A DNA stretch of 45,613 nucleotides from positions 1-45,613 of IMG/VR virus record IMGVR_UViG_3300042914_001405; one strand, given 5' to 3'. This stretch comes from a virus. Below, piece by piece: positions 1-45,613 of the stretch (positions are counted from its first letter, which is position 1; each line of letters starts with the position of its first letter). The notes beneath the pieces are model-generated. The model saw nothing but the letters and a program-made list of their open reading frames with translations. It did no database searches and had not been told where the DNA came from. Position numbers and translations under genes: made by a program.

Positions 1-388
1 CTTTGTAATTGGTGTTTAAAGTAGTCTCAATTAGTGTCTGTGTTGCAGTAGCATTCTCTTGCGTTAATTCTTTATCACCTACGAAAAAACGAAGGAACGT
101 GGGCTTCTTCCCACGCTCTATTACAACTGTATCATTTACTGTAATACGGACTGTGCATCCTTTCTTAGATGCATTATTTACCAGGGCTTCTTCAGTAGAC
201 TTACGAATAGTCTTACCAAACAAACCCCAAACTACTGACTCAATAATTGCACTCTTGCCAGATCCGTTCGAGCCACCAGTATCTTTATTAATACCCTCTA
301 CTAGGATTATCCCATCAAACTTATCGAACGATAACTTTACATCCTTAAGAGAGTAGAAGTTAGTTATTTCTACCTTGTTGATTTTCAT
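1..388 (-). CDS. 46: Recombination endonuclease ATPase subunit, gp46/SbcC/Rad50-like (partial, N-terminal part)
   Basis: This is the start of a gp46-type SMC-like ATPase, cut by the left edge of the window, so only about 129 residues are visible. The start codon is at 388. A Walker A loop GSNGSGKS lies at residues 39-46, after the usual N-terminal strand 'INKVEITNFYSLKDV'. In this family the ATPase pairs with the gp47/Mre11 nuclease to resect DNA ends for recombination-dependent replication. The gene overlaps the 3' end of the gp47-like gene by 29 bases and follows it in the same order as in T4. No clear ribosome binding site is seen, so translation may be coupled to the upstream gene. The coiled coil and Walker B motif would lie outside the window. 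Confidence 0.9.
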   Translation of the reverse strand, partial: MKINKVEITNFYSLKDVKLSFDKFDGIILVEGINKDTGGSNGSGKSAIIESVVWGLFGKTIRKSTEEALVNNASKKGCTVRITVNDTVVIERGKKPTFLRFFVGDKELTQENATATQTLIETTLNTNYK

Positions 389-1373
389 AAATTATTTTGA
401 GTCCAGCCAGAAGTTCTTCCTTAGGTATTGACACGTTACTGGAATTGATATAATGATCTATTACATCGTTGTCCATGACGTTCAATATAGGATTGCTTCC
501 CGTTACAAACTCCTCGTCATCATCTAATAGAGGTTTATATTTAATCTCTACATAAGGAACTTTAAGCGAATCGCATATAGCTGCTGCGTTATGCTGATCC
601 TGAGCTATGGTATTTATATTTAACCTTACGAGAGCGTACTTATCTGGACCTGAGTATTGCCTGATCCAATCTAAGTTTTCTTCTACGCTATCATAGTCTA
701 TTACAATATGTTTTGGACCTAGTTCTACAGGAACTAATTCAAGTCTTCCGTCAGTAAGGATGCCGTAGAAGCAGTCTTTTCCTGATTCGTTGAAGCTGGT
801 GGTGTAGGGGGTTCCGAGAACCGTAACTCTTCCATTTTGTCCTGCTTTATGGATGTGTCCAAGTATTGTTGGATTGCTAAAATCGGATAAAGACAGATTA
901 AAATCGGCATCGCCAGCAGAGTTAAGCACACCGTTGTAGCCAAAATGGCCGAAAATAATATAGCCGTCAGGACAAAGTGACAAGTCTTTTTTAATAGTTT
1001 CTTCATTTTCATAATGCGGAATAAAAACCCATTTGTTTTCGTGATCAATATAAGTATGTGTTATTACTTTAACTTTAGGGGATTCAAATAAACTAAGAGC
1101 AGTAACCCCATCATCAGCCTTGGTTACGCTATCGTGATTACCTCTAAGTATATATACATCAAGCCCTCTTTCTGTGAGCTTGTCTATCATTTCTTTCAAG
1201 GCAATTAAAACCGTAGGTCTTGGGTTCCTATGCATCATAAGATCTCCCAAGAATATAATCTTATTGCAGTCTGTATTGCCCTTACTTATATTTATAATAG
1301 CATTCTTCTGAGCCTCCATCATACCAAGAGGCTTATCATCAAAATGCAGATCTCCAATTACTAATGTTCGCAT
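360..1373 (-). CDS. 47: Recombination endonuclease subunit, gp47/SbcD/Mre11-like
   Basis: This is a calcineurin-type metallophosphoesterase, the nuclease partner of the gp46-like ATPase. All phosphoesterase motifs are visible: GDLHF at residues 7-11, GD at 43-44, GNHD at 78-81, GH at 141-142 and GHIH at 172-175. These supply the two-metal site. The length of 337 residues is close to T4 gp47. An in-frame ATG lies four codons earlier, at 1385. I prefer 1373 because family members begin directly with the first strand (here MRTLVIGDLH) and because GGTGGA lies about eight bases upstream. The gene overlaps the end of thyX by 13 bases, so it is probably translationally coupled to it. Confidence 0.93.
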   Translation of the reverse strand: MRTLVIGDLHFDDKPLGMMEAQKNAIINISKGNTDCNKIIFLGDLMMHRNPRPTVLIALKEMIDKLTERGLDVYILRGNHDSVTKADDGVTALSLFESPKVKVITHTYIDHENKWVFIPHYENEETIKKDLSLCPDGYIIFGHFGYNGVLNSAGDADFNLSLSDFSNPTILGHIHKAGQNGRVTVLGTPYTTSFNESGKDCFYGILTDGRLELVPVELGPKHIVIDYDSVEENLDWIRQYSGPDKYALVRLNINTIAQDQHNAAAICDSLKVPYVEIKYKPLLDDDEEFVTGSNPILNVMDNDVIDHYINSSNVSIPKEELLAGLKIIYENQQGRNN

Positions 1374-2032
1374 AATGCATTCCACCCATAAGGGGCTATA
1401 TCTTTTATAATAGATCCAATTGCTTCCGCATACTCTCTGGTTTCTAATTGAGTATGGCTATCGGTTCTCAATTTAAACATATGATTCCAACCAAGCAAGC
1501 TACCAGTTGTTACAGTTGTAGTATACATTGATTGAGGTAAAACCATGCGAGCCATCTCTGGTGCTACACCTTGAAATAGTAGACAGTGATACTTTGCAAC
1601 AGAATCTTGACAGGATTTTTCATACAAGTCTAGAATATCCTGATTATATCCTTCAGAAAATACTTCTCCTGATCCTTGCTTAATACCTTTCTCAGGACGC
1701 TTTCTAAATTGGTACGGAGTATAAAAATCTATTTCGCCATCTAAGTATCTTCTGGATACTTCGCTCCAACTAAATCCTACCTGATGCTTACCTAACTGAC
1801 GTAAAACAAAAATAGGCGCATAAATTCTAAAAGTGATATGAGGATGACGAAAAGGTAAAACGTGTCTATGTTTTGCAAGATAGTTAATAAGTTTCTCGTC
1901 AGATGCTTTATCGAACTCTTCATGTTCTTTATCAAAAGAAGCTCTAGCTGCGTTAATTATTAATAGATCTGCATCAGGGGTATGGCTAATAAGCTCTACA
2001 AAACCTTTATTTAAAACAAATACTTTATTCAT
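1361..2032 (-). CDS. thyX: FAD-dependent thymidylate synthase ThyX
   Basis: ThyX methylates dUMP to dTMP using methylene-tetrahydrofolate, with FAD and NADPH, and so supplies thymidine for phage DNA synthesis. The ThyX signature is at residues 82-96, in the variant form KHQ-x2-FSWSEVSRRY rather than the cellular RHR-x2-S-x-NE-x-S-x-RY. The E91, S93 and R95 positions are kept. A second conserved block (EMARMVLPQSMYTT, residues 159-172) follows. The length of 223 residues is normal. The start ATG overlaps the polymerase stop in an ATGA arrangement, and the end overlaps the gp47-like gene. It therefore belongs to the replication operon. Confidence 0.93.
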   Translation of the reverse strand: MNKVFVLNKGFVELISHTPDADLLIINAARASFDKEHEEFDKASDEKLINYLAKHRHVLPFRHPHITFRIYAPIFVLRQLGKHQVGFSWSEVSRRYLDGEIDFYTPYQFRKRPEKGIKQGSGEVFSEGYNQDILDLYEKSCQDSVAKYHCLLFQGVAPEMARMVLPQSMYTTTVTTGSLLGWNHMFKLRTDSHTQLETREYAEAIGSIIKDIAPYGWNALCEH

Positions 2033-3114
2033 AGCTTAGGTACATCATTCTCAAAGTGAACAGGCTCACCTTCTCCGAAGGACTTGCCAACCTCTGCTTC
2101 AATAACTAGAGGCACGTTAAAGTTGATCTTAAAGATATCCCTGATAGTAGGATAATTAACCATCTCATCATAGAGAATGGTAAGGGTTTCCTTCACTTCA
2201 TCCTCTGGACAAATCACTTCAATTGAGTCGTGTACCGTAGCAACAGGTCGCGCCTTCAATCCTGCTTGCTTGAATCTTCTAGATGCTCCAAGAAGCGAGC
2301 ATAGAAGAATATCAGAAGCAGCACTTTGAATTGTAAAGTTCAATCCCTGTCTCAATGCTCGGTTAACAACAGTTCTATCATCACTATGAACGTCAGGAAG
2401 GTTACGCTTTCTGCCAAAAATAGTATATGCAAATCCGTTCTTTTTAATGAACTTGTTAACAAACTCCATATACTCGAAGATCGCTGGATAAACATTTTTG
2501 TAGTCCTCGATTATCTTTTCAGCACGCGACATGGAAATACCCATAGTCTCACTAAGGTTAAATGCACCACCACCATATACGATCAAGAAGGATACAGTCT
2601 TTGCAATCTGACGTTCTTCCTTGGTAATCTCCTTCTTATTGAATAGGAGCTTGGCAGTATAAGTATGCAGGTCAGCACCTTCGTTGAATGCCTTTTGCAT
2701 ATTAAACTCCTTAGATATATGAGCAAGAACTCTAAGTTCCATAGCACCATAGTCAGCAGCTATGAAAGACCATCCCTTAGGTGCGGTAAACAAACTACGA
2801 ATGTTATTCTCAGTCTCTCTTGGAAGGGTGTGAAAGGAAACACCCATAGCCTCGTCTGCATTATATGCAGCACAAGACAGGCGACCCGTAGCCGTACCAT
2901 CAAATCTAAAATCTACATACACCTTATCATGCTGATTATACTTAATCGCATTCTTAGTACCTTCAATATAAGTCTTAGATAGCTTCTCAGACTTACGAAG
3001 ATCCAATAATCCCTTGAGGAACTTCTTAGCTTCTAGCAAATCCTCTGTGCTCTTCTCAGCAATAACAGACTTGCTAATACGCTTACCTTCATCTCTATAT
3101 TGCCACTTACCCAC
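2029..3114 (-). CDS. DNA polymerase family A, thumb end plus palm and fingers (third piece of a split polymerase)
   Basis: This frame holds the polymerase catalytic core. Counting from the GTG at 3114 (361 residues), TATGRLS is near residue 74, motif A (DYGAMELR) is at 121-128, motif B (R-x3-K-x3-F-x3-YG) spans 168-181, and motif C is VHDS near 294-297. Motif C has Ser where Pol I enzymes usually have the catalytic-site Glu (HDE). The frame is open back to a TTG at 3135. The GTG is preferred because GAGGAG lies ten bases before it and because it overlaps the stop of the preceding frame. An in-frame TAG just before the TTG excludes a longer start. The polymerase works with the exonuclease pieces encoded immediately upstream. 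Confidence 0.88.
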   Translation of the reverse strand: MGKWQYRDEGKRISKSVIAEKSTEDLLEAKKFLKGLLDLRKSEKLSKTYIEGTKNAIKYNQHDKVYVDFRFDGTATGRLSCAAYNADEAMGVSFHTLPRETENNIRSLFTAPKGWSFIAADYGAMELRVLAHISKEFNMQKAFNEGADLHTYTAKLLFNKKEITKEERQIAKTVSFLIVYGGGAFNLSETMGISMSRAEKIIEDYKNVYPAIFEYMEFVNKFIKKNGFAYTIFGRKRNLPDVHSDDRTVVNRALRQGLNFTIQSAASDILLCSLLGASRRFKQAGLKARPVATVHDSIEVICPEDEVKETLTILYDEMVNYPTIRDIFKINFNVPLVIEAEVGKSFGEGEPVHFENDVPKL

Positions 3115-3586
3115 GCTTACTAAGCTCCTCGTCAATTTGTTCTAGCAGGAGTTTTAATGTAGCTGCTGCCACAGAAGGCTTCTCTTTACCAGTTCTATCG
3201 GGGGGGTACAATCCCATGCCTTCTTCCCGTGTGTATAGAATCTCAATCAGGTCATTATTAGAGGATAGGTTGTCGGTCTTCTTAACACCTTTGCAATAAT
3301 ATAAAGCATCTTCCTGCTCGACATTAATATCTCGCAGTTGCTTACCTACAGATTGTAGCTTGTTAGGATCGACATCCAACCCATTGTATTCCATGTCTGC
3401 GAAGGTTTCAATAGAAGGCATAACTACCTTTTCGATTAACTTCATGGAAGTATGCTCCTCCATCTTCTCCTTAATTAGGAGAAATAGCTTTCTAGTAAAG
3501 TAAGCATCCATAGCGTTGCCTTCGCAACACTTGGAAAGCTCCATGTTCTTCCAATCAACCTTTGAAGGATTATCTACTGTAAGCAT
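3107..3586 (-). CDS. DNA polymerase family A, exonuclease C-terminal part and start of thumb (middle piece)
   Basis: This is 159 residues of a family A polymerase with neither its beginning nor its end. Residues 20-35 hold the region matching motif Exo III (EGNAMDAYFTRKLF, probable catalytic Asp at 27). The Tyr expected four positions earlier is Gly. Residues 50-80 resemble the exonuclease-to-polymerase linker ('MEYNGLDVDPNKL'), and residues around 130-145 (TGKEKPSVAAATL) match the start of the thumb. The ATG at 3586 overlaps the previous stop as TAATG, and the end overlaps the polymerase core frame by eight bases. This looks like a genuine coupled split, but an indel in the assembly or programmed frameshifting cannot be excluded by eye. 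A run of seven C at 3200-3206 lies inside this frame, but the frame reads correctly on both sides of it. Confidence 0.82.
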   Translation of the reverse strand: MLTVDNPSKVDWKNMELSKCCEGNAMDAYFTRKLFLLIKEKMEEHTSMKLIEKVVMPSIETFADMEYNGLDVDPNKLQSVGKQLRDINVEQEDALYYCKGVKKTDNLSSNNDLIEILYTREEGMGLYPPDRTGKEKPSVAAATLKLLLEQIDEELSKRG

Positions 3587-4596
3587 TAGAGGTTCTCCAA
3601 TTCATCTGCAAAATAATACTTGGCTAGGTCCATTAAGCTCTTAGGCATATTCTCGTCTAAGAAGTGGTGCATAACTTTAGTGTCCCAGATGTTAACTGGG
3701 TGAATACCTTTGTTCTTCAAGAACTTGATATCGAACTTAGCATTATGAAGAACCTTAATGCTATTAGGATTCTCCAAGATCCTCTTTAGATTAGAGATCA
3801 ATTGAGGATCATTCTTGAAAGGGCTGTCCTTATGGTTAACAGGGATAACCCAAGTCTGATCCTCTGCCGAAATAGCTATGGTCATGATCTCGTCGGTCAA
3901 GAAATTAAGACCTGTAGTTTCAATATCTATCCCTAGGATATCATCTGAGGATTCTAGCTTCTCAGCTAGTGCGTCAACATACTCCATATGCATGATGGTC
4001 GTGTATGCAAACTTCTCAGATGATCTCTTACCAAGAATATATTTCTCGTATGCATTCTGGATATCGGTCTTGAATAGTGCAAGATGCCGAGGCTCCTTGA
4101 TGCACGAATAAGGGTGATAGATAGGAACTACCACGCAGGTAAATCCAGATTCAGTTGAGAACGTAAAAGCCTTACCTCGCTTATTAGTAATACCACTCTT
4201 CTTGAGAAGCATCTTAAGAGCAAGGTTGCCACACGCAAAGATTAGCTTGGGCTTAATCTTATCTATGGTAGCATCCAAGTGAACACGACATAAGTTCATG
4301 TTCTTGGGAGACATATCTGCCTCTCCAACCGAGGGACACTTCACCGATGCGGCTGTAACGAACTTATCCTTATAACATTCGTTAATTAAATCCATCTCAG
4401 GCTTAGAGAAAGCCCAAGGCGCACCATGCCTATACTTGATCGAATCGGATAGGAACAGCGTATGAGCCTCCTCCAAATCCTTGTAATCCATTACGGAATG
4501 ACAAGGTTTATCCTTATCAAGGATGCTGCAACCCTCGCATAAAGGATTAACTGTCCCGATTCTATGCCCTGCGTACAATTTATTAAGATCAAACAT
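3586..4596 (-). CDS. Uracil-DNA-glycosylase-like domain fused to 3'-5' exonuclease N-terminal part (first piece of split polymerase)
   Basis: Residues 1-185 form a family 4-type uracil-DNA-glycosylase-like domain, and residues 200-336 begin the DEDD proofreading exonuclease. Cysteines at 20, 23, 87 and 103 follow the C-x2-C ... C-x15-C spacing of the 4Fe-4S cluster in family 4 enzymes. The C-terminal HP motif (YHPYS) is present at 160-164. The usual GEAPG motif 1 is not recognisable. Exo I (DIE, 224-226) and Exo II (N-x3-D, 285-289) are intact, and Exo III is in the next frame. A similar N-terminal UDG-like extension is known on SPO1-type phage polymerases. The start codon abuts the palindromic element at 4597-4607, and no ribosome binding site is seen. 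Confidence 0.88.
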   Translation of the reverse strand: MFDLNKLYAGHRIGTVNPLCEGCSILDKDKPCHSVMDYKDLEEAHTLFLSDSIKYRHGAPWAFSKPEMDLINECYKDKFVTAASVKCPSVGEADMSPKNMNLCRVHLDATIDKIKPKLIFACGNLALKMLLKKSGITNKRGKAFTFSTESGFTCVVVPIYHPYSCIKEPRHLALFKTDIQNAYEKYILGKRSSEKFAYTTIMHMEYVDALAEKLESSDDILGIDIETTGLNFLTDEIMTIAISAEDQTWVIPVNHKDSPFKNDPQLISNLKRILENPNSIKVLHNAKFDIKFLKNKGIHPVNIWDTKVMHHFLDENMPKSLMDLAKYYFADELENL

Positions 4597-4607
4597 ACTA
4601 TTATAGT
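4597..4607. promoter_or_regulatory. Odd palindrome ACTATTATAGT between divergent starts
   Basis: The 11-base palindrome ACTAT-T-ATAGT fills the gap between the divergent starts of the polymerase operon (ATG at 4596, minus) and the sigma-like gene (ATG at 4610, plus). On the minus strand it reads CTATAATA, close to a -10 or T4-late-type box; on the plus strand it reads CTATTATA. The same 14 bases ACTATTATAGTGTA recur at 5651-5664. Neither flanking gene has a Shine-Dalgarno sequence. The element may be a bidirectional promoter giving leaderless or near-leaderless mRNAs, or an operator. That role is inference. Confidence 0.55.
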
Positions 4608-4609
4608 GT

Positions 4610-4954
4610 ATGAAAAAGAAACATTACATAGACAACAAACGGTTCGAGGAGGTCATCCTATTATACAAGAAGGATCCCAAAAAGTACGAGGAAGAATTAA
4701 TTTCTTTATTTGACATACTAATAACTAACATCGTCGAGAGCTTCAAATTTAATGTAGATCCCGACGATGCCAAGCAAGAATGTTTTACTTTAGTGCTTAA
4801 AACTTTGAGAAATTTTAAGCCGAAGAAGGGTACAGCATTCAATTATTTTACGACCATAATCGTAAATAACTTAAAGCTACTGTACACTAGAGAAAAGAAA
4901 TACGCTAAGAAGATTGAAAATTATATTGAAAACAACAAGGACTTAGTTAGTTAG
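4610..4954 (+). CDS. Small sigma factor-like protein, probably gp55-type late sigma
   Basis: This 114-residue protein resembles sigma-70 region 2. Residues 46-97 (VDPDDAKQECFTLVLKTL ... FNYFTTIIVNNLKLLY) show the DD-x-x-QE-x-F and 'FxxYxxxIIxNxL' pattern of the core-binding and -10-reading helices. No region 4 is visible. T4 gp55 is also a reduced sigma that reads only a -10-type box, though it is longer (185 residues). The expected role is to direct host RNA polymerase to phage late promoters. It is one of only two plus-strand genes here, is convergent with the next gene (8-base overlap at the ends), and begins two bases after the palindromic element, which suggests it could feel its own regulation. 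It could also be another regulatory sigma. Confidence 0.68.
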   Translation: MKKKHYIDNKRFEEVILLYKKDPKKYEEELISLFDILITNIVESFKFNVDPDDAKQECFTLVLKTLRNFKPKKGTAFNYFTTIIVNNLKLLYTREKKYAKKIENYIENNKDLVS

Positions 4955-5291
4955 CCTTGTGCTTCTTGTGTTTGACAGGAAGCAGAGTTTTCATTATCAT
5001 TGGCAAATAATCTTCTGAGTATATGCCCTTGGAGCTTAAGCTAACCAAGTGTGGAACTTTGTTAGTGTTATAAATAACAAAGCTGTGAGGCATATAGAAG
5101 CTGTCCACAATATAGAGCGGTTTCCCGTTCTCTACGTTAGCGTAAGTTTCCTTTAGCTTACCCACCAAGCTAGTGCAATAATCATCCCATAATGATATAA
5201 ACAGGATGTTGAAATCAGACTGCTCTCGCTTGTGATTCTTAATTACTTTGTTTAAATCGTTTTCTTTTGAAAGAAAATTAAGCTTATACAT
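4947..5291 (-). CDS. Hypothetical protein, possibly thioredoxin-fold
   Basis: I do not recognise this 114-residue protein with certainty. It has a strand-helix-strand pattern that resembles a thioredoxin fold: 'FNILFISLWDDYCTSLVGKL' near residues 27-46, then 'PLYIVDSFYMPHSFVIYNT' near 58-76, with a proline just before the second sheet strand. The usual CxxC is absent; only one Cys (39) is present, so a redox role is doubtful. The C-terminus is Lys/His-rich. Its start overlaps the stop of the gene at 5291-5647 (TGATG), so the two are co-translated from the promoter near 5651. Confidence 0.6.
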   Translation of the reverse strand: MYKLNFLSKENDLNKVIKNHKREQSDFNILFISLWDDYCTSLVGKLKETYANVENGKPLYIVDSFYMPHSFVIYNTNKVPHLVSLSSKGIYSEDYLPMIMKTLLPVKHKKHKAN

Positions 5292-5647
5292 CAGAGTGGC
5301 TTGTTAAGGATGCCCTCACCGTCTTGCAAACGAACGCCACCTTGCTCATCTTCGATAACGGTAATACCCGAAGCAGCAAGTTCTTCCTTGTTCTCAACCG
5401 CATACTTACGGACAAGTTCCGCAAGTTGCTTATTGAGCGACTCAACACCCGTAAGGAAAATAGTCTTTACGAAATCATCCATGCTCACCTCTTGAGGCTT
5501 GCACACATCCGCAAAGTTCTTAAATGCAGTCGCTTCGTCCTTTGAAAGTTTAACTTGAAGTTTCATTCTATCTCTACTCCGTTCGTCAATACGAACTTTC
5601 CATTGGTTTATGTCTAACTTGATATTATTGGTTTGTTTAGAATCCAT
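5291..5647 (-). CDS. Hypothetical protein, possible ribbon-helix-helix-like DNA-binding protein
   Basis: This 118-residue protein has a middle part (residues 28-72, 'MKLQVKLSKDEATAFKNFAD' onward, then 'SMDDFVKTIFLTGVESLNKQ') with the strand-helix-helix look of ribbon-helix-helix repressors. An acidic C-terminus follows. This is only a shape resemblance, and no family was recognised. It lies beside the second palindromic element, which is an attractive operator candidate for such a protein, but no binding can be read from sequence. On the minus strand the order is CTATAATA, five bases, then ATG, with no Shine-Dalgarno. It is coupled to the downstream 114-residue gene. Confidence 0.62.
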   Translation of the reverse strand: MDSKQTNNIKLDINQWKVRIDERSRDRMKLQVKLSKDEATAFKNFADVCKPQEVSMDDFVKTIFLTGVESLNKQLAELVRKYAVENKEELAASGITVIEDEQGGVRLQDGEGILNKPL

Positions 5648-5650
5648 TGG

Positions 5651-5661
5651 ACTATTATAGT
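5651..5661. promoter_or_regulatory. Second copy of palindrome ACTATTATAGT between divergent starts
   Basis: This element is identical to the one at 4597-4607 and extends to 14 identical bases (ACTATTATAGTGTA, 5651-5664). It lies between the divergent starts at 5647 (minus) and 5667 (plus). On the minus strand TATAAT is followed by six bases and then the ATG, which is the spacing expected if transcription begins at the start codon itself. On the plus strand TATTAT is eight bases from the ATG. No Shine-Dalgarno is present on either side. Confidence 0.6.
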
Positions 5662-5666
5662 GTACT

Positions 5667-6179
5667 ATGGAAGATAATTACGATATTTCTAATCTTAAGA
5701 AGAAAAAGAAAATTAACAGCCGTACAAAGGGGTCATCTTTTGAACGAACCATCGCGGCTCAACTGAATGATAGATTCAAGACTACAGAATTTTCAAGAAC
5801 TCCTGGATCGGGTGCCTTTGCAAGCACTCATAAACTTCCAGATCACTTAAAGATTCATGGAGACTTAATCACACCAAGAAACTTTAAATATTGTATCGAA
5901 TGTAAAAAAGGATATAATAAAGAAAGTTTAAATAGCTTATTAAATAATAGCTCTGAGCTTTGGAATTTTATTGAACAATGTCAAAAAGATTCTGACAAAG
6001 CTCACAAGTTACCATTAATAATTTTCAAGCAAGATAGACAACCAACTTTAGCTGTAGTTCCCTATGATGTAGGGTATAAATCTAATAACTACGTTGAACT
6101 ACACAAAGAAGAAAAGTATTACAGGATGTACCTGTTTGATGAGATCTTAGCTGAACCAGACTCTATCTGGTTATTTTAA
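5667..6179 (+). CDS. PD-(D/E)xK family nuclease, Holliday-junction-resolvase-like
   Basis: This 170-residue protein carries the core of the PD-(D/E)xK nuclease fold: Glu26 in 'KGSSFERTIAAQL', Asp66 in 'IHGDLI' and E78-x-K80 in 'YCIECKKG'. The motif TPGSGAF near 45-51 is common in phage resolvase-like members, where Ser/Gly-rich loops precede the catalytic Asp. The expected activity is metal-dependent cleavage of branched or recombining DNA; the exact substrate is not known. It is on the plus strand, and its last 17 bases overlap the 3' end of the convergent gene at 6163-8589. A Lys-rich stretch (residues 11-15) near the N-terminus may aid DNA binding. Confidence 0.75.
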   Translation: MEDNYDISNLKKKKKINSRTKGSSFERTIAAQLNDRFKTTEFSRTPGSGAFASTHKLPDHLKIHGDLITPRNFKYCIECKKGYNKESLNSLLNNSSELWNFIEQCQKDSDKAHKLPLIIFKQDRQPTLAVVPYDVGYKSNNYVELHKEEKYYRMYLFDEILAEPDSIWLF

Positions 6180-8589
6180 GAAGTGTCTCTAGTAGTTCTT
6201 TCTGACCCTCTAAGAACTTATAGAGAATATCTTCATTACTAGGCTTTACCTTTTTACCACTTACAAAAGGTAATTTTAATCTATCAAGTGATCTAACAGT
6301 AGCAGATGGAATCTTAACAGAGTATTTTGTATCTCTTACAGCACCATCGGTTCCTTCAAATTTAAAAGTTAGTTCTCCAGCATTTGTTACAAACTTAACC
6401 TGTGATCCAGAAAACTTTAATTGTGTAGAAGGATTGAATGTGCCTTGCTTTAATTCATCAAATAAAGAATTAAACATGGCATTACTATCATAAGCTAGTA
6501 AATTTTCTCTTTCATCTGTGTGAAATGTTACAGCACTGTCTTTAGAATACCCACAAAATCCAGACATTTTTGCAAGAGTCTTAGCCGCTAAAACTGCTTT
6601 TTTAGGATCTTGAATATCCCTTTTAAGAATATTAAGACGTTCTCTTCTTGCAATAAACTCACCTAAGCGTTGTCTTAATTGATCATGCTTAAAGTCTTTT
6701 ATCTTACCTTCTTTATCTTTAAGAAGACTATTAAGTTCTTTGTCAGTTAATTTATATCCTGATTTATCTGACAGAATTTTGGCAATATCTTTACAGGTTT
6801 TTTCCGCTGACTGAACTTTTATTTTTCCTTCTACAGTTACTAAAACTTGATCTTCTACTAATAAAGCTCTTTTCTTTTGAACTTGATCTTCTAAATCATT
6901 AAAATAATTTAAAGATGCCATCTCTTCTTGAGGGCTACTAAAAAGCTTTTCATTTATTTGTTGATTTATATCTACAGAATTAGGATTCTCTCCAGTATAG
7001 TTTGCTCGCATTGAAGCTACAGAACCAATCTCTCCTGGTTTTCCTTCTTCTATTGACTGAGTAAATTTCTGACTAACGGCTACTTTATATAAAAACCTCA
7101 TTTGATCAGGTGTGCTATTTTTTGGATCAATTACTTTGCTAACTTTAATTCCAAATTGATCGGCAAATTTTCTGGCTCTAACTTCATCTGTGTAAACAAA
7201 CACGTTATCGCCCTTCTTACCAGTATCAGCAAACTCACCTGAATAAACTTCTGTTCCAGTATGTTCTGCATAATCAGGTCTAGCTATATCTTTAACCTTT
7301 ATCATGCTCCTCATTACACTCTTAAAAAAAGCTCTAAACTTAGGAGAAGTAATATCAGATAGCAGATTGAACATTTCCTGATTAGCCTGTCCTATGTTAG
7401 CAGTCTCAATATCAGTAGCTAGATTACCTCTCTGTTCAATAAAACTTACTAATTTTTCTAATTGTCTTCTTTTTCTTTTTACAAATACTGCAAAAGTTTT
7501 TTTAGCTTCAGCAGCCCTAGCTGGATCACCAGAAGATAGATTAGAAACAAGGGATAATACTTGTTCCGCAAACTTACCTTTTAGGTCATTCAAATACTTA
7601 TTTTCTATTACACCTGATTTAACAACTTCTAAAGTGGTTCCAAGTTCAGAACAATTTCTATTTTGTTTTAATCTTTCTAATGCAATTTTTTGTAAAGCAT
7701 TAGGTCTAATTACAACACCTTCATTTCTTGTTGCTCCGAAAAGAACTATACGACCATCACTTTCACTATTGTAGTAACCCACTCTATCTTCTACAGTATC
7801 ACAAGAATTTTCAGATACGTCATCTGATAGATATGACATTAATGCATTATTAGATTCTGTTACTGCGTGGAGTAGGGATGGATTTAATTGACCTTCAACA
7901 AGATTACCTTGACCATCATCAACAAGTCCAATACCATTAGCTAACTTATACTCAAAACTTTCTGGATTATTAGCTGTTATGAAAGGAAGTATTGTTTGTT
8001 GATTATATTTTTGTGATAAATTTTTATCATTCTTAAACCAAGTTGAACCTAACATTCCTTTAGCGTACTCTGCATCACTTTTTATATTTTCTAAAGTTGC
8101 AGTATCAGCACCTATATTGGTTAATTGAGCACCTGGTTCAGCAGCGGCTGCTTCTTGTTGCTGTTCAACTGCGGTTTGTTGTTGTCTTACTAATTCATCA
8201 GCTTTTAACTCAGGATTTTCATTTTTTTTATCAACCTCACCACGCATAGCATCATACAAGGCATTTAAAATTTCATCTTGAGCTTTTTTATTTAAAGGTT
8301 TTCCTTTAGCATTTAATGTTTCTAAATTTCCCTGAGGATCTAATATGGTCATTTGTGTATGACCCGTTAAGACAGTTACTCCTCCATTTTTTGTTTTTTT
8401 ATATTTAAAGTTGGATAATCCAGGATATTGCTCAGATTGTATTGGGCTTTCGATTTCCGAGGCTTGCATTAAAATTTGTCTAAGCTCTTGAAACGCAGGA
8501 TTCTCAGCTTGCTCATTAATATAAGTGAGCTTAAATGTGCGCTTCTTTAGCTTATTGTAGCTGTCTAATAATTCTGAAAAGTAATCCAT
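6163..8589 (-). CDS. Large uncharacterised protein (808 aa), possible head-internal protein
   Basis: I do not recognise a family. The protein is 808 residues and mostly charged and helical, with a Gln/Glu/Ala-rich stretch near residues 130-155 and several basic segments (for example 'FVKRKRRQLEKL' near residue 370). No membrane segment, Walker motif or metal-binding motif is evident. The N-terminus contains YINE-Q at residues 23-27, which fits the (I/L)-x-E cleavage rule of T4-type prohead proteases, so it could be packaged in the head and trimmed. That is inference. It lies alone between a hairpin (8610-8646) and a convergent nuclease gene. A CTATAATA box sits four bases before the ATG, with no Shine-Dalgarno, so it appears to be its own transcription unit. 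Confidence 0.85.
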   Translation of the reverse strand: MDYFSELLDSYNKLKKRTFKLTYINEQAENPAFQELRQILMQASEIESPIQSEQYPGLSNFKYKKTKNGGVTVLTGHTQMTILDPQGNLETLNAKGKPLNKKAQDEILNALYDAMRGEVDKKNENPELKADELVRQQQTAVEQQQEAAAAEPGAQLTNIGADTATLENIKSDAEYAKGMLGSTWFKNDKNLSQKYNQQTILPFITANNPESFEYKLANGIGLVDDGQGNLVEGQLNPSLLHAVTESNNALMSYLSDDVSENSCDTVEDRVGYYNSESDGRIVLFGATRNEGVVIRPNALQKIALERLKQNRNCSELGTTLEVVKSGVIENKYLNDLKGKFAEQVLSLVSNLSSGDPARAAEAKKTFAVFVKRKRRQLEKLVSFIEQRGNLATDIETANIGQANQEMFNLLSDITSPKFRAFFKSVMRSMIKVKDIARPDYAEHTGTEVYSGEFADTGKKGDNVFVYTDEVRARKFADQFGIKVSKVIDPKNSTPDQMRFLYKVAVSQKFTQSIEEGKPGEIGSVASMRANYTGENPNSVDINQQINEKLFSSPQEEMASLNYFNDLEDQVQKKRALLVEDQVLVTVEGKIKVQSAEKTCKDIAKILSDKSGYKLTDKELNSLLKDKEGKIKDFKHDQLRQRLGEFIARRERLNILKRDIQDPKKAVLAAKTLAKMSGFCGYSKDSAVTFHTDERENLLAYDSNAMFNSLFDELKQGTFNPSTQLKFSGSQVKFVTNAGELTFKFEGTDGAVRDTKYSVKIPSATVRSLDRLKLPFVSGKKVKPSNEDILYKFLEGQKELLETLLKITR

Positions 8590-8593
8590 GATA

Positions 8594-8601
8594 TATTATA
8601 G
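8594..8601 (-). promoter_or_regulatory. CTATAATA promoter-like box
   Basis: On the minus strand CTATAATA is followed by TATC and the ATG at 8589. It matches the minus-strand reading of the palindromic elements at 4597 and 5651. It lies directly downstream of the hairpin that ends the tail tube transcript. No -35 sequence is evident, which fits a sigma lacking region 4. The role is inferred. Confidence 0.5.
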
Positions 8602-8609
8602 ATAAGCAG

Positions 8610-8646
8610 AATAGCCCAGCCCGCAACTAGTACAGGCTGGGCTATT
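8610..8646 (-). terminator. Hairpin, probable terminator of the capsid-neck-tail operon
   Basis: A perfect 12-base-pair stem (AATAGCCCAGCC paired with GGCTGGGCTATT) has a 13-base loop. It lies 19 bases past the tail tube stop. No long T run follows on the minus strand, so termination may be incomplete or the hairpin may protect the mRNA 3' end. Confidence 0.75.
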
Positions 8647-8665
8647 ATTTAATACTAACTAACGA

Positions 8666-9256
8666 TCAAGGGTTCGAGTAATTGTATACGTTCATGAAAT
8701 CATACTTGAAGTTAACTGTTAACTGGTGGAATCCCTGAGTTGAATAGTTAAATTCAGATGCACTCCATGAGGTAGGATAAACTCCGTATAACTCTATAAC
8801 TGAGTGAGGTGTTAAAGTGTTATCTAACATAACAACTTCAACTTTATCAGCCTTGAATGTGCTTCCAGCAGTACCTCCTGGTTGCGCTCTCTTTGTCATT
8901 TCTCCAGTTAAGGGATCGAGAGTATTTCGGAAGTAACGGAAAAGATCAGAAGCTGTTTCACGAAGATAAAGGTTATCGAAGTCTACAGTTAATTCTCCTG
9001 GTGTATTCTTACCAGGATAGTGAACTCTATCGTTAACTCTTTCTACTGTGATTGGCTCATTTTTCATTTCTAATCCACCAACCTTCTTAGCAGCTAAGGT
9101 TAGATCAGCAGTATTAGAAACTTCTGGAGGTAATCCGAAGAAGTGAATTTCAAACTGATAGGTTCTTACTGAGTCTAGATCAGTTGATATTACTGGAAGA
9201 CCTTGACCTGGAGTAAAAGTTCTTCCGTACTTTGTTTTATAGTATGATGTTGCCAT
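8666..9256 (-). CDS. 19: Tail tube protein, gp19-like
   Basis: This 196-residue protein polymerises into the inner tail tube through which DNA passes. It has the gp19 layout: an N-terminal arm, 'TYQFEIHFFGLP' at about 32-43, 'ERVNDRVHYPGKNTPGELTV' at about 77-96, and a C-terminal 'LTVNFKYDFMNVYNY' strand. The length is close to T4 gp19 (163 residues) with a somewhat longer middle loop. The start at 9256 has AAGGAT upstream. It directly follows the sheath gene, as in T4, and ends the operon before the hairpin at 8610-8646. Confidence 0.92.
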   Translation of the reverse strand: MATSYYKTKYGRTFTPGQGLPVISTDLDSVRTYQFEIHFFGLPPEVSNTADLTLAAKKVGGLEMKNEPITVERVNDRVHYPGKNTPGELTVDFDNLYLRETASDLFRYFRNTLDPLTGEMTKRAQPGGTAGSTFKADKVEVVMLDNTLTPHSVIELYGVYPTSWSASEFNYSTQGFHQLTVNFKYDFMNVYNYSNP

Positions 9257-9267
9257 TCAGATTATCC

Positions 9268-11448
9268 TTATAGAGAGCCTAACTGTGCTGATTGATTAGT
9301 TAGGTTAACCTCGAAGATTAAGATTTCAGCAGTCTTTGTGGGCTTAATTAAAACCTTAGTCCACATTTCATTACGATCAACTCGTAATGGTGTATTTGTT
9401 GTTTCATCACAAACAACTCGGAACTCTGTAATTCCTCTACGTCTACGGATATCATCGAGGAATGGATTGAGAACACCTTCAACTTGTGCCCAAGTAAATT
9501 CATCATTAGGCTCGAACACAAATCTTTGAGTTGATAGAAGAATTATCTTTCTTATGTAGATCATTAGTCTACGAATGTTAATTCTGTCTAGAGCAGTTGG
9601 AGATCTTTGAGTGGTTCTCTGACCAAAGATTGTAATACCTTGTTGTGGGAAGGATACTATTGGGTTAACAACATTTCCACCACTGTACATTGTATCTCTA
9701 TCGCCTTGATTAAGCTTAACTTCAACCTCTGTTGGTTTAGTTAAACGACCCCTGCGGAAACCTGCTGGAGCAAACCAGCTATCAGCTACTGCATCGGTGT
9801 ATGCCATTTGACGAGCAGCAAAGATAGTTGGATCATACCAACGATCCTTACCATCAAATACTGAGAAGACCTTTACCCAAGGCCAATATACAGCAGCGTA
9901 TGAGCTATTGATAGCTGCTGTTCTTTGGTTTGCAACACTTGTGGACTTTCCATTAGTCCAATCAATAGCATCTTGAACTGTTCCTACTGCATATGGAGGA
10001 GCTATTAGTGCCATGAAGTTTTGAGATGTTTCAGCCAAAGTAATTAATGCATTTTGGACAGATTGAGTATGAATACCTGGAATTAAAGCGATTCCTATGT
10101 TTAATGTAGGATCATCCAAGGATTGCATACCTGTCTTTGGAGTTACCGAAGCATTACCTATTAGTGCTGTATCAGCAGTTGCAGATTCATCACCATTAGT
10201 TCCACCTGTAAGTGAATAGGTTCCTCCAAGTAATTTTGCAAATCTACCACCACCGTCTGTGGTATTTACAATAGTTGTTGCAACTCCAACACCAGTTGGA
10301 TTATTAACAGGTTCTAACCATTGATGTGTTGCATTAAAAGGACCAACTCCAACTAATGTGTTTATTAAACCTCCAAAATCTGAAAGTTTAGTTGTTGTAG
10401 CATCAGCACCAGCTTTAATCAAGTAACCTTTTATTACCTCAGAAACAGGATTGGTAGTTCCAGTGTTAATTACATCTTCAATAAAGTTTCCGCTACCAAC
10501 AAAACTTACCTTAAAGTTTTCTAAAGCAGTACCTTCTTCATTAACTACTACAGTAAAGTTTTGACCTCCTACTGGTGATAGCGTTATTGAGTTTCCACTA
10601 GCGTCACCGTTTACAGTTACTCCTGTATTATAACCTTTTCCAGGATATAAACTTTCTACTAAGTAAGATAATGAATTTGTTCCTGTAACTGGGAATGTTG
10701 CTCCATAAACTCTTACAGCAGATGCAAAACTTCCAGAAACACCTAGAGTTGCGTTTCCTGCACTTGGAGAATAAACTGCTCTTAGTGCGCTAACTCCAGT
10801 CCCACCAGTGAATGATGTGGATTCTACGGCAGAAACACTAATTGATGCTTCTGATCCAGCATAAGCACCAACTATAAGAGCAGAGGTTCCAGTGGAATAA
10901 AATGAAACGTGATCTGTATCTAATCCAGTTCCAACAATTCTTTGAAGTGCTTGAAGCTGTGTCGAGGCTGTTCCAGCAGGGATTGTAAAATCTCTACCTG
11001 CTCCACCGTTTTGAGTATATTTTGCAACACCATCATTATCATATACTTGAATTCTTAATGTAAGATTTCTGCCCCCAGTAGCACCAAATCCCGCAAGTCC
11101 AGTGCCAGTGATAGTAGGACCACTAACAGCAAAAGTAGGGCAGGTGCCTACTGCTAGATAAGCAGATGCATCGGTAGCAGTTGAATCGTTAGCCGCTCTT
11201 ACAAAGTATAGCGAATTTGTTTGTTCTAGAATTTCTAAAGCACCTTCAAGACCTTGACCTAAGATATCTTCTGAAGGATTACCGAACGTCTTTAAAAGGT
11301 TAGTTTGGCTTGTAATTAAAGTTGGCGTATTAGTTGGACCTTTAGAAGCAAAACCTACGATACCAACTACTGAAGTATTAATAGAAGGTGCGTAATCTGA
11401 TATATCTTTTTCAATGGTGTATACACCAGGGCTAACAAAATTTGGCAT
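9268..11448 (-). CDS. 18: Contractile tail sheath protein, gp18-like
   Basis: This 726-residue protein forms the contractile outer tail sheath. The N-terminus 'MPNFVSPGVYTIEKDISDYA' and the following 'SVVGIVGFASKGPTNTPTLI' are typical of T4-type sheath proteins. The C-terminal domain (about 500-726) has the conserved 'NIRRLMIYIRKIILLSTQRF' and 'TWAQVEGVLNPFLDDIRRRRGI' segments that interlock subunits. Residues from about 90 to 420 form a Gly/Thr/Ser-rich insert that may be surface-exposed. It is slightly longer than T4 gp18 (659 residues). AGGAG precedes the start at 11448. It lies directly upstream of the tube gene. Confidence 0.95.
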   Translation of the reverse strand: MPNFVSPGVYTIEKDISDYAPSINTSVVGIVGFASKGPTNTPTLITSQTNLLKTFGNPSEDILGQGLEGALEILEQTNSLYFVRAANDSTATDASAYLAVGTCPTFAVSGPTITGTGLAGFGATGGRNLTLRIQVYDNDGVAKYTQNGGAGRDFTIPAGTASTQLQALQRIVGTGLDTDHVSFYSTGTSALIVGAYAGSEASISVSAVESTSFTGGTGVSALRAVYSPSAGNATLGVSGSFASAVRVYGATFPVTGTNSLSYLVESLYPGKGYNTGVTVNGDASGNSITLSPVGGQNFTVVVNEEGTALENFKVSFVGSGNFIEDVINTGTTNPVSEVIKGYLIKAGADATTTKLSDFGGLINTLVGVGPFNATHQWLEPVNNPTGVGVATTIVNTTDGGGRFAKLLGGTYSLTGGTNGDESATADTALIGNASVTPKTGMQSLDDPTLNIGIALIPGIHTQSVQNALITLAETSQNFMALIAPPYAVGTVQDAIDWTNGKSTSVANQRTAAINSSYAAVYWPWVKVFSVFDGKDRWYDPTIFAARQMAYTDAVADSWFAPAGFRRGRLTKPTEVEVKLNQGDRDTMYSGGNVVNPIVSFPQQGITIFGQRTTQRSPTALDRINIRRLMIYIRKIILLSTQRFVFEPNDEFTWAQVEGVLNPFLDDIRRRRGITEFRVVCDETTNTPLRVDRNEMWTKVLIKPTKTAEILIFEVNLTNQSAQLGSL

Positions 11449-11458
11449 TGTTTATCTC

Positions 11459-11635
11459 CTAAGCGTTGGTTATCTTAAATATTTTTCTTCTACAAAGAGT
11501 TTCAATTTGTTCCGTAATATAACCCTCTGGAACTACGAGGGCTTCTCCTGGCTTCATGTATTTCTCCATGCAGCCTTTTTCCGTATTAAAAAATACAGCG
11601 AAGGTTTGTAGACTATCGTTTTTAACTACTTTCAT
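11459..11635 (-). CDS. Small hypothetical protein (58 aa) upstream of sheath
   Basis: This short gene begins at 11635 (MKVVKNDSLQTFAVFFNTEK) and ends at 11459, ten bases before the sheath start. AAGGA lies seven bases before the ATG. The protein has two short hydrophobic strands, a 'YMKPGEALVVPEGYIT' segment and a basic C-terminus ending KIFKITNA. No family was recognised. The strong ribosome binding site, tight spacing to the sheath gene and continuous open frame support it as a real gene. Upstream, at 11651-11668, lie TATA-rich bases (CTATAGTACATATAAG on the minus strand) that could hold a promoter. Confidence 0.65.
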   Translation of the reverse strand: MKVVKNDSLQTFAVFFNTEKGCMEKYMKPGEALVVPEGYITEQIETLCRRKIFKITNA

Positions 11636-11692
11636 AACTAATTCCTTTACTTATATGTACTATAGAATGTTTAATTTTTTGAGAACTTTTTT

Positions 11693-11959
11693 TCAACCAG
11701 CAAAAACCTTAGTTTGAGTTACTAATGTTGTAGGAGCATCATGTGGACTTTCATCATGAGGAGCTATTGCGTCCCCTTTTAATGAAACATTAAAACCTTC
11801 ACAAAAAACTTTCTCACTACCTGGACCGATTATTATGCCATCAGCAGTATCTTTTGCTACTCTACAAACACCTTTTCCTTGAACAAAAACTTTATCACTA
11901 CCTAACTGAGAATGCCCACAGGTTGCCTCAGTATCTTTGTCGGATATTAATTTTCCCAT
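11693..11959 (-). CDS. PAAR-like spike tip protein
   Basis: This 88-residue protein has two copies of the PAAR-type strand repeat: 'GSDKVFVQGKGVCRVAKD' (20-37) and 'GSEKVFCEGFNVSLKGD' (47-63). Cys14/His16 and His68/His73 are candidate metal ligands. PAAR proteins form a sharp, metal-bound cone that caps the central spike of contractile tails (gp5.4 in T4). The gene lies between the sheath terminator gene and the sheath gene rather than beside the spike gene near 41000. It is coded nine bases after the gp15-like stop, with no strong ribosome binding site. A TATAAATA string overlapping its ATG matches the T4 late box, but it would put transcription start inside the gene, so it is probably coincidental. 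Confidence 0.8.
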   Translation of the reverse strand: MGKLISDKDTEATCGHSQLGSDKVFVQGKGVCRVAKDTADGIIIGPGSEKVFCEGFNVSLKGDAIAPHDESPHDAPTTLVTQTKVFAG

Positions 11960-11968
11960 ATTTATAAA

Positions 11969-12712
11969 TTACTTAGAGATTGTAACCTCTGATTTAAACT
12001 CTACAATTTCTCCAGTAGAGGTTACTAAGAACCTAGGGCTAGGAATATAAGTTCGCAAAATAATATTAATAGTTCTTTGAATAACTCGGTCTTCTTTATC
12101 GTTTGCTGTGGCCCCTCCAATAGCTTCTTCTGAATCTAAGTAAGCTTTAGCTAAGGTAGAGTATTCTGTAGGAACATTCATTTCTGGATTAAACTTTAAT
12201 CTAATCTGTTCTAAAATTTGATCCATGTCAGAAATGTATTTACACCAAATATTTAATTGATATCTGATATTAACAGGTCTTGGAGATAAGCTTAGAACTC
12301 TAATAGCTCTTTGCTTATCATTATCCCAATACTTCTCATGAACTAGAACGCTTTCATATCTACGTCTTTGATCATCATTATCTGAGATCGTTTGAGATAT
12401 GGACATTACAGGAAGAATAATATTATCTTCCTGATGTATCTTAGCTATAGTTCTTTCTGGACTTCCAAATATACATTTTACATTTATAAACTCTTCTTCT
12501 GAGTTTATATAACCTATGTCGTTGAAAGAAGCGATCATAGCTCGTAAAGACTCTTTATATATAAATGAAATGTTATGCTTGGCTTGCGTCATTTCAAATA
12601 TACGTTTACGAACATCAGTCTCTCTAGTATGGTATTGAGAACTCCTACTTGTAAAAGAAGAAGTTTCTACAGGATCAACTGGTGTAAATTCGTAATTTGT
12701 ATACCTAGTCAT
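11969..12712 (-). CDS. 15: Tail sheath stabiliser / tail terminator, gp15-like
   Basis: This 247-residue protein matches the gp15 pattern. It has a central beta-strand, 'ILPVMSISQTISDNDDQRRR' near 99-118, 'SLSPRPVNIRYQLNIWCKYI' near 142-161, and then 'SDMDQILEQIRLKFNPEM', which corresponds to the 'YEDDMFQIVEQILPYFQP' segment of T4 gp15. It caps the tail tube and sheath before joining to the head. It overlaps the gp14-like gene by eight bases and precedes the PAAR-like gene. Order and sequence support the assignment. Confidence 0.82.
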   Translation of the reverse strand: MTRYTNYEFTPVDPVETSSFTSRSSQYHTRETDVRKRIFEMTQAKHNISFIYKESLRAMIASFNDIGYINSEEEFINVKCIFGSPERTIAKIHQEDNIILPVMSISQTISDNDDQRRRYESVLVHEKYWDNDKQRAIRVLSLSPRPVNIRYQLNIWCKYISDMDQILEQIRLKFNPEMNVPTEYSTLAKAYLDSEEAIGGATANDKEDRVIQRTINIILRTYIPSPRFLVTSTGEIVEFKSEVTISK

Positions 12713-13280
12713 TATCTATTCCCGCGTACCCACCGAGTTCATCACTAACCTGAGTTAGTGGTGTGTCTTGAACGTCAGGATTATCTCTCAAGAGTTTAGC
12801 AGAGCACACTAAATGATAAACACCGTATGCTTCAAAGCTGTCTTCAACTACTTGAAAGATTTCATACTTTTGATTTTGAAAGAATGGCTTAATTACATCA
12901 CCAGGAATTACTGAACGACCAAGCTTTCTTTCAATGTAGCTTTTATTGAAAGTAAATACTTGGTCGTTTTTTAATTCGATTCCGAATTGAGTTAGATCCT
13001 CTGCTAATGATACTGGATCATAGTGTCCATGAACTACAATAGGAATTTTAGAAACTGGTTTGTTTCTAGACTCCATGTATACAGGATCATATTCTTCGGT
13101 TTGATAATATTTGTAAAAGTGGAACTTAGAACCAGCTAATCTAATCAACTCATCATCTACAAGATTGAATAAGTTAATATCAGGATTTTCCTGATCGAAG
13201 AGGTTTAGTAAGCTCTCTCCTTCAGTAACATCTGGTAGCTGTGGTAACTTTGTAGTTACTTTAAAGTTCTTCTTTGCCAA
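12705..13280 (-). CDS. 14: Neck protein, gp14-like
   Basis: This 191-residue protein has features of T4 gp14: 'LAGSKFHFYKYYQTEEYDPV' early on, then 'AEDLTQFGIELKNDQVFTFN' near 93-112, then 'VIPGDVIKPFFQNQKYEIFQVVE' near 123-145. In T4 the matching block is '...PKEGDLIYFPMDNSLFEI'. With the gp13-like protein it forms the head-tail connection. The start codon is TTG at 13280, with AGAGG ten bases upstream and no later Met that would keep the conserved N-terminus. It lies three bases after the 162-residue gene, between gp13-like and gp15-like genes. Confidence 0.75.
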   Translation of the reverse strand: MAKKNFKVTTKLPQLPDVTEGESLLNLFDQENPDINLFNLVDDELIRLAGSKFHFYKYYQTEEYDPVYMESRNKPVSKIPIVVHGHYDPVSLAEDLTQFGIELKNDQVFTFNKSYIERKLGRSVIPGDVIKPFFQNQKYEIFQVVEDSFEAYGVYHLVCSAKLLRDNPDVQDTPLTQVSDELGGYAGIDND

Positions 13281-13283
13281 TTA

Positions 13284-13772
13284 CTATTTGCCTCTATATG
13301 TACCTTTTTCTACACTCTTTGTAGAAGGTTGATCAGGAAGCTCTTCTCTCTTAGCTGCTCCACCAGCATACTTAATGTCTGCCGCAAGACCAGCTACGCC
13401 CTCTTCACCTGTTCTCTTCGACTTATATCCAACCTTAACTGGACCCATAGCTTTCTTAATAGCCGCATCTTGTTTTGCAGACTTAGCTCCAGGATCCTTG
13501 CTTGCAGGCTTTTCTTTAATTACTGATTGAGGATTCTTTCTTGCTTTTGCTCTTTCAGCAGCGGCACGAATACCTTCCATATTATCAGCCTCTTCTATTG
13601 ATAGTCCAAGTGCTTCTGATAAATAAAGACCTAATTGGTGATATACTGTCCAACCTTCTTGCATTTTTTTCTTTCCTTTTGCGCTTTTTAAACGTCCAGC
13701 AATAACGTCACCTCTGGTAACTTTATCGTATGGTGGATATAATGCAGCTAAATCTTTGTTTCCTTTTTTCAT
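13284..13772 (-). CDS. Basic protein with capsid-targeting-like motif, possible internal head protein
   Basis: This 162-residue protein is rich in Lys, Ala and Gly, with no recognised domain. Residues 44-55 carry YHQLGLYLSEAL, the same motif found in the 112-residue protein at 17358 and the protease C-terminus. Cutting after E53 (L-S-E|A) would fit the T4 prohead protease rule. The remainder (residues 54-162) is basic and probably disordered, like T4 internal proteins that bind packaged DNA. It lies between neck genes, so a neck or connector role is the main alternative. AAAGGA precedes the start ATG. Confidence 0.72.
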   Translation of the reverse strand: MKKGNKDLAALYPPYDKVTRGDVIAGRLKSAKGKKKMQEGWTVYHQLGLYLSEALGLSIEEADNMEGIRAAAERAKARKNPQSVIKEKPASKDPGAKSAKQDAAIKKAMGPVKVGYKSKRTGEEGVAGLAADIKYAGGAAKREELPDQPSTKSVEKGTYRGK

Positions 13773-13781
13773 AATAATCCT

Positions 13782-14660
13782 TTAGAATAATGTGAACACT
13801 GGTGGTTCTTCAATTTCAGATAGAAGCTCTTCTTTGAGCTTTTCTTTCTCCTGTTGGCTTGCTTGTAATAAGTCCTTGCCATTTAAACTAGCACCACCTC
13901 CAGGAGAAGGAAGTGAACTATACTTACCTCTAACCTCACCAAGGATCCCCTTAGCAACAGCAAGAGCATATCTTTGTATCCAGTTTTTGTAGTATGGATG
14001 CATTGTTCCTGTATCCAAGCCACGATATACTAATACTACAGTTTCTCCATTCATAGCTGGAACTGGGTATATCTGTAATATATTTCCATTTATTATATCC
14101 CAAGTACCTTCTTGACCTAGAATCTTTCTAATCATTTCTAGATGCATCTGCATCAAATAAAAATCTGACACAGCTAAATCTCGGAATAAGAAGTTGTCTT
14201 GGAAATATTTAATAAAGAAATCGAACTCTAAAGTACCAGCTTGATTTTGTAAGCTTAGTAAAGATTTCTTATAGGTGCAATAAGCAAGACCATTAGCTAT
14301 GTGTGTCGGTAGTCTGTACATATTTACACCAGCGGTTGTTCCAAATGTAGCCATTTGTGTACACCAGAATGGAGCATGATAATCAAGATTAGTTATTGCT
14401 TCATCTATCGCAGTCTTTATTTGAAAATCTGTAAGTTCAACACGGACTACAGGATGTCCTAACCTTGCTAATAAGAAGTCTCTAATAGATTTTTCAAATC
14501 TATTTAATTCAACACCATCATCAAAAGTTCCGTTATTTAATTTAGAACTGTCGATAGCGGTAGAGTAAATGTCAGTGTCACCTAGATTCATACCTGCGTA
14601 TGCTCCAAAGGTATCACCGTATCCTAATAAATAAGGATCTACTCTAGGTGCTGAGATCAT
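13782..14660 (-). CDS. 13: Neck protein, gp13-like
   Basis: This 292-residue protein sits where gp13 is expected, just before the gp14-like gene. The segment 'FLLARLGHPVVRVELTDFQI', followed by 'KTAIDEAITNLDYHA' (about 62-96), is the adaptor-type pattern in which a helix precedes the V-x-V-E-L-T-x-x-Q-I-x-x-x-I-D-E-A signature. A later beta-rich part (190-215, 'GNILQIYPVPAMNGETVVLVYRG') and a C-terminal Glu/Lys-rich helix follow. In T4, gp13 attaches to the portal and gp14. Overlap with the 65-residue gene upstream is 17 bases. Assignment rests on this signature and gene order. Confidence 0.7.
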   Translation of the reverse strand: MISAPRVDPYLLGYGDTFGAYAGMNLGDTDIYSTAIDSSKLNNGTFDDGVELNRFEKSIRDFLLARLGHPVVRVELTDFQIKTAIDEAITNLDYHAPFWCTQMATFGTTAGVNMYRLPTHIANGLAYCTYKKSLLSLQNQAGTLEFDFFIKYFQDNFLFRDLAVSDFYLMQMHLEMIRKILGQEGTWDIINGNILQIYPVPAMNGETVVLVYRGLDTGTMHPYYKNWIQRYALAVAKGILGEVRGKYSSLPSPGGGASLNGKDLLQASQQEKEKLKEELLSEIEEPPVFTLF

Positions 14661-14841
14661 ATACTTCCTTTATTTTACGTTTTTTATTAGGTTCTTCTAA
14701 TTTTTCTTCAATTATTAATTCTAAATGTCTTGAATCTATTAATTCTTTTGATTCAAATAATTCTGATGGTCTTATTTCTACTATATTTCCATCAACATAT
14801 AGGAGCATATTCCATCTACATTTACTTCTGTATTTATACAT
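14644..14841 (-). CDS. Small hypothetical protein (65 aa) downstream of capsid gene
   Basis: This small protein begins MYKYRSKCRWNMLLYVDGN and is rich in Glu, Lys and Ile in its second half ('ELIIEEKLEEPNKKRKIKEV'). No family was recognised. GAGGT lies five bases before its ATG, and its end overlaps the gp13-like gene by 17 bases, so both appear co-translated. It is the first gene after the capsid terminator hairpin, and a TATAAT lies just upstream (14851-14856). Confidence 0.68.
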   Translation of the reverse strand: MYKYRSKCRWNMLLYVDGNIVEIRPSELFESKELIDSRHLELIIEEKLEEPNKKRKIKEVYDLST

Positions 14842-14850
14842 ACTACCTCA

Positions 14851-14856
14851 ATTATA
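14851..14856 (-). promoter_or_regulatory. TATAAT box upstream of neck genes
   Basis: TATAAT on the minus strand is followed by nine bases (including GAGGT) and the ATG of the 65-residue gene. It lies 12 bases past the capsid hairpin, the same hairpin-then-box layout seen at 8594-8646. If used as a -10 box at ordinary spacing, much of the ribosome binding site would be lost, so its role is uncertain. Confidence 0.35.
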
Positions 14857-14867
14857 TAGGAACCAGA

Positions 14868-14901
14868 GAGGACCAAGGGAGTAAAAATTCCCCTGGTCCT
14901 C
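14868..14901 (-). terminator. Hairpin downstream of major capsid gene, probable terminator
   Basis: A 13-base-pair stem with one mismatch (GAGGACCAGGGGA against TCCCTTGGTCCTC) has an eight-base loop containing five T on the transcript. It follows the major capsid stop by about 30 bases. A T tract after the stem is lacking, so some read-through into the neck genes is likely. Confidence 0.7.
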
Positions 14902-14910
14902 ATGTTATTA

Positions 14911-14933
14911 ACTAATAACTATCAGTTATTAGT
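14911..14933 (-). other. Hairpin overlapping the capsid stop codon
   Basis: Ten perfect base pairs (ACTAATAACT paired with AGTTATTAGT) have a three-base loop. The stop codon of the major capsid gene (14929-14931) lies inside the stem. With the stronger hairpin at 14868-14901 it forms a double structure, which may stabilise the capsid mRNA 3' end. Confidence 0.6.
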
Positions 14934-16623
14934 AACCCATTACTGATGTGCCTTGGATTCTATTCGTTGTATTTCTAGAGAAAGGTTGGAATAGATAGTT
15001 GGCAGTAGGTCCGACAATTCTGATGATTCTGTAGAATCTGTTAAATGGTTGGATCTGTACCTTACCATAGCGGGTGAGGATACCCTTTCTTGGTTGGAAG
15101 GTTTCAGGATCCGTAATTGTGGGTAGCTGTTGTAGTGGGATGTATGGAGCATAGATAAATCCTGAATCCATAGCATTTGCACCCTTATAACCAATCATAA
15201 TCTCGTCAGTTGGATACATAGGATCAACATAGAGATCATAACGACCCATGAACTTGCCCTTATACTCAATGCTATTAGCAGTGATGTTTGTTGGGCCATC
15301 TTCACGCTGGATGCCACCCTCTAGTTTAGATGCACTTTCTAGTAGTGAGCAAACTAGTGGTGATGTAAGAATCCAGTTACCAGGACCACGCATTGTGGTA
15401 CGGTAAATATCTTGTGAAGCAAGGTTAATGAGTGCTAAAAGGTTAGCATATACTTCACCAACGTGACGAGCATAGAATGCTGGGCTTGACTGAGTGAAGT
15501 CGATTACAAAGATGTTTGAACCTGAAGAGGTTAGAATACCTGGCATCTCTGTGCTAGCTCCAGCACCAGCAGCACCGTTAAAATCATAGGTGAACTGGTT
15601 AGGTATAAAAGTTTCAGCCGCAGCACCGACGGTGCCATCTTGCTTTAGACCTGGGAACCCGTTTAATGTAACATAGTTGTTGTCCATTAGGTTTTGGTTT
15701 ACACCACCGAGGGTTTGTCCACGAAGACCGTAAGCGATCATACGAAGATCTTCGATGAGTTCGCGGTCTATTTCGAGTTGAAGTTCCTTCGAGAGGAGGT
15801 CTGTTAGCTCGCGCTCTAGATCGAGATTGTGGTAAGCCTTAAGGTCTTGTGAAGCCTCAAGTGTCCACAATGCACGCATCTTACGAGTGTTAGCAACAAC
15901 AGCTTCTTGCTCGATGTGGAAGGTCATCTCAGGAATGCCTGTTCCATCTAGACGCTCACCACCTGAGATGCTAAATCCGTAGATTGCGTTTGATAGAGGC
16001 CAAGCAGCTATCTGACCACCCATTGTACCTGATGCAGCACCAGCACCAAAGATACCAGCAGTGCCAGAAAGTGTAGCTAGTACGTTGGAAAGGTCGAAAC
16101 CGCTAGAAGCAAAGTCTCCATCTAAACCTGGAGTTCCTGTGGCAGTTCCTATGTAAGAACCATCAGCGTTTCTAAAGGTGTTTTGTGCTGCTGCGCGAGG
16201 AGTGTTGTTAGATTCAGATCCAATTGGCTGTGCAGTTAGACCACGATAGGTCATATTGTACTTGCTATAAACTGGTTGAATATCCGTAGGTGAGGCTCCA
16301 CCTCTCTTAGCACGGCTGTTTCCAATGTAGAATACTTGTGAAACTGGGCCTTGCATAGGCTGAACACCAACGATCTTGTTGGCGATTAGTTCTGGGTAAA
16401 CTCTACGAACTAGTGGGAAGGCGAACTTTTGAAATACGCCTAATTGACCAGTTGTAGTAGTAGCAGCCGAAATAGCTTCATCCATTCGCTCTTGAACGAC
16501 AGACTTAGCTTGGTTCTCTAGAAGTTGAGCCGTAACACGACGAGTGTACTCGTTGCCGATGCCCTCAAGGACAGGCTCCCACTTCTGGACCAACGAATCA
16601 TCAGTACGATGCATTATATCCAT
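14929..16623 (-). CDS. 23: Major capsid protein, gp23-like
   Basis: This 564-residue protein forms the hexameric head shell. The N-terminal 'LVQKWEPVLEGIGNEYTRRV' matches the T4 gp23 'LLNKWKPLLEGEGLPEI', and 'FPLVRRVYPELIANKIVGVQ' (69-88), followed by 'PMQGPVSQVFYI', corresponds to 'VRRAIPNLIAFDICGVQPMNSPTGQVF'. The C-terminal part contains 'GRYDLYVDPMYPTDEIMIGYK' near 460-480. T4 gp23 is trimmed after Glu65; here the candidate cuts are after E36 (LLE|N) and E49 (MDE|A), and both are inferred. The start has AAGGGA eight bases upstream. It follows the scaffold gene by 16 bases and ends in two hairpins. Confidence 0.96.
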   Translation of the reverse strand: MDIMHRTDDSLVQKWEPVLEGIGNEYTRRVTAQLLENQAKSVVQERMDEAISAATTTTGQLGVFQKFAFPLVRRVYPELIANKIVGVQPMQGPVSQVFYIGNSRAKRGGASPTDIQPVYSKYNMTYRGLTAQPIGSESNNTPRAAAQNTFRNADGSYIGTATGTPGLDGDFASSGFDLSNVLATLSGTAGIFGAGAASGTMGGQIAAWPLSNAIYGFSISGGERLDGTGIPEMTFHIEQEAVVANTRKMRALWTLEASQDLKAYHNLDLERELTDLLSKELQLEIDRELIEDLRMIAYGLRGQTLGGVNQNLMDNNYVTLNGFPGLKQDGTVGAAAETFIPNQFTYDFNGAAGAGASTEMPGILTSSGSNIFVIDFTQSSPAFYARHVGEVYANLLALINLASQDIYRTTMRGPGNWILTSPLVCSLLESASKLEGGIQREDGPTNITANSIEYKGKFMGRYDLYVDPMYPTDEIMIGYKGANAMDSGFIYAPYIPLQQLPTITDPETFQPRKGILTRYGKVQIQPFNRFYRIIRIVGPTANYLFQPFSRNTTNRIQGTSVMGY

Positions 16624-16639
16624 AAATTAAATCCCTTAT

Positions 16640-17284
16640 TTATTTTTGGGAGAAGGGCATGAACTTCATGACCTCATCAGTTAAAAAGGCATTTCTTTGT
16701 TGGTAAGCCTTTTCTTCGTTAATAACTTTATCCGCTTTGGTTACAACGACAGCTTGTTCAGAGGACTTAAAAGCCTCGTCCCGAGCAGCGACAAGATTCT
16801 CGACCTCTTCGAGAAGCTGTGCCTTTTGACCCTTAAGTTTCTCAACAGTACCCTCCGATAGGGTAACTTTATCTTTGAGAACCTTAACTGTGTTTTGAAG
16901 TTTTTCGTTTTCAACGACAAGCTTGTTAACTTGTTCGGTTAAAACATCAAACTCTTCCTGAAGTTCACCATGTTGATTGGTCATTTCAGAAAGAGCATTA
17001 TCTTCATCACCATTGTTAAGTTCTAGAGCCATTAAAGTTCTTACCGATTCAAAGAGACGGGCATTACGGAATACTTCGTTCTCCTCACTTAGCTCAGTAA
17101 GAGCTTGTTCTTTAAGCTGATCTACTTTGGTTCTTAGATAGGCATTAACTTTTGCCTCAAGTAAACCAATCTTCTCTTCGACTTGCTCATTAATTGTAGC
17201 GTCTACTAATTGGAAAATAGCTTCAACAGTAGACTGGTCAAGTCCTTCGGGAAGAATATCAGCAATATTCTTTAATTTATTCAT
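16640..17284 (-). CDS. 22: Prohead scaffold (core) protein, gp22-like
   Basis: This 214-residue acidic protein is almost entirely predicted coiled coil, with heptad-like runs from about 30 to 180 ('EEKIGLLEAKVNAYLRTKVD', 'VNKLVVENEKLQNTVKVLKD'). The position between protease and capsid genes is that of T4 gene 22, whose product forms the temporary prohead core and is then degraded. AGGAGA precedes the start at 17284. A 73-base AT-rich gap (17285-17357) separates it from the small gene upstream and could hold a promoter ('TTAATAGATATATTT' on the minus strand). Sequence similarity to gp22 is weak, as is normal for scaffolds. Confidence 0.8.
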   Translation of the reverse strand: MNKLKNIADILPEGLDQSTVEAIFQLVDATINEQVEEKIGLLEAKVNAYLRTKVDQLKEQALTELSEENEVFRNARLFESVRTLMALELNNGDEDNALSEMTNQHGELQEEFDVLTEQVNKLVVENEKLQNTVKVLKDKVTLSEGTVEKLKGQKAQLLEEVENLVAARDEAFKSSEQAVVVTKADKVINEEKAYQQRNAFLTDEVMKFMPFSQK

Positions 17285-17357
17285 GAATAATCTCCTAGGT
17301 TAAATATATCTATTAATGATTCTTTAAAAAAATAAGTTTTTTTAAAAAATGTATGCG

Positions 17358-17696
17358 TTAGCGTCCTGAATACCCTTTGAATTTAGTTTCAGGACTAACA
17401 GGTTTACGTTTACCCGTTTTGGGGTCTGAACGAGGAAGTTCATGCTGCTCACCTCTAGGGGTTTTTGGACCACTCGGTTTTTCTTTAGAATATTCAAAGC
17501 TGCTAAGTTTTGCACCCTTTATAGGTCTACTTCCTGTAATGGAAGGTTTATCTGAATCAGTAGACCAATCACCTCTACGCTTACGTTCTTTTACACTTTC
17601 ATCTGGATCAGATGGAAGTGGTCTTTCAGAAGTTTTTTCTACTAAATTTAAAGCTTCAGCTATTAAAAATCCTAAATGTTTATAAGTATTATACAT
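17358..17696 (-). CDS. Small basic protein with N-terminal capsid-targeting-like peptide
   Basis: This 112-residue protein begins MYNTYKHLGFLIAEAL, strikingly like the T4 internal protein leader MKTYQEFIAEA, which targets proteins to the prohead and is cut after Glu. Here the predicted cut is I-A-E|A at residues 12-15. The rest is highly charged, basic and rich in Pro, Ser, Lys and Arg, with no hydrophobic core, as expected for a DNA-associated internal head protein. It lies between the protease and scaffold genes. The shared motif at residues 5-16 also occurs at 13608-13643 and 17903-17938. The function in the host is unknown. Confidence 0.75.
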   Translation of the reverse strand: MYNTYKHLGFLIAEALNLVEKTSERPLPSDPDESVKERKRRGDWSTDSDKPSITGSRPIKGAKLSSFEYSKEKPSGPKTPRGEQHELPRSDPKTGKRKPVSPETKFKGYSGR

Positions 17697-17698
17697 AA

Positions 17699-19231
17699 TT
17701 AATCTTTTTCGCCTTCTCTTTTCTTAGCCGCTTTTTCCCATTGATCAGCACGCTTGGTAGAAGTTTTAACTTCTTTACCACTCGTTGTTAATACCTTTTC
17801 TTCGCCTTCTTTTCCTGTTGGACTACGGAACACCGAAGCCTTACCTCCTGCTTTTTTTGGAGTTGACACCATACCAAATTTAGCTTTACCTATTTTGGTA
17901 AACAAAGCTTCTGCTAAAACTTTACCAATACGAGCATATTCAGTGTGTGATAGTTGTGCTTGCTGCATAACTCCTAAACCTGTAGTGTCAGGTTCAGCGG
18001 GCGCTGTTTTGCTTTTCTTTTTTATTTTTTGTTTAGGTGCTGCGGACATTGGAGATGCTTTACCTCCTGCTACAGCTAATCTAGCTTGAAGTGCAGGATT
18101 TTGAGAACCCGTAGAAGATTGTGGTCCGCGAGCCGCTGCTACTTGTTGATCTGATTTTTGAGCAGCTTGAGAGCGTGCTCTCATAGCTTGAATACCTTTT
18201 CTAGCAAGACCTACTGCTCCTTTACCTACTACTGCTCCTGCTTTTGCAGCCATACTCGCTCCAGCTTTGGCGTAATCCATTTTAGTAACAGGTTTGCCCT
18301 GTGCTGCTCTATCTTTAATTCTGGCTGCGGCAACATCACCTAATGCAGCACCCTTTGCTCTAGAAATTTCCATATTTCTAGCGTGTCTTTGTGCTCTCCA
18401 GTTAGACCACATACCACCTTGATCTTGCGCTGGGCGTCCAAACGTACCTTGCCCTTGCAATCTATCCTGACGAGATTTTTCTAATTCATCAGCAAAGGCT
18501 TCATTAATTAATATGTTAGCTATATTTTTATAAGCATTTATTAGATCAGGATTTAATTCTTCTTCAGATTCCTGAAGTTTCTTTTTCATTTTCTTTGGCT
18601 TAGTATAGCAAGACTTTTCTTCTAAAATAGGCTCATATGCTTCACGAAGTTTAGAACGAAGCATTGTTACAAAATTACTTTCTTTCTGTAACTTAGATTG
18701 TGATTCTCTTGCAAAACGTGATTGAGTAGATTCAGCTAGTGTTGGGAACGCACCTCTTGTAGATGGATCAGCTACAAGATCAAATGTAACTAGTCTATAA
18801 TCTTCATTAACGATTTTATTACCTTGGGCATCCTCAGAGAGTGTACCCATACCACGGGAAGAAATACCAATACGAACGCCACCATCTATTAAAGCCTTTG
18901 CAGTTAAACCAGCAGGGGTCTTAAGAATCTCTGCTTCACCTATGAGTTCATTACCCTTTATTTCAAGCTTCGTAATTAAGTGAGAAGCATTGGAAAGTTT
19001 TACAGTATCGTTAGATGGGTGATCTAATTCACCACAAAGTCTACGCTCTTGAATTAAAGGTTGAACTTTCTTTAGCTGATTTTCTAAAACAGTTGTAGGA
19101 TAAATACGCCCGTTATTGTTCTTCTCGTTGCAACGACCGAAGACACCACGGATTCTCATGGTATCTCCAGCCTTACCTTCAGTAAGAACCTGTAAATTTT
19201 CTACTATGAATACGTCTTGTATTAACTGCAT
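17699..19231 (-). CDS. 21: Prohead core protease, gp21-like, with long basic C-terminal extension
   Basis: Residues 20-170 form the gp21-type serine protease that matures the prohead: 'NNGRIYPTTVLE' (39-50), catalytic His71 in 'GELDHPS', Ser124/125 in 'GISSRGMG' and 'DLVADPS' at 151-157. Beyond it are about 340 extra residues that T4 gp21 (212 residues) lacks: an Ala/Lys/Gly/Arg-rich tail with alpha-helical 'AAAR' and 'KKK' runs. The tail contains Y-A-R-I-G-K-V-L-A-E-A-L at 432-443 and a looser 'YKNIANILINEAF' at 234-246. Candidate self-cuts of (I/L)-x-E type are after E167 (LAE|S), E244 (INE|A by the rule) and E441 (LAE|A). The tail may be a second scaffold or cargo domain released by the protease itself. 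The start overlaps the previous stop (TAATG). Confidence 0.9.
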   Translation of the reverse strand: MQLIQDVFIVENLQVLTEGKAGDTMRIRGVFGRCNEKNNNGRIYPTTVLENQLKKVQPLIQERRLCGELDHPSNDTVKLSNASHLITKLEIKGNELIGEAEILKTPAGLTAKALIDGGVRIGISSRGMGTLSEDAQGNKIVNEDYRLVTFDLVADPSTRGAFPTLAESTQSRFARESQSKLQKESNFVTMLRSKLREAYEPILEEKSCYTKPKKMKKKLQESEEELNPDLINAYKNIANILINEAFADELEKSRQDRLQGQGTFGRPAQDQGGMWSNWRAQRHARNMEISRAKGAALGDVAAARIKDRAAQGKPVTKMDYAKAGASMAAKAGAVVGKGAVGLARKGIQAMRARSQAAQKSDQQVAAARGPQSSTGSQNPALQARLAVAGGKASPMSAAPKQKIKKKSKTAPAEPDTTGLGVMQQAQLSHTEYARIGKVLAEALFTKIGKAKFGMVSTPKKAGGKASVFRSPTGKEGEEKVLTTSGKEVKTSTKRADQWEKAAKKREGEKD

Positions 19232-19650
19232 TATTTATACTTCAAACCTCGTTCTTTCTTAATAGATCTGCTTCCGTATTGTTGAGCTAACTTGTCAGAA
19301 CCTTTTCCATATCGTAGTTTTGTTCTAACAGCGTGCTTCTTGATGCTACTCCAACCAGCAGAAGGTGTTGCACTTCCTGGAGTAAATCCTTTAGCAATCT
19401 TACCCCGACCGCTCTTAGCGCCCCACTTACCTTTTGAAATTACATATAGTCTACCAGCAGCTTTTGTAGTAAAGATTTCTCCGTACTGACCATCTGATAA
19501 TGCATTACTAATGCTACCATATGTTTTAACTTTGCCTTTAAAAGACTTCTTAATATCACGCTTGGTTCCTTCTTTTGAGGCATAGGTTTTTCTACCCTCT
19601 ACAGAACCTCGCGCCTCTAAAAGACCTTCAATAGACTCAGTTATTTTCAT
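19231..19650 (-). CDS. Basic head-region protein (139 aa), possible internal head protein
   Basis: This is a 139-residue, very basic protein (Lys/Arg/Gly/Ser rich) without a recognised fold. The N-terminus MKITESIEGLLEARG contains L-L-E|A at residues 10-13, a fit to the prohead protease rule, suggesting a short leader is removed. Residues 55-80 ('YGEIFTTKAAGRLYVISKGK') look beta-stranded. The start overlaps the previous gene's stop as ATGA, and its stop overlaps the protease start. The gene's place in the prohead core cluster supports a head role. The specific job is unknown. Confidence 0.72.
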   Translation of the reverse strand: MKITESIEGLLEARGSVEGRKTYASKEGTKRDIKKSFKGKVKTYGSISNALSDGQYGEIFTTKAAGRLYVISKGKWGAKSGRGKIAKGFTPGSATPSAGWSSIKKHAVRTKLRYGKGSDKLAQQYGSRSIKKERGLKYK

Positions 19651-20144
19651 TTCTTTAGTCTTGCTTTAATAGAAGCCTTTAAAACTTGAGAACGAGACTT
19701 AGGTGCTGGTGTAGCTTTCTTGTATCCATACTTAGCTTCTACCTTTTCAAAAGGAATATCCTTTTGCTTTTGAGGCCCAGCTAAATTGACACCTATACTA
19801 CCTGTGGTGGTCATTTCTTGTAGAAGCTCTATTACTTGTTGTAGAAGGGGAACTAACTCTTGTGCAGTCTCCTCAGTCATTAGTTGAGGTTCTTGCTTAG
19901 GCTCATTTCCTGCCCACACAAGCTCTGGCATACTGTCTACAGGTTCAGCATCTTGAGGAGTAAACTGCTCCCCGAGTATCTGTTTCATGAATGAATCAGG
20001 AACTTTGACCTTAGAAATATCCTTACCAGCAGGTGCTAATCCTGCCTTCTTAGGAGCAGATGGAGGTAACTCCTTACCGCTCTTAATGTTACTCACACTT
20101 TCTTGTATGAGTCTTTCTGCGAAGTCTCCTATACTTCCCTTCAT
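19647..20144 (-). CDS. Prohead core-region protein (165 aa), unknown function
   Basis: This 165-residue protein is acidic in the middle and basic at the end ('SQVLKASIKARLKK'). The N-terminus MKGSIGDFAERLIQESVSN contains I-Q-E|S at 13-16, another fit to the prohead protease cleavage rule. The segment 'VKVPDSFMKQILGEQFTPQD' (47-66) and an amphipathic helix near 92-110 ('ETAQELVPLLQQVIELLQEM') suggest helical assembly. AAGGAG lies nine bases before the ATG. It is next to the protease in the head cluster, at the position of T4 genes 67/68, but I see no sequence identity to those proteins. Confidence 0.68.
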   Translation of the reverse strand: MKGSIGDFAERLIQESVSNIKSGKELPPSAPKKAGLAPAGKDISKVKVPDSFMKQILGEQFTPQDAEPVDSMPELVWAGNEPKQEPQLMTEETAQELVPLLQQVIELLQEMTTTGSIGVNLAGPQKQKDIPFEKVEAKYGYKKATPAPKSRSQVLKASIKARLKK

Positions 20145-20163
20145 GAGCAGGTACTCCTTTTCC

Positions 20164-20688
20164 TCACTCTTCTTCGACTACTTCTTCGTCTTCGTCTAGA
20201 GTTTCGGTATCGTCTTGAAGAAGGATTTCCTTGATGGTTTGATCAATTACAGCCTCAACATCCTCTTCACCTTCGTTTAGTTGGCTTAGACGCTCAACTA
20301 GACCCATGATTACATCGAGGTGCTCAAGGAGACGCTCTTCTTCTAGAGCTTCTTCTAGCTGTGAGGTGCAAAGTGGGCAAACGTGAGTCTCCTCTGCAAG
20401 CTCTTCAGCATCATCACCGTCTTCTACTTCTGTAGAATCATCCATCTTCTCTTCTTTCTCTTCTTCTTTCTTCATCATTTTCTTGATGAGCTTCTTATCT
20501 TTAGCCTCATCAGGATGACCCTTCTTCTTCATAGCCTTTTTAAGACCAGGAGGAAGACCCTTCTTCTTCTCTTCAATAACCTCTTCTGAGGCTGACTCGT
20601 CTAGACGAGTTTCAACACCAGCCCTGCTCCACATGGCTGATTCAATAAGTTTTTGACGAAGTTCGTCGCTAAGTCTAACGTGATCCAT
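20164..20688 (-). CDS. Charged prohead core-region protein (174 aa) with CxxC motif
   Basis: This 174-residue protein alternates strongly basic (residues 40-72, 'KKAMKKKGHPDEAKDKK' and KK runs) and strongly acidic parts (75-97 and the Asp/Glu C-terminus from 157). One CPLC motif at 103-106 could be half of a metal site, but no second pair is present. The helix 'EERLLEHLDVIMGLVERLSQ' (117-136) is amphipathic. N-terminal 'LRQKLIESAMW' resembles head-protein leaders only loosely. It is the first gene of the head cluster, preceded by a hairpin and an AT-rich gap. AAAGGA precedes the start. The low sequence complexity fits a scaffold-like role. Confidence 0.66.
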   Translation of the reverse strand: MDHVRLSDELRQKLIESAMWSRAGVETRLDESASEEVIEEKKKGLPPGLKKAMKKKGHPDEAKDKKLIKKMMKKEEEKEEKMDDSTEVEDGDDAEELAEETHVCPLCTSQLEEALEEERLLEHLDVIMGLVERLSQLNEGEEDVEAVIDQTIKEILLQDDTETLDEDEEVVEEE

Positions 20689-20792
20689 AATACTTTCCTT
20701 TTAAGTTTTAATTAAGATTTTAATCATCTCTTATGTTATCTAGAGATGTAGGCAAAAATTGTATTTTTTATTTTAAAAAATGTTAAAAATTC
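20689..20792 (-). other. AT-rich intergenic region with small hairpin
   Basis: This 104-base gap lies between the 929-residue gene and the head cluster. It contains a 7-base-pair hairpin at 20725-20748 (CATCTCT paired with AGAGATG, ten-base loop) followed on the minus strand by ATTAAAATCTT. It may be a weak terminator plus a promoter for the head cluster. No convincing TATAAT box was found. Confidence 0.45.
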
Positions 20793-23582
20793 CTAGTGTA
20801 TAGGGCTTTCTGTAGTTGGAGGAATCAGAAGTTCCTTTACAATAGTACGCTTTATAGGAGTAAAGGTATCTGCTGAAGCGGATTCCTTCCTCTTGTATAT
20901 TAGGCTTTGATTAAATGTCAACTTATTATTTGAGTTATCTATAGGTTTAATTACTTTAATACCTTTAAAACCCCCATTCAACATGGTAGACTTTATTTGA
21001 TTAAAATTTTCTAGACGAGTTAATTTAGCATACTCTTTAAATTTTAATCGACTAAATACATCAAACTCTGTTAAAGTTTTTCCTACACCATTTAAAGATA
21101 CATAATAGTTGTTATCAATTTCTGATATGATTTCTTTTATAAGTCTTAGACCAGTTTTACCTCTATTTGGAGCATAGGATTCTGCTGATGTTAATTGACC
21201 ATCTTTGACATACAATTGATTGTAAATAGAATCATTTGAGAAAATCTTAGAAGTTCTAAGCTGTATATCTTCTTCTCCTATTGAATTTACTCCAGAGAAT
21301 CCATCTAAATGTGTTCTTACAAATTTATTGGACTGAGGTTTATTTAAACCTGGAGTTATTGAAGTTAAGCATTTCAACTGCCTAGAAACCACTCCAGAAG
21401 GAGTAAACTGAGTTATACTGGATTTAGAATTAAATACATTAAAATCAGTTCTATTAGTAGGACAAACCATGATATACCAAGGAAAGTTTCTACTTAGTAT
21501 AGGTAATGTTTTATTATCTCTAGGAGAATCAGTAACTACATCAAATTGAGACAGATACATGGAAGAGGTTTGTTCTATGTAATCTAGCATAATATCTTCG
21601 TCATCAAGAATGAATACTCTATTATTTACTTTATATTTAATATAATCATTAATTGCTGATAACTCAGATTCTGTATCTGATTTAACTAATTCAAATCTAG
21701 CTTTTGTATTCTTTAATAACAAAGATTTATCAGAAGAAGTGGTAGTCATTGAACTTAGTACGCAGCTAAGGAAATAGAAATTTTTCCTTGGAGAACTTAG
21801 TGAGTAATCGTATTCTATATTAGCTGTTTCTAAAGCACTTACTTCTAAAGTCCTAGAAGGATCCTCTCCCAGCAAAGATACCACCCTCTGTCTTGTTTTT
21901 TCTGGTATCATGTATGCATGGCTTTTTTGAGATTGTGTAAACAGCATCTCATCTGTAATTCCTGTTTTTATAGGTACAAAGTCTCCATCCCTAATAGGTA
22001 AGGGTTCGTTAAGAATAAAAGTACCATCATCATATACAAATAGTTTTTCTTCTTCCTCATCTATACAGATTGGAATGAATCTATCAATATCAGATGATAT
22101 TACTTTTAAATTTTCAACAATATGCTTCATTCCATCGTTACTGTATAACGCAGAATCTACACTAAACATATCATTTTCTACTAATGCTAAAGCAATAACT
22201 TCATTAACAGTTTGATTGGAGCTTTTAGTAATATTAAAACTACTTCTCTGTTCACTAGCAAATTGTAAATTTTTAAGTAACTCAGTCGTTATATTTATGT
22301 GTGTACCATCAAATATTCTAGTTCCTATCATCGAGTAAATTTGATTTCTACTCAAAGAAGTTCCATCATGATTCTTTATCTTAGAAAGAACACTCAAGAT
22401 CTCAGGTCTTAAACTGTCGTAAACTAATGAAGGAGTTATGTAAGAAGTTTTATTACTATCCCAATCTCCTGAATTTGTGTAGTTAGTTAAAACATATAAT
22501 AAATTAGAATCAATTAAATCATTGAATAATATGGTGTTTGCTGTATTTCTCACAAGAACTTGTTGAGTTGGAGAAGTACTAATACTAGTAAGTGGATTTT
22601 GTAATCCAGTTGGTTTATTATTTAAAATGTAATTAATAAGAGTAGGATCATTTAAATCAATAGAACCTTGTGAAGCTATATTAGCAATATAATCTTCATA
22701 CGTTGGTAATCCTTGAGATACAACTCCTGTACCTGTATCATCGACTGGCGGTGTTGTTGCATCAATTACTCCTACTCCTAAATCAGGTTCAATAGGTTTA
22801 TTCTGATCGTTATTTATTAAACCTCCTCCTACTTGATCTATAGTATCAAAACTATCAAAAATTGTTGAATCTTCTACAGGCTTATCAGGTTCACCAGAAT
22901 CTATAACTCCAGTTCCTATATCGTCAAAAATATCTGGAGGTTGTGGAATTGTTATTGGTTTAAAATATCTTATTATTAGGGTTAGTATATCACAAGCACC
23001 ACCACATTCTCCCGTAGCAGGATCTTTACAATCTGTATCTGGTCTACCGTATAGAACTTTGTTTACTAAGGTATTACCACTATTTCTAAGTGATTGTAGA
23101 TAATTATCTACTGATTGTGTTGCTGTATTTTGATCTATTTCTGTAATTGGTACTTTTTCACAAGTCTGTATAAAGAAAATAGTTTTTCCAAACGAACCAT
23201 CAGAAAAACTTACTTCAGGTCTTTCTTGAATTTCAGTAACTCTGCAAATACAAACTGTAGGAGGATTAGGTACACCTCCACCAGGAGTTGGACCTCCTCC
23301 AGAACCTGTTCCAGGAGTTGTAGGACCACCTCCACCAGGTCCAGGAACATTAGGTCCACCAGTTCCAGGAGTTCCAGAAGTTCCACCAGTCCCACCACCA
23401 CCTCCTGGGGGTAATGGAAATGTACTGGAGATTATTAAAGTATCATCGGGAGGAGATCCTACTGGAGGATCTCCTCCCCAACCAGAATCAACATTATCCC
23501 CTATACCAAATGAAGGTACATTATCTGGTCCAAATCCTGGAAGAAAACTTCCACACCCAAAGGTAGGATTTTCTTGAACCAT
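20793..23582 (-). CDS. Uncharacterised virion-type protein (929 aa) with Gly/Pro-rich spacer and GxGVI repeats
   Basis: I do not recognise a family. The N-terminal 56 residues contain Gly/Asp/Pro segments. Residues 57-109 are a Gly/Pro/Thr-rich flexible spacer with runs of glycine. Residues 111-113 (CIC) and 184-197 (DCKDPATGECGGAC) are Cys-rich and may bind metal or cross-link. Residues about 220-290 repeat a short unit of the type D-x-G-x-G-[VI]-[IV], each followed by an acidic, Pro-rich stretch. The remaining 630 residues are mixed alpha/beta, with 'NFYFLSCVLSSMTTTS' near the middle. AAAGGA precedes the start ATG at 23582. It lies between the fibre-like and head genes, so a tail fibre, whisker or head decoration role is possible. 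Confidence 0.85.
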   Translation of the reverse strand: MVQENPTFGCGSFLPGFGPDNVPSFGIGDNVDSGWGGDPPVGSPPDDTLIISSTFPLPPGGGGGTGGTSGTPGTGGPNVPGPGGGGPTTPGTGSGGGPTPGGGVPNPPTVCICRVTEIQERPEVSFSDGSFGKTIFFIQTCEKVPITEIDQNTATQSVDNYLQSLRNSGNTLVNKVLYGRPDTDCKDPATGECGGACDILTLIIRYFKPITIPQPPDIFDDIGTGVIDSGEPDKPVEDSTIFDSFDTIDQVGGGLINNDQNKPIEPDLGVGVIDATTPPVDDTGTGVVSQGLPTYEDYIANIASQGSIDLNDPTLINYILNNKPTGLQNPLTSISTSPTQQVLVRNTANTILFNDLIDSNLLYVLTNYTNSGDWDSNKTSYITPSLVYDSLRPEILSVLSKIKNHDGTSLSRNQIYSMIGTRIFDGTHINITTELLKNLQFASEQRSSFNITKSSNQTVNEVIALALVENDMFSVDSALYSNDGMKHIVENLKVISSDIDRFIPICIDEEEEKLFVYDDGTFILNEPLPIRDGDFVPIKTGITDEMLFTQSQKSHAYMIPEKTRQRVVSLLGEDPSRTLEVSALETANIEYDYSLSSPRKNFYFLSCVLSSMTTTSSDKSLLLKNTKARFELVKSDTESELSAINDYIKYKVNNRVFILDDEDIMLDYIEQTSSMYLSQFDVVTDSPRDNKTLPILSRNFPWYIMVCPTNRTDFNVFNSKSSITQFTPSGVVSRQLKCLTSITPGLNKPQSNKFVRTHLDGFSGVNSIGEEDIQLRTSKIFSNDSIYNQLYVKDGQLTSAESYAPNRGKTGLRLIKEIISEIDNNYYVSLNGVGKTLTEFDVFSRLKFKEYAKLTRLENFNQIKSTMLNGGFKGIKVIKPIDNSNNKLTFNQSLIYKRKESASADTFTPIKRTIVKELLIPPTTESPIH
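23256..23414. repeat. Gly/Pro-coding low-complexity repeat
   Basis: This stretch encodes residues 57-109 of the 929-residue protein. It is built from near-repeats of CCACCAGG, CCTCC and TTCCAGGA on the plus strand. It codes a flexible linker and is a likely hot spot for length change by slippage. Confidence 0.7.
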
Positions 23583-23585
23583 TTA

Positions 23586-26171
23586 CTATCCTTTCAATGA
23601 TATAGTTGGATTAGATTGATTTAAATTACCATAAAGGTATGCCGTATCTGTGCTAGGAATTCCAGTAAACGACCACATGATCGTTGGATAAGTACACTTA
23701 CCTATTCTTGGATTTCCTACATAATAACCAGAACCCCCAATAGATCCTGCTAGTACGCCAGCACCAGGATTGCTACCAGGAGTTTGACCAGCTCCTATAT
23801 TAGTTAAGCTTTGTATAGGTGATGTATTACTATACAAAATGTCTTGAACTGGGACTAGGAAACTGGAGAAGCGATCACCCCCTCTCTCCGAGATTGTCGT
23901 AGTTCCGAAGTAATTGTTATTACTTCCTGGAAGTGAGACATAAGTTCTCGTACTGTGAGGCGCAGGAACTCTAGCAAACGTGGAATAAAGTGTTGCAATA
24001 GCATCCGATTCTAAACCTCCTCCTTTGTTATTATCAGGACCGACGAATGCTACATAAATTGTAAATTCGTCAAATCCTTTTTCAACCCAAATACCAGTGT
24101 AGGCAGCAGCCCCCACTCGTCCTCTATGTGTTTCAGGTAAACAGTTTACAAGATCGACATCAATTTTGTAATCTGCTAACCAAGTAGGTCTATTAAATTT
24201 TATTTTCTTGGAAACATAATTAAAGTTTACTCTAGAGAAATCATTGTTTCCTGCTTGAGCATTAGTAAATGTATACATCCTATTAGATGCTTCTGCTATA
24301 GCAGAGTCGTATTTACCTTTGTAGCTTCCAGCAACTATTGAATTATCTGTTTGTGCTATTTTATTTTCTGAAATAAATGTATTTATATAATCGTTTGGAT
24401 ATAATCCTTTATCAGAAATATCCTGAAGAACACACCACTTTGCTAAATCCCAATCTGGATAAGCAGGGATCGCTATTTGCGCTCCAGCCGATCCAACTCC
24501 ATATTTAGATGAAATATAACTTCTTATGTATTGTAAATTATCATTTGTGGTATTAGTATCATCAGCAAATTGTTTTCTATAGAAATCATATAAAGCACCT
24601 TCTGGACCAAAATACCAACCACCAAAAACATATCCAGTTGCTAATACACTAGTTCTAGTTTCTTCAACATTTGAATTATTTATTTCAATTCTATTTTTTA
24701 AATCATCATAAACTTGTTTTATTTCAAAATCAAGTTGAGCTTTTCCTACGGCAGGGTTAGCTAATGAAAGTTGTGGAAATGCAGCAGCGATTCCTGCTCT
24801 TTCATTATAAGCCAACTCTGCTGTTCTAAAGAATGGTCTAATATCAATAACATCTGTTTCTAGAACTACCGCAGAACCTCCATCTACAAATACATAAGCT
24901 ACTGGAAGGATTGATTGTCCTACTAGTTCGTAAGCAGTGTCTTCTAATCTCTCAGAGATTAGAGGTGCTAAGTTTAATAAATCATCTGGAGCAGGGAAGC
25001 TTCCTCTGATATCATAAGTTAGATCATTAGCGGAGGTTGAATTAAATCCCATATTAGAATTTACTTGGTCCGACGGGCTTGCTAAAATAGAATCATTAGC
25101 AGCAACAAGACCCATGTTTGAATAGTTTAAAGATCCTTGTAGATTTGTTTTAATTCCTGCACCTCTAACAACCCCTAGAGCAGGTTTCGTTAGTGTTTGC
25201 TTTCCATCTTTATTTAGGATAGTTACAGAACTTGAATCTACTGGTTTGCTATAAATAAATACTAAGTCTATTCTTTGAGCAACCCCAGCAACAGCCTGTT
25301 CATTTCCATCCTCATCTACATAAGAAAAATCAGATGGATCAAATTGAGGAACTTCAACAGTTATCTCGTCTTCAACATCAACTATAGCTAGACGAGCAAC
25401 TCCTCTCCAAGCTTTTATAAAATAATTTTCAGTCTTTGGTAATTTAGAAAATCCTTGAGCAGAGTCTGTGGAATCATATGAGGTAAGTAACATCGAATCA
25501 TATTGAGAATTATTAGACTTAGCCCATAGTAGTGCTTGTGTTATTACAAATGGAACTATTGAAGCATCTCCACCTGGGTTATTAGAATCCTCATTAGCAT
25601 AATAAATTCCAAATACATCATTAAATACTTCTGCTCCATCATTATCAATTGGTCTATCTGAATTAACAGTAGCCCAAGTAAATGCTCTTTCAGCAAGACC
25701 ATTCATGCCTAAAGCATTTTGGGACACTATAGTTTTAAAAGTATTTAATGCTGCTACTAATTTAGTATTTGAATCCCCTGCATTTAAATCTGTTGTAGTT
25801 GCAAAAGTTCCAGGATTAGCTAATGCCGTGCTCCAAGCATCAACATCACCTAAGGCTTCACCCATAACTTTTCTTAAATAAGCTAAAGGAGTTCTATTAG
25901 AAGCATCGTTTATTCTTGCAGTGTATCTTCCTGGCTTTACTCTGACAACTCTATCTGCTCCTGTGGCATAAGGACGAAGTTCGTCAATATCTCCTCTTTT
26001 AATTTCAGAGGAAGGATTGATTTTATTTAATTGATCCTTTAGCCATAAGCAGTTTTCTTGAAGTTGTTTTAATGGAATATTATCAACTTCAAAATAGTAA
26101 GGGTCATTCGCTTTAAAATAACGAATTGGATCTGTAAATCTATAATTACTATCTAAATAATTTGTCTGCAT
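23586..26171 (-). CDS. Tail fibre or baseplate-attached protein (861 aa)
   Basis: This 861-residue protein shares an N-terminal motif with the next gene upstream: 'YYFEVDNIPLKQLQENCLWL' (25-44), like the baseplate-docking 'FYNWEQDNLPLYDLEERTYE' of the 1162-residue protein. The C-terminal half is rich in Gly, Ser, Asn and aromatics, as in fibre or adhesin domains ('TYVSLPGSNNNYFGTTTISE', and 'SIGGSGYYVGNPRIGKCTYP' near the end). Its start overlaps the previous stop by one base (TAATG). I read it as a host-contact fibre or its adaptor. The receptor cannot be told from sequence. Confidence 0.78.
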   Translation of the reverse strand: MQTNYLDSNYRFTDPIRYFKANDPYYFEVDNIPLKQLQENCLWLKDQLNKINPSSEIKRGDIDELRPYATGADRVVRVKPGRYTARINDASNRTPLAYLRKVMGEALGDVDAWSTALANPGTFATTTDLNAGDSNTKLVAALNTFKTIVSQNALGMNGLAERAFTWATVNSDRPIDNDGAEVFNDVFGIYYANEDSNNPGGDASIVPFVITQALLWAKSNNSQYDSMLLTSYDSTDSAQGFSKLPKTENYFIKAWRGVARLAIVDVEDEITVEVPQFDPSDFSYVDEDGNEQAVAGVAQRIDLVFIYSKPVDSSSVTILNKDGKQTLTKPALGVVRGAGIKTNLQGSLNYSNMGLVAANDSILASPSDQVNSNMGFNSTSANDLTYDIRGSFPAPDDLLNLAPLISERLEDTAYELVGQSILPVAYVFVDGGSAVVLETDVIDIRPFFRTAELAYNERAGIAAAFPQLSLANPAVGKAQLDFEIKQVYDDLKNRIEINNSNVEETRTSVLATGYVFGGWYFGPEGALYDFYRKQFADDTNTTNDNLQYIRSYISSKYGVGSAGAQIAIPAYPDWDLAKWCVLQDISDKGLYPNDYINTFISENKIAQTDNSIVAGSYKGKYDSAIAEASNRMYTFTNAQAGNNDFSRVNFNYVSKKIKFNRPTWLADYKIDVDLVNCLPETHRGRVGAAAYTGIWVEKGFDEFTIYVAFVGPDNNKGGGLESDAIATLYSTFARVPAPHSTRTYVSLPGSNNNYFGTTTISERGGDRFSSFLVPVQDILYSNTSPIQSLTNIGAGQTPGSNPGAGVLAGSIGGSGYYVGNPRIGKCTYPTIMWSFTGIPSTDTAYLYGNLNQSNPTISLKG

Positions 26172-29100
26172 TAGTTATCTCTCGTTAGATCAAATATTGA
26201 AGCTGACTTGAATCCGACTGATCCACTTGTATCACCATCATACATTTCTGAAGATCTATCAGTAGAGCCATAAGCTCTGTGAATTGTAACCTTCTTCGGT
26301 CTTCCTGAGAATCCTAGGCTCGCGTTCTGAGCATTAGCAAATGTCCTAGCAGCAGATTCATCAAGAGTACATTGTGTTGGATTATCTTCAAGCATCTCTG
26401 AACAATAATAGAATCCAGAGGTCCATAAAGTATCTGCAACACCATCACCATTATTATCTACCAACTTTAGTAAATCAGGATACAAGGAACTAACATTTGT
26501 AGCCCCATCTGGAATTAACGCTGATAGTGGTGCAGAACAGTTATAACCTTGTGCAAAGATTTGATAAGCAGGTCCAACCACACCAGAGAAGTTACCCCCG
26601 TGTGGGAACGCACCGTTGGTATAACCACTTAAATCATTAGCTAGAATCTTAGCACTAGACTTAGGACTCCAATAAATTCTAAATATACCTTTATTATTAA
26701 AGGTATTATTTGGACCTAGCTGGAATTTAGTATTCATACTGTAATTTAATCCAGCACCACCAATTCTAAGTTTTTGATTAGCACTTTCAGATCCAGTAAC
26801 TAGATGGAATCTATTAAATGGTGAATTAAGCGAGACTCCTGATGGAATAATCCAAACAGAGCTACCAGCACCATAGAAATCTAGTATACTTAAATTTCCT
26901 GTATCTGGAGTCGATTGAGGTGCTCCAGAAGCTATTGTGTATCCAGCCCCACCATTCGAGGATACCCAGAATGCACTAGGACCGTGATAAATTGTGTCTG
27001 CTGGGTGAAGACCACTAACTGAAAGGTATGCAGCGTTCAAGCGTGATGTATCTGCTATATTCCATATCAGTAGTTTATCACAATCACTTCCACTGGCATT
27101 ATAATAAATACCATCTAGATTTGATGAGTTTGTGGCAGCAGGGAAGTGAACATTCCTAACATTAACAACGCTGTTTCCAACTGCACGAACGCAAGTACCA
27201 CCCTTTGATCTAACTGATCTATTGGTGTAATTTGGAGTTGTATTAACAACACCATCAGATACTATCTTAGTATAGACTGCACCATCTGTTGTACTAAAAG
27301 TTGGGATATTTAAATCATATGGACCTGGATCAAATCCATCAAGACCATTAGTAGTTATAACAGTATCATTTTGTGGATTAGGATAGAATTGTAAAGAACC
27401 TGAAGCTGTGTATGCACTTAAATTAAAATTAAAAGTAAAGAAATCATCTCCAAGTGCTAAGTAGTTTACACCTGTAGAAGCTCTAGGCCAATTCTTTCTA
27501 TAATCTCCTAAATCTAATAAGTTTATAGTTGAATTTTGATTTGCAACTAAACACGCTCTTGTTGAATGTAATTCAACGTGAGTATGATTATTACCTGCGC
27601 TTAAGTTAAACCCACTAACATCTAAGCCATAACGATCTTTTGTTTTTGGAGGTTCTATATTTAGAACTGAATTATTTTCAACAAGAACATCAACACCATA
27701 TTGTCCTATTACAGTAGGACCATGAATATTGATTGTTGAATTATTACCTCCATAAATACCAGCAGTCCTCTTTTGATAATTCAAATCGTCATTACCGATT
27801 ACATAAGTACAACCTGTTTTACTTCCAAATAAAGAAGCGTTAGAAGAATTTACAGCTTTTATAAATCTTCCATAATTAATTCCATATTGGTCTGATATAA
27901 ATGTGTATGCTTTAGGGTGTAGTAATTCTAATGTAGAATTATTTTCTACCATTATAGCAGGATACTTATGATCAGTAATAAATCCGTGATCTTGAGCAAA
28001 ATAAGTATTCCCATAATTATCTGGAATCTGGTCTTTTCTTTCAAATCCGAAGAAGCTACCGTTTTTTAGATTTATATGTTGTCCATTAGAAGACATATCT
28101 AATTGCCAACGTCCACTCTGACCAGCGGATCCTGGATTGTATGAGGAATTCCAAATGAATATAGAATTCCTACTTGTGATACCTTCTTTTTGTTGAGAAT
28201 CTATTGTTAGTTCTTGGAATTTAAACTCAGATGATTCTGCATCTATTCCTACTCTATTTCCATAAATATCAACTAATCCTAAAGTATTAACAATAGAGTT
28301 ATTTAACTGAATTCCAAATCCTGTATTAAGCTCTGATACTAAAATGCTTTGTGAAGATGTATTCGTAGGGAGTATACGCTGTTGACCACCAGTCAATTTG
28401 GAGTTATGTAAAACAAATCCTGCGTAATTTCTAGATGCTACTATGCAGAAATCCCCTCCAGAAGCTCCAACATCTCCTACACTAGTTGAAGTTACATCAT
28501 ACTGATTAGAGCTTAATATTACTTCACTGTTAATTATATTAAATCCAGTACCCTTTTCAGCTATTCTAGCTGTGCTGCTTATATCATAATTTCTGTAAGA
28601 ATATGCTGATCTAGATAAGATAACTTTTGAGTTATTAAATCTAAATCCAGATTCTTTATTTCTAACGCTTGTACAATTTTCTAATACTACATTAGAATTT
28701 TTAATATCAATTCCAACCTCTTGAGTGTTACTACTATTAACAAAGAAGTTTCTTATGAAGATAGGCCCGTCACAGTTTTCTACAACTAATTTTGTTAATT
28801 TATTAAGATAAATATTTCCAGTAGCATTTTCTGATGTAGCTACCGCAGATCTTTTTATAAAAGATCCATCAAATTCTGAAATAGCACTAATATCATAAGG
28901 ATAGATAGTTGGATCCGTTGATAAGCTTTCAAATACAAAACCAGCAGCAACTCCAAAACTATTAGCAGTACCTGCTGTAATAAATCTATCTAAAACTACA
29001 GAAAGGGGCGCTTTTCTATATCCATGATTTGCATAATAAATTAAATTAGAATTTAATTGACTTGATAATCTTTGGTCTGAGCTACCACTAACCAGGTTAC

Positions 29101-29659
29101 TGCTTATGCTTATACATGAAGTATTTGCTATAGTAGAACTAACATCTTGAGATGTAATAGCGCGAATTATTGAGTGAGTATTATTATAAGAGGGTGTTCC
29201 TGCTACAGCCTGTGTAGTTGCAGAAGGAGATAATACTCTACTAAACCCCCTATTGATAATTTCAATAGAACCATTTTCTTCTATTCTAAAATTCTTTAGT
29301 TCTAATGCTCCCATATCACCAAAGTTAGCGACTTCAACTAACACAGGGAATCTTACAACTTTAGGAATAGCAGCAATACAAGCACTAACAGAAGTAAATA
29401 TATTTCTGTTAGCGGCCAAAGTAGCAGCGGGTGCATCGGCAGAAACTACTAAAGCCAATCCAGGAACACCTGCCGAGGTAGCGAAACCCGCTTGTTCCCA
29501 TAGCTCGTATGTTCGCTCCTCTAGATCGTAAAGTGGAAGGTTATCTTGCTCCCAGTTATAGAAAGAACTAGTATCATACTTGGACACATAAGGAGTCCAA
29601 GAATTGTAAAGTTTTACGCTACCACTACTGGTATAAATATCGTTTCTATTAAAAGGCAT
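26171..29659 (-). CDS. Tail spike or fibre with predicted beta-helix (1162 aa)
   Basis: The N-terminus (residues 33-56) holds the docking-type motif WEQDNLPLYDLEERTYELWE. Residues about 260-680 are an array of short turns such as 'GIDIKNSNVVLENCTSVRNK', 'GFRFNNSKVILSRSAYSYRN' and 'GTGFNIINSEVILSSNQ', the periodic N-S-x-[VI]-x-L pattern of a right-handed parallel beta-helix, as in phage tailspikes. This is a fold prediction from repeat spacing; no catalytic residues for a depolymerase were found. The C-terminal third is Gly/Ser/Asn-rich. It is the longest fibre-like protein in the window. Confidence 0.8.
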   Translation of the reverse strand: MPFNRNDIYTSSGSVKLYNSWTPYVSKYDTSSFYNWEQDNLPLYDLEERTYELWEQAGFATSAGVPGLALVVSADAPAATLAANRNIFTSVSACIAAIPKVVRFPVLVEVANFGDMGALELKNFRIEENGSIEIINRGFSRVLSPSATTQAVAGTPSYNNTHSIIRAITSQDVSSTIANTSCISISSNLVSGSSDQRLSSQLNSNLIYYANHGYRKAPLSVVLDRFITAGTANSFGVAAGFVFESLSTDPTIYPYDISAISEFDGSFIKRSAVATSENATGNIYLNKLTKLVVENCDGPIFIRNFFVNSSNTQEVGIDIKNSNVVLENCTSVRNKESGFRFNNSKVILSRSAYSYRNYDISSTARIAEKGTGFNIINSEVILSSNQYDVTSTSVGDVGASGGDFCIVASRNYAGFVLHNSKLTGGQQRILPTNTSSQSILVSELNTGFGIQLNNSIVNTLGLVDIYGNRVGIDAESSEFKFQELTIDSQQKEGITSRNSIFIWNSSYNPGSAGQSGRWQLDMSSNGQHINLKNGSFFGFERKDQIPDNYGNTYFAQDHGFITDHKYPAIMVENNSTLELLHPKAYTFISDQYGINYGRFIKAVNSSNASLFGSKTGCTYVIGNDDLNYQKRTAGIYGGNNSTINIHGPTVIGQYGVDVLVENNSVLNIEPPKTKDRYGLDVSGFNLSAGNNHTHVELHSTRACLVANQNSTINLLDLGDYRKNWPRASTGVNYLALGDDFFTFNFNLSAYTASGSLQFYPNPQNDTVITTNGLDGFDPGPYDLNIPTFSTTDGAVYTKIVSDGVVNTTPNYTNRSVRSKGGTCVRAVGNSVVNVRNVHFPAATNSSNLDGIYYNASGSDCDKLLIWNIADTSRLNAAYLSVSGLHPADTIYHGPSAFWVSSNGGAGYTIASGAPQSTPDTGNLSILDFYGAGSSVWIIPSGVSLNSPFNRFHLVTGSESANQKLRIGGAGLNYSMNTKFQLGPNNTFNNKGIFRIYWSPKSSAKILANDLSGYTNGAFPHGGNFSGVVGPAYQIFAQGYNCSAPLSALIPDGATNVSSLYPDLLKLVDNNGDGVADTLWTSGFYYCSEMLEDNPTQCTLDESAARTFANAQNASLGFSGRPKKVTIHRAYGSTDRSSEMYDGDTSGSVGFKSASIFDLTRDN

Positions 29660-29660
29660 T

Positions 29661-30263
29661 TTAGAAGTTCAATGTCCATCTGAAGATTAGACTAAAATCA
29701 CTAGTCTTTCGTATATTACTAAAAGTTCTATAGCATACTAAAATAGGTCTTGGATTAGCATTACCTGTAGGATTTCTCATGAACATTCCTACTTCATTTA
29801 AACTTAAATTAGATCCAGATCTACTTATATTGTTACAAGCATCCTCGTCTAATACTAAAGTATATCTGACAGAGGAATTACCTATTCTTGTTATTTTGCC
29901 TTTAGGGATTAAAGCAAATATTCTATTTGTGGATATAGTTGTATTAGTTATTTGATCTCTAGTGTCTATGTAAAGATTACTATTTGATCCGTACTCTGTT
30001 CCAGTTAAAGCTCCAGAGAGTTGAAATATTGAGCTAGTTACTCCTCCAGCAGGAGGACCAGATACACCTACTTGGAATCTATCAATTTGATAATCTAAAA
30101 TACTATTGGAGCCAGATCCTGTGAATAGGTATGAAAGCCCTACACCCATACCCGATACAATCATATTAGGATCATCTAATAACACTTCCTCAGAACCATC
30201 CTTATTTAATTTAATGATGGTTAGGTGTCCGTTGATTCCTAAATCGTCTATAAAATTTTTCAT
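29661..30263 (-). CDS. Tail-associated protein, paralogue of the next gene upstream (200 aa)
   Basis: I chose the ATG at 30263 because it overlaps the preceding stop as ATGA. An earlier GTG at 30281 is possible. The protein has 'GHLTIIKLNKDGSEEVLLDD', followed by 'PNMIVSGMGVGLSYLF', near residues 12-46, and ends 'IRKTSDFSLIFRWTLNF'. The 372-residue neighbour has matching parts 'GEVEIWSGDELVLREPNMIV', then 'DGAGELLADIM', and ends 'NRDLTIKWRLRFL'. The shared start (L-x-[ED]-PNMIV-x-G) and end (L-x-x-[KR]-W-x-L-x-F) indicate a gene duplication with a different middle. Their role in the tail is unknown; the position after the gp7-like gene suggests baseplate or fibre attachment. Confidence 0.72.
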   Translation of the reverse strand: MKNFIDDLGINGHLTIIKLNKDGSEEVLLDDPNMIVSGMGVGLSYLFTGSGSNSILDYQIDRFQVGVSGPPAGGVTSSIFQLSGALTGTEYGSNSNLYIDTRDQITNTTISTNRIFALIPKGKITRIGNSSVRYTLVLDEDACNNISRSGSNLSLNEVGMFMRNPTGNANPRPILVCYRTFSNIRKTSDFSLIFRWTLNF

Positions 30264-31378
30264 AAGAATCTTAATCTCCACTTAATAGTTAGATCTCTAT
30301 TCAAATAATCTGCATTATTGCCTTCTATAAATCCTAAATTTTTACTTAAACCCTTCCTACAAAAAAGTTTATACTTCCTTGGATTATTTAGTTGTCTGAA
30401 TGCAAACGGTGGACTATTTCCAGCTTGTAGAGTTTTTTGCATATCAATAGTCCATAAACCTAGGTGATAAATACCACCATACATATTTGCAAATCCTACA
30501 TCTCCTGAAGCTAAACCCACTGAGTATTCTACTATACCATTTGAAGAAAAGTTAGCATTAGCAGAAACACATAATCCACTAGCCACACTACTCATAGAAT
30601 AACCTGCTCTAGGAACGCTAGACATAACCATATTAACAAATCCAGATACATCCATAGAACTAGCAGCATTAAAAAATCCACCAATCACAGGAATTATAGC
30701 GGCTCCAATGAATGGATTAATATCTGTGCTGCCTCTCCGAATATATTGTTTATGATAAGAACTTCCTACAGGAAGCTTTCCACTTCCATCAGGAAAACAT
30801 CCTAATAAACTTGCTACAGTTACTGCTGATAGTGTTGAACTAAACACAGTATTTTGCATCATGCTACTAAAAATAGCTGAAGGCATGAAATTAGTTAATT
30901 GTCCATTTGAGGGAAATACAGAGCTAACTGGAACACCTCCCACAATAGCATTCATTTGTATATTAGGTTCAAGAACCGTTAGAATTGGATCTGGAGGCAC
31001 AGGTAATCCAGCTTTGGGAGGAATAACTAAAGTAGTATCAGTATTAGAATAATTTTCTATAGAAGATATAAAAGTTACAGTAGCAACAACTCCGCTAATA
31101 TTAAGTTCTCCTGCACGGGTTGCAGCTAAAAATTGTTTTGTAGCATCAAAAGAATGAGCATTTGCATTATATGCATCCTTACCAGTTCCAAAAGATATTG
31201 CCTGAATTCTATAGTTAGATGCATCTAGTATAGCTGAAGTTGCTGTATTATTAATACCTGACAATGATCTAGAGACAGTCATAATATCAGCCAATAGTTC
31301 ACCAGCACCGTCAACGATCATGTTGGGTTCTCTAAGAACTAACTCATCTCCAGACCAAATTTCTACTTCGCCTCTCAT
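30260..31378 (-). CDS. Tail-associated protein, longer member of paralogous pair (372 aa)
   Basis: This 372-residue protein begins MRGEVEIWSGDELVLREPNM and ends with 'NRDLTIKWRLRFL', both matching the shorter neighbour. The middle is Gly/Ser/Ala-rich with repeated small hydrophobic segments ('GAAIIPVIGGFFNAASSMDV'), and could be a beta-rich adhesin or trimer body. Its start overlaps the preceding gp7-like stop (TAATG). No family was recognised. Position among baseplate genes and the flexible composition suggest a wedge-periphery or short-fibre part. Confidence 0.72.
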   Translation of the reverse strand: MRGEVEIWSGDELVLREPNMIVDGAGELLADIMTVSRSLSGINNTATSAILDASNYRIQAISFGTGKDAYNANAHSFDATKQFLAATRAGELNISGVVATVTFISSIENYSNTDTTLVIPPKAGLPVPPDPILTVLEPNIQMNAIVGGVPVSSVFPSNGQLTNFMPSAIFSSMMQNTVFSSTLSAVTVASLLGCFPDGSGKLPVGSSYHKQYIRRGSTDINPFIGAAIIPVIGGFFNAASSMDVSGFVNMVMSSVPRAGYSMSSVASGLCVSANANFSSNGIVEYSVGLASGDVGFANMYGGIYHLGLWTIDMQKTLQAGNSPPFAFRQLNNPRKYKLFCRKGLSKNLGFIEGNNADYLNRDLTIKWRLRFL

Positions 31379-34300
31379 TAGTTATCAAACTCCACACTTG
31401 TATAGTTATTATAGGTGGCTGCTTTAACATTAGGCACCCAATCAGGATTAGTTCTATAATTTAATCTACTTCCACCACTAACTTCCAAGATTCCAGAAGT
31501 TGTTGATGCTACTCTAGAAGCGAGAGATGTTGAATATAATCCAGTCTCAAATCCAGCTAATCCGTTAAAGAATTTTAAAACATCTCTTAACTCTTCTTTT
31601 TCAAGATACATTAAATCTTCCTTAACAAAGGGAACTAATGGGATACCTTCTGTCTCTATACCATAACCTAAAGGTATAGCAGCCCAATCTCTTAAAGTAA
31701 GATCTTGTAATTGAATAGAATCAATTAATAAATAAACTTTAGGGTTTGGTATTAAGAATATTTCTACAATATAGTTAGTATCATCTCTATGTACTTGTTC
31801 TGTAATTTTGTACTCAGGATCTTTAATAGGAATAATTTCTAAATACTCTGAGTTATTTTGTACAGTATAATTTCTAGTATCAAAATCTAAAGAATAAGTT
31901 TCAAAATACTCTTCTTTTAAATTTTGTATTGAGAGATTATTAACTTCTGATGTTGGGGTAGAGAAGTTACCTAAACAGGCTAATCCTGTTGGAGGTTTAA
32001 TTTCAAAGTTATAAATATTTGACGATTGTAAAACTTTTGATATTGACAACTCAGAAGTTCTCATGGGATTCCAGCCTTGAGAGGTCCACGACCAAATCAA
32101 TCCGCTAACAGGTTGAGTGTGAATCCAAACACCCATTTGAGCACCACCTAAAGTAGGTTCATACTCATTTGCTACAACAGCCTTAATTTTTAAATTAAAT
32201 CTGTGATCCTTTATAAAGTAATTTCTTCTATCTCCGTAAGATGATAAATCAAATCTTATTCTTGGTAATCCTCCAACAGATTTACACTTTATTACTGTGT
32301 TTTCTATTAGATAATCGTCCATACCTTTTACAGCACCTGAGGAATTTAATTTAAATATTGAGAAATTATTTAGTCTTGGAGCGCCAGAAATATCGCAGAA
32401 TTCAATACCACTTAAAATGTGAGGATTTCTAAATTCTGCATTGTAAGCTCTTCCTTCTATAAATGTTCCACTAAGAGGTATAACCGCTTGAGCACTGGTA
32501 GTGACTACAGTAGTTCCATCAGCACCAGCCTTCCAAATACTGTTAACATCAATAGCACTTGAAGTATAAGCATCTGTTGCTATTAGGTTACTAACAGCAG
32601 AACCAGCAAGTTCAAAATTACAGTTGTACAATCCTTGCCCGTAAACATGAGCAAAAATATTTCCACCAGTGTTATCCATTTCTTTAGGATTCAAACTATG
32701 CTTTGTAAAATACTTAGCGTACTCTCTGTATAGTTCGTGTAATCCTTTTCCAAAGCTAAAGTTTTCATAATCAGCAAAAGAATTAATTACCATACCACTT
32801 GCTACAGCTTCATTAGCTAAACTTACAATATTGTTCTTCCAATAAGTATTTTTAGAATAAGTAGTTGTAGTGGTTTTTGTAATTATATCATTAGATAACG
32901 ACTTAGCTTTTTCATATAGAGCCTTGTTCATCGTTATGTAAATTTGAGGAACTTGTCCTCTATCAACATATCGAGAGGGTCTTGATCCTTCCTCTGGAGC
33001 TTTTGCGTTAGAACCTAATGAGGAAAGACCTCTATAAGGGAATGTGCTACTTGTGTATATACCAGAGAATGCTCTTGGTGAATCGTACTTTTCACAGGCG
33101 TGCCAAACTCCAGAAGGGTTAACTGGATCTACTACAGGATGGAATTTTCCTGCTGAAGCAACATAACCTAAAGTTAGTTCACCTAAGGATGAAGGGAATG
33201 AAGATTCATAAACAGAGGGATCATAAGTTATTGGGCCATTAAAACCTGTTCGATCATAATAGCCTTCATGAGGTAATAAATATTTTAAGTTACGTCTTCT
33301 TGTTGCTCTTCTTGCTACATTCTGTACAGGAGTTATAGTGGTTACAGAAGATAGTAAATTATCTAAAATGTTATCAGCAGAGGCACGCTTAAATGTGCTT
33401 AATCCTCCTCTACCAGAATCTGAACCTAATCCTGTTGTGTCACCACCTCCTGTGGCAAAACTCATAGCAGCACCGCTATATTCAAAGTTACCTAAAACTG
33501 AAGCTGATGTATAAGAAGTAAAATAAGTATCTCTATCTATTCCAACATAATCATACTTTGTGGCAGACATAGTAAAATCATCTACCGAACTTCCAGTAAG
33601 ATTTACTTTTGGAACTGCGTGACCAGGTGAGAATTCTTTAACTACTCTTGAAGCTTCGTACAGAGCATATTTACCATCACCCTCTAATGTAGTTTTACTA
33701 AAATCAAAATCCGTATCTTCAAAATTTACAAATAGGTGAGATGATTTACCACACCAAAGACTTAATAAATTTCTATCAAAGTTAGAAATGTTAAGTATGA
33801 ATTCATCAAAGTTTGGTGGATTTTGAATTGAGCTAAAGAACATTAACCAGTCGCTTAAAGCTCCTAAATCATTATCGGCACTAACCACACTACTTAATAG
33901 GAATTGACCAACTTCTTCAGAGAAATCACTGTTAACTCTGAAACACTTTAGTCTCTCAACTAAGAAATCAACCATCTCAGCAGTTATGCTGCAATCTTTG
34001 TAATACTTTATTTCTTCAAAAGGTGGGAGTGGATAATTTATTTTTTCTCTATAGTTAAATAAGAAATTAAAATCACCAACAGGCTTTAGATAAATAGCAG
34101 TGTCGCCTCTTTGAAGCTCCTCTTCTCCAGCTAAGTAAACTCCTGAACCTAGTACACCATAATTTGTAGCAGCTTGGAAAGCATTTGAGTCTCCTGCTAA
34201 CTTAGCATTAAATTTATACGCTTGGAATCCTACACTACTACTTTCCATAATATGGAAAGGTTTCATGTCGGGTTCGCCTATTAATGTGTATAGACCAACC

Positions 34301-35781
34301 TCTTCACCCGTCTTATTATCTAAGACCATTAGTCTAGGAGGATCAAAAACTTTTCCGTTGAATATGAAATTATTAGGAAATGCTTTGTATAAATCTAGTA
34401 TGATTGAATCCGTTACAATCTTTAGATTTTCTTCTAGACTACTTGTGTTATATTGATGAACATTTGCTCTATTAGCAATTCCAAATGTCCAAGTATTTAA
34501 ATCTTTAAATAAGGGTGATTCAGTTCCAAGTGAGTACCAAATGATGTGAGGTAGATAAGATTCCCAAAGCTCTTGTACTTTTCCTGATACATCAAACACA
34601 GAATCTACGATCAACAAGTTTATAGCAGCTTGAATTGCTGCTAATGTACCGCTTGATTTATAAAGACTAATAGCTGTGAGAAGCTGCTGTCTCCATTTTG
34701 CAGCAGAGTTACCTCTTAGTTTAAATCCAATTAGATCTGCAATATATTGAAGATGCTCATCTCGTACATTCTCAATATCGTATATTAATCCAATGTTCTC
34801 TACTTGATCGCTAATATCTGCAAATTGATATCCTAACGTATTTAAGAACTTTCTATATGGTCCTTTAGATGTTAGATCGTCTAGGTACATTCCTGAATCT
34901 AAAAACTCATCAAGTGCATTCTTTACAGAGTAATCAGTCTGATCAATATAAATAGGAGAATAAACTACATCAACTAAAGTCTTAAGTGCTTCAAGCTTTT
35001 GTATGCCACTTGTATAAGTAGCAACTGGAGAAGATGAAGAAGTATTCAATACTGCGTCTGCTGTTCCAGAAATGTATGAAGTTGGAATGTAAGCATCGAA
35101 CGAGCAGACAGAATTGTTTCTCCACAGGTGTTCTACTAAACCCTTCATTCCATCAACTGTTTCAAGTTTATTACCCATGTATAGAGTATTTAAAGACTCT
35201 AACACATAGCTTGAAGGAGAGTAAGTAAGATTACCTCTACCTGAAGTATTTAGGAAATAAAACCAACCTAAAGAATCTACAAGATAGTTATGGACACTAC
35301 TAGCATTACTATCTCCTGTTAATGCAGATAATGTGGAAATATTAGCTTGTATTTGTCCTGGAGATGTTGAAGTGGCTGGTATTATTTTTGGTAATAAAAC
35401 ACTTGATAAATAAGAATTAAATTCTGCGCTTGTATCAAAATTAGCTAAAGATGTTCCTAATGGTAGAAGTATTTTGGATTCAAAATCGTAAGGAGAAATA
35501 TTTGTAAGTTTATTTTGTTTTACAAAGTATTGAGAAATACCACTTACGTTATTTAAATTTTTAGTTTGAGTTCCAGTTACTGATGATAATGAAATTACTT
35601 TAGAAAAATTATTTGCTAAGTTAACGTGACAGTTTATAAGTTGTGATACTGGATTTAAACCTTCTCCACTAAGATTTATATCTTCTTCTATATAAACATC
35701 TGGAGTAATTAACTCCAGTAGATCCACAAAGTTTGTTTTGTGGTATCTTCTAGAATTAGGTGTAAACTTATTAACTCCCAT
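31378..35781 (-). CDS. Baseplate wedge protein, gp7-like, with tail-protein-I-type domain (1467 aa)
   Basis: This very large protein (1467 residues, against 1032 in T4 gp7) lies directly after the gp6-like gene, as in T4. Residues about 325-410 ('VENIGLIYDIENVRDEHLQY', then 'IADLIGFKLRGNSAAKWRQQ', then 'LLTAISLYKSSGTLAAIQAA') match the tail-protein-I-like helical domain found in gp7 and P2 gpI. The rest is beta-rich and full of Asn, Ser, Gly and aromatic residues. In contractile tails this protein links wedge to sheath contraction and fibres. The start overlaps the gp6 stop by one base (TAATG). Confidence 0.82.
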   Translation of the reverse strand: MGVNKFTPNSRRYHKTNFVDLLELITPDVYIEEDINLSGEGLNPVSQLINCHVNLANNFSKVISLSSVTGTQTKNLNNVSGISQYFVKQNKLTNISPYDFESKILLPLGTSLANFDTSAEFNSYLSSVLLPKIIPATSTSPGQIQANISTLSALTGDSNASSVHNYLVDSLGWFYFLNTSGRGNLTYSPSSYVLESLNTLYMGNKLETVDGMKGLVEHLWRNNSVCSFDAYIPTSYISGTADAVLNTSSSSPVATYTSGIQKLEALKTLVDVVYSPIYIDQTDYSVKNALDEFLDSGMYLDDLTSKGPYRKFLNTLGYQFADISDQVENIGLIYDIENVRDEHLQYIADLIGFKLRGNSAAKWRQQLLTAISLYKSSGTLAAIQAAINLLIVDSVFDVSGKVQELWESYLPHIIWYSLGTESPLFKDLNTWTFGIANRANVHQYNTSSLEENLKIVTDSIILDLYKAFPNNFIFNGKVFDPPRLMVLDNKTGEEVGLYTLIGEPDMKPFHIMESSSVGFQAYKFNAKLAGDSNAFQAATNYGVLGSGVYLAGEEELQRGDTAIYLKPVGDFNFLFNYREKINYPLPPFEEIKYYKDCSITAEMVDFLVERLKCFRVNSDFSEEVGQFLLSSVVSADNDLGALSDWLMFFSSIQNPPNFDEFILNISNFDRNLLSLWCGKSSHLFVNFEDTDFDFSKTTLEGDGKYALYEASRVVKEFSPGHAVPKVNLTGSSVDDFTMSATKYDYVGIDRDTYFTSYTSASVLGNFEYSGAAMSFATGGGDTTGLGSDSGRGGLSTFKRASADNILDNLLSSVTTITPVQNVARRATRRRNLKYLLPHEGYYDRTGFNGPITYDPSVYESSFPSSLGELTLGYVASAGKFHPVVDPVNPSGVWHACEKYDSPRAFSGIYTSSTFPYRGLSSLGSNAKAPEEGSRPSRYVDRGQVPQIYITMNKALYEKAKSLSNDIITKTTTTTYSKNTYWKNNIVSLANEAVASGMVINSFADYENFSFGKGLHELYREYAKYFTKHSLNPKEMDNTGGNIFAHVYGQGLYNCNFELAGSAVSNLIATDAYTSSAIDVNSIWKAGADGTTVVTTSAQAVIPLSGTFIEGRAYNAEFRNPHILSGIEFCDISGAPRLNNFSIFKLNSSGAVKGMDDYLIENTVIKCKSVGGLPRIRFDLSSYGDRRNYFIKDHRFNLKIKAVVANEYEPTLGGAQMGVWIHTQPVSGLIWSWTSQGWNPMRTSELSISKVLQSSNIYNFEIKPPTGLACLGNFSTPTSEVNNLSIQNLKEEYFETYSLDFDTRNYTVQNNSEYLEIIPIKDPEYKITEQVHRDDTNYIVEIFLIPNPKVYLLIDSIQLQDLTLRDWAAIPLGYGIETEGIPLVPFVKEDLMYLEKEELRDVLKFFNGLAGFETGLYSTSLASRVASTTSGILEVSGGSRLNYRTNPDWVPNVKAATYNNYTSVEFDN

Positions 35782-37373
35782 TAGTCTAGTAGCTCTATAT
35801 TAATTGTTAGATTGTTTAGTTGAATTATTTCATTAAATTCAATAGGAACATCTTGACTCAAGTTATCAATTGATGAGAATCTTACTTCATCAATTTCAAA
35901 AATCTTTCTATTTAGTTCTGCAATTATAAGATCTTGACCAAACTCTCTATTGTCAACATTCATGTATTGTAGAATACTATCTCTTACTTTAGCTTTTATT
36001 TGATCTTGATTCTTTTCAAGTTCTTTATCTACTCTAACAGTAACTACTAAATCTATAGTTCTAATTAAACCATCCACAATAACTAAATCATCTGTAGCCA
36101 TCTTCTTCAAATTCATAGCATCTAAAAGTTGAGTTTTGAAGTTAGTTGTAGCTCTTTGTAATTGAAGATCTGAAGCCTTTTCAAGCACATACATATCAAT
36201 TACGTTAGCAGATGAATAAGCTTTTCTTAATGCTGCTGTAGCTTTTCCTACAGTTCCGTAGTTACTAATAAACGTGTTTGCAAATACAGAATAATCTTCT
36301 AAAGTAACTAATCTATCTTGTCTCCTGAAAGTTAGAGGAGCATATCGTTTAGCGTGTTCTATAGTTTCTGCGTTTGATCCACCTGTACCTTTAGAGATAT
36401 TTGTTAATGTTGCTGTTCTACTTCCTAAAATAGTTACAAGTGTATTTATATAGTTATTAGGGATATTGCCTCTAGTACCTCCACCTATTCTATATTGAAC
36501 TCTATAGGTAGCATTTTCCGATGGACTTACCCCAGTGCTATTATCACCAAACAATACAGTAGCATTATAATCATCATCATATATTACTTGGAAAATTTTA
36601 TCATTTACTCCTGACGCAAAGTAAATGTTTTCTACTTCTTTATAAGCTCCATTAGCAACTGTTTTAGTAGTATCTGTTATAAATACTTGAACACTTCCAT
36701 CAATTACTGGACCTTGTAATAATTTTATTGATTTTACACCTTCGGTTGCTGCAAAATCACCAGACTCTTCTACTAAAGCACCTTCTTGAAAAACTAGGTT
36801 ATCAAAAACATTCTTTAATGCACCTTTACCTTCTTGAGTTGCTCTTAAAGTTATATTTCCATTATTAGTTATATTGTCAACTAATCCATTAGTAACTTTG
36901 TATAAAGTAAAAGTTAAAGATCCTCCATCTTCAGGGGATGTAGTAGTAATAACTCTTTGCGAGGGTGTTAATGTAATTACTTGTCCTCCTAAAGATGTAG
37001 TAGTTTGAACAGTTAATTTACCTTGAGACGCTGCACTCAATGGACCCTTCATTCTAACACCAATCAAATTTAGTAACTTTTTAACACTAGCTCTTTGCTT
37101 TGCAGTTACTAAAAAGTTTTCATTAGCTAACATATCTGCTTTCATTGATAGAACTGAGCCCATGTAGGCTGCTAGTTCTATAAACATCATACCTAAATCT
37201 GATTCTACAAAATATTGATAATCATTTGGGTATACAGCTTTAGCGTAATTAATCAATGAATCTCTTAAAGTAAGAAAATCAGTTGCTGCGAAATTTATTA
37301 AAGTTGGCCTTTTCTGTAAAGGAATCTCAGCCAACTTCATAAAATCAGATGTAATTGTTCCAGATACGTTCAT
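35781..37373 (-). CDS. 6: Baseplate wedge protein, gp6-like (baseplate J family)
   Basis: This 530-residue protein resembles T4 gp6: the N-terminal 'NFAATDFLTLRDSLINYAKA', then 'VYPNDYQYFVESDLGMMFIE', then 'LAAYMGSVLSMKADMLANEN' (27-86) is the conserved block of the baseplate J family. The 'YRVQYRIGGGTRGNIPNNYI' segment (near 290-310) and the C-terminal 'VTVRVDKELEKNQDQIKAKV' (near 440-460) also match. In T4 it is 660 residues, so this is a shorter form. It forms the ring joining baseplate wedges. It overlaps the gp25-like gene by ATGA, and its stop overlaps the next start (TAATG). Confidence 0.9.
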   Translation of the reverse strand: MNVSGTITSDFMKLAEIPLQKRPTLINFAATDFLTLRDSLINYAKAVYPNDYQYFVESDLGMMFIELAAYMGSVLSMKADMLANENFLVTAKQRASVKKLLNLIGVRMKGPLSAASQGKLTVQTTTSLGGQVITLTPSQRVITTTSPEDGGSLTFTLYKVTNGLVDNITNNGNITLRATQEGKGALKNVFDNLVFQEGALVEESGDFAATEGVKSIKLLQGPVIDGSVQVFITDTTKTVANGAYKEVENIYFASGVNDKIFQVIYDDDYNATVLFGDNSTGVSPSENATYRVQYRIGGGTRGNIPNNYINTLVTILGSRTATLTNISKGTGGSNAETIEHAKRYAPLTFRRQDRLVTLEDYSVFANTFISNYGTVGKATAALRKAYSSANVIDMYVLEKASDLQLQRATTNFKTQLLDAMNLKKMATDDLVIVDGLIRTIDLVVTVRVDKELEKNQDQIKAKVRDSILQYMNVDNREFGQDLIIAELNRKIFEIDEVRFSSIDNLSQDVPIEFNEIIQLNNLTINIELLD

Positions 37374-37834
37374 GTTATAACTACCTCAACATCAAATATT
37401 TCTAATTCGTTTGTATTTAGTTGTATACTTAAAATAACCTCTAATGAGTTACCTCCAGAAGGTCCAGAATCTCCAGTGGGGATAACAGCAAGTTTAGTTA
37501 GTGTAGCTCCTTTGATATAATTATTAAAGGAGAATTCAACCTCTCTTCTTATAGACTCAAAGGTTATTTCATCTAGAGGCTCAAATAAATACTTTTTTAA
37601 ATTGCAACCAAAGTTTGGAAGCATTACTCGTTCTCCAGGTTCCGTAAGTAGGAGTTGTTTTACAGCATCCTTAATCATATCGACACCTGAGCGTCTAGCA
37701 AAATAACCTCCTCCTATATTAGATCCTAAAGGATACGCTAGTCCTAAAACCTGCTGTCTTTGAGACTTAGGAGCTTTTATTTTATATTCAGGAGGCACTC
37801 TCCCGTATATGGTAGATGTTTGATTAGCTGCCAT
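37370..37834 (-). CDS. 25: Baseplate wedge protein, gp25-like
   Basis: This 154-residue protein has the gp25/GPW signature: 'DMIKDAVKQLLLTEPGERVM', then 'LPNFGCNLKKYLFEPLDEIT' (53-92), the lysozyme-related fold that connects the sheath to the baseplate wedge. T4 gp25 has 132 residues; the extra N-terminal segment is 'MAANQTSTIYGRVPPEYKIK'. It lies between the LamG-type protein and the gp6-like gene, as expected for the wedge cluster. The start overlaps the previous stop (TAATG), and its end overlaps gp6 (ATGA). Confidence 0.93.
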   Translation of the reverse strand: MAANQTSTIYGRVPPEYKIKAPKSQRQQVLGLAYPLGSNIGGGYFARRSGVDMIKDAVKQLLLTEPGERVMLPNFGCNLKKYLFEPLDEITFESIRREVEFSFNNYIKGATLTKLAVIPTGDSGPSGGNSLEVILSIQLNTNELEIFDVEVVIT

Positions 37835-40515
37835 TATAATTTAATGGTTTTAAAGAAACCTTGTTGAGCTTTATAATTAGTTAAAACTTCTGAATTATTT
37901 AGGGGTCTAGAGTAGAATTTTAAACTTCCTATATGTCCTCTTAGACCGCTAACTATACCCCCTCTATTTCCACCCATAAAGTTACCATACTGATACATTC
38001 CATCAGTATATCCCCCACCAACAATCCAAGGTGTATAGAATGGATTTAGTTTTGGACCCTGTTTTAATACTGTGGGACCATCAACTGAACTCGTAGAATA
38101 CTCAAAACTGTTACCCTTCTTAAAGGTAGGAACTCCTATTGGATCTTTTTCGTTAACTCCAAATACAGTTGAAATAGATGATGTGGCAACTAAAGAACCA
38201 TCAGCATACATTTTAATCGTATCAGTTAATGGATCACAAGTAATATCTACGAGAACAAATTGAGAAGACACATTTCCGAATGCAGTGGAGGATAAGTCTA
38301 CTTTCATTTTATAGAAAGTTGTGTAATCTTGACAGTCATCATTATTTATAAATGACGTTGAAGAAAAATCTCTAGATTGTGTTGGGGCTATAAAGAAGCT
38401 AAGAGATGATGCTGGATCATTTAAAGCATTCAAATTACTAAACCCAGAAGATACCTGAGTTATTCTTCTATCTCTAGTAAATCCACACAAAAGCCCTTTA
38501 ACAATTTCACTGCCTCTATTATTTCTCAAATAGTCTAGATCCATTAATTGACCTGTGTGATCTAAAGCACTATAGTTTGCAGCAACTCCTACGTTCTCGC
38601 ACCCAAGCAATACTTTGGTAAGAGATGATGTTGTTGAACTTAACCATCCAACTTCAGCATCCATTATGTTAGGAACATAAACCCAACATTCAAAAGTAAA
38701 TCCATTTGGCGAATAAGTTAGATCTTTGAATTCAGTTGTATCAGGGAGTCTAACATATGATCCTAAAGCAGATGCTGTTGCTGGGCTTGTGCTTCTATTC
38801 TTTACTATACCTTCGATATAAGGAATTCCTAATCCTGAGAAGAATACAGATCTCTTAGACGCTCCTACTAATTGAGCATTGTTATAATTACCTACTCCTG
38901 CATTATTTTCACTCTTGTATAATAACGAAGAAGGTAGAGATATTTCAGTTTCTAAGAAATTATAAACTGCGAATAGTCCATCTGTAACTATTTCATCTGT
39001 TAAAGATAGGACTGATGCTCCATTTGTTCCCGAAGGTGAATATAGAATACTTCCTTTACCAACTGTAGGAACTCTTAAGTGATCTAATCGTAATGGAGAT
39101 GTTGACGCAGGTTGCACAAATCTTGCATTTATTGGTAATATTATTCCATCAACATCTCCCTGCTTGAATGTTAATGCTTTTTGTCTTTCTAGATCTACTG
39201 AAACATCACTATCAGCTAAATAAGAGAAATCGTTTATAGGGACTTCTCCTGGAGCAAACAATGGAGTCGTTTGTCCTCCATATATTTGAGGAGCCTTGAT
39301 TGCAACTTCTATTTGTTTTTTACGTTTATTTATTTTTGCGTTGTGTGCAGTTAATTGAGAAATCATTAACTGTCTTTGATTTGTTATCACAGAAGTAGCT
39401 TCACCAGCATCAATAAATCTTACAAGTTCAGATGATAAATCCAACATCTGCTTATCACGCTGTCTCTTCAAAAGTAATAAGAAATCATCTTGATCGTAGT
39501 AAGCTTGTAAAGCTCTGCTATCGTCTATTATTTCGGGATCAAATAAATTGTCTTTGTATTTATTTAAAGCATTTAAAGATACAGCTTGACCTTTACCACC
39601 TAAATTAGGATCGTAATTATACTTCCATTCATCTCCAACAGCTACGATTCCTGATATAGCTGCGTAGGCTGGATCGAGTCCTCCTGTTCGTGAGTCATAG
39701 TAAAGACCATCAGTGGTTAACACATATTGTCCATTAACAGAAATTGGTGGACCGTATGTTAATCTAAATACGCCTTCTCTAGATTCGGCCTCTACCTCTG
39801 GATCCTCTATTGTGGCTCTACAGAAAGATGTTCCTGATAAGAACTCATTAAATTCTGAACAATCTGAAATCTTAGGCTCAAGTTCTGGATTAGCTTCTCT
39901 CTCAGCTAAGATAGTATCAATGTTACTAATTAATGCATCAGCTTGAGTAAGGAATGTGGCTGTCTTTTCTAATCTTGCTTTATCTCCAGCATATGTAGTT
40001 GCTATTCTAGCAGGACTTCTAGATGCTCCAGATGTACCTGATTTAAACTTATTAACAGTGCTAAGTTTATCAAAACATTCTTTTATAGCATTTATCTCAT
40101 TTACTATATTGGTATAGTTTTGGTATAATTGAGCACCAACGGAAGCTGCGTATTGAAAGGCTGCTAACAACCCCGCAAGATCATTATTTGATTGAGAGCT
40201 ATTCTCATCAATACCCATCCAAGATGTATCAGACCCAAATTTAAAAGTACCAGTTTCAGTATCAAATTCAATGATGCCAGTATCTAACATTATCTTCTTA
40301 AATACTTCTCTAGTAATCTCATTAGCCTTAGCCTTTCCAGCTAATACTTGAGATCTAAGATCTGTTAAAATAGAACTTGGTAATAGTCTAAGTAAGTTTG
40401 CAGTTAAATTAAGTAAGCAACTAGGTAAACCAAAAGACATACCTAGAGCTTGTATAGCCCCTGTGCCTGTTTGTCCTTGTACTCTTAAAAATGTGTTTAG
40501 ATCAAAAGATGCCAT
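37834..40515 (-). CDS. Baseplate-region protein with C-terminal LamG/concanavalin-like domain (893 aa)
   Basis: The first 250 residues are helical, with Gly/Pro-poor segments such as 'ANLLRLLPSSILTDLRSQVL' and 'VNEINAIKECFDKLS'. From about residue 500 to 893 the pattern resembles a laminin-G/concanavalin-like jelly roll: 'YVRLPDTTEFKDLTYSPNGF' then 'TFECWVYVP' early on, 'QFVLVDITCDPLTDTIKMYA' then 'DGSLVAT' near the middle, and 'GHIGSLKFYSRPLNNSEVLT' at the end. These domains usually bind carbohydrate. GAGGT lies five bases before the start. It sits between the spike and gp25-like genes, an unusual place for an adhesin, so it may be a baseplate-anchored sugar-binding protein. Confidence 0.82.
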   Translation of the reverse strand: MASFDLNTFLRVQGQTGTGAIQALGMSFGLPSCLLNLTANLLRLLPSSILTDLRSQVLAGKAKANEITREVFKKIMLDTGIIEFDTETGTFKFGSDTSWMGIDENSSQSNNDLAGLLAAFQYAASVGAQLYQNYTNIVNEINAIKECFDKLSTVNKFKSGTSGASRSPARIATTYAGDKARLEKTATFLTQADALISNIDTILAEREANPELEPKISDCSEFNEFLSGTSFCRATIEDPEVEAESREGVFRLTYGPPISVNGQYVLTTDGLYYDSRTGGLDPAYAAISGIVAVGDEWKYNYDPNLGGKGQAVSLNALNKYKDNLFDPEIIDDSRALQAYYDQDDFLLLLKRQRDKQMLDLSSELVRFIDAGEATSVITNQRQLMISQLTAHNAKINKRKKQIEVAIKAPQIYGGQTTPLFAPGEVPINDFSYLADSDVSVDLERQKALTFKQGDVDGIILPINARFVQPASTSPLRLDHLRVPTVGKGSILYSPSGTNGASVLSLTDEIVTDGLFAVYNFLETEISLPSSLLYKSENNAGVGNYNNAQLVGASKRSVFFSGLGIPYIEGIVKNRSTSPATASALGSYVRLPDTTEFKDLTYSPNGFTFECWVYVPNIMDAEVGWLSSTTSSLTKVLLGCENVGVAANYSALDHTGQLMDLDYLRNNRGSEIVKGLLCGFTRDRRITQVSSGFSNLNALNDPASSLSFFIAPTQSRDFSSTSFINNDDCQDYTTFYKMKVDLSSTAFGNVSSQFVLVDITCDPLTDTIKMYADGSLVATSSISTVFGVNEKDPIGVPTFKKGNSFEYSTSSVDGPTVLKQGPKLNPFYTPWIVGGGYTDGMYQYGNFMGGNRGGIVSGLRGHIGSLKFYSRPLNNSEVLTNYKAQQGFFKTIKL

Positions 40516-40523
40516 TTAAACCT

Positions 40524-41639
40524 CTATCCTAACTTATCATATGTAGTTATTCCAGTATTTTCATATGTACTTACCTGACCAGTTGTTACAGGTGCTGTTG
40601 GGCTTGCACCCATAGCTAGATTAATTTTAGATCCATCTATGTTAACATTACCAGATCCTTTTATTTCTACAGTATTAGAGTCTACGCTAAACTTAGAACA
40701 TTTAATATTTACTCCCTGAGCGGCGTTTAGGTTAATACTTTGACCAGCGTCAACTATGACATTACCATTAGTTTTTATAACTATGCTACCCCCAGCCCCG
40801 TTAGTTTCTATAACTATGTGCTGATTACTACCAGACTCATTTAAACATTCTATGAATATTCTACCTTGTTCAGCCTGAGTAAAAATATTTACATCTTTCC
40901 ACTTACTTTGAATATTAACATTACCACAAATAGCTCCATCACCCCATTCGGTGCCATTAGCGTTATTTAGTAATTGAAGCTCTCTACCTCCATCCAAAAC
41001 AACCATATCGGTTTGGGATTCATAATTAATATATTTCTGAGGTCCAACAGTCTCCACCTGAATAGCTCTGGAAGGCACAGCCTGTCCTTTAGGATCATCC
41101 GATAAAGTAATCTTACTTCCATTACCTGAATCAATTATAATTGAATCAATTTCGGGACTGTCGTTAAGTGTTACGGTCTTATTAACTGTAGATTTTAACT
41201 GAGTGTACTTGTTTATAAACTCTGGGTTATACTCCTCAGAAATGGTTAAACCTGCTTGGCTAGGGCTTCGGAATAAGTACCTCATGGGTATTCCTCTAGC
41301 TCTATACATAAATGGATCAACTCTAGAGACTTGGGATATTCCAGAGTCAGGAACTATGCCACCCCCTATAACATTCTCTTGTTCTGCTTCTTTAAAAGTA
41401 GTTCCAAGATAGTACCATGTCCCAGTCCCATGTGGCTTACAAACTAAAATTTGAGTTCCTACTTCTGGAATAGCTATGAAAGCTCCTTCGGTATTAGATC
41501 CGTAAGGACTTATATAATAAACTCTTTCTTCAATATTACCTAAGTAATCTATACTGGCTAGGAAAGATCCATTTCTATAAGGATCGACTCTATCTCTAAC
41601 TTCTGCTAAAGATATTACTTGATCTATTTTATTGTTCAT
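40524..41639 (-). CDS. 5: Central spike protein, gp5-like (OB fold and beta-helix, no lysozyme seen)
   Basis: This 371-residue protein has an N-terminal OB fold (about 10-85, 'RNGSFLASIDYLGNIEERVY', then 'YISPYGSNTEGAFIAIPEVG', then 'TQILVCKPHG') typical of gp5/VgrG-type spikes. Its C-terminal part (about 230-345) is a trimeric beta-helix-like array ('IVIKTNGNVIVDAGQSINLN', then 'AAQGVNIKCS'). The lysozyme domain found inside T4 gp5 is not visible, so cell wall digestion must come from elsewhere. The gene directly follows the hub gene and overlaps its stop (ATGA). The PAAR-like protein near 11800 probably sits on its tip. Confidence 0.85.
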   Translation of the reverse strand: MNNKIDQVISLAEVRDRVDPYRNGSFLASIDYLGNIEERVYYISPYGSNTEGAFIAIPEVGTQILVCKPHGTGTWYYLGTTFKEAEQENVIGGGIVPDSGISQVSRVDPFMYRARGIPMRYLFRSPSQAGLTISEEYNPEFINKYTQLKSTVNKTVTLNDSPEIDSIIIDSGNGSKITLSDDPKGQAVPSRAIQVETVGPQKYINYESQTDMVVLDGGRELQLLNNANGTEWGDGAICGNVNIQSKWKDVNIFTQAEQGRIFIECLNESGSNQHIVIETNGAGGSIVIKTNGNVIVDAGQSINLNAAQGVNIKCSKFSVDSNTVEIKGSGNVNIDGSKINLAMGASPTAPVTTGQVSTYENTGITTYDKLG

Positions 41640-44281
41640 ACGACACCTAAACCTGCAACAGGTTTTACTAAATTAAATTCTGAGTATAATCCTTGAGTCG
41701 AATCAATAATATGTCTAAATCCTACAATTTTATACTGACCAGTCATAAAGGTGTTCAAAGGACTTCTTTCTGGTTTATTAGTAGTTAATATTGGAACATC
41801 TTGTGCTAACAATAAACAGTGAGTTGATACTATGTCCGATGTTCTTGATATGTGAAATGTTGGTAAAGTTTTTATTGTAACATCTGTGCATTTTTGATAT
41901 AAATCAAAAAATAATTCTGATAATACTGACACTGGATTAGATGGTTCCTGCTGACCAATTTCTATAAATTGTTTATAATCTACTTTTTCTAAAACATCTA
42001 ATAAAGCCACAATTACTTGAGCAGCTTTGTTAGGATCATTATTTGAAAATGTTTTTACAAAATCAGGATCAAACTTTTTTATTAAATCTTGAACAACTTT
42101 GTTTCTTTCTTCATTACCCATAGAAGTAGAAAACTGTTTTTTTCTTAGAAATAATATAGCTTCTTCTTTTGTTTGTATTGGAAAAGATCCAATGCCTTCT
42201 GGTAATAATCCTTCAATAGTAGCTGATGCTTTTCTAGCTATAACTTTACTATATCCAAGTTTTAACATAGAGGTATAAGAATCAGATATCTTTATGTTAA
42301 GATCTAAAACATTTGGATTTTCTAGATTGTATCTGAATACTGGGATACCACTTTGTCTTATTTCATTTTTTTGTTTTTCACTAAAGTTAGCATCAGAATA
42401 TGCGAATTCATCTGGAATAAATGAAATGTCCCCAAATGAACCTGTTCCAGTTATTGGGATATATAAAACATTTTTAATTCCACCTTGATATCTCTTATCT
42501 AAAAGAATTATTTTATCCAAAGGATGTAAAGGAACAACATCTAATGTTGAAGCTTTTAGGCTTCTTGATTCTTTATCTAGTTGACTCGCATCTTCCAAAT
42601 CTTGAAGAGTTACATTAGATTGAAAAGGACTACGACTAATAGTATTTTGAAATTTATTTCCTTGAAGAAGATCATCAGCTTTGAGTTCTGTTAAAACTGA
42701 TTCTAGCATTAAAGAATCTATACTCTCTTGTTTTTGATCAAAATTAACATTACCATAGAGATATTCAGCAATTAAGCCTTTATCTCCAACAATTATGGCT
42801 TCAGTTTTCTCATTAAATTTATCGTAACCACCAAAAGTAGGATAATCAGAAGGATTTATTTTTCCGTTACCTTTAGACCAAAAATCTAAAACTTGTAATT
42901 GAGTTTCATTTATTATTTCTAATTCAAGACTGTAATTACCTTTAGAAGCTTCCTGAATTAAATCAAAAACTTTTTTTATTTTACCATAATGGTCAGGTAA
43001 TCCTTCATTGGACACTTCAGATAAAATTGCTGTAAATTGTCTATTATAATAATTTTTAAATCTCTGATAAGAATTAGGATATTCTGAATATAACTTATGT
43101 ACCCCGTATTGACCATGAGGTATAGTTACTACATTTGATATACTAGTGGTTTCTTTATTAATACAATCTAATTCAATTCCTAATTCTAATAGGCAAGATC
43201 TTATAAATCCTTCTAAATTTCCTAGTGTTTCAAATTCTTTATCATAAATAGAATTATTCATACTAGCTTGACAAGATCCTGTTAAAGTTCCTTTAGCTTT
43301 GTTGGCTGCAACCTCTGAATTTGACTGGTGCCTAAATGTCGTTGCCAAGTAAAGAAGAAACTCTCTACATCCTGTATTAATATTTGGAATTAATACTATT
43401 ACATTTTTATTTCTAGTTGCAGATTGGATATAGTTCCTTATAGCATCTACCACTATGCTATGAATATCCACGCTTTTTATAGTATTAACTAAAGTTTCAA
43501 ATCCAGATTCAGAAAGAATCTGCTCTTCTTCCGTTTTATAAGATTCAACTTGATCAATTATTTTTTGTGCTTTTTTAAAATTTAAGGAAGTATCATATAC
43601 TGAATTAGGAAAATTCTTTATAACAATAGGTTGAGAAGCTCCATTACATCTTATACTCAATCCAGCTAAGTTAAGATCTACTTTTTCATTAAATGCACCT
43701 TGTCTATCAAATAATGGAGTTTGAACTGCTTGTAATGATAAAGTTATTTTTCTCGCCCCTGCTCCTACTGGGGAAATATCTACGTTAGTGAAGTATGTTT
43801 TATGAGGACCAGACCATAGTTTTAAATTATTTCCAGTTCCATAAATAACATAAATTTCTTTTAATGTATTATTTTGTTCTAGCTTAGTAGCTAATTCTGA
43901 ATAAAAAGATCTATCAAATTTTGATAAAGTTTGTGATACTTCTTTAGATCTTTTTTTTCCATAGGTATCTGTTATACTTTTTACGTCTTTGTTATAAACA
44001 GAACCAGCGATCCTATTAAACATTCCACCTTGTATAAATCTATTTTCAAATTCTTGATTAGGATCAATGAAAGTTATTTTAAATCCAGGTTCTCCATCAA
44101 CGGCTAAAGAATGTTCAAATGATATAAAGTTTGGATTAGCTTCATTATTAAATAATAATAAATCTGAATCTCCTTTAGTTAAATCCTTAACAAGGCTTTC
44201 ATAAGAATAAGCCTCATTTAAAAATCTCGTCATTGATGCATAATCAAATCCGAGTATAACATTTCCTGTTGGGACCATCAT
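41636..44281 (-). CDS. Baseplate hub-like protein, gp27/gpD-type (881 aa)
   Basis: This 881-residue protein precedes the spike gene, as gp27 does functionally in T4. The N-terminal 'NPNFISFEHSLAVDGEPGFK', then 'ITFIDPNQEFENRFIQGG' (49-86), and the C-terminal 'NTFMTGQYKIVGFRHIIDST', then 'QGLYSEFNLVK' resemble hub-ring proteins of contractile tails. It is more than twice as long as T4 gp27 (391 residues), with a large helical/charged middle (about 350-600). The start is ATG at 44281, overlapping the gp53-like stop as ATGA; a second ATG follows immediately. The assignment is by position and short motifs. Confidence 0.68.
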   Translation of the reverse strand: MMVPTGNVILGFDYASMTRFLNEAYSYESLVKDLTKGDSDLLLFNNEANPNFISFEHSLAVDGEPGFKITFIDPNQEFENRFIQGGMFNRIAGSVYNKDVKSITDTYGKKRSKEVSQTLSKFDRSFYSELATKLEQNNTLKEIYVIYGTGNNLKLWSGPHKTYFTNVDISPVGAGARKITLSLQAVQTPLFDRQGAFNEKVDLNLAGLSIRCNGASQPIVIKNFPNSVYDTSLNFKKAQKIIDQVESYKTEEEQILSESGFETLVNTIKSVDIHSIVVDAIRNYIQSATRNKNVIVLIPNINTGCREFLLYLATTFRHQSNSEVAANKAKGTLTGSCQASMNNSIYDKEFETLGNLEGFIRSCLLELGIELDCINKETTSISNVVTIPHGQYGVHKLYSEYPNSYQRFKNYYNRQFTAILSEVSNEGLPDHYGKIKKVFDLIQEASKGNYSLELEIINETQLQVLDFWSKGNGKINPSDYPTFGGYDKFNEKTEAIIVGDKGLIAEYLYGNVNFDQKQESIDSLMLESVLTELKADDLLQGNKFQNTISRSPFQSNVTLQDLEDASQLDKESRSLKASTLDVVPLHPLDKIILLDKRYQGGIKNVLYIPITGTGSFGDISFIPDEFAYSDANFSEKQKNEIRQSGIPVFRYNLENPNVLDLNIKISDSYTSMLKLGYSKVIARKASATIEGLLPEGIGSFPIQTKEEAILFLRKKQFSTSMGNEERNKVVQDLIKKFDPDFVKTFSNNDPNKAAQVIVALLDVLEKVDYKQFIEIGQQEPSNPVSVLSELFFDLYQKCTDVTIKTLPTFHISRTSDIVSTHCLLLAQDVPILTTNKPERSPLNTFMTGQYKIVGFRHIIDSTQGLYSEFNLVKPVAGLGVV

Positions 44282-44583
44282 AGCTTAGGAATCTTTATTT
44301 GTTGATTAAGATAAAAACCTTCAAAAGGATCAGAGATGTTATTAACTAACATTAGTAGCCACCAGTTTTTAGGACTACCATAGAATACATTAGATATTAG
44401 ATCAGGTCTGTGTTGATATCCATCTGGAACATACCCTACATCATAATCATAGACAGTTTCTATATTTTGTAGGAGTTGATCATATACGGGAGAATTTAAT
44501 ATAGTAGTTACTTTAGCACTCCTATGAGTTACAGTTGTTGCATCTAAACTGTACGGTCCTTTATCTTTCCCTAGTGTTGCCAT
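44278..44583 (-). CDS. 53: Baseplate wedge protein, gp53-like
   Basis: This 101-residue protein carries the gp53 signature 'RPDLISNVFYGSPKNWWLLM', then 'LVNNISDPFEGFYLNQQIKI', in its C-terminal half (residues 58-97). It joins wedge and hub parts of the baseplate. It is shorter than T4 gp53 (196 residues), keeping mainly this conserved segment. AAGGTG precedes the start, and the end overlaps the hub gene (ATGA). Confidence 0.86.
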   Translation of the reverse strand: MATLGKDKGPYSLDATTVTHRSAKVTTILNSPVYDQLLQNIETVYDYDVGYVPDGYQHRPDLISNVFYGSPKNWWLLMLVNNISDPFEGFYLNQQIKIPKL

Positions 44584-44591
44584 AAATCACC

Positions 44592-45584
44592 TTATCTAAT
44601 ATCGGAGTATCCAGGATCCATCGAGTGAGTTTCTTTTAACAAGACAGCTTCCCATCCTGCTAAGTTATCTCTCTTAATAGAATTTGCTTGAATTCTTGGA
44701 TTAAATTCTGTAAAATCACCCGTTCTAAATTCTTCTAGCTTTAAGCTTATTTTTATAGATCTAGGAAGAAGAGTATCAATATCATACCCTGCTCCTTCAT
44801 CAAAATCAATACTGTAGCTAGTGCATATACAAGGAATATCTTGATACATTATCCCATGTCTTAGTCTTATTACTGGGGGACCATATATCGGATTCATAGC
44901 ATTATTTACAACGCTAGATCTTATTATATTAGTCCAGTATATAATCGTATCTATTATTTTATACTTTGGATCTAATGATAAGGGATCAGGATTTGATTTT
45001 GTTTGAACATCAGTAGTTTTTATATAACTTATTTCAGGAAAATTACTAGCAACTCTTAGTTTATTAACTTCTGCTTCTACTCCATATTTATTACTAAAAT
45101 ATTCTCTTTCTTGTGAATTTAATCTATACAAAGCATTCTGTAAAACAAACCTAGCAGATTCTTTTGCTAAAGACTTTGTATAAGTTGTACCTAATCTATA
45201 TGCTATACCTTCAGGAGTTTTTTTAGGTTTTAGAGGATTTAAAAACTTATCCCGCTCTCTTTGAGTATTTGTATTATCTAGATCATAATAATTTAGATAT
45301 CTATCAAGTGTTATATTAGAATAAGTTTCTAATATATGAGGTAAGGTCATATTAAAATCAAGAGAAAGCTCTCTGGAATCTGCTCCTAAATAAGAATATA
45401 AATTACTAGATCTTGAGATAAGCGAGTATTTCTGATAGCGTGCTTTTTTATCTTCTTTGATTTTTATGTTTTCATAGAAAGGAAGTTCTACGACGTAATA
45501 TTTATTGCCTTTTGCGGCAACAGGGAAAAAGAATTGAAGCTTACTTCTTTCAGGTAATTTTCTATCAATTATAAATCTAGACAT
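44592..45584 (-). CDS. Baseplate or tail tube-associated protein (330 aa), unassigned
   Basis: This 330-residue protein has 'RSSNLYSYLGADSRELSLDF', then 'NMTLPHILETYSNI' (53-86), and near the C-terminus 'GPPVIRLRHGIMYQDIPCIC', then 'TSYSIDFDEGAGYDIDTLLP', then 'RSIKISLKLEE' (235-285). This two-part beta-rich layout resembles phage tail proteins that start or cap the tube at the baseplate (a role filled by gp48/gp54 in T4), but I cannot name the family. TAGGAAAA precedes the start ATG. It lies one gene upstream of the gp53-like gene. Confidence 0.6.
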   Translation of the reverse strand: MSRFIIDRKLPERSKLQFFFPVAAKGNKYYVVELPFYENIKIKEDKKARYQKYSLISRSSNLYSYLGADSRELSLDFNMTLPHILETYSNITLDRYLNYYDLDNTNTQRERDKFLNPLKPKKTPEGIAYRLGTTYTKSLAKESARFVLQNALYRLNSQEREYFSNKYGVEAEVNKLRVASNFPEISYIKTTDVQTKSNPDPLSLDPKYKIIDTIIYWTNIIRSSVVNNAMNPIYGPPVIRLRHGIMYQDIPCICTSYSIDFDEGAGYDIDTLLPRSIKISLKLEEFRTGDFTEFNPRIQANSIKRDNLAGWEAVLLKETHSMDPGYSDIR

Positions 45585-45613
45585 TAGTTTTTCCTACCCC
45601 CAGACTGATTCTT
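45584..45613 (-). CDS. Possible 3' end of a preceding gene (partial)
   Basis: The last 30 bases read in one minus-strand frame as nine codons (ending GGRKN) and a TAA that overlaps the next ATG as TAATG. Most neighbouring genes join this way, so this is probably the C-terminus of another gene lying outside the window. Ten codons are too few to be certain. Confidence 0.35.
   Translation of the reverse strand, partial: KNQSGGRKN

Follow-up and report, generated by a model that had tools for sequence, protein, structure and literature searches.

A family A DNA polymerase with UDG-like, 3'-5' exonuclease and polymerase domains is encoded in three consecutive ORFs on the minus strand of the window, which is the whole of IMG/VR record IMGVR_UViG_3300042914_001405 (45,613 nt, positions 1 to 45,613). 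The three-part split is not confined to this genome but is fixed in a whole clade of uncultivated, T4-like viruses. The observations are best read, with high confidence, as a replicative polymerase with its gene in pieces, made up of three polypeptides. Genes-in-pieces enzymes of two parts are thereby joined by a replicative polymerase of three, and this across an entire clade. The ORFs (f1, f2 and f3) and the sequences at their junctions are as follows.

3586..4596, minus strand: f1, 336 aa; UDG-like domain and the part of the 3'-5' exonuclease with ExoI (D224, E226) and ExoII (D289)
3594..3599, minus strand: TTGGAG, Shine-Dalgarno (SD)-like, inside f1 codons upstream of the f2 ATG
3584..3588, minus strand: junction 1, TAATG; f1 stop and f2 start overlap by one base; insertion site of cargo genes in relatives
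3107..3586, minus strand: f2, 159 aa; C-terminal part of the exonuclease, including the ExoIII Asp (D27), and the first part of the thumb
3125..3130, minus strand: GAGGAG, SD-like, inside f2 codons, 10 nt upstream of the f3 GTG
3107..3114, minus strand: junction 2; the end of f2 overlaps the GTG start of f3 by eight bases
2029..3114, minus strand: f3, 361 aa from GTG 3114; rest of the thumb, palm and fingers with motifs A, B and C

An earlier, sequence-only reading had described three frames joined by TAATG and by an eight-base overlap, with a GAGGAG before the GTG. The frames were found at 4596-3586, 3586-3107 and 3114-2029, and the GAGGAG is where it was said to be. The domains listed in that reading (Exo I/II, Exo III with the start of the thumb, polymerase core) are also present, but the UDG-like domain of f1 had been overlooked. 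In Pfam, f1 matches PF03167 (UDG) and PF01612 (exonuclease, to about motif II), and on the polymerase family phrog_17 it covers columns 543-785. The middle piece has no Pfam domain of its own; on phrog_17 it covers columns 794-932, which correspond to motif III and the thumb base. The last piece lies on columns 908-1239 and is a PF00476 polymerase domain (270 bits against a cut-off of 34.3), with the catalytic motifs A, B and C conserved in 20 alignment rows. A longer f3 starting at TTG 3135 was rejected, since relatives start at GTG 3114 and do not have that TTG. Taken together, the three pieces cover single-chain homologues in order, and each begins at a separate start codon, in most cases with an SD-like sequence before it. 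Annotation performed ORF by ORF would miss or mislabel such a polymerase, as f2 has no Pfam match.

The conservation of the split was assessed in relatives. An IMG/VR scan with f3 as the query found 80 loci that are 67-99% identical, and the set was later extended. Both breaks recur at the same places in 84 non-redundant IMG/VR loci, with identities of the pieces as low as approximately 50%. Both f1 and f2 are present in 73 of the 84, and f2 together with f3 in 81. In none of the 84 are two pieces fused in one frame. The gene order f1-f2-f3 is constant across the related loci, and the end of f1 and the start of f2 fall at equivalent residue positions throughout. Purifying selection acts strongly on each of the three pieces, with pairwise dN/dS values of 0.01-0.14 for pairs with an estimable dS, many divergent pairs being saturated. 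The decay of a pseudogene is rejected by this conservation and by the dN/dS values. Sequencing or assembly indels that split one true gene would be compatible with the observation that one-base changes at each junction restore the frame. However, the same two breaks recur, with start and stop codons kept, in 84 independent and divergent contigs; f2 keeps a conserved reading frame of its own; and half of the loci carry intervening genes. The probability of such an artefact is vanishingly small. The sequence-only reading had left assembly indels and programmed frameshifts open and had proposed a comparison with related phages. It is this comparison that excludes both.

The junctions themselves vary in an informative way. 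Junction 1 was compared in 73 loci: 36 have a one-base overlap (TAATG, with one TGATG) and the other 37 carry 151-2403 nt of inserted sequence. At junction 2 (81 loci), an overlap of eight bases with GTG is the most common state (53 loci), followed by overlaps of one base (11), four bases (8) and 23 bases (5). The singletons are an overlap of five bases, a 2-nt gap, an inserted gene of 582 nt (L069) and a damaged f2 (L034). The step from the f2 frame to the f3 frame is +1 in the classes with overlaps of eight, 23 and five bases and -1 in those with one or four. Programmed ribosomal frameshifting, which would yield a full-length polymerase alone or beside the pieces, draws on the fact that the frames overlap at both junctions with a stop codon right at the change of frame. 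Nevertheless, the change from f2 to f3 is not constant in direction, a whole gene separates these pieces in L069, and opposite-strand genes separate f1 from f2 in many relatives. Additionally, no slippery heptamer was found in the window, in line with the earlier remark that no slippery site is obvious. The variable relation of f2 and f3, together with the inserts between f1 and f2, excludes a programmed frameshift as a general explanation, and we consider it very improbable.

The codons that form the SD-like sequences bear the mark of translational coupling. Where f1 and f2 are adjacent, the f1 codon concerned is GAG in 33 loci and GAA in one, compared with 406 GAG and 310 GAA elsewhere in f1 (p 3e-7, loci counted regardless of kinship). 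The ratio of GAG to GAA at this codon is 20 to 6 in loci with antisense inserts and 7 to 0 in those with sense inserts. GAG is also preferred at junction 2 in the class with the eight-base overlap (p approximately 1e-4, loci again counted regardless of kinship). Of the 36 adjacent loci, 35 end f1 with TAA, whereas 15 of 29 loci with antisense inserts use TAG; this bias is partly a matter of definition, because a one-base overlap with ATG rules out TAG. The earlier suggestion of genuine coupled pieces is thus supported by the conserved split, the dN/dS values and the preference for the SD-forming codon.

Of the 73 loci, 37 carry unrelated genes between f1 and f2, mostly on the opposite strand. 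Antisense families include one that is lipoprotein-like (10 members), one whose product begins like YERIGESIWNTYRSM (8 members) and others. Some loci have sense-strand inserts, for example small ORFs, a glycosyltransferase or a 2OG-Fe(II) oxygenase, and stop-start coupling is often kept at both of their ends. A tree built from the concatenated pieces implies at least 11 changes of the insert state (15 by parsimony), and close neighbours such as L042 and L043 or L023 and L046 differ in it. A break in an essential gene can in this way turn into a repeated landing site for cargo genes. Where opposite-strand genes intervene, f2 must start independently, which supports separate polypeptides. In several insert-bearing loci, f2 is preceded by a TATWATATATAG motif that was considered as a candidate promoter; neither the window nor the other genes of the loci checked have it.

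Phage polymerase genes often host introns and inteins. It is therefore conceivable that the pieces are rejoined by trans-splicing of a group I intron or by split inteins, and a split intein has been reported in a phage PolB (MIJ3, PMC6892783). In the present clade, Rfam gave no intron match in the window or in eight insert-bearing relatives, and ten inserted ORFs matched no nuclease or intein family. The ends of the pieces at break 1 carry no extra sequence, and every piece has a start codon of its own, usually with an SD-like sequence, so that rejoining of this kind appears extremely improbable. A gene split by a homing endonuclease was rejected on the same searches of the inserted ORFs and of Rfam.

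The positions of the breaks were mapped by alignment to 77 single-chain polymerases (MW202455, MW202777, OP947159 and 74 IMG/VR ORFs). As had been proposed, both fall inside folded domains: the alignment places break 1 in the exonuclease and break 2 in the thumb. Break 1 falls in the loop that connects the helix following ExoII to the ExoIII helix; no residues are missing there, and the single-chain relatives align end to end across it. Break 2 lies between two thumb segments, within an expansion of approximately 40 residues that the single-chain relatives do not have; for this reason, both new ends are longer than in these relatives. Break 2 was also considered as a counterpart of the thioredoxin-binding insertion of T7 polymerase, an idea that was abandoned, as that insertion presumably sits elsewhere in the thumb. 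Both breaks are thus inside catalytic or DNA-gripping domains, and the clade allows a test of how much division a polymerase tolerates while staying active. Biotechnology may also profit from the breaks as sites at which a family A enzyme is split in nature.

The four acidic ligands of a DnaQ-like 3'-5' exonuclease are present and divided between two pieces, with D224, E226 and D289 in f1 and D27 in f2, and all are invariant. The ExoIII Tyr of the DEDDy type (YxxxD), in contrast, is Gly in all aligned split members and Tyr in 76 of the 77 single-chain relatives. Proofreading may be weakened by this loss. The change lowers any claim of normal proofreading and leaves family A membership untouched; many family A polymerases retain family membership without an active exonuclease. 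At the N-terminus of f1, the cysteines of the Fe-S cluster of the UDG-like domain (C20, C23, C87 and C103) are invariant in 40 rows. The catalytic GEAPG-type motif of family 4 UDG is replaced in the clade by an LSDS-type motif, as judged by eye against L085, and the domain is therefore called UDG-like and not an active UDG. The predicted fold of f1 (pLDDT 82) matches family 4 UDG, the Klenow exonuclease and the phiLo family A polymerase. The middle piece folded alone gave a prediction of low confidence (pLDDT 67, pTM 0.29) and no match in a fold search, and it aligns with single-chain polymerases at the expected position. As weak evidence from modelling, this poor lone fold would fit a part that needs its partners.

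The pieces could instead be separate enzymes that do not reassemble, with f3 as a polymerase alone and f1 as a UDG-like or exonuclease protein. The distinct UDG-like domain of f1 and the missing ExoIII Tyr, as if the constraint on the exonuclease had changed, speak for this. The metal ligands are nevertheless invariant although divided between two proteins, f2 is conserved although it has no stand-alone fold or function, f3 has no thumb base, and the order of the three genes is always kept. We regard separate enzymes as quite unlikely, and the polymerase probably reassembles from its three proteins.

In this reassembled enzyme, one ancestral family A gene with UDG-like, exonuclease and polymerase domains would have been broken at two points before the clade diversified. 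Its three products would be made separately and associate non-covalently. The metal site of the exonuclease would be pooled from the three acidic residues of f1 and the one of f2, and the thumb would be built from f2 and f3. Where the genes are adjacent, f2 and f3 would be translated by termination-reinitiation coupling, through TAATG and the SD-like sequence within the upstream gene, and such coupling would keep the amounts of the three proteins matched. Where a gene lies in between, f2 would start on its own. No endonuclease is found at any break, from which we infer that the splits likely arose as simple indels rescued by restart; an endonuclease may possibly have been present at a break and been lost long ago. 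The splitting could also be functional and not tolerated damage. The core of f2 and f3 and the proofreading part in f1 would then assemble reversibly, giving a switch between a fast, error-prone polymerase and a proofreading one, and the divided exonuclease site without its Tyr would work only when assembled. This is a speculative possibility, and we think it unlikely.

Single-chain relatives are common. In 69 of 80 such loci, the polymerase ORF exceeds 650 aa and includes the exonuclease in frame, and in a further three it has approximately 625 aa. The remainder run off contig ends, and none of the 80 is split. No intermediates were found between the two groups, with scores against the f3 profile of at least 620 bits in the split clade versus at most 170 bits in the single-chain loci. 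The single-chain UDG-exonuclease-polymerase PolA, represented by the 77 sequences used for the mapping and by the phiLo polymerase (9qhs), has the same domain order and the same catalytic motifs. It differs in being one polypeptide of approximately 620-900 aa, in its approximately 30% identity to the split enzyme and in keeping the ExoIII Tyr.

Replication enzymes in pieces have been described in several phages. In the OM43 phages MEP401 and MEP402 (Zobellviridae), PolA is in two parts with an unrelated small ORF between them, an arrangement found in most of that marine group (PMC10580990). As in the present clade, a family A polymerase is divided into separate ORFs throughout a group, with an unrelated ORF between the pieces. 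However, these enzymes have two pieces, are distantly related, and are broken just before palm motif A (approximately columns 87 to 119 of f3). In T4-related phages, gp43 (PolB) of Aeromonas phages 25 and 44RR is split into 43A and 43B, and NrdA of Aeh1 is likewise encoded by genes-in-pieces; 43A and 43B of phage 25 were reported to co-purify with polymerase activity (PMC2988022). The Aeromonas polymerase belongs to family B and has two pieces, and its split is associated with either a homing endonuclease or an intercistronic sequence, whereas here a family A enzyme is in three pieces and no endonuclease was found in any insert. The polymerase gamma of cyanophage Mic1, also of family A type, is in two ORFs with a 298-bp intervening sequence that its authors termed an intron (PMC7156551), and its break lies within the polymerase domain. 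Rhodothermus phage RM378, which the sequence-only reading had cited as a two-part family A precedent, does not serve as one. Its polymerase is of family B (PF00136, 522 aa), with the exonuclease (PF03104) likewise on a separate gene, at a distant locus, and its gene resembling "DNA polymerase I" is a 5'-3' nuclease. All precedents found are in two parts, in agreement with the view that a three-part split inside domains is unusual. No three-part PolA was found in the literature searched, which left most subscription papers out of reach.

The three-part enzyme is the only replicative polymerase detected in the clade, on contigs that may be incomplete. Eight longer contigs of 71-131 kb each have a single match to PF00476, a single match to PF01612 and none to PF00136 (PolB), and the four of them that were checked for Pol III alpha (PF07733) have none. 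A search of eight related contigs, including a relative of 130,604 bases that lies within the Prochlorococcus single-cell genome AG-409-P03, found no psbA gene. This relative hints at a cyanobacterial host, and the same genome and the IMG sample numbers suggest that the clade is marine. The window also encodes T4-type head and tail proteins (Gp23, an S77 protease, sheath and tube).

The alignment places the split clade, i.e., the related loci with the same three-piece polymerase, apart from the single-chain relatives at a catalytic position of the 3'-5' exonuclease. In the third exonuclease motif (ExoIII, YxxxD), which lies in the middle piece f2, residue 23 (window ~3518-3520, minus strand) is a glycine at the place of the catalytic tyrosine. 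Tyrosine occupies this position in 76 of the 77 single-chain relatives, whereas glycine is invariant across the split clade; the metal-ligand aspartate is retained there despite the exchange. The first piece, f1, begins with another domain and is flanked by a divergent reading frame:

Window 3589-4596, minus strand: UDG-like domain, N-terminal 190 residues of f1
Window 4610-4954, plus strand: small ORF divergent from f1, with a weak likeness to sigma-70 region 2 (PF04542; 21.4 bits, under the cut-off of 24)

Four presumed Fe-S cysteines are kept in the UDG-like domain. Its usual GEAPG catalytic motif has been lost, so the domain is probably structural in role.

Across the relatives (L003, L006, L009, L011, L014, L019, L026, L034, L050, L055, L069 and others), the f1/f2 seam has repeatedly taken in genes that are unrelated to one another and for the most part lie antisense to the polymerase pieces. 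A 91-aa ORF (MEMTPKKYLTV...) sits at this seam in three divergent loci (L043, L112 and L140). Short N-termini, e.g., NDYEYELIGESIWDTYKNMAYLLSE or NFEDKLIYILLEAA, are common to several inserted proteins:

L009:4512-5504, L011:5031-5495, L034:4657-5202, L050:3240-3935 and L056:4848-5504: inserted proteins with common short N-termini

These N-termini are reminiscent of the capsid-targeting sequences of T4, with their (L/I)xE cleavage sites, and their bearers may be packaged internal head proteins.

A TATWATATATAG-type motif stands immediately upstream of the f2 ATG in L006, L014, L027, L029, L050, L055 and L138; it was not found in the window. In these loci, the f2 strand carries no SD sequence and the motif faces the antisense gene, of which it is possibly the promoter. 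In L034, f2 itself is broken (L034:5590-6008), with approximately 20 residues missing and a change of frame. The polymerase of this locus may therefore be in four parts; otherwise the break is a lesion or an error of assembly.

Three of the loci (L134, L057 and L109) lie on one contig, QCKN01000003.1, on whose 130,604 bases no psbA was found. The contig belongs to the Prochlorococcus single-cell genome AG-409-P03, and the presence of the clade member L134 within it hints at a cyanobacterial host.

Follow-up and report, generated by a model that had tools for sequence, protein, structure and literature searches.

The stretch analysed here, referred to as the window, comprises the 45,613 nucleotides of the viral record IMGVR_UViG_3300042914_001405 and harbors a cluster of T4-like head genes (Table 1). 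The prohead protease was recognized by its Peptidase_S77 domain (86.7 bits, Pfam cut-off 27), in which many catalytic-domain columns are invariant among 24 aligned sequences, and the gp23 major capsid protein by the Pfam family Gp23 (268.6 bits, cut-off 24.4). The gp22-like scaffold was named by its position and coiled-coil-like weak matches only. Two smaller genes in the cluster specify proteins of 112 and 162 amino acids. At E 0.1, the former matched neither a Pfam nor a PHROGs family, and the latter yielded no PHROGs family and only Pfam matches below the cut-off.

According to an initial annotation, the motif Y-x2-[IL]-G-x2-[IL]-[AS]-E-A-L occurs in the protease and in these two proteins, which were considered otherwise unrelated. 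A six-frame search of the whole window located all three matches, each on the minus strand, and no further one. From the composition of the 39 window proteins, 5e-5 copies are expected, and 2000 shuffles of these proteins produced none. Pairwise BLASTP confirmed that the three proteins are unrelated outside the tag. The top alignment between the 112 and the 162 amino acid protein was the tag itself (E 0.002). The 112 amino acid protein and the protease gave weak matches only (E 0.08, 0.13, and 0.38); that at E 0.13 covers the tag and that at E 0.38 a degenerate internal copy. The best match between the 162 amino acid protein and the protease (E 4.9) was located away from the tag.

Table 1. Head genes, tag copies and related motifs in the window
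Feature	Position	Strand	Remarks
gp21-type prohead protease (S77), long tail bearing tags	17699..19231	-	Pfam Peptidase_S77 1.9e-24; phrog_207 1.5e-51
Tag YARIGKVLAEAL	17903..17938	-	protease residues 432-443, C-terminal region; accepted by profile
Degenerate second copy YKNIANILINEAF	18494..18532	-	protease residues 234-246; below profile acceptance in the window
112-aa basic tagged protein (predicted cargo)	17358..17696	-	slot between protease and scaffold
Tag YKHLGFLIAEAL	17649..17684	-	residues 5-16 of 112-aa protein, N-terminal; accepted by profile
gp22-like scaffold, candidate docking partner	16640..17284	-	between protease and capsid gene; 36 homologs, 30 distinct
gp23 major capsid protein	14929..16623		
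[LIM]-x-E (MDE) of the capsid protein	16477..16485	-	residues 47-49; likely propeptide cleavage site
162-aa basic tagged protein (predicted cargo)	13284..13772	-	slot between two neck genes
Tag YHQLGLYLSEAL	13608..13643	-	residues 44-55 of 162-aa protein, internal; accepted by profile
Second, shorter tag-like motif YFSELLD	8563..8583	-	residues 3-9 of 808-aa protein; T4 spacing Y-x3-L-x-[ED]

In a blind DNA scan of 2.9 million viral contigs, 57 stretches with the motif were detected, 49 of them in contigs carrying head, neck or tail genes of the kind found in the window and eight outside this group; another blind scan placed six of seven stretches within it. A profile scan of 1264 ORFs from 61 records accepted 132 tag copies, acceptance being a score above the shuffle maximum of the respective round (threshold about 10.9); the shuffles take no account of the fact that homologous proteins do not contribute independent copies. 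No copy exceeded the threshold in reversed proteins. The head regions of T4, S-SSM7, Melnitz-2, and LR756511 reached 4.4 at best, that of T4 scoring below zero. As judged from the sequences, head-gene proteins that otherwise have no relationship share a recurring, predicted helical tag of 12 residues in a group of uncultured T4-like phages. To find a host, bacterial and archaeal genomes were scanned with the capsid protein, and no relative was revealed. Jumbo phages with T4-like head genes are described in a paper on aquatic 'moraphages'.

The tag can be N-terminal, internal or very C-terminal: 11 accepted copies start in the first 20 residues, seven end in the last 20, and 114 are internal. 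One to three copies are present per protein, with two or three in 32 of 98 tagged proteins. The main carriers are the prohead protease and a rapidly evolving gene for Lys/Arg-rich proteins that occupies a single fixed slot; 21 of 30 records have the tag in both the protease and a cargo protein. The proposal that proteins of the head cluster, including the protease itself, share a common tag that may sit internally is supported, and the motif is kept in homologs from related phages. Outside the head cluster there are five tagged genes, two in record G009 and one each in G006, G015, and G019. A copy that the profile accepted in a tail-like G019 protein seems spurious.

Among 24 records found via the protease, with the motif unused, 21 contain a tagged gene in the slot; the slot gene of G018 has no accepted copy. 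Single-sequence searches of viral contigs with the 162 and 112 amino acid proteins returned no relatives, but homologs do exist in records L006 and L008, and retrieval anchored on the protease was successful. The predicted cargo proteins (n=61) have a net charge of +0.10 per residue and 22% K+R, compared to -0.015 and 11% for 1010 other ORFs (Mann-Whitney p 4e-30). For seven cargo proteins of related phages, neither Pfam nor PHROGs yielded a family at E 0.01. The N-terminal part of the 162 amino acid protein matches an untagged 619 amino acid protein of two cyanophages, one of which was inspected, and an MPLTSKG-type module matches an untagged 119 amino acid protein of phage HMO-2011, indicating that cargo modules occur without the tag. 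By their sequences the carriers are unrelated and basic, and from the place of their genes they would be internal head proteins. In a reduced set of 28 cargo copies, which still includes an 85 amino acid ORF discounted below, position 9 (counted from Y0) is Glu in 27, followed by Ala in 18, by A/G/S in 19, and by no small residue in nine.

In the protease, a copy in the C-terminal region was detected in 24 of 30 ORFs. Y0, G4, and E9 are each conserved in 20 of 20 such copies, which is partly inherent in a seed pattern that itself holds Y, G, and E. The residue after Glu varies (A/G/S in nine of 20, Met in seven, Thr in two, Ile in one), the share of A/G/S not differing significantly from that in cargo copies (Fisher p 0.14). 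The degenerate copy YKNIANILINEAF had been missed in the initial annotation; relatives carry better-kept counterparts in the same part of the protease, e.g. WHQIAYALAEAF or YYRLGNLIAEAF, and this middle copy lacks Glu in five of 11 cases. The protease of G020 has a diverged middle copy without Glu only, and the profile scan accepted no copy in those of G013, G014, and G029. Six proteases, those of G012, G018, G024, G025, and G027 (G set, with four different sequences) and that of L106, end three to seven residues past Glu, so that no passenger could be released there. A separate 85 amino acid ORF equal to the protease tail (L029/G028) was considered as an unfused form and set aside, because the capsid gene of this contig has in-frame stops and the protease is in pieces. 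The protease and the 162 amino acid protein gave poor AlphaFold models (mean pLDDT 51 and 52, respectively). Low-confidence helices span the tags, residues 422-450 in the protease and 31-55 in the 162 amino acid protein; as predictions, these models are too weak to serve as an argument.

The closest known system is the capsid targeting sequence (CTS) of T4 internal proteins, for which Mullaney and Black 1996 is cited (in PMC9026906 and PMC9958956). The tag had been likened to the T4 leader MKTYQEFIAEA, and T4 IPII and IPIII indeed start in this way, but Tyr and Glu are six residues apart in T4 and nine here, about one helical turn more, and the tag is therefore not the T4 leader. In the T4 CTS, targeting depends mostly on residues 4 and 7 (Y, F), and processing on 8 and 10 (I, E) (PMC9026906). 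An Asp at position 10 blocks cutting in T4 but leaves capture intact. The tag offers Y0 and [IL]3, then [LIM]7 and E9: the distance of three between Tyr and [IL] is kept, whereas hydrophobic-x-E is found at +7/+9 instead of +4/+6. Common to both are fast-changing basic carriers with little else in common, an end of the type hydrophobic-Ala-Glu-Ala, and a prohead protease of the gp21 kind. While the T4 CTS is an N-terminal element of about 10 residues, within the range of a short propeptide (about 10-20 residues), most copies of the tag are internal, several may occur in one protein, and G4 is nearly invariant, unlike in T4. A T4 review states that other core proteins do not share the CTS (PMC9958956); here, by contrast, the protease shares the tag. 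The C-terminus of T4 gp21, AYMALAEAMKKAL (NC_000866), likewise shows Tyr, a hydrophobic residue and then L-A-E-A-M at the protease end, with a spacing shorter than in the tag. The gp21 propeptide or tail has been suggested in print as a targeting element (PMC9026906).

Other phages offer partial parallels. According to PMC7411985 on giant phage SPN3US, the protease remains active in vitro when 26 residues of its 64-residue C-terminal propeptide are missing, but is absent or very rare in mutant proheads; a targeting function of the propeptide for the protease was proposed by the authors. This C-terminal extension of gp245 is autocleaved after Glu; its cleavage motif is AXE, unlike the tag, and no sequence common with cargo is reported in the parts available (PMC7411985, PMC10052503). 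The packaging signal of phage P1 DarB (PMC9024508) is likewise short and by itself brings a reporter into the head, but is N-terminal.

From these comparisons the tag is most likely an address label that places proteins in the growing head, similar to the T4 label and not identical with it. Probably, it acts as a transplantable helix docking the protease and basic cargo to the prohead core, and often also as a protease site. One helix face (Y0, [IL]3, G4, [LI]7, A8, and [LMF]11) would bind a core partner, for which the gp22-like scaffold is the most likely candidate. By its tail tag the protease would package itself in the prohead, and unrelated basic proteins with one to three copies would enter the core by the same means. 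In many copies the helix end [LIM]-A-E|A could be a protease site, cleavage of which would detach the cargo from the core. Such gp21-type cutting at the putative [LIM]-x-E is plausible from the sequence, but M, T, and I after Glu in protease copies, residues not seen at the capsid-protein site, speak against it.

Clearly less probable is a helix that targets core or shell and stays uncut, E-A being part of a binding surface. A/G/S after Glu is lacking in 11 of 20 protease and nine of 28 cargo copies, and the middle protease copies without Glu agree with this; on the other hand, 18 of 28 cargo copies keep [LIM]-x-E-A, fitting the capsid-protein site, where [LIM]-x-E is conserved in all 32 homologs covering the region. 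That same site, the near-constant E9 and the proteins with two or three copies would also suit a tag that is nothing but an extended recognition linker splitting polyproteins and trimming tails, with no docking. This is unlikely: the tag appears conserved beyond what a cleavage site needs, with Y0 and G4, far upstream of the scissile bond, conserved to roughly the same degree as E9, such a Y or G is missing from the capsid-protein site, the residue after Glu varies in protease copies, and cutting the six short-ended proteases would release next to nothing. Slightly less likely still is another partner or place, be it the neck, the portal, a membrane, a virion RNA polymerase or a DNA-condensing complex, with the head genes as mere neighbours. 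The cargo slot is flanked by two neck genes, basic cargo could bind DNA, and five tagged genes lie elsewhere, but the prohead protease, the sole tagged protein whose kind is known, does its work within the prohead, and the tagged or propeptide-bearing proteins of T4 and SPN3US belong to the head. Chance or a generic amphipathic helix, which the shortness of the motif, the eight stretches outside the group and the one false-looking copy might suggest, is refuted by the 5e-5 copies expected in the window, the reversed proteins and the foreign head regions.

The proposed docking helix bears on the question of how the prohead protease enters the head; the placement of some proteins in the T4 prohead core has been called mysterious (PMC9958956). 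One tag on the protease tail and on unrelated cargo, together in 21 of 30 records, is comparative evidence for a single entry route. More tentatively, the helix may be a movable element of a modular head address code serving both the protease and a rapidly evolving set of basic proteins, in which whichever gene acquires the helix would have its product loaded into the head. Proteins with two or three copies would be multiply anchored polyproteins, cut at each tag within the prohead, and several peptides would be delivered along with the DNA; the leader and the protease tail of T4 would represent shortened remnants of this code. The motif can serve to pick out probable head cargo in phage genes of unknown function, and the tag is perhaps useful for loading proteins into phage heads.

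These phages also have a second, shorter motif, which does match the T4 spacing. It was found at the amino end of 17 of 1133 proteins, comprising 15 homologs of the 808 amino acid protein and two others, so that its surplus relative to shuffles has no fair statistical meaning. Its last residue is Asp in the window copy and Glu in relatives.

The motif Y-x2-[IL]-G-x2-[IL]-[AS]-E-A-L (here called the tag, with Y as position 0, G as 4 and E as 9) was found in a six-frame search of the window in exactly three copies, where 5e-5 would be expected. All are on the minus strand and at the positions reported in the initial annotation: in the prohead protease, in a 112-aa protein and in a 162-aa protein, whose gene occupies a slot between two neck genes. 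The 45.6-kb window contains a T4-type structural gene run; three of its genes were assigned by Pfam (see table), and further names, such as tail tube, sheath, scaffold and those of additional neck genes, are presumed from gene order. Among the matches listed, the capsid protein shows only about 30% identity to the best annotated phages. The gp15-like neck protein has 247 aa in the window and is part of a 3281-aa ORF in the related contig G009. Three small proteins of 139, 165 and 174 aa are encoded 5' of the protease gene; all have [LI]-x-E-[AS] close to their amino ends, the largest also contains a CPLC cysteine pair, and they are possibly core proteins like T4 gp67 and gp68.

With the protease as query, 29 viral contigs were retrieved, giving with the window 30 records (918 kb, 950 called ORFs), 28 of which have a capsid protein match. 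In this set the motif was detected 11 times in its strict, 31 times in its middle and 34 times in its loose form; the corresponding averages over 20 shuffles were 0, 0 and 0.1. Viral contigs were also scanned blindly at the DNA level. The pattern Y-K-x-I-G-x2-[LF]-A-E-A yielded seven stretches, six from contigs already known; in the seventh, L083, it lies outside called genes and no window homologs are present. Y-x2-hydrophobic-G-x2-hydrophobic-A-E-A-hydrophobic-G yielded 57 stretches, of which eight fall in group loci or contigs known before and 49 in new loci. Since 41 of the latter carry homologs of window head, neck or tail genes (ten in contigs already in the set), 49 of the 57 stretches belong to the group. 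Seven others are without window homologs, and L087, with a polymerase match only, was counted as chance. Retrieval by the motif favours records with its strict form, and the records found without it served as the unbiased subset. The records are of unproven completeness, some are near-duplicates (e.g. G022/G023, G024/G025, G016/G019), and homologous proteins do not provide independent copies.

After exclusion of nine chance loci and of ten loci whose contigs were already represented, 1264 ORFs of 61 records were scanned with a profile of 19 columns, built in three iterations from the seed Y-x2-hyd-[GA]-x2-hyd-[AS]-E (98 places). In total, 132 copies, 102 of them distinct, scored above the maximum of the last-round shuffle (one shuffle per protein; threshold about 10.9). 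The shuffle one round earlier had a maximum of 14.1 on its own matrix, a score not attained by four of the 132 copies. Among all accepted copies, the one in a tail-like G019 protein is probably false. With the final profile, no reversed protein scored above 8.0, and no score above 4.4 was obtained in the head regions of T4, S-SSM7, Melnitz-2 and LR756511. In a reduced set of 49 copies having Y at position 0, taken from records found without the motif, the most informative columns were Y0 (4.8 bits, a value fixed by the selection of copies), E9 (3.9), G4 (3.5), A8 (2.7), [LI]7 (2.4) and [IL]3 (2.3), followed by Q/R2, K1, A10 and [LMF]11 with about 1.9-2.1 bits each. Y0, I3, G4, L7, A8 and L11 fall on a single helix face. 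Thr or Asn is frequent at position -2, as is Gly-Leu behind position 11, and these residues look like helix caps. Low-confidence helix predictions (residues 422-450 of the protease, 31-55 of the 162-aa protein) would span the tags.

The initial annotation had likened the motif to the T4 internal-protein leader. Indeed, IPII and IPIII both start with MKTYQEFIAEA, and both halves of this capsid targeting sequence (CTS) recur in the tag, set apart by roughly one helical turn; N-terminal place and spacing do not agree. The tag is therefore CTS-like in logic, not a CTS. According to mutagenesis data in PMC9026906, targeting in T4 depends mainly on residues 4 and 7 and processing on 8 and 10, Asp at 10 stopping processing and leaving targeting. 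In PMC9958956, the CTS is described as unconserved in other core proteins and the route of certain proteins to the core is termed mysterious. For the giant phage SPN3US, PMC7411985 reports that proheads contain very little or none of a C-terminally shortened, active protease; its authors propose C-terminal targeting. The present group unites the T4 cargo and SPN3US protease stories, with the same element on protease tail and cargo (tagged non-protease proteins). Full-text word searches of the open-licence literature listed no title or abstract start with a description of the motif, which leaves its absence there unproven.

Of the 30 protease ORFs in the protease-retrieved set, 24 bear the tag in their C-terminal region. 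It is missing there from G010 (at a contig end), G028 (fragmented gene), G020, G013, G014 and G029. A second, diverged copy between catalytic domain and tail, mostly with W for Y and A for G, was accepted in 18 cases. In six proteases (G012, G018, G024, G025, G027, L106) the Glu is only 3-7 residues from the end. The slot gene was scored as tagged in 37 of 41 records, and in 21 of 24 found without the motif. It was scored as lacking the tag in G018, G028 (broken contig), L109 (17-base gap, no gene) and G027, where the slot ORF overlaps a neck gene, was hence skipped and has a weak copy (score 11.3). The G028 contig is probably error-rich; its capsid protein gene contains seven in-frame stops. 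The tagged slot products measure 104-527 aa, and their amino-end modules are of several kinds. Occasional tagged genes lie elsewhere: one between protease and scaffold is present in the window, G005, G006/G007 and G028; the ORF there is untagged in G024 and G025. Protease and cargo copies occur together in 21 of 30 records. One tag is present in 66 proteins, two in 30 and three in 2. Cargo proteins, of which 61 are distinct, are strongly basic and low in hydrophobic residues (20% versus 34%). Outside the head cluster, tagged genes were found in G009 (two), G006, G015 and G019 (one each); those of G015 and G019 are inserted on the opposite strand among split DNA polymerase genes and resemble mobile cargo genes. 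The window also has a split family A polymerase, in which a uracil-DNA-glycosylase-like part and the 3'-5' exonuclease are fused in a single ORF and the polymerase domain forms its own; a 159-aa ORF between them had no match in Pfam.

Features of the window and of related contigs
Feature	Record	Position	Basis or remark
gp15-like neck gene	window		Pfam T4-gp15
gp23-like capsid protein	window		Pfam Gp23, 1.5e-79
gp21-like protease	window	17699-19231	Pfam Peptidase_S77, 1.9e-24
112-aa protein	window	17358-17696	tagged
162-aa protein	window	13284-13772	tagged, slot
Three small proteins	window	19231-20688	
808-aa protein	window	6163-8589	family unassigned; starts MDYFSELLDS
Split DNA polymerase	window	3586-4596, 3107-3586, 2029-3135	family A
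Tagged gene among polymerase genes	G015	20068-20325	
Tagged gene among polymerase genes	G019	15174-16166	
3281-aa ORF	G009	57345-67190	
Interrupted capsid protein gene	G028 (contig of L029)	15853-17505	
Cargo ORF with internal ATG and Shine-Dalgarno-like run	G015	8466-9644	example
Cargo ORF with internal ATG and Shine-Dalgarno-like run	G004	7785-9158	example
Cargo ORF with internal ATG and Shine-Dalgarno-like run	G019	27029-28021	example

Capsid proteins contain [LIM]-x-E in all 32 homologs covering the region (13 further homologs do not span it), followed by D (15), A (13) or V, S, N and G (one each). By place, not by alignment, this site is taken as equivalent to LTE at 63-65 of T4 gp23, which loses 65 residues (PMC9958956). 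This form recurs at the end of the tag. A, G or S follows the E of the tag in 19 of 28 cargo copies compared to 9 of 20 protease copies, in which Met is common; cutting alone therefore hardly explains the conservation of the tag. Judged from these residues, many cargo copies are likely to be cut, and cutting of the Met type appears doubtful.

A second motif with T4 spacing, Y-[VILF]-x2-[LF]-x-E, was detected on cargo ORFs and the 808-aa protein at 50 places (shuffled mean 10.3). At amino ends it occurs in 17 of 1133 cases versus 0.24 in shuffles; 15 of these are homologs of the 808-aa protein and thus represent nearly one event. The window copy at the start of this protein is YFSELLD, with D instead of E, and relatives start with MDYFSELLES or MDYFSDLMES. 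Given this leader-like start, the large 808-aa protein may belong inside the head. An in-frame ATG with a Shine-Dalgarno-like run (such as GAGGAAACAAAAATG) leads directly into several of the internal copies, where the second leader-like motif reads MNxxYIxKLME or a related form. This arrangement suggests, at the sequence level, fused genes or internal translation starts.
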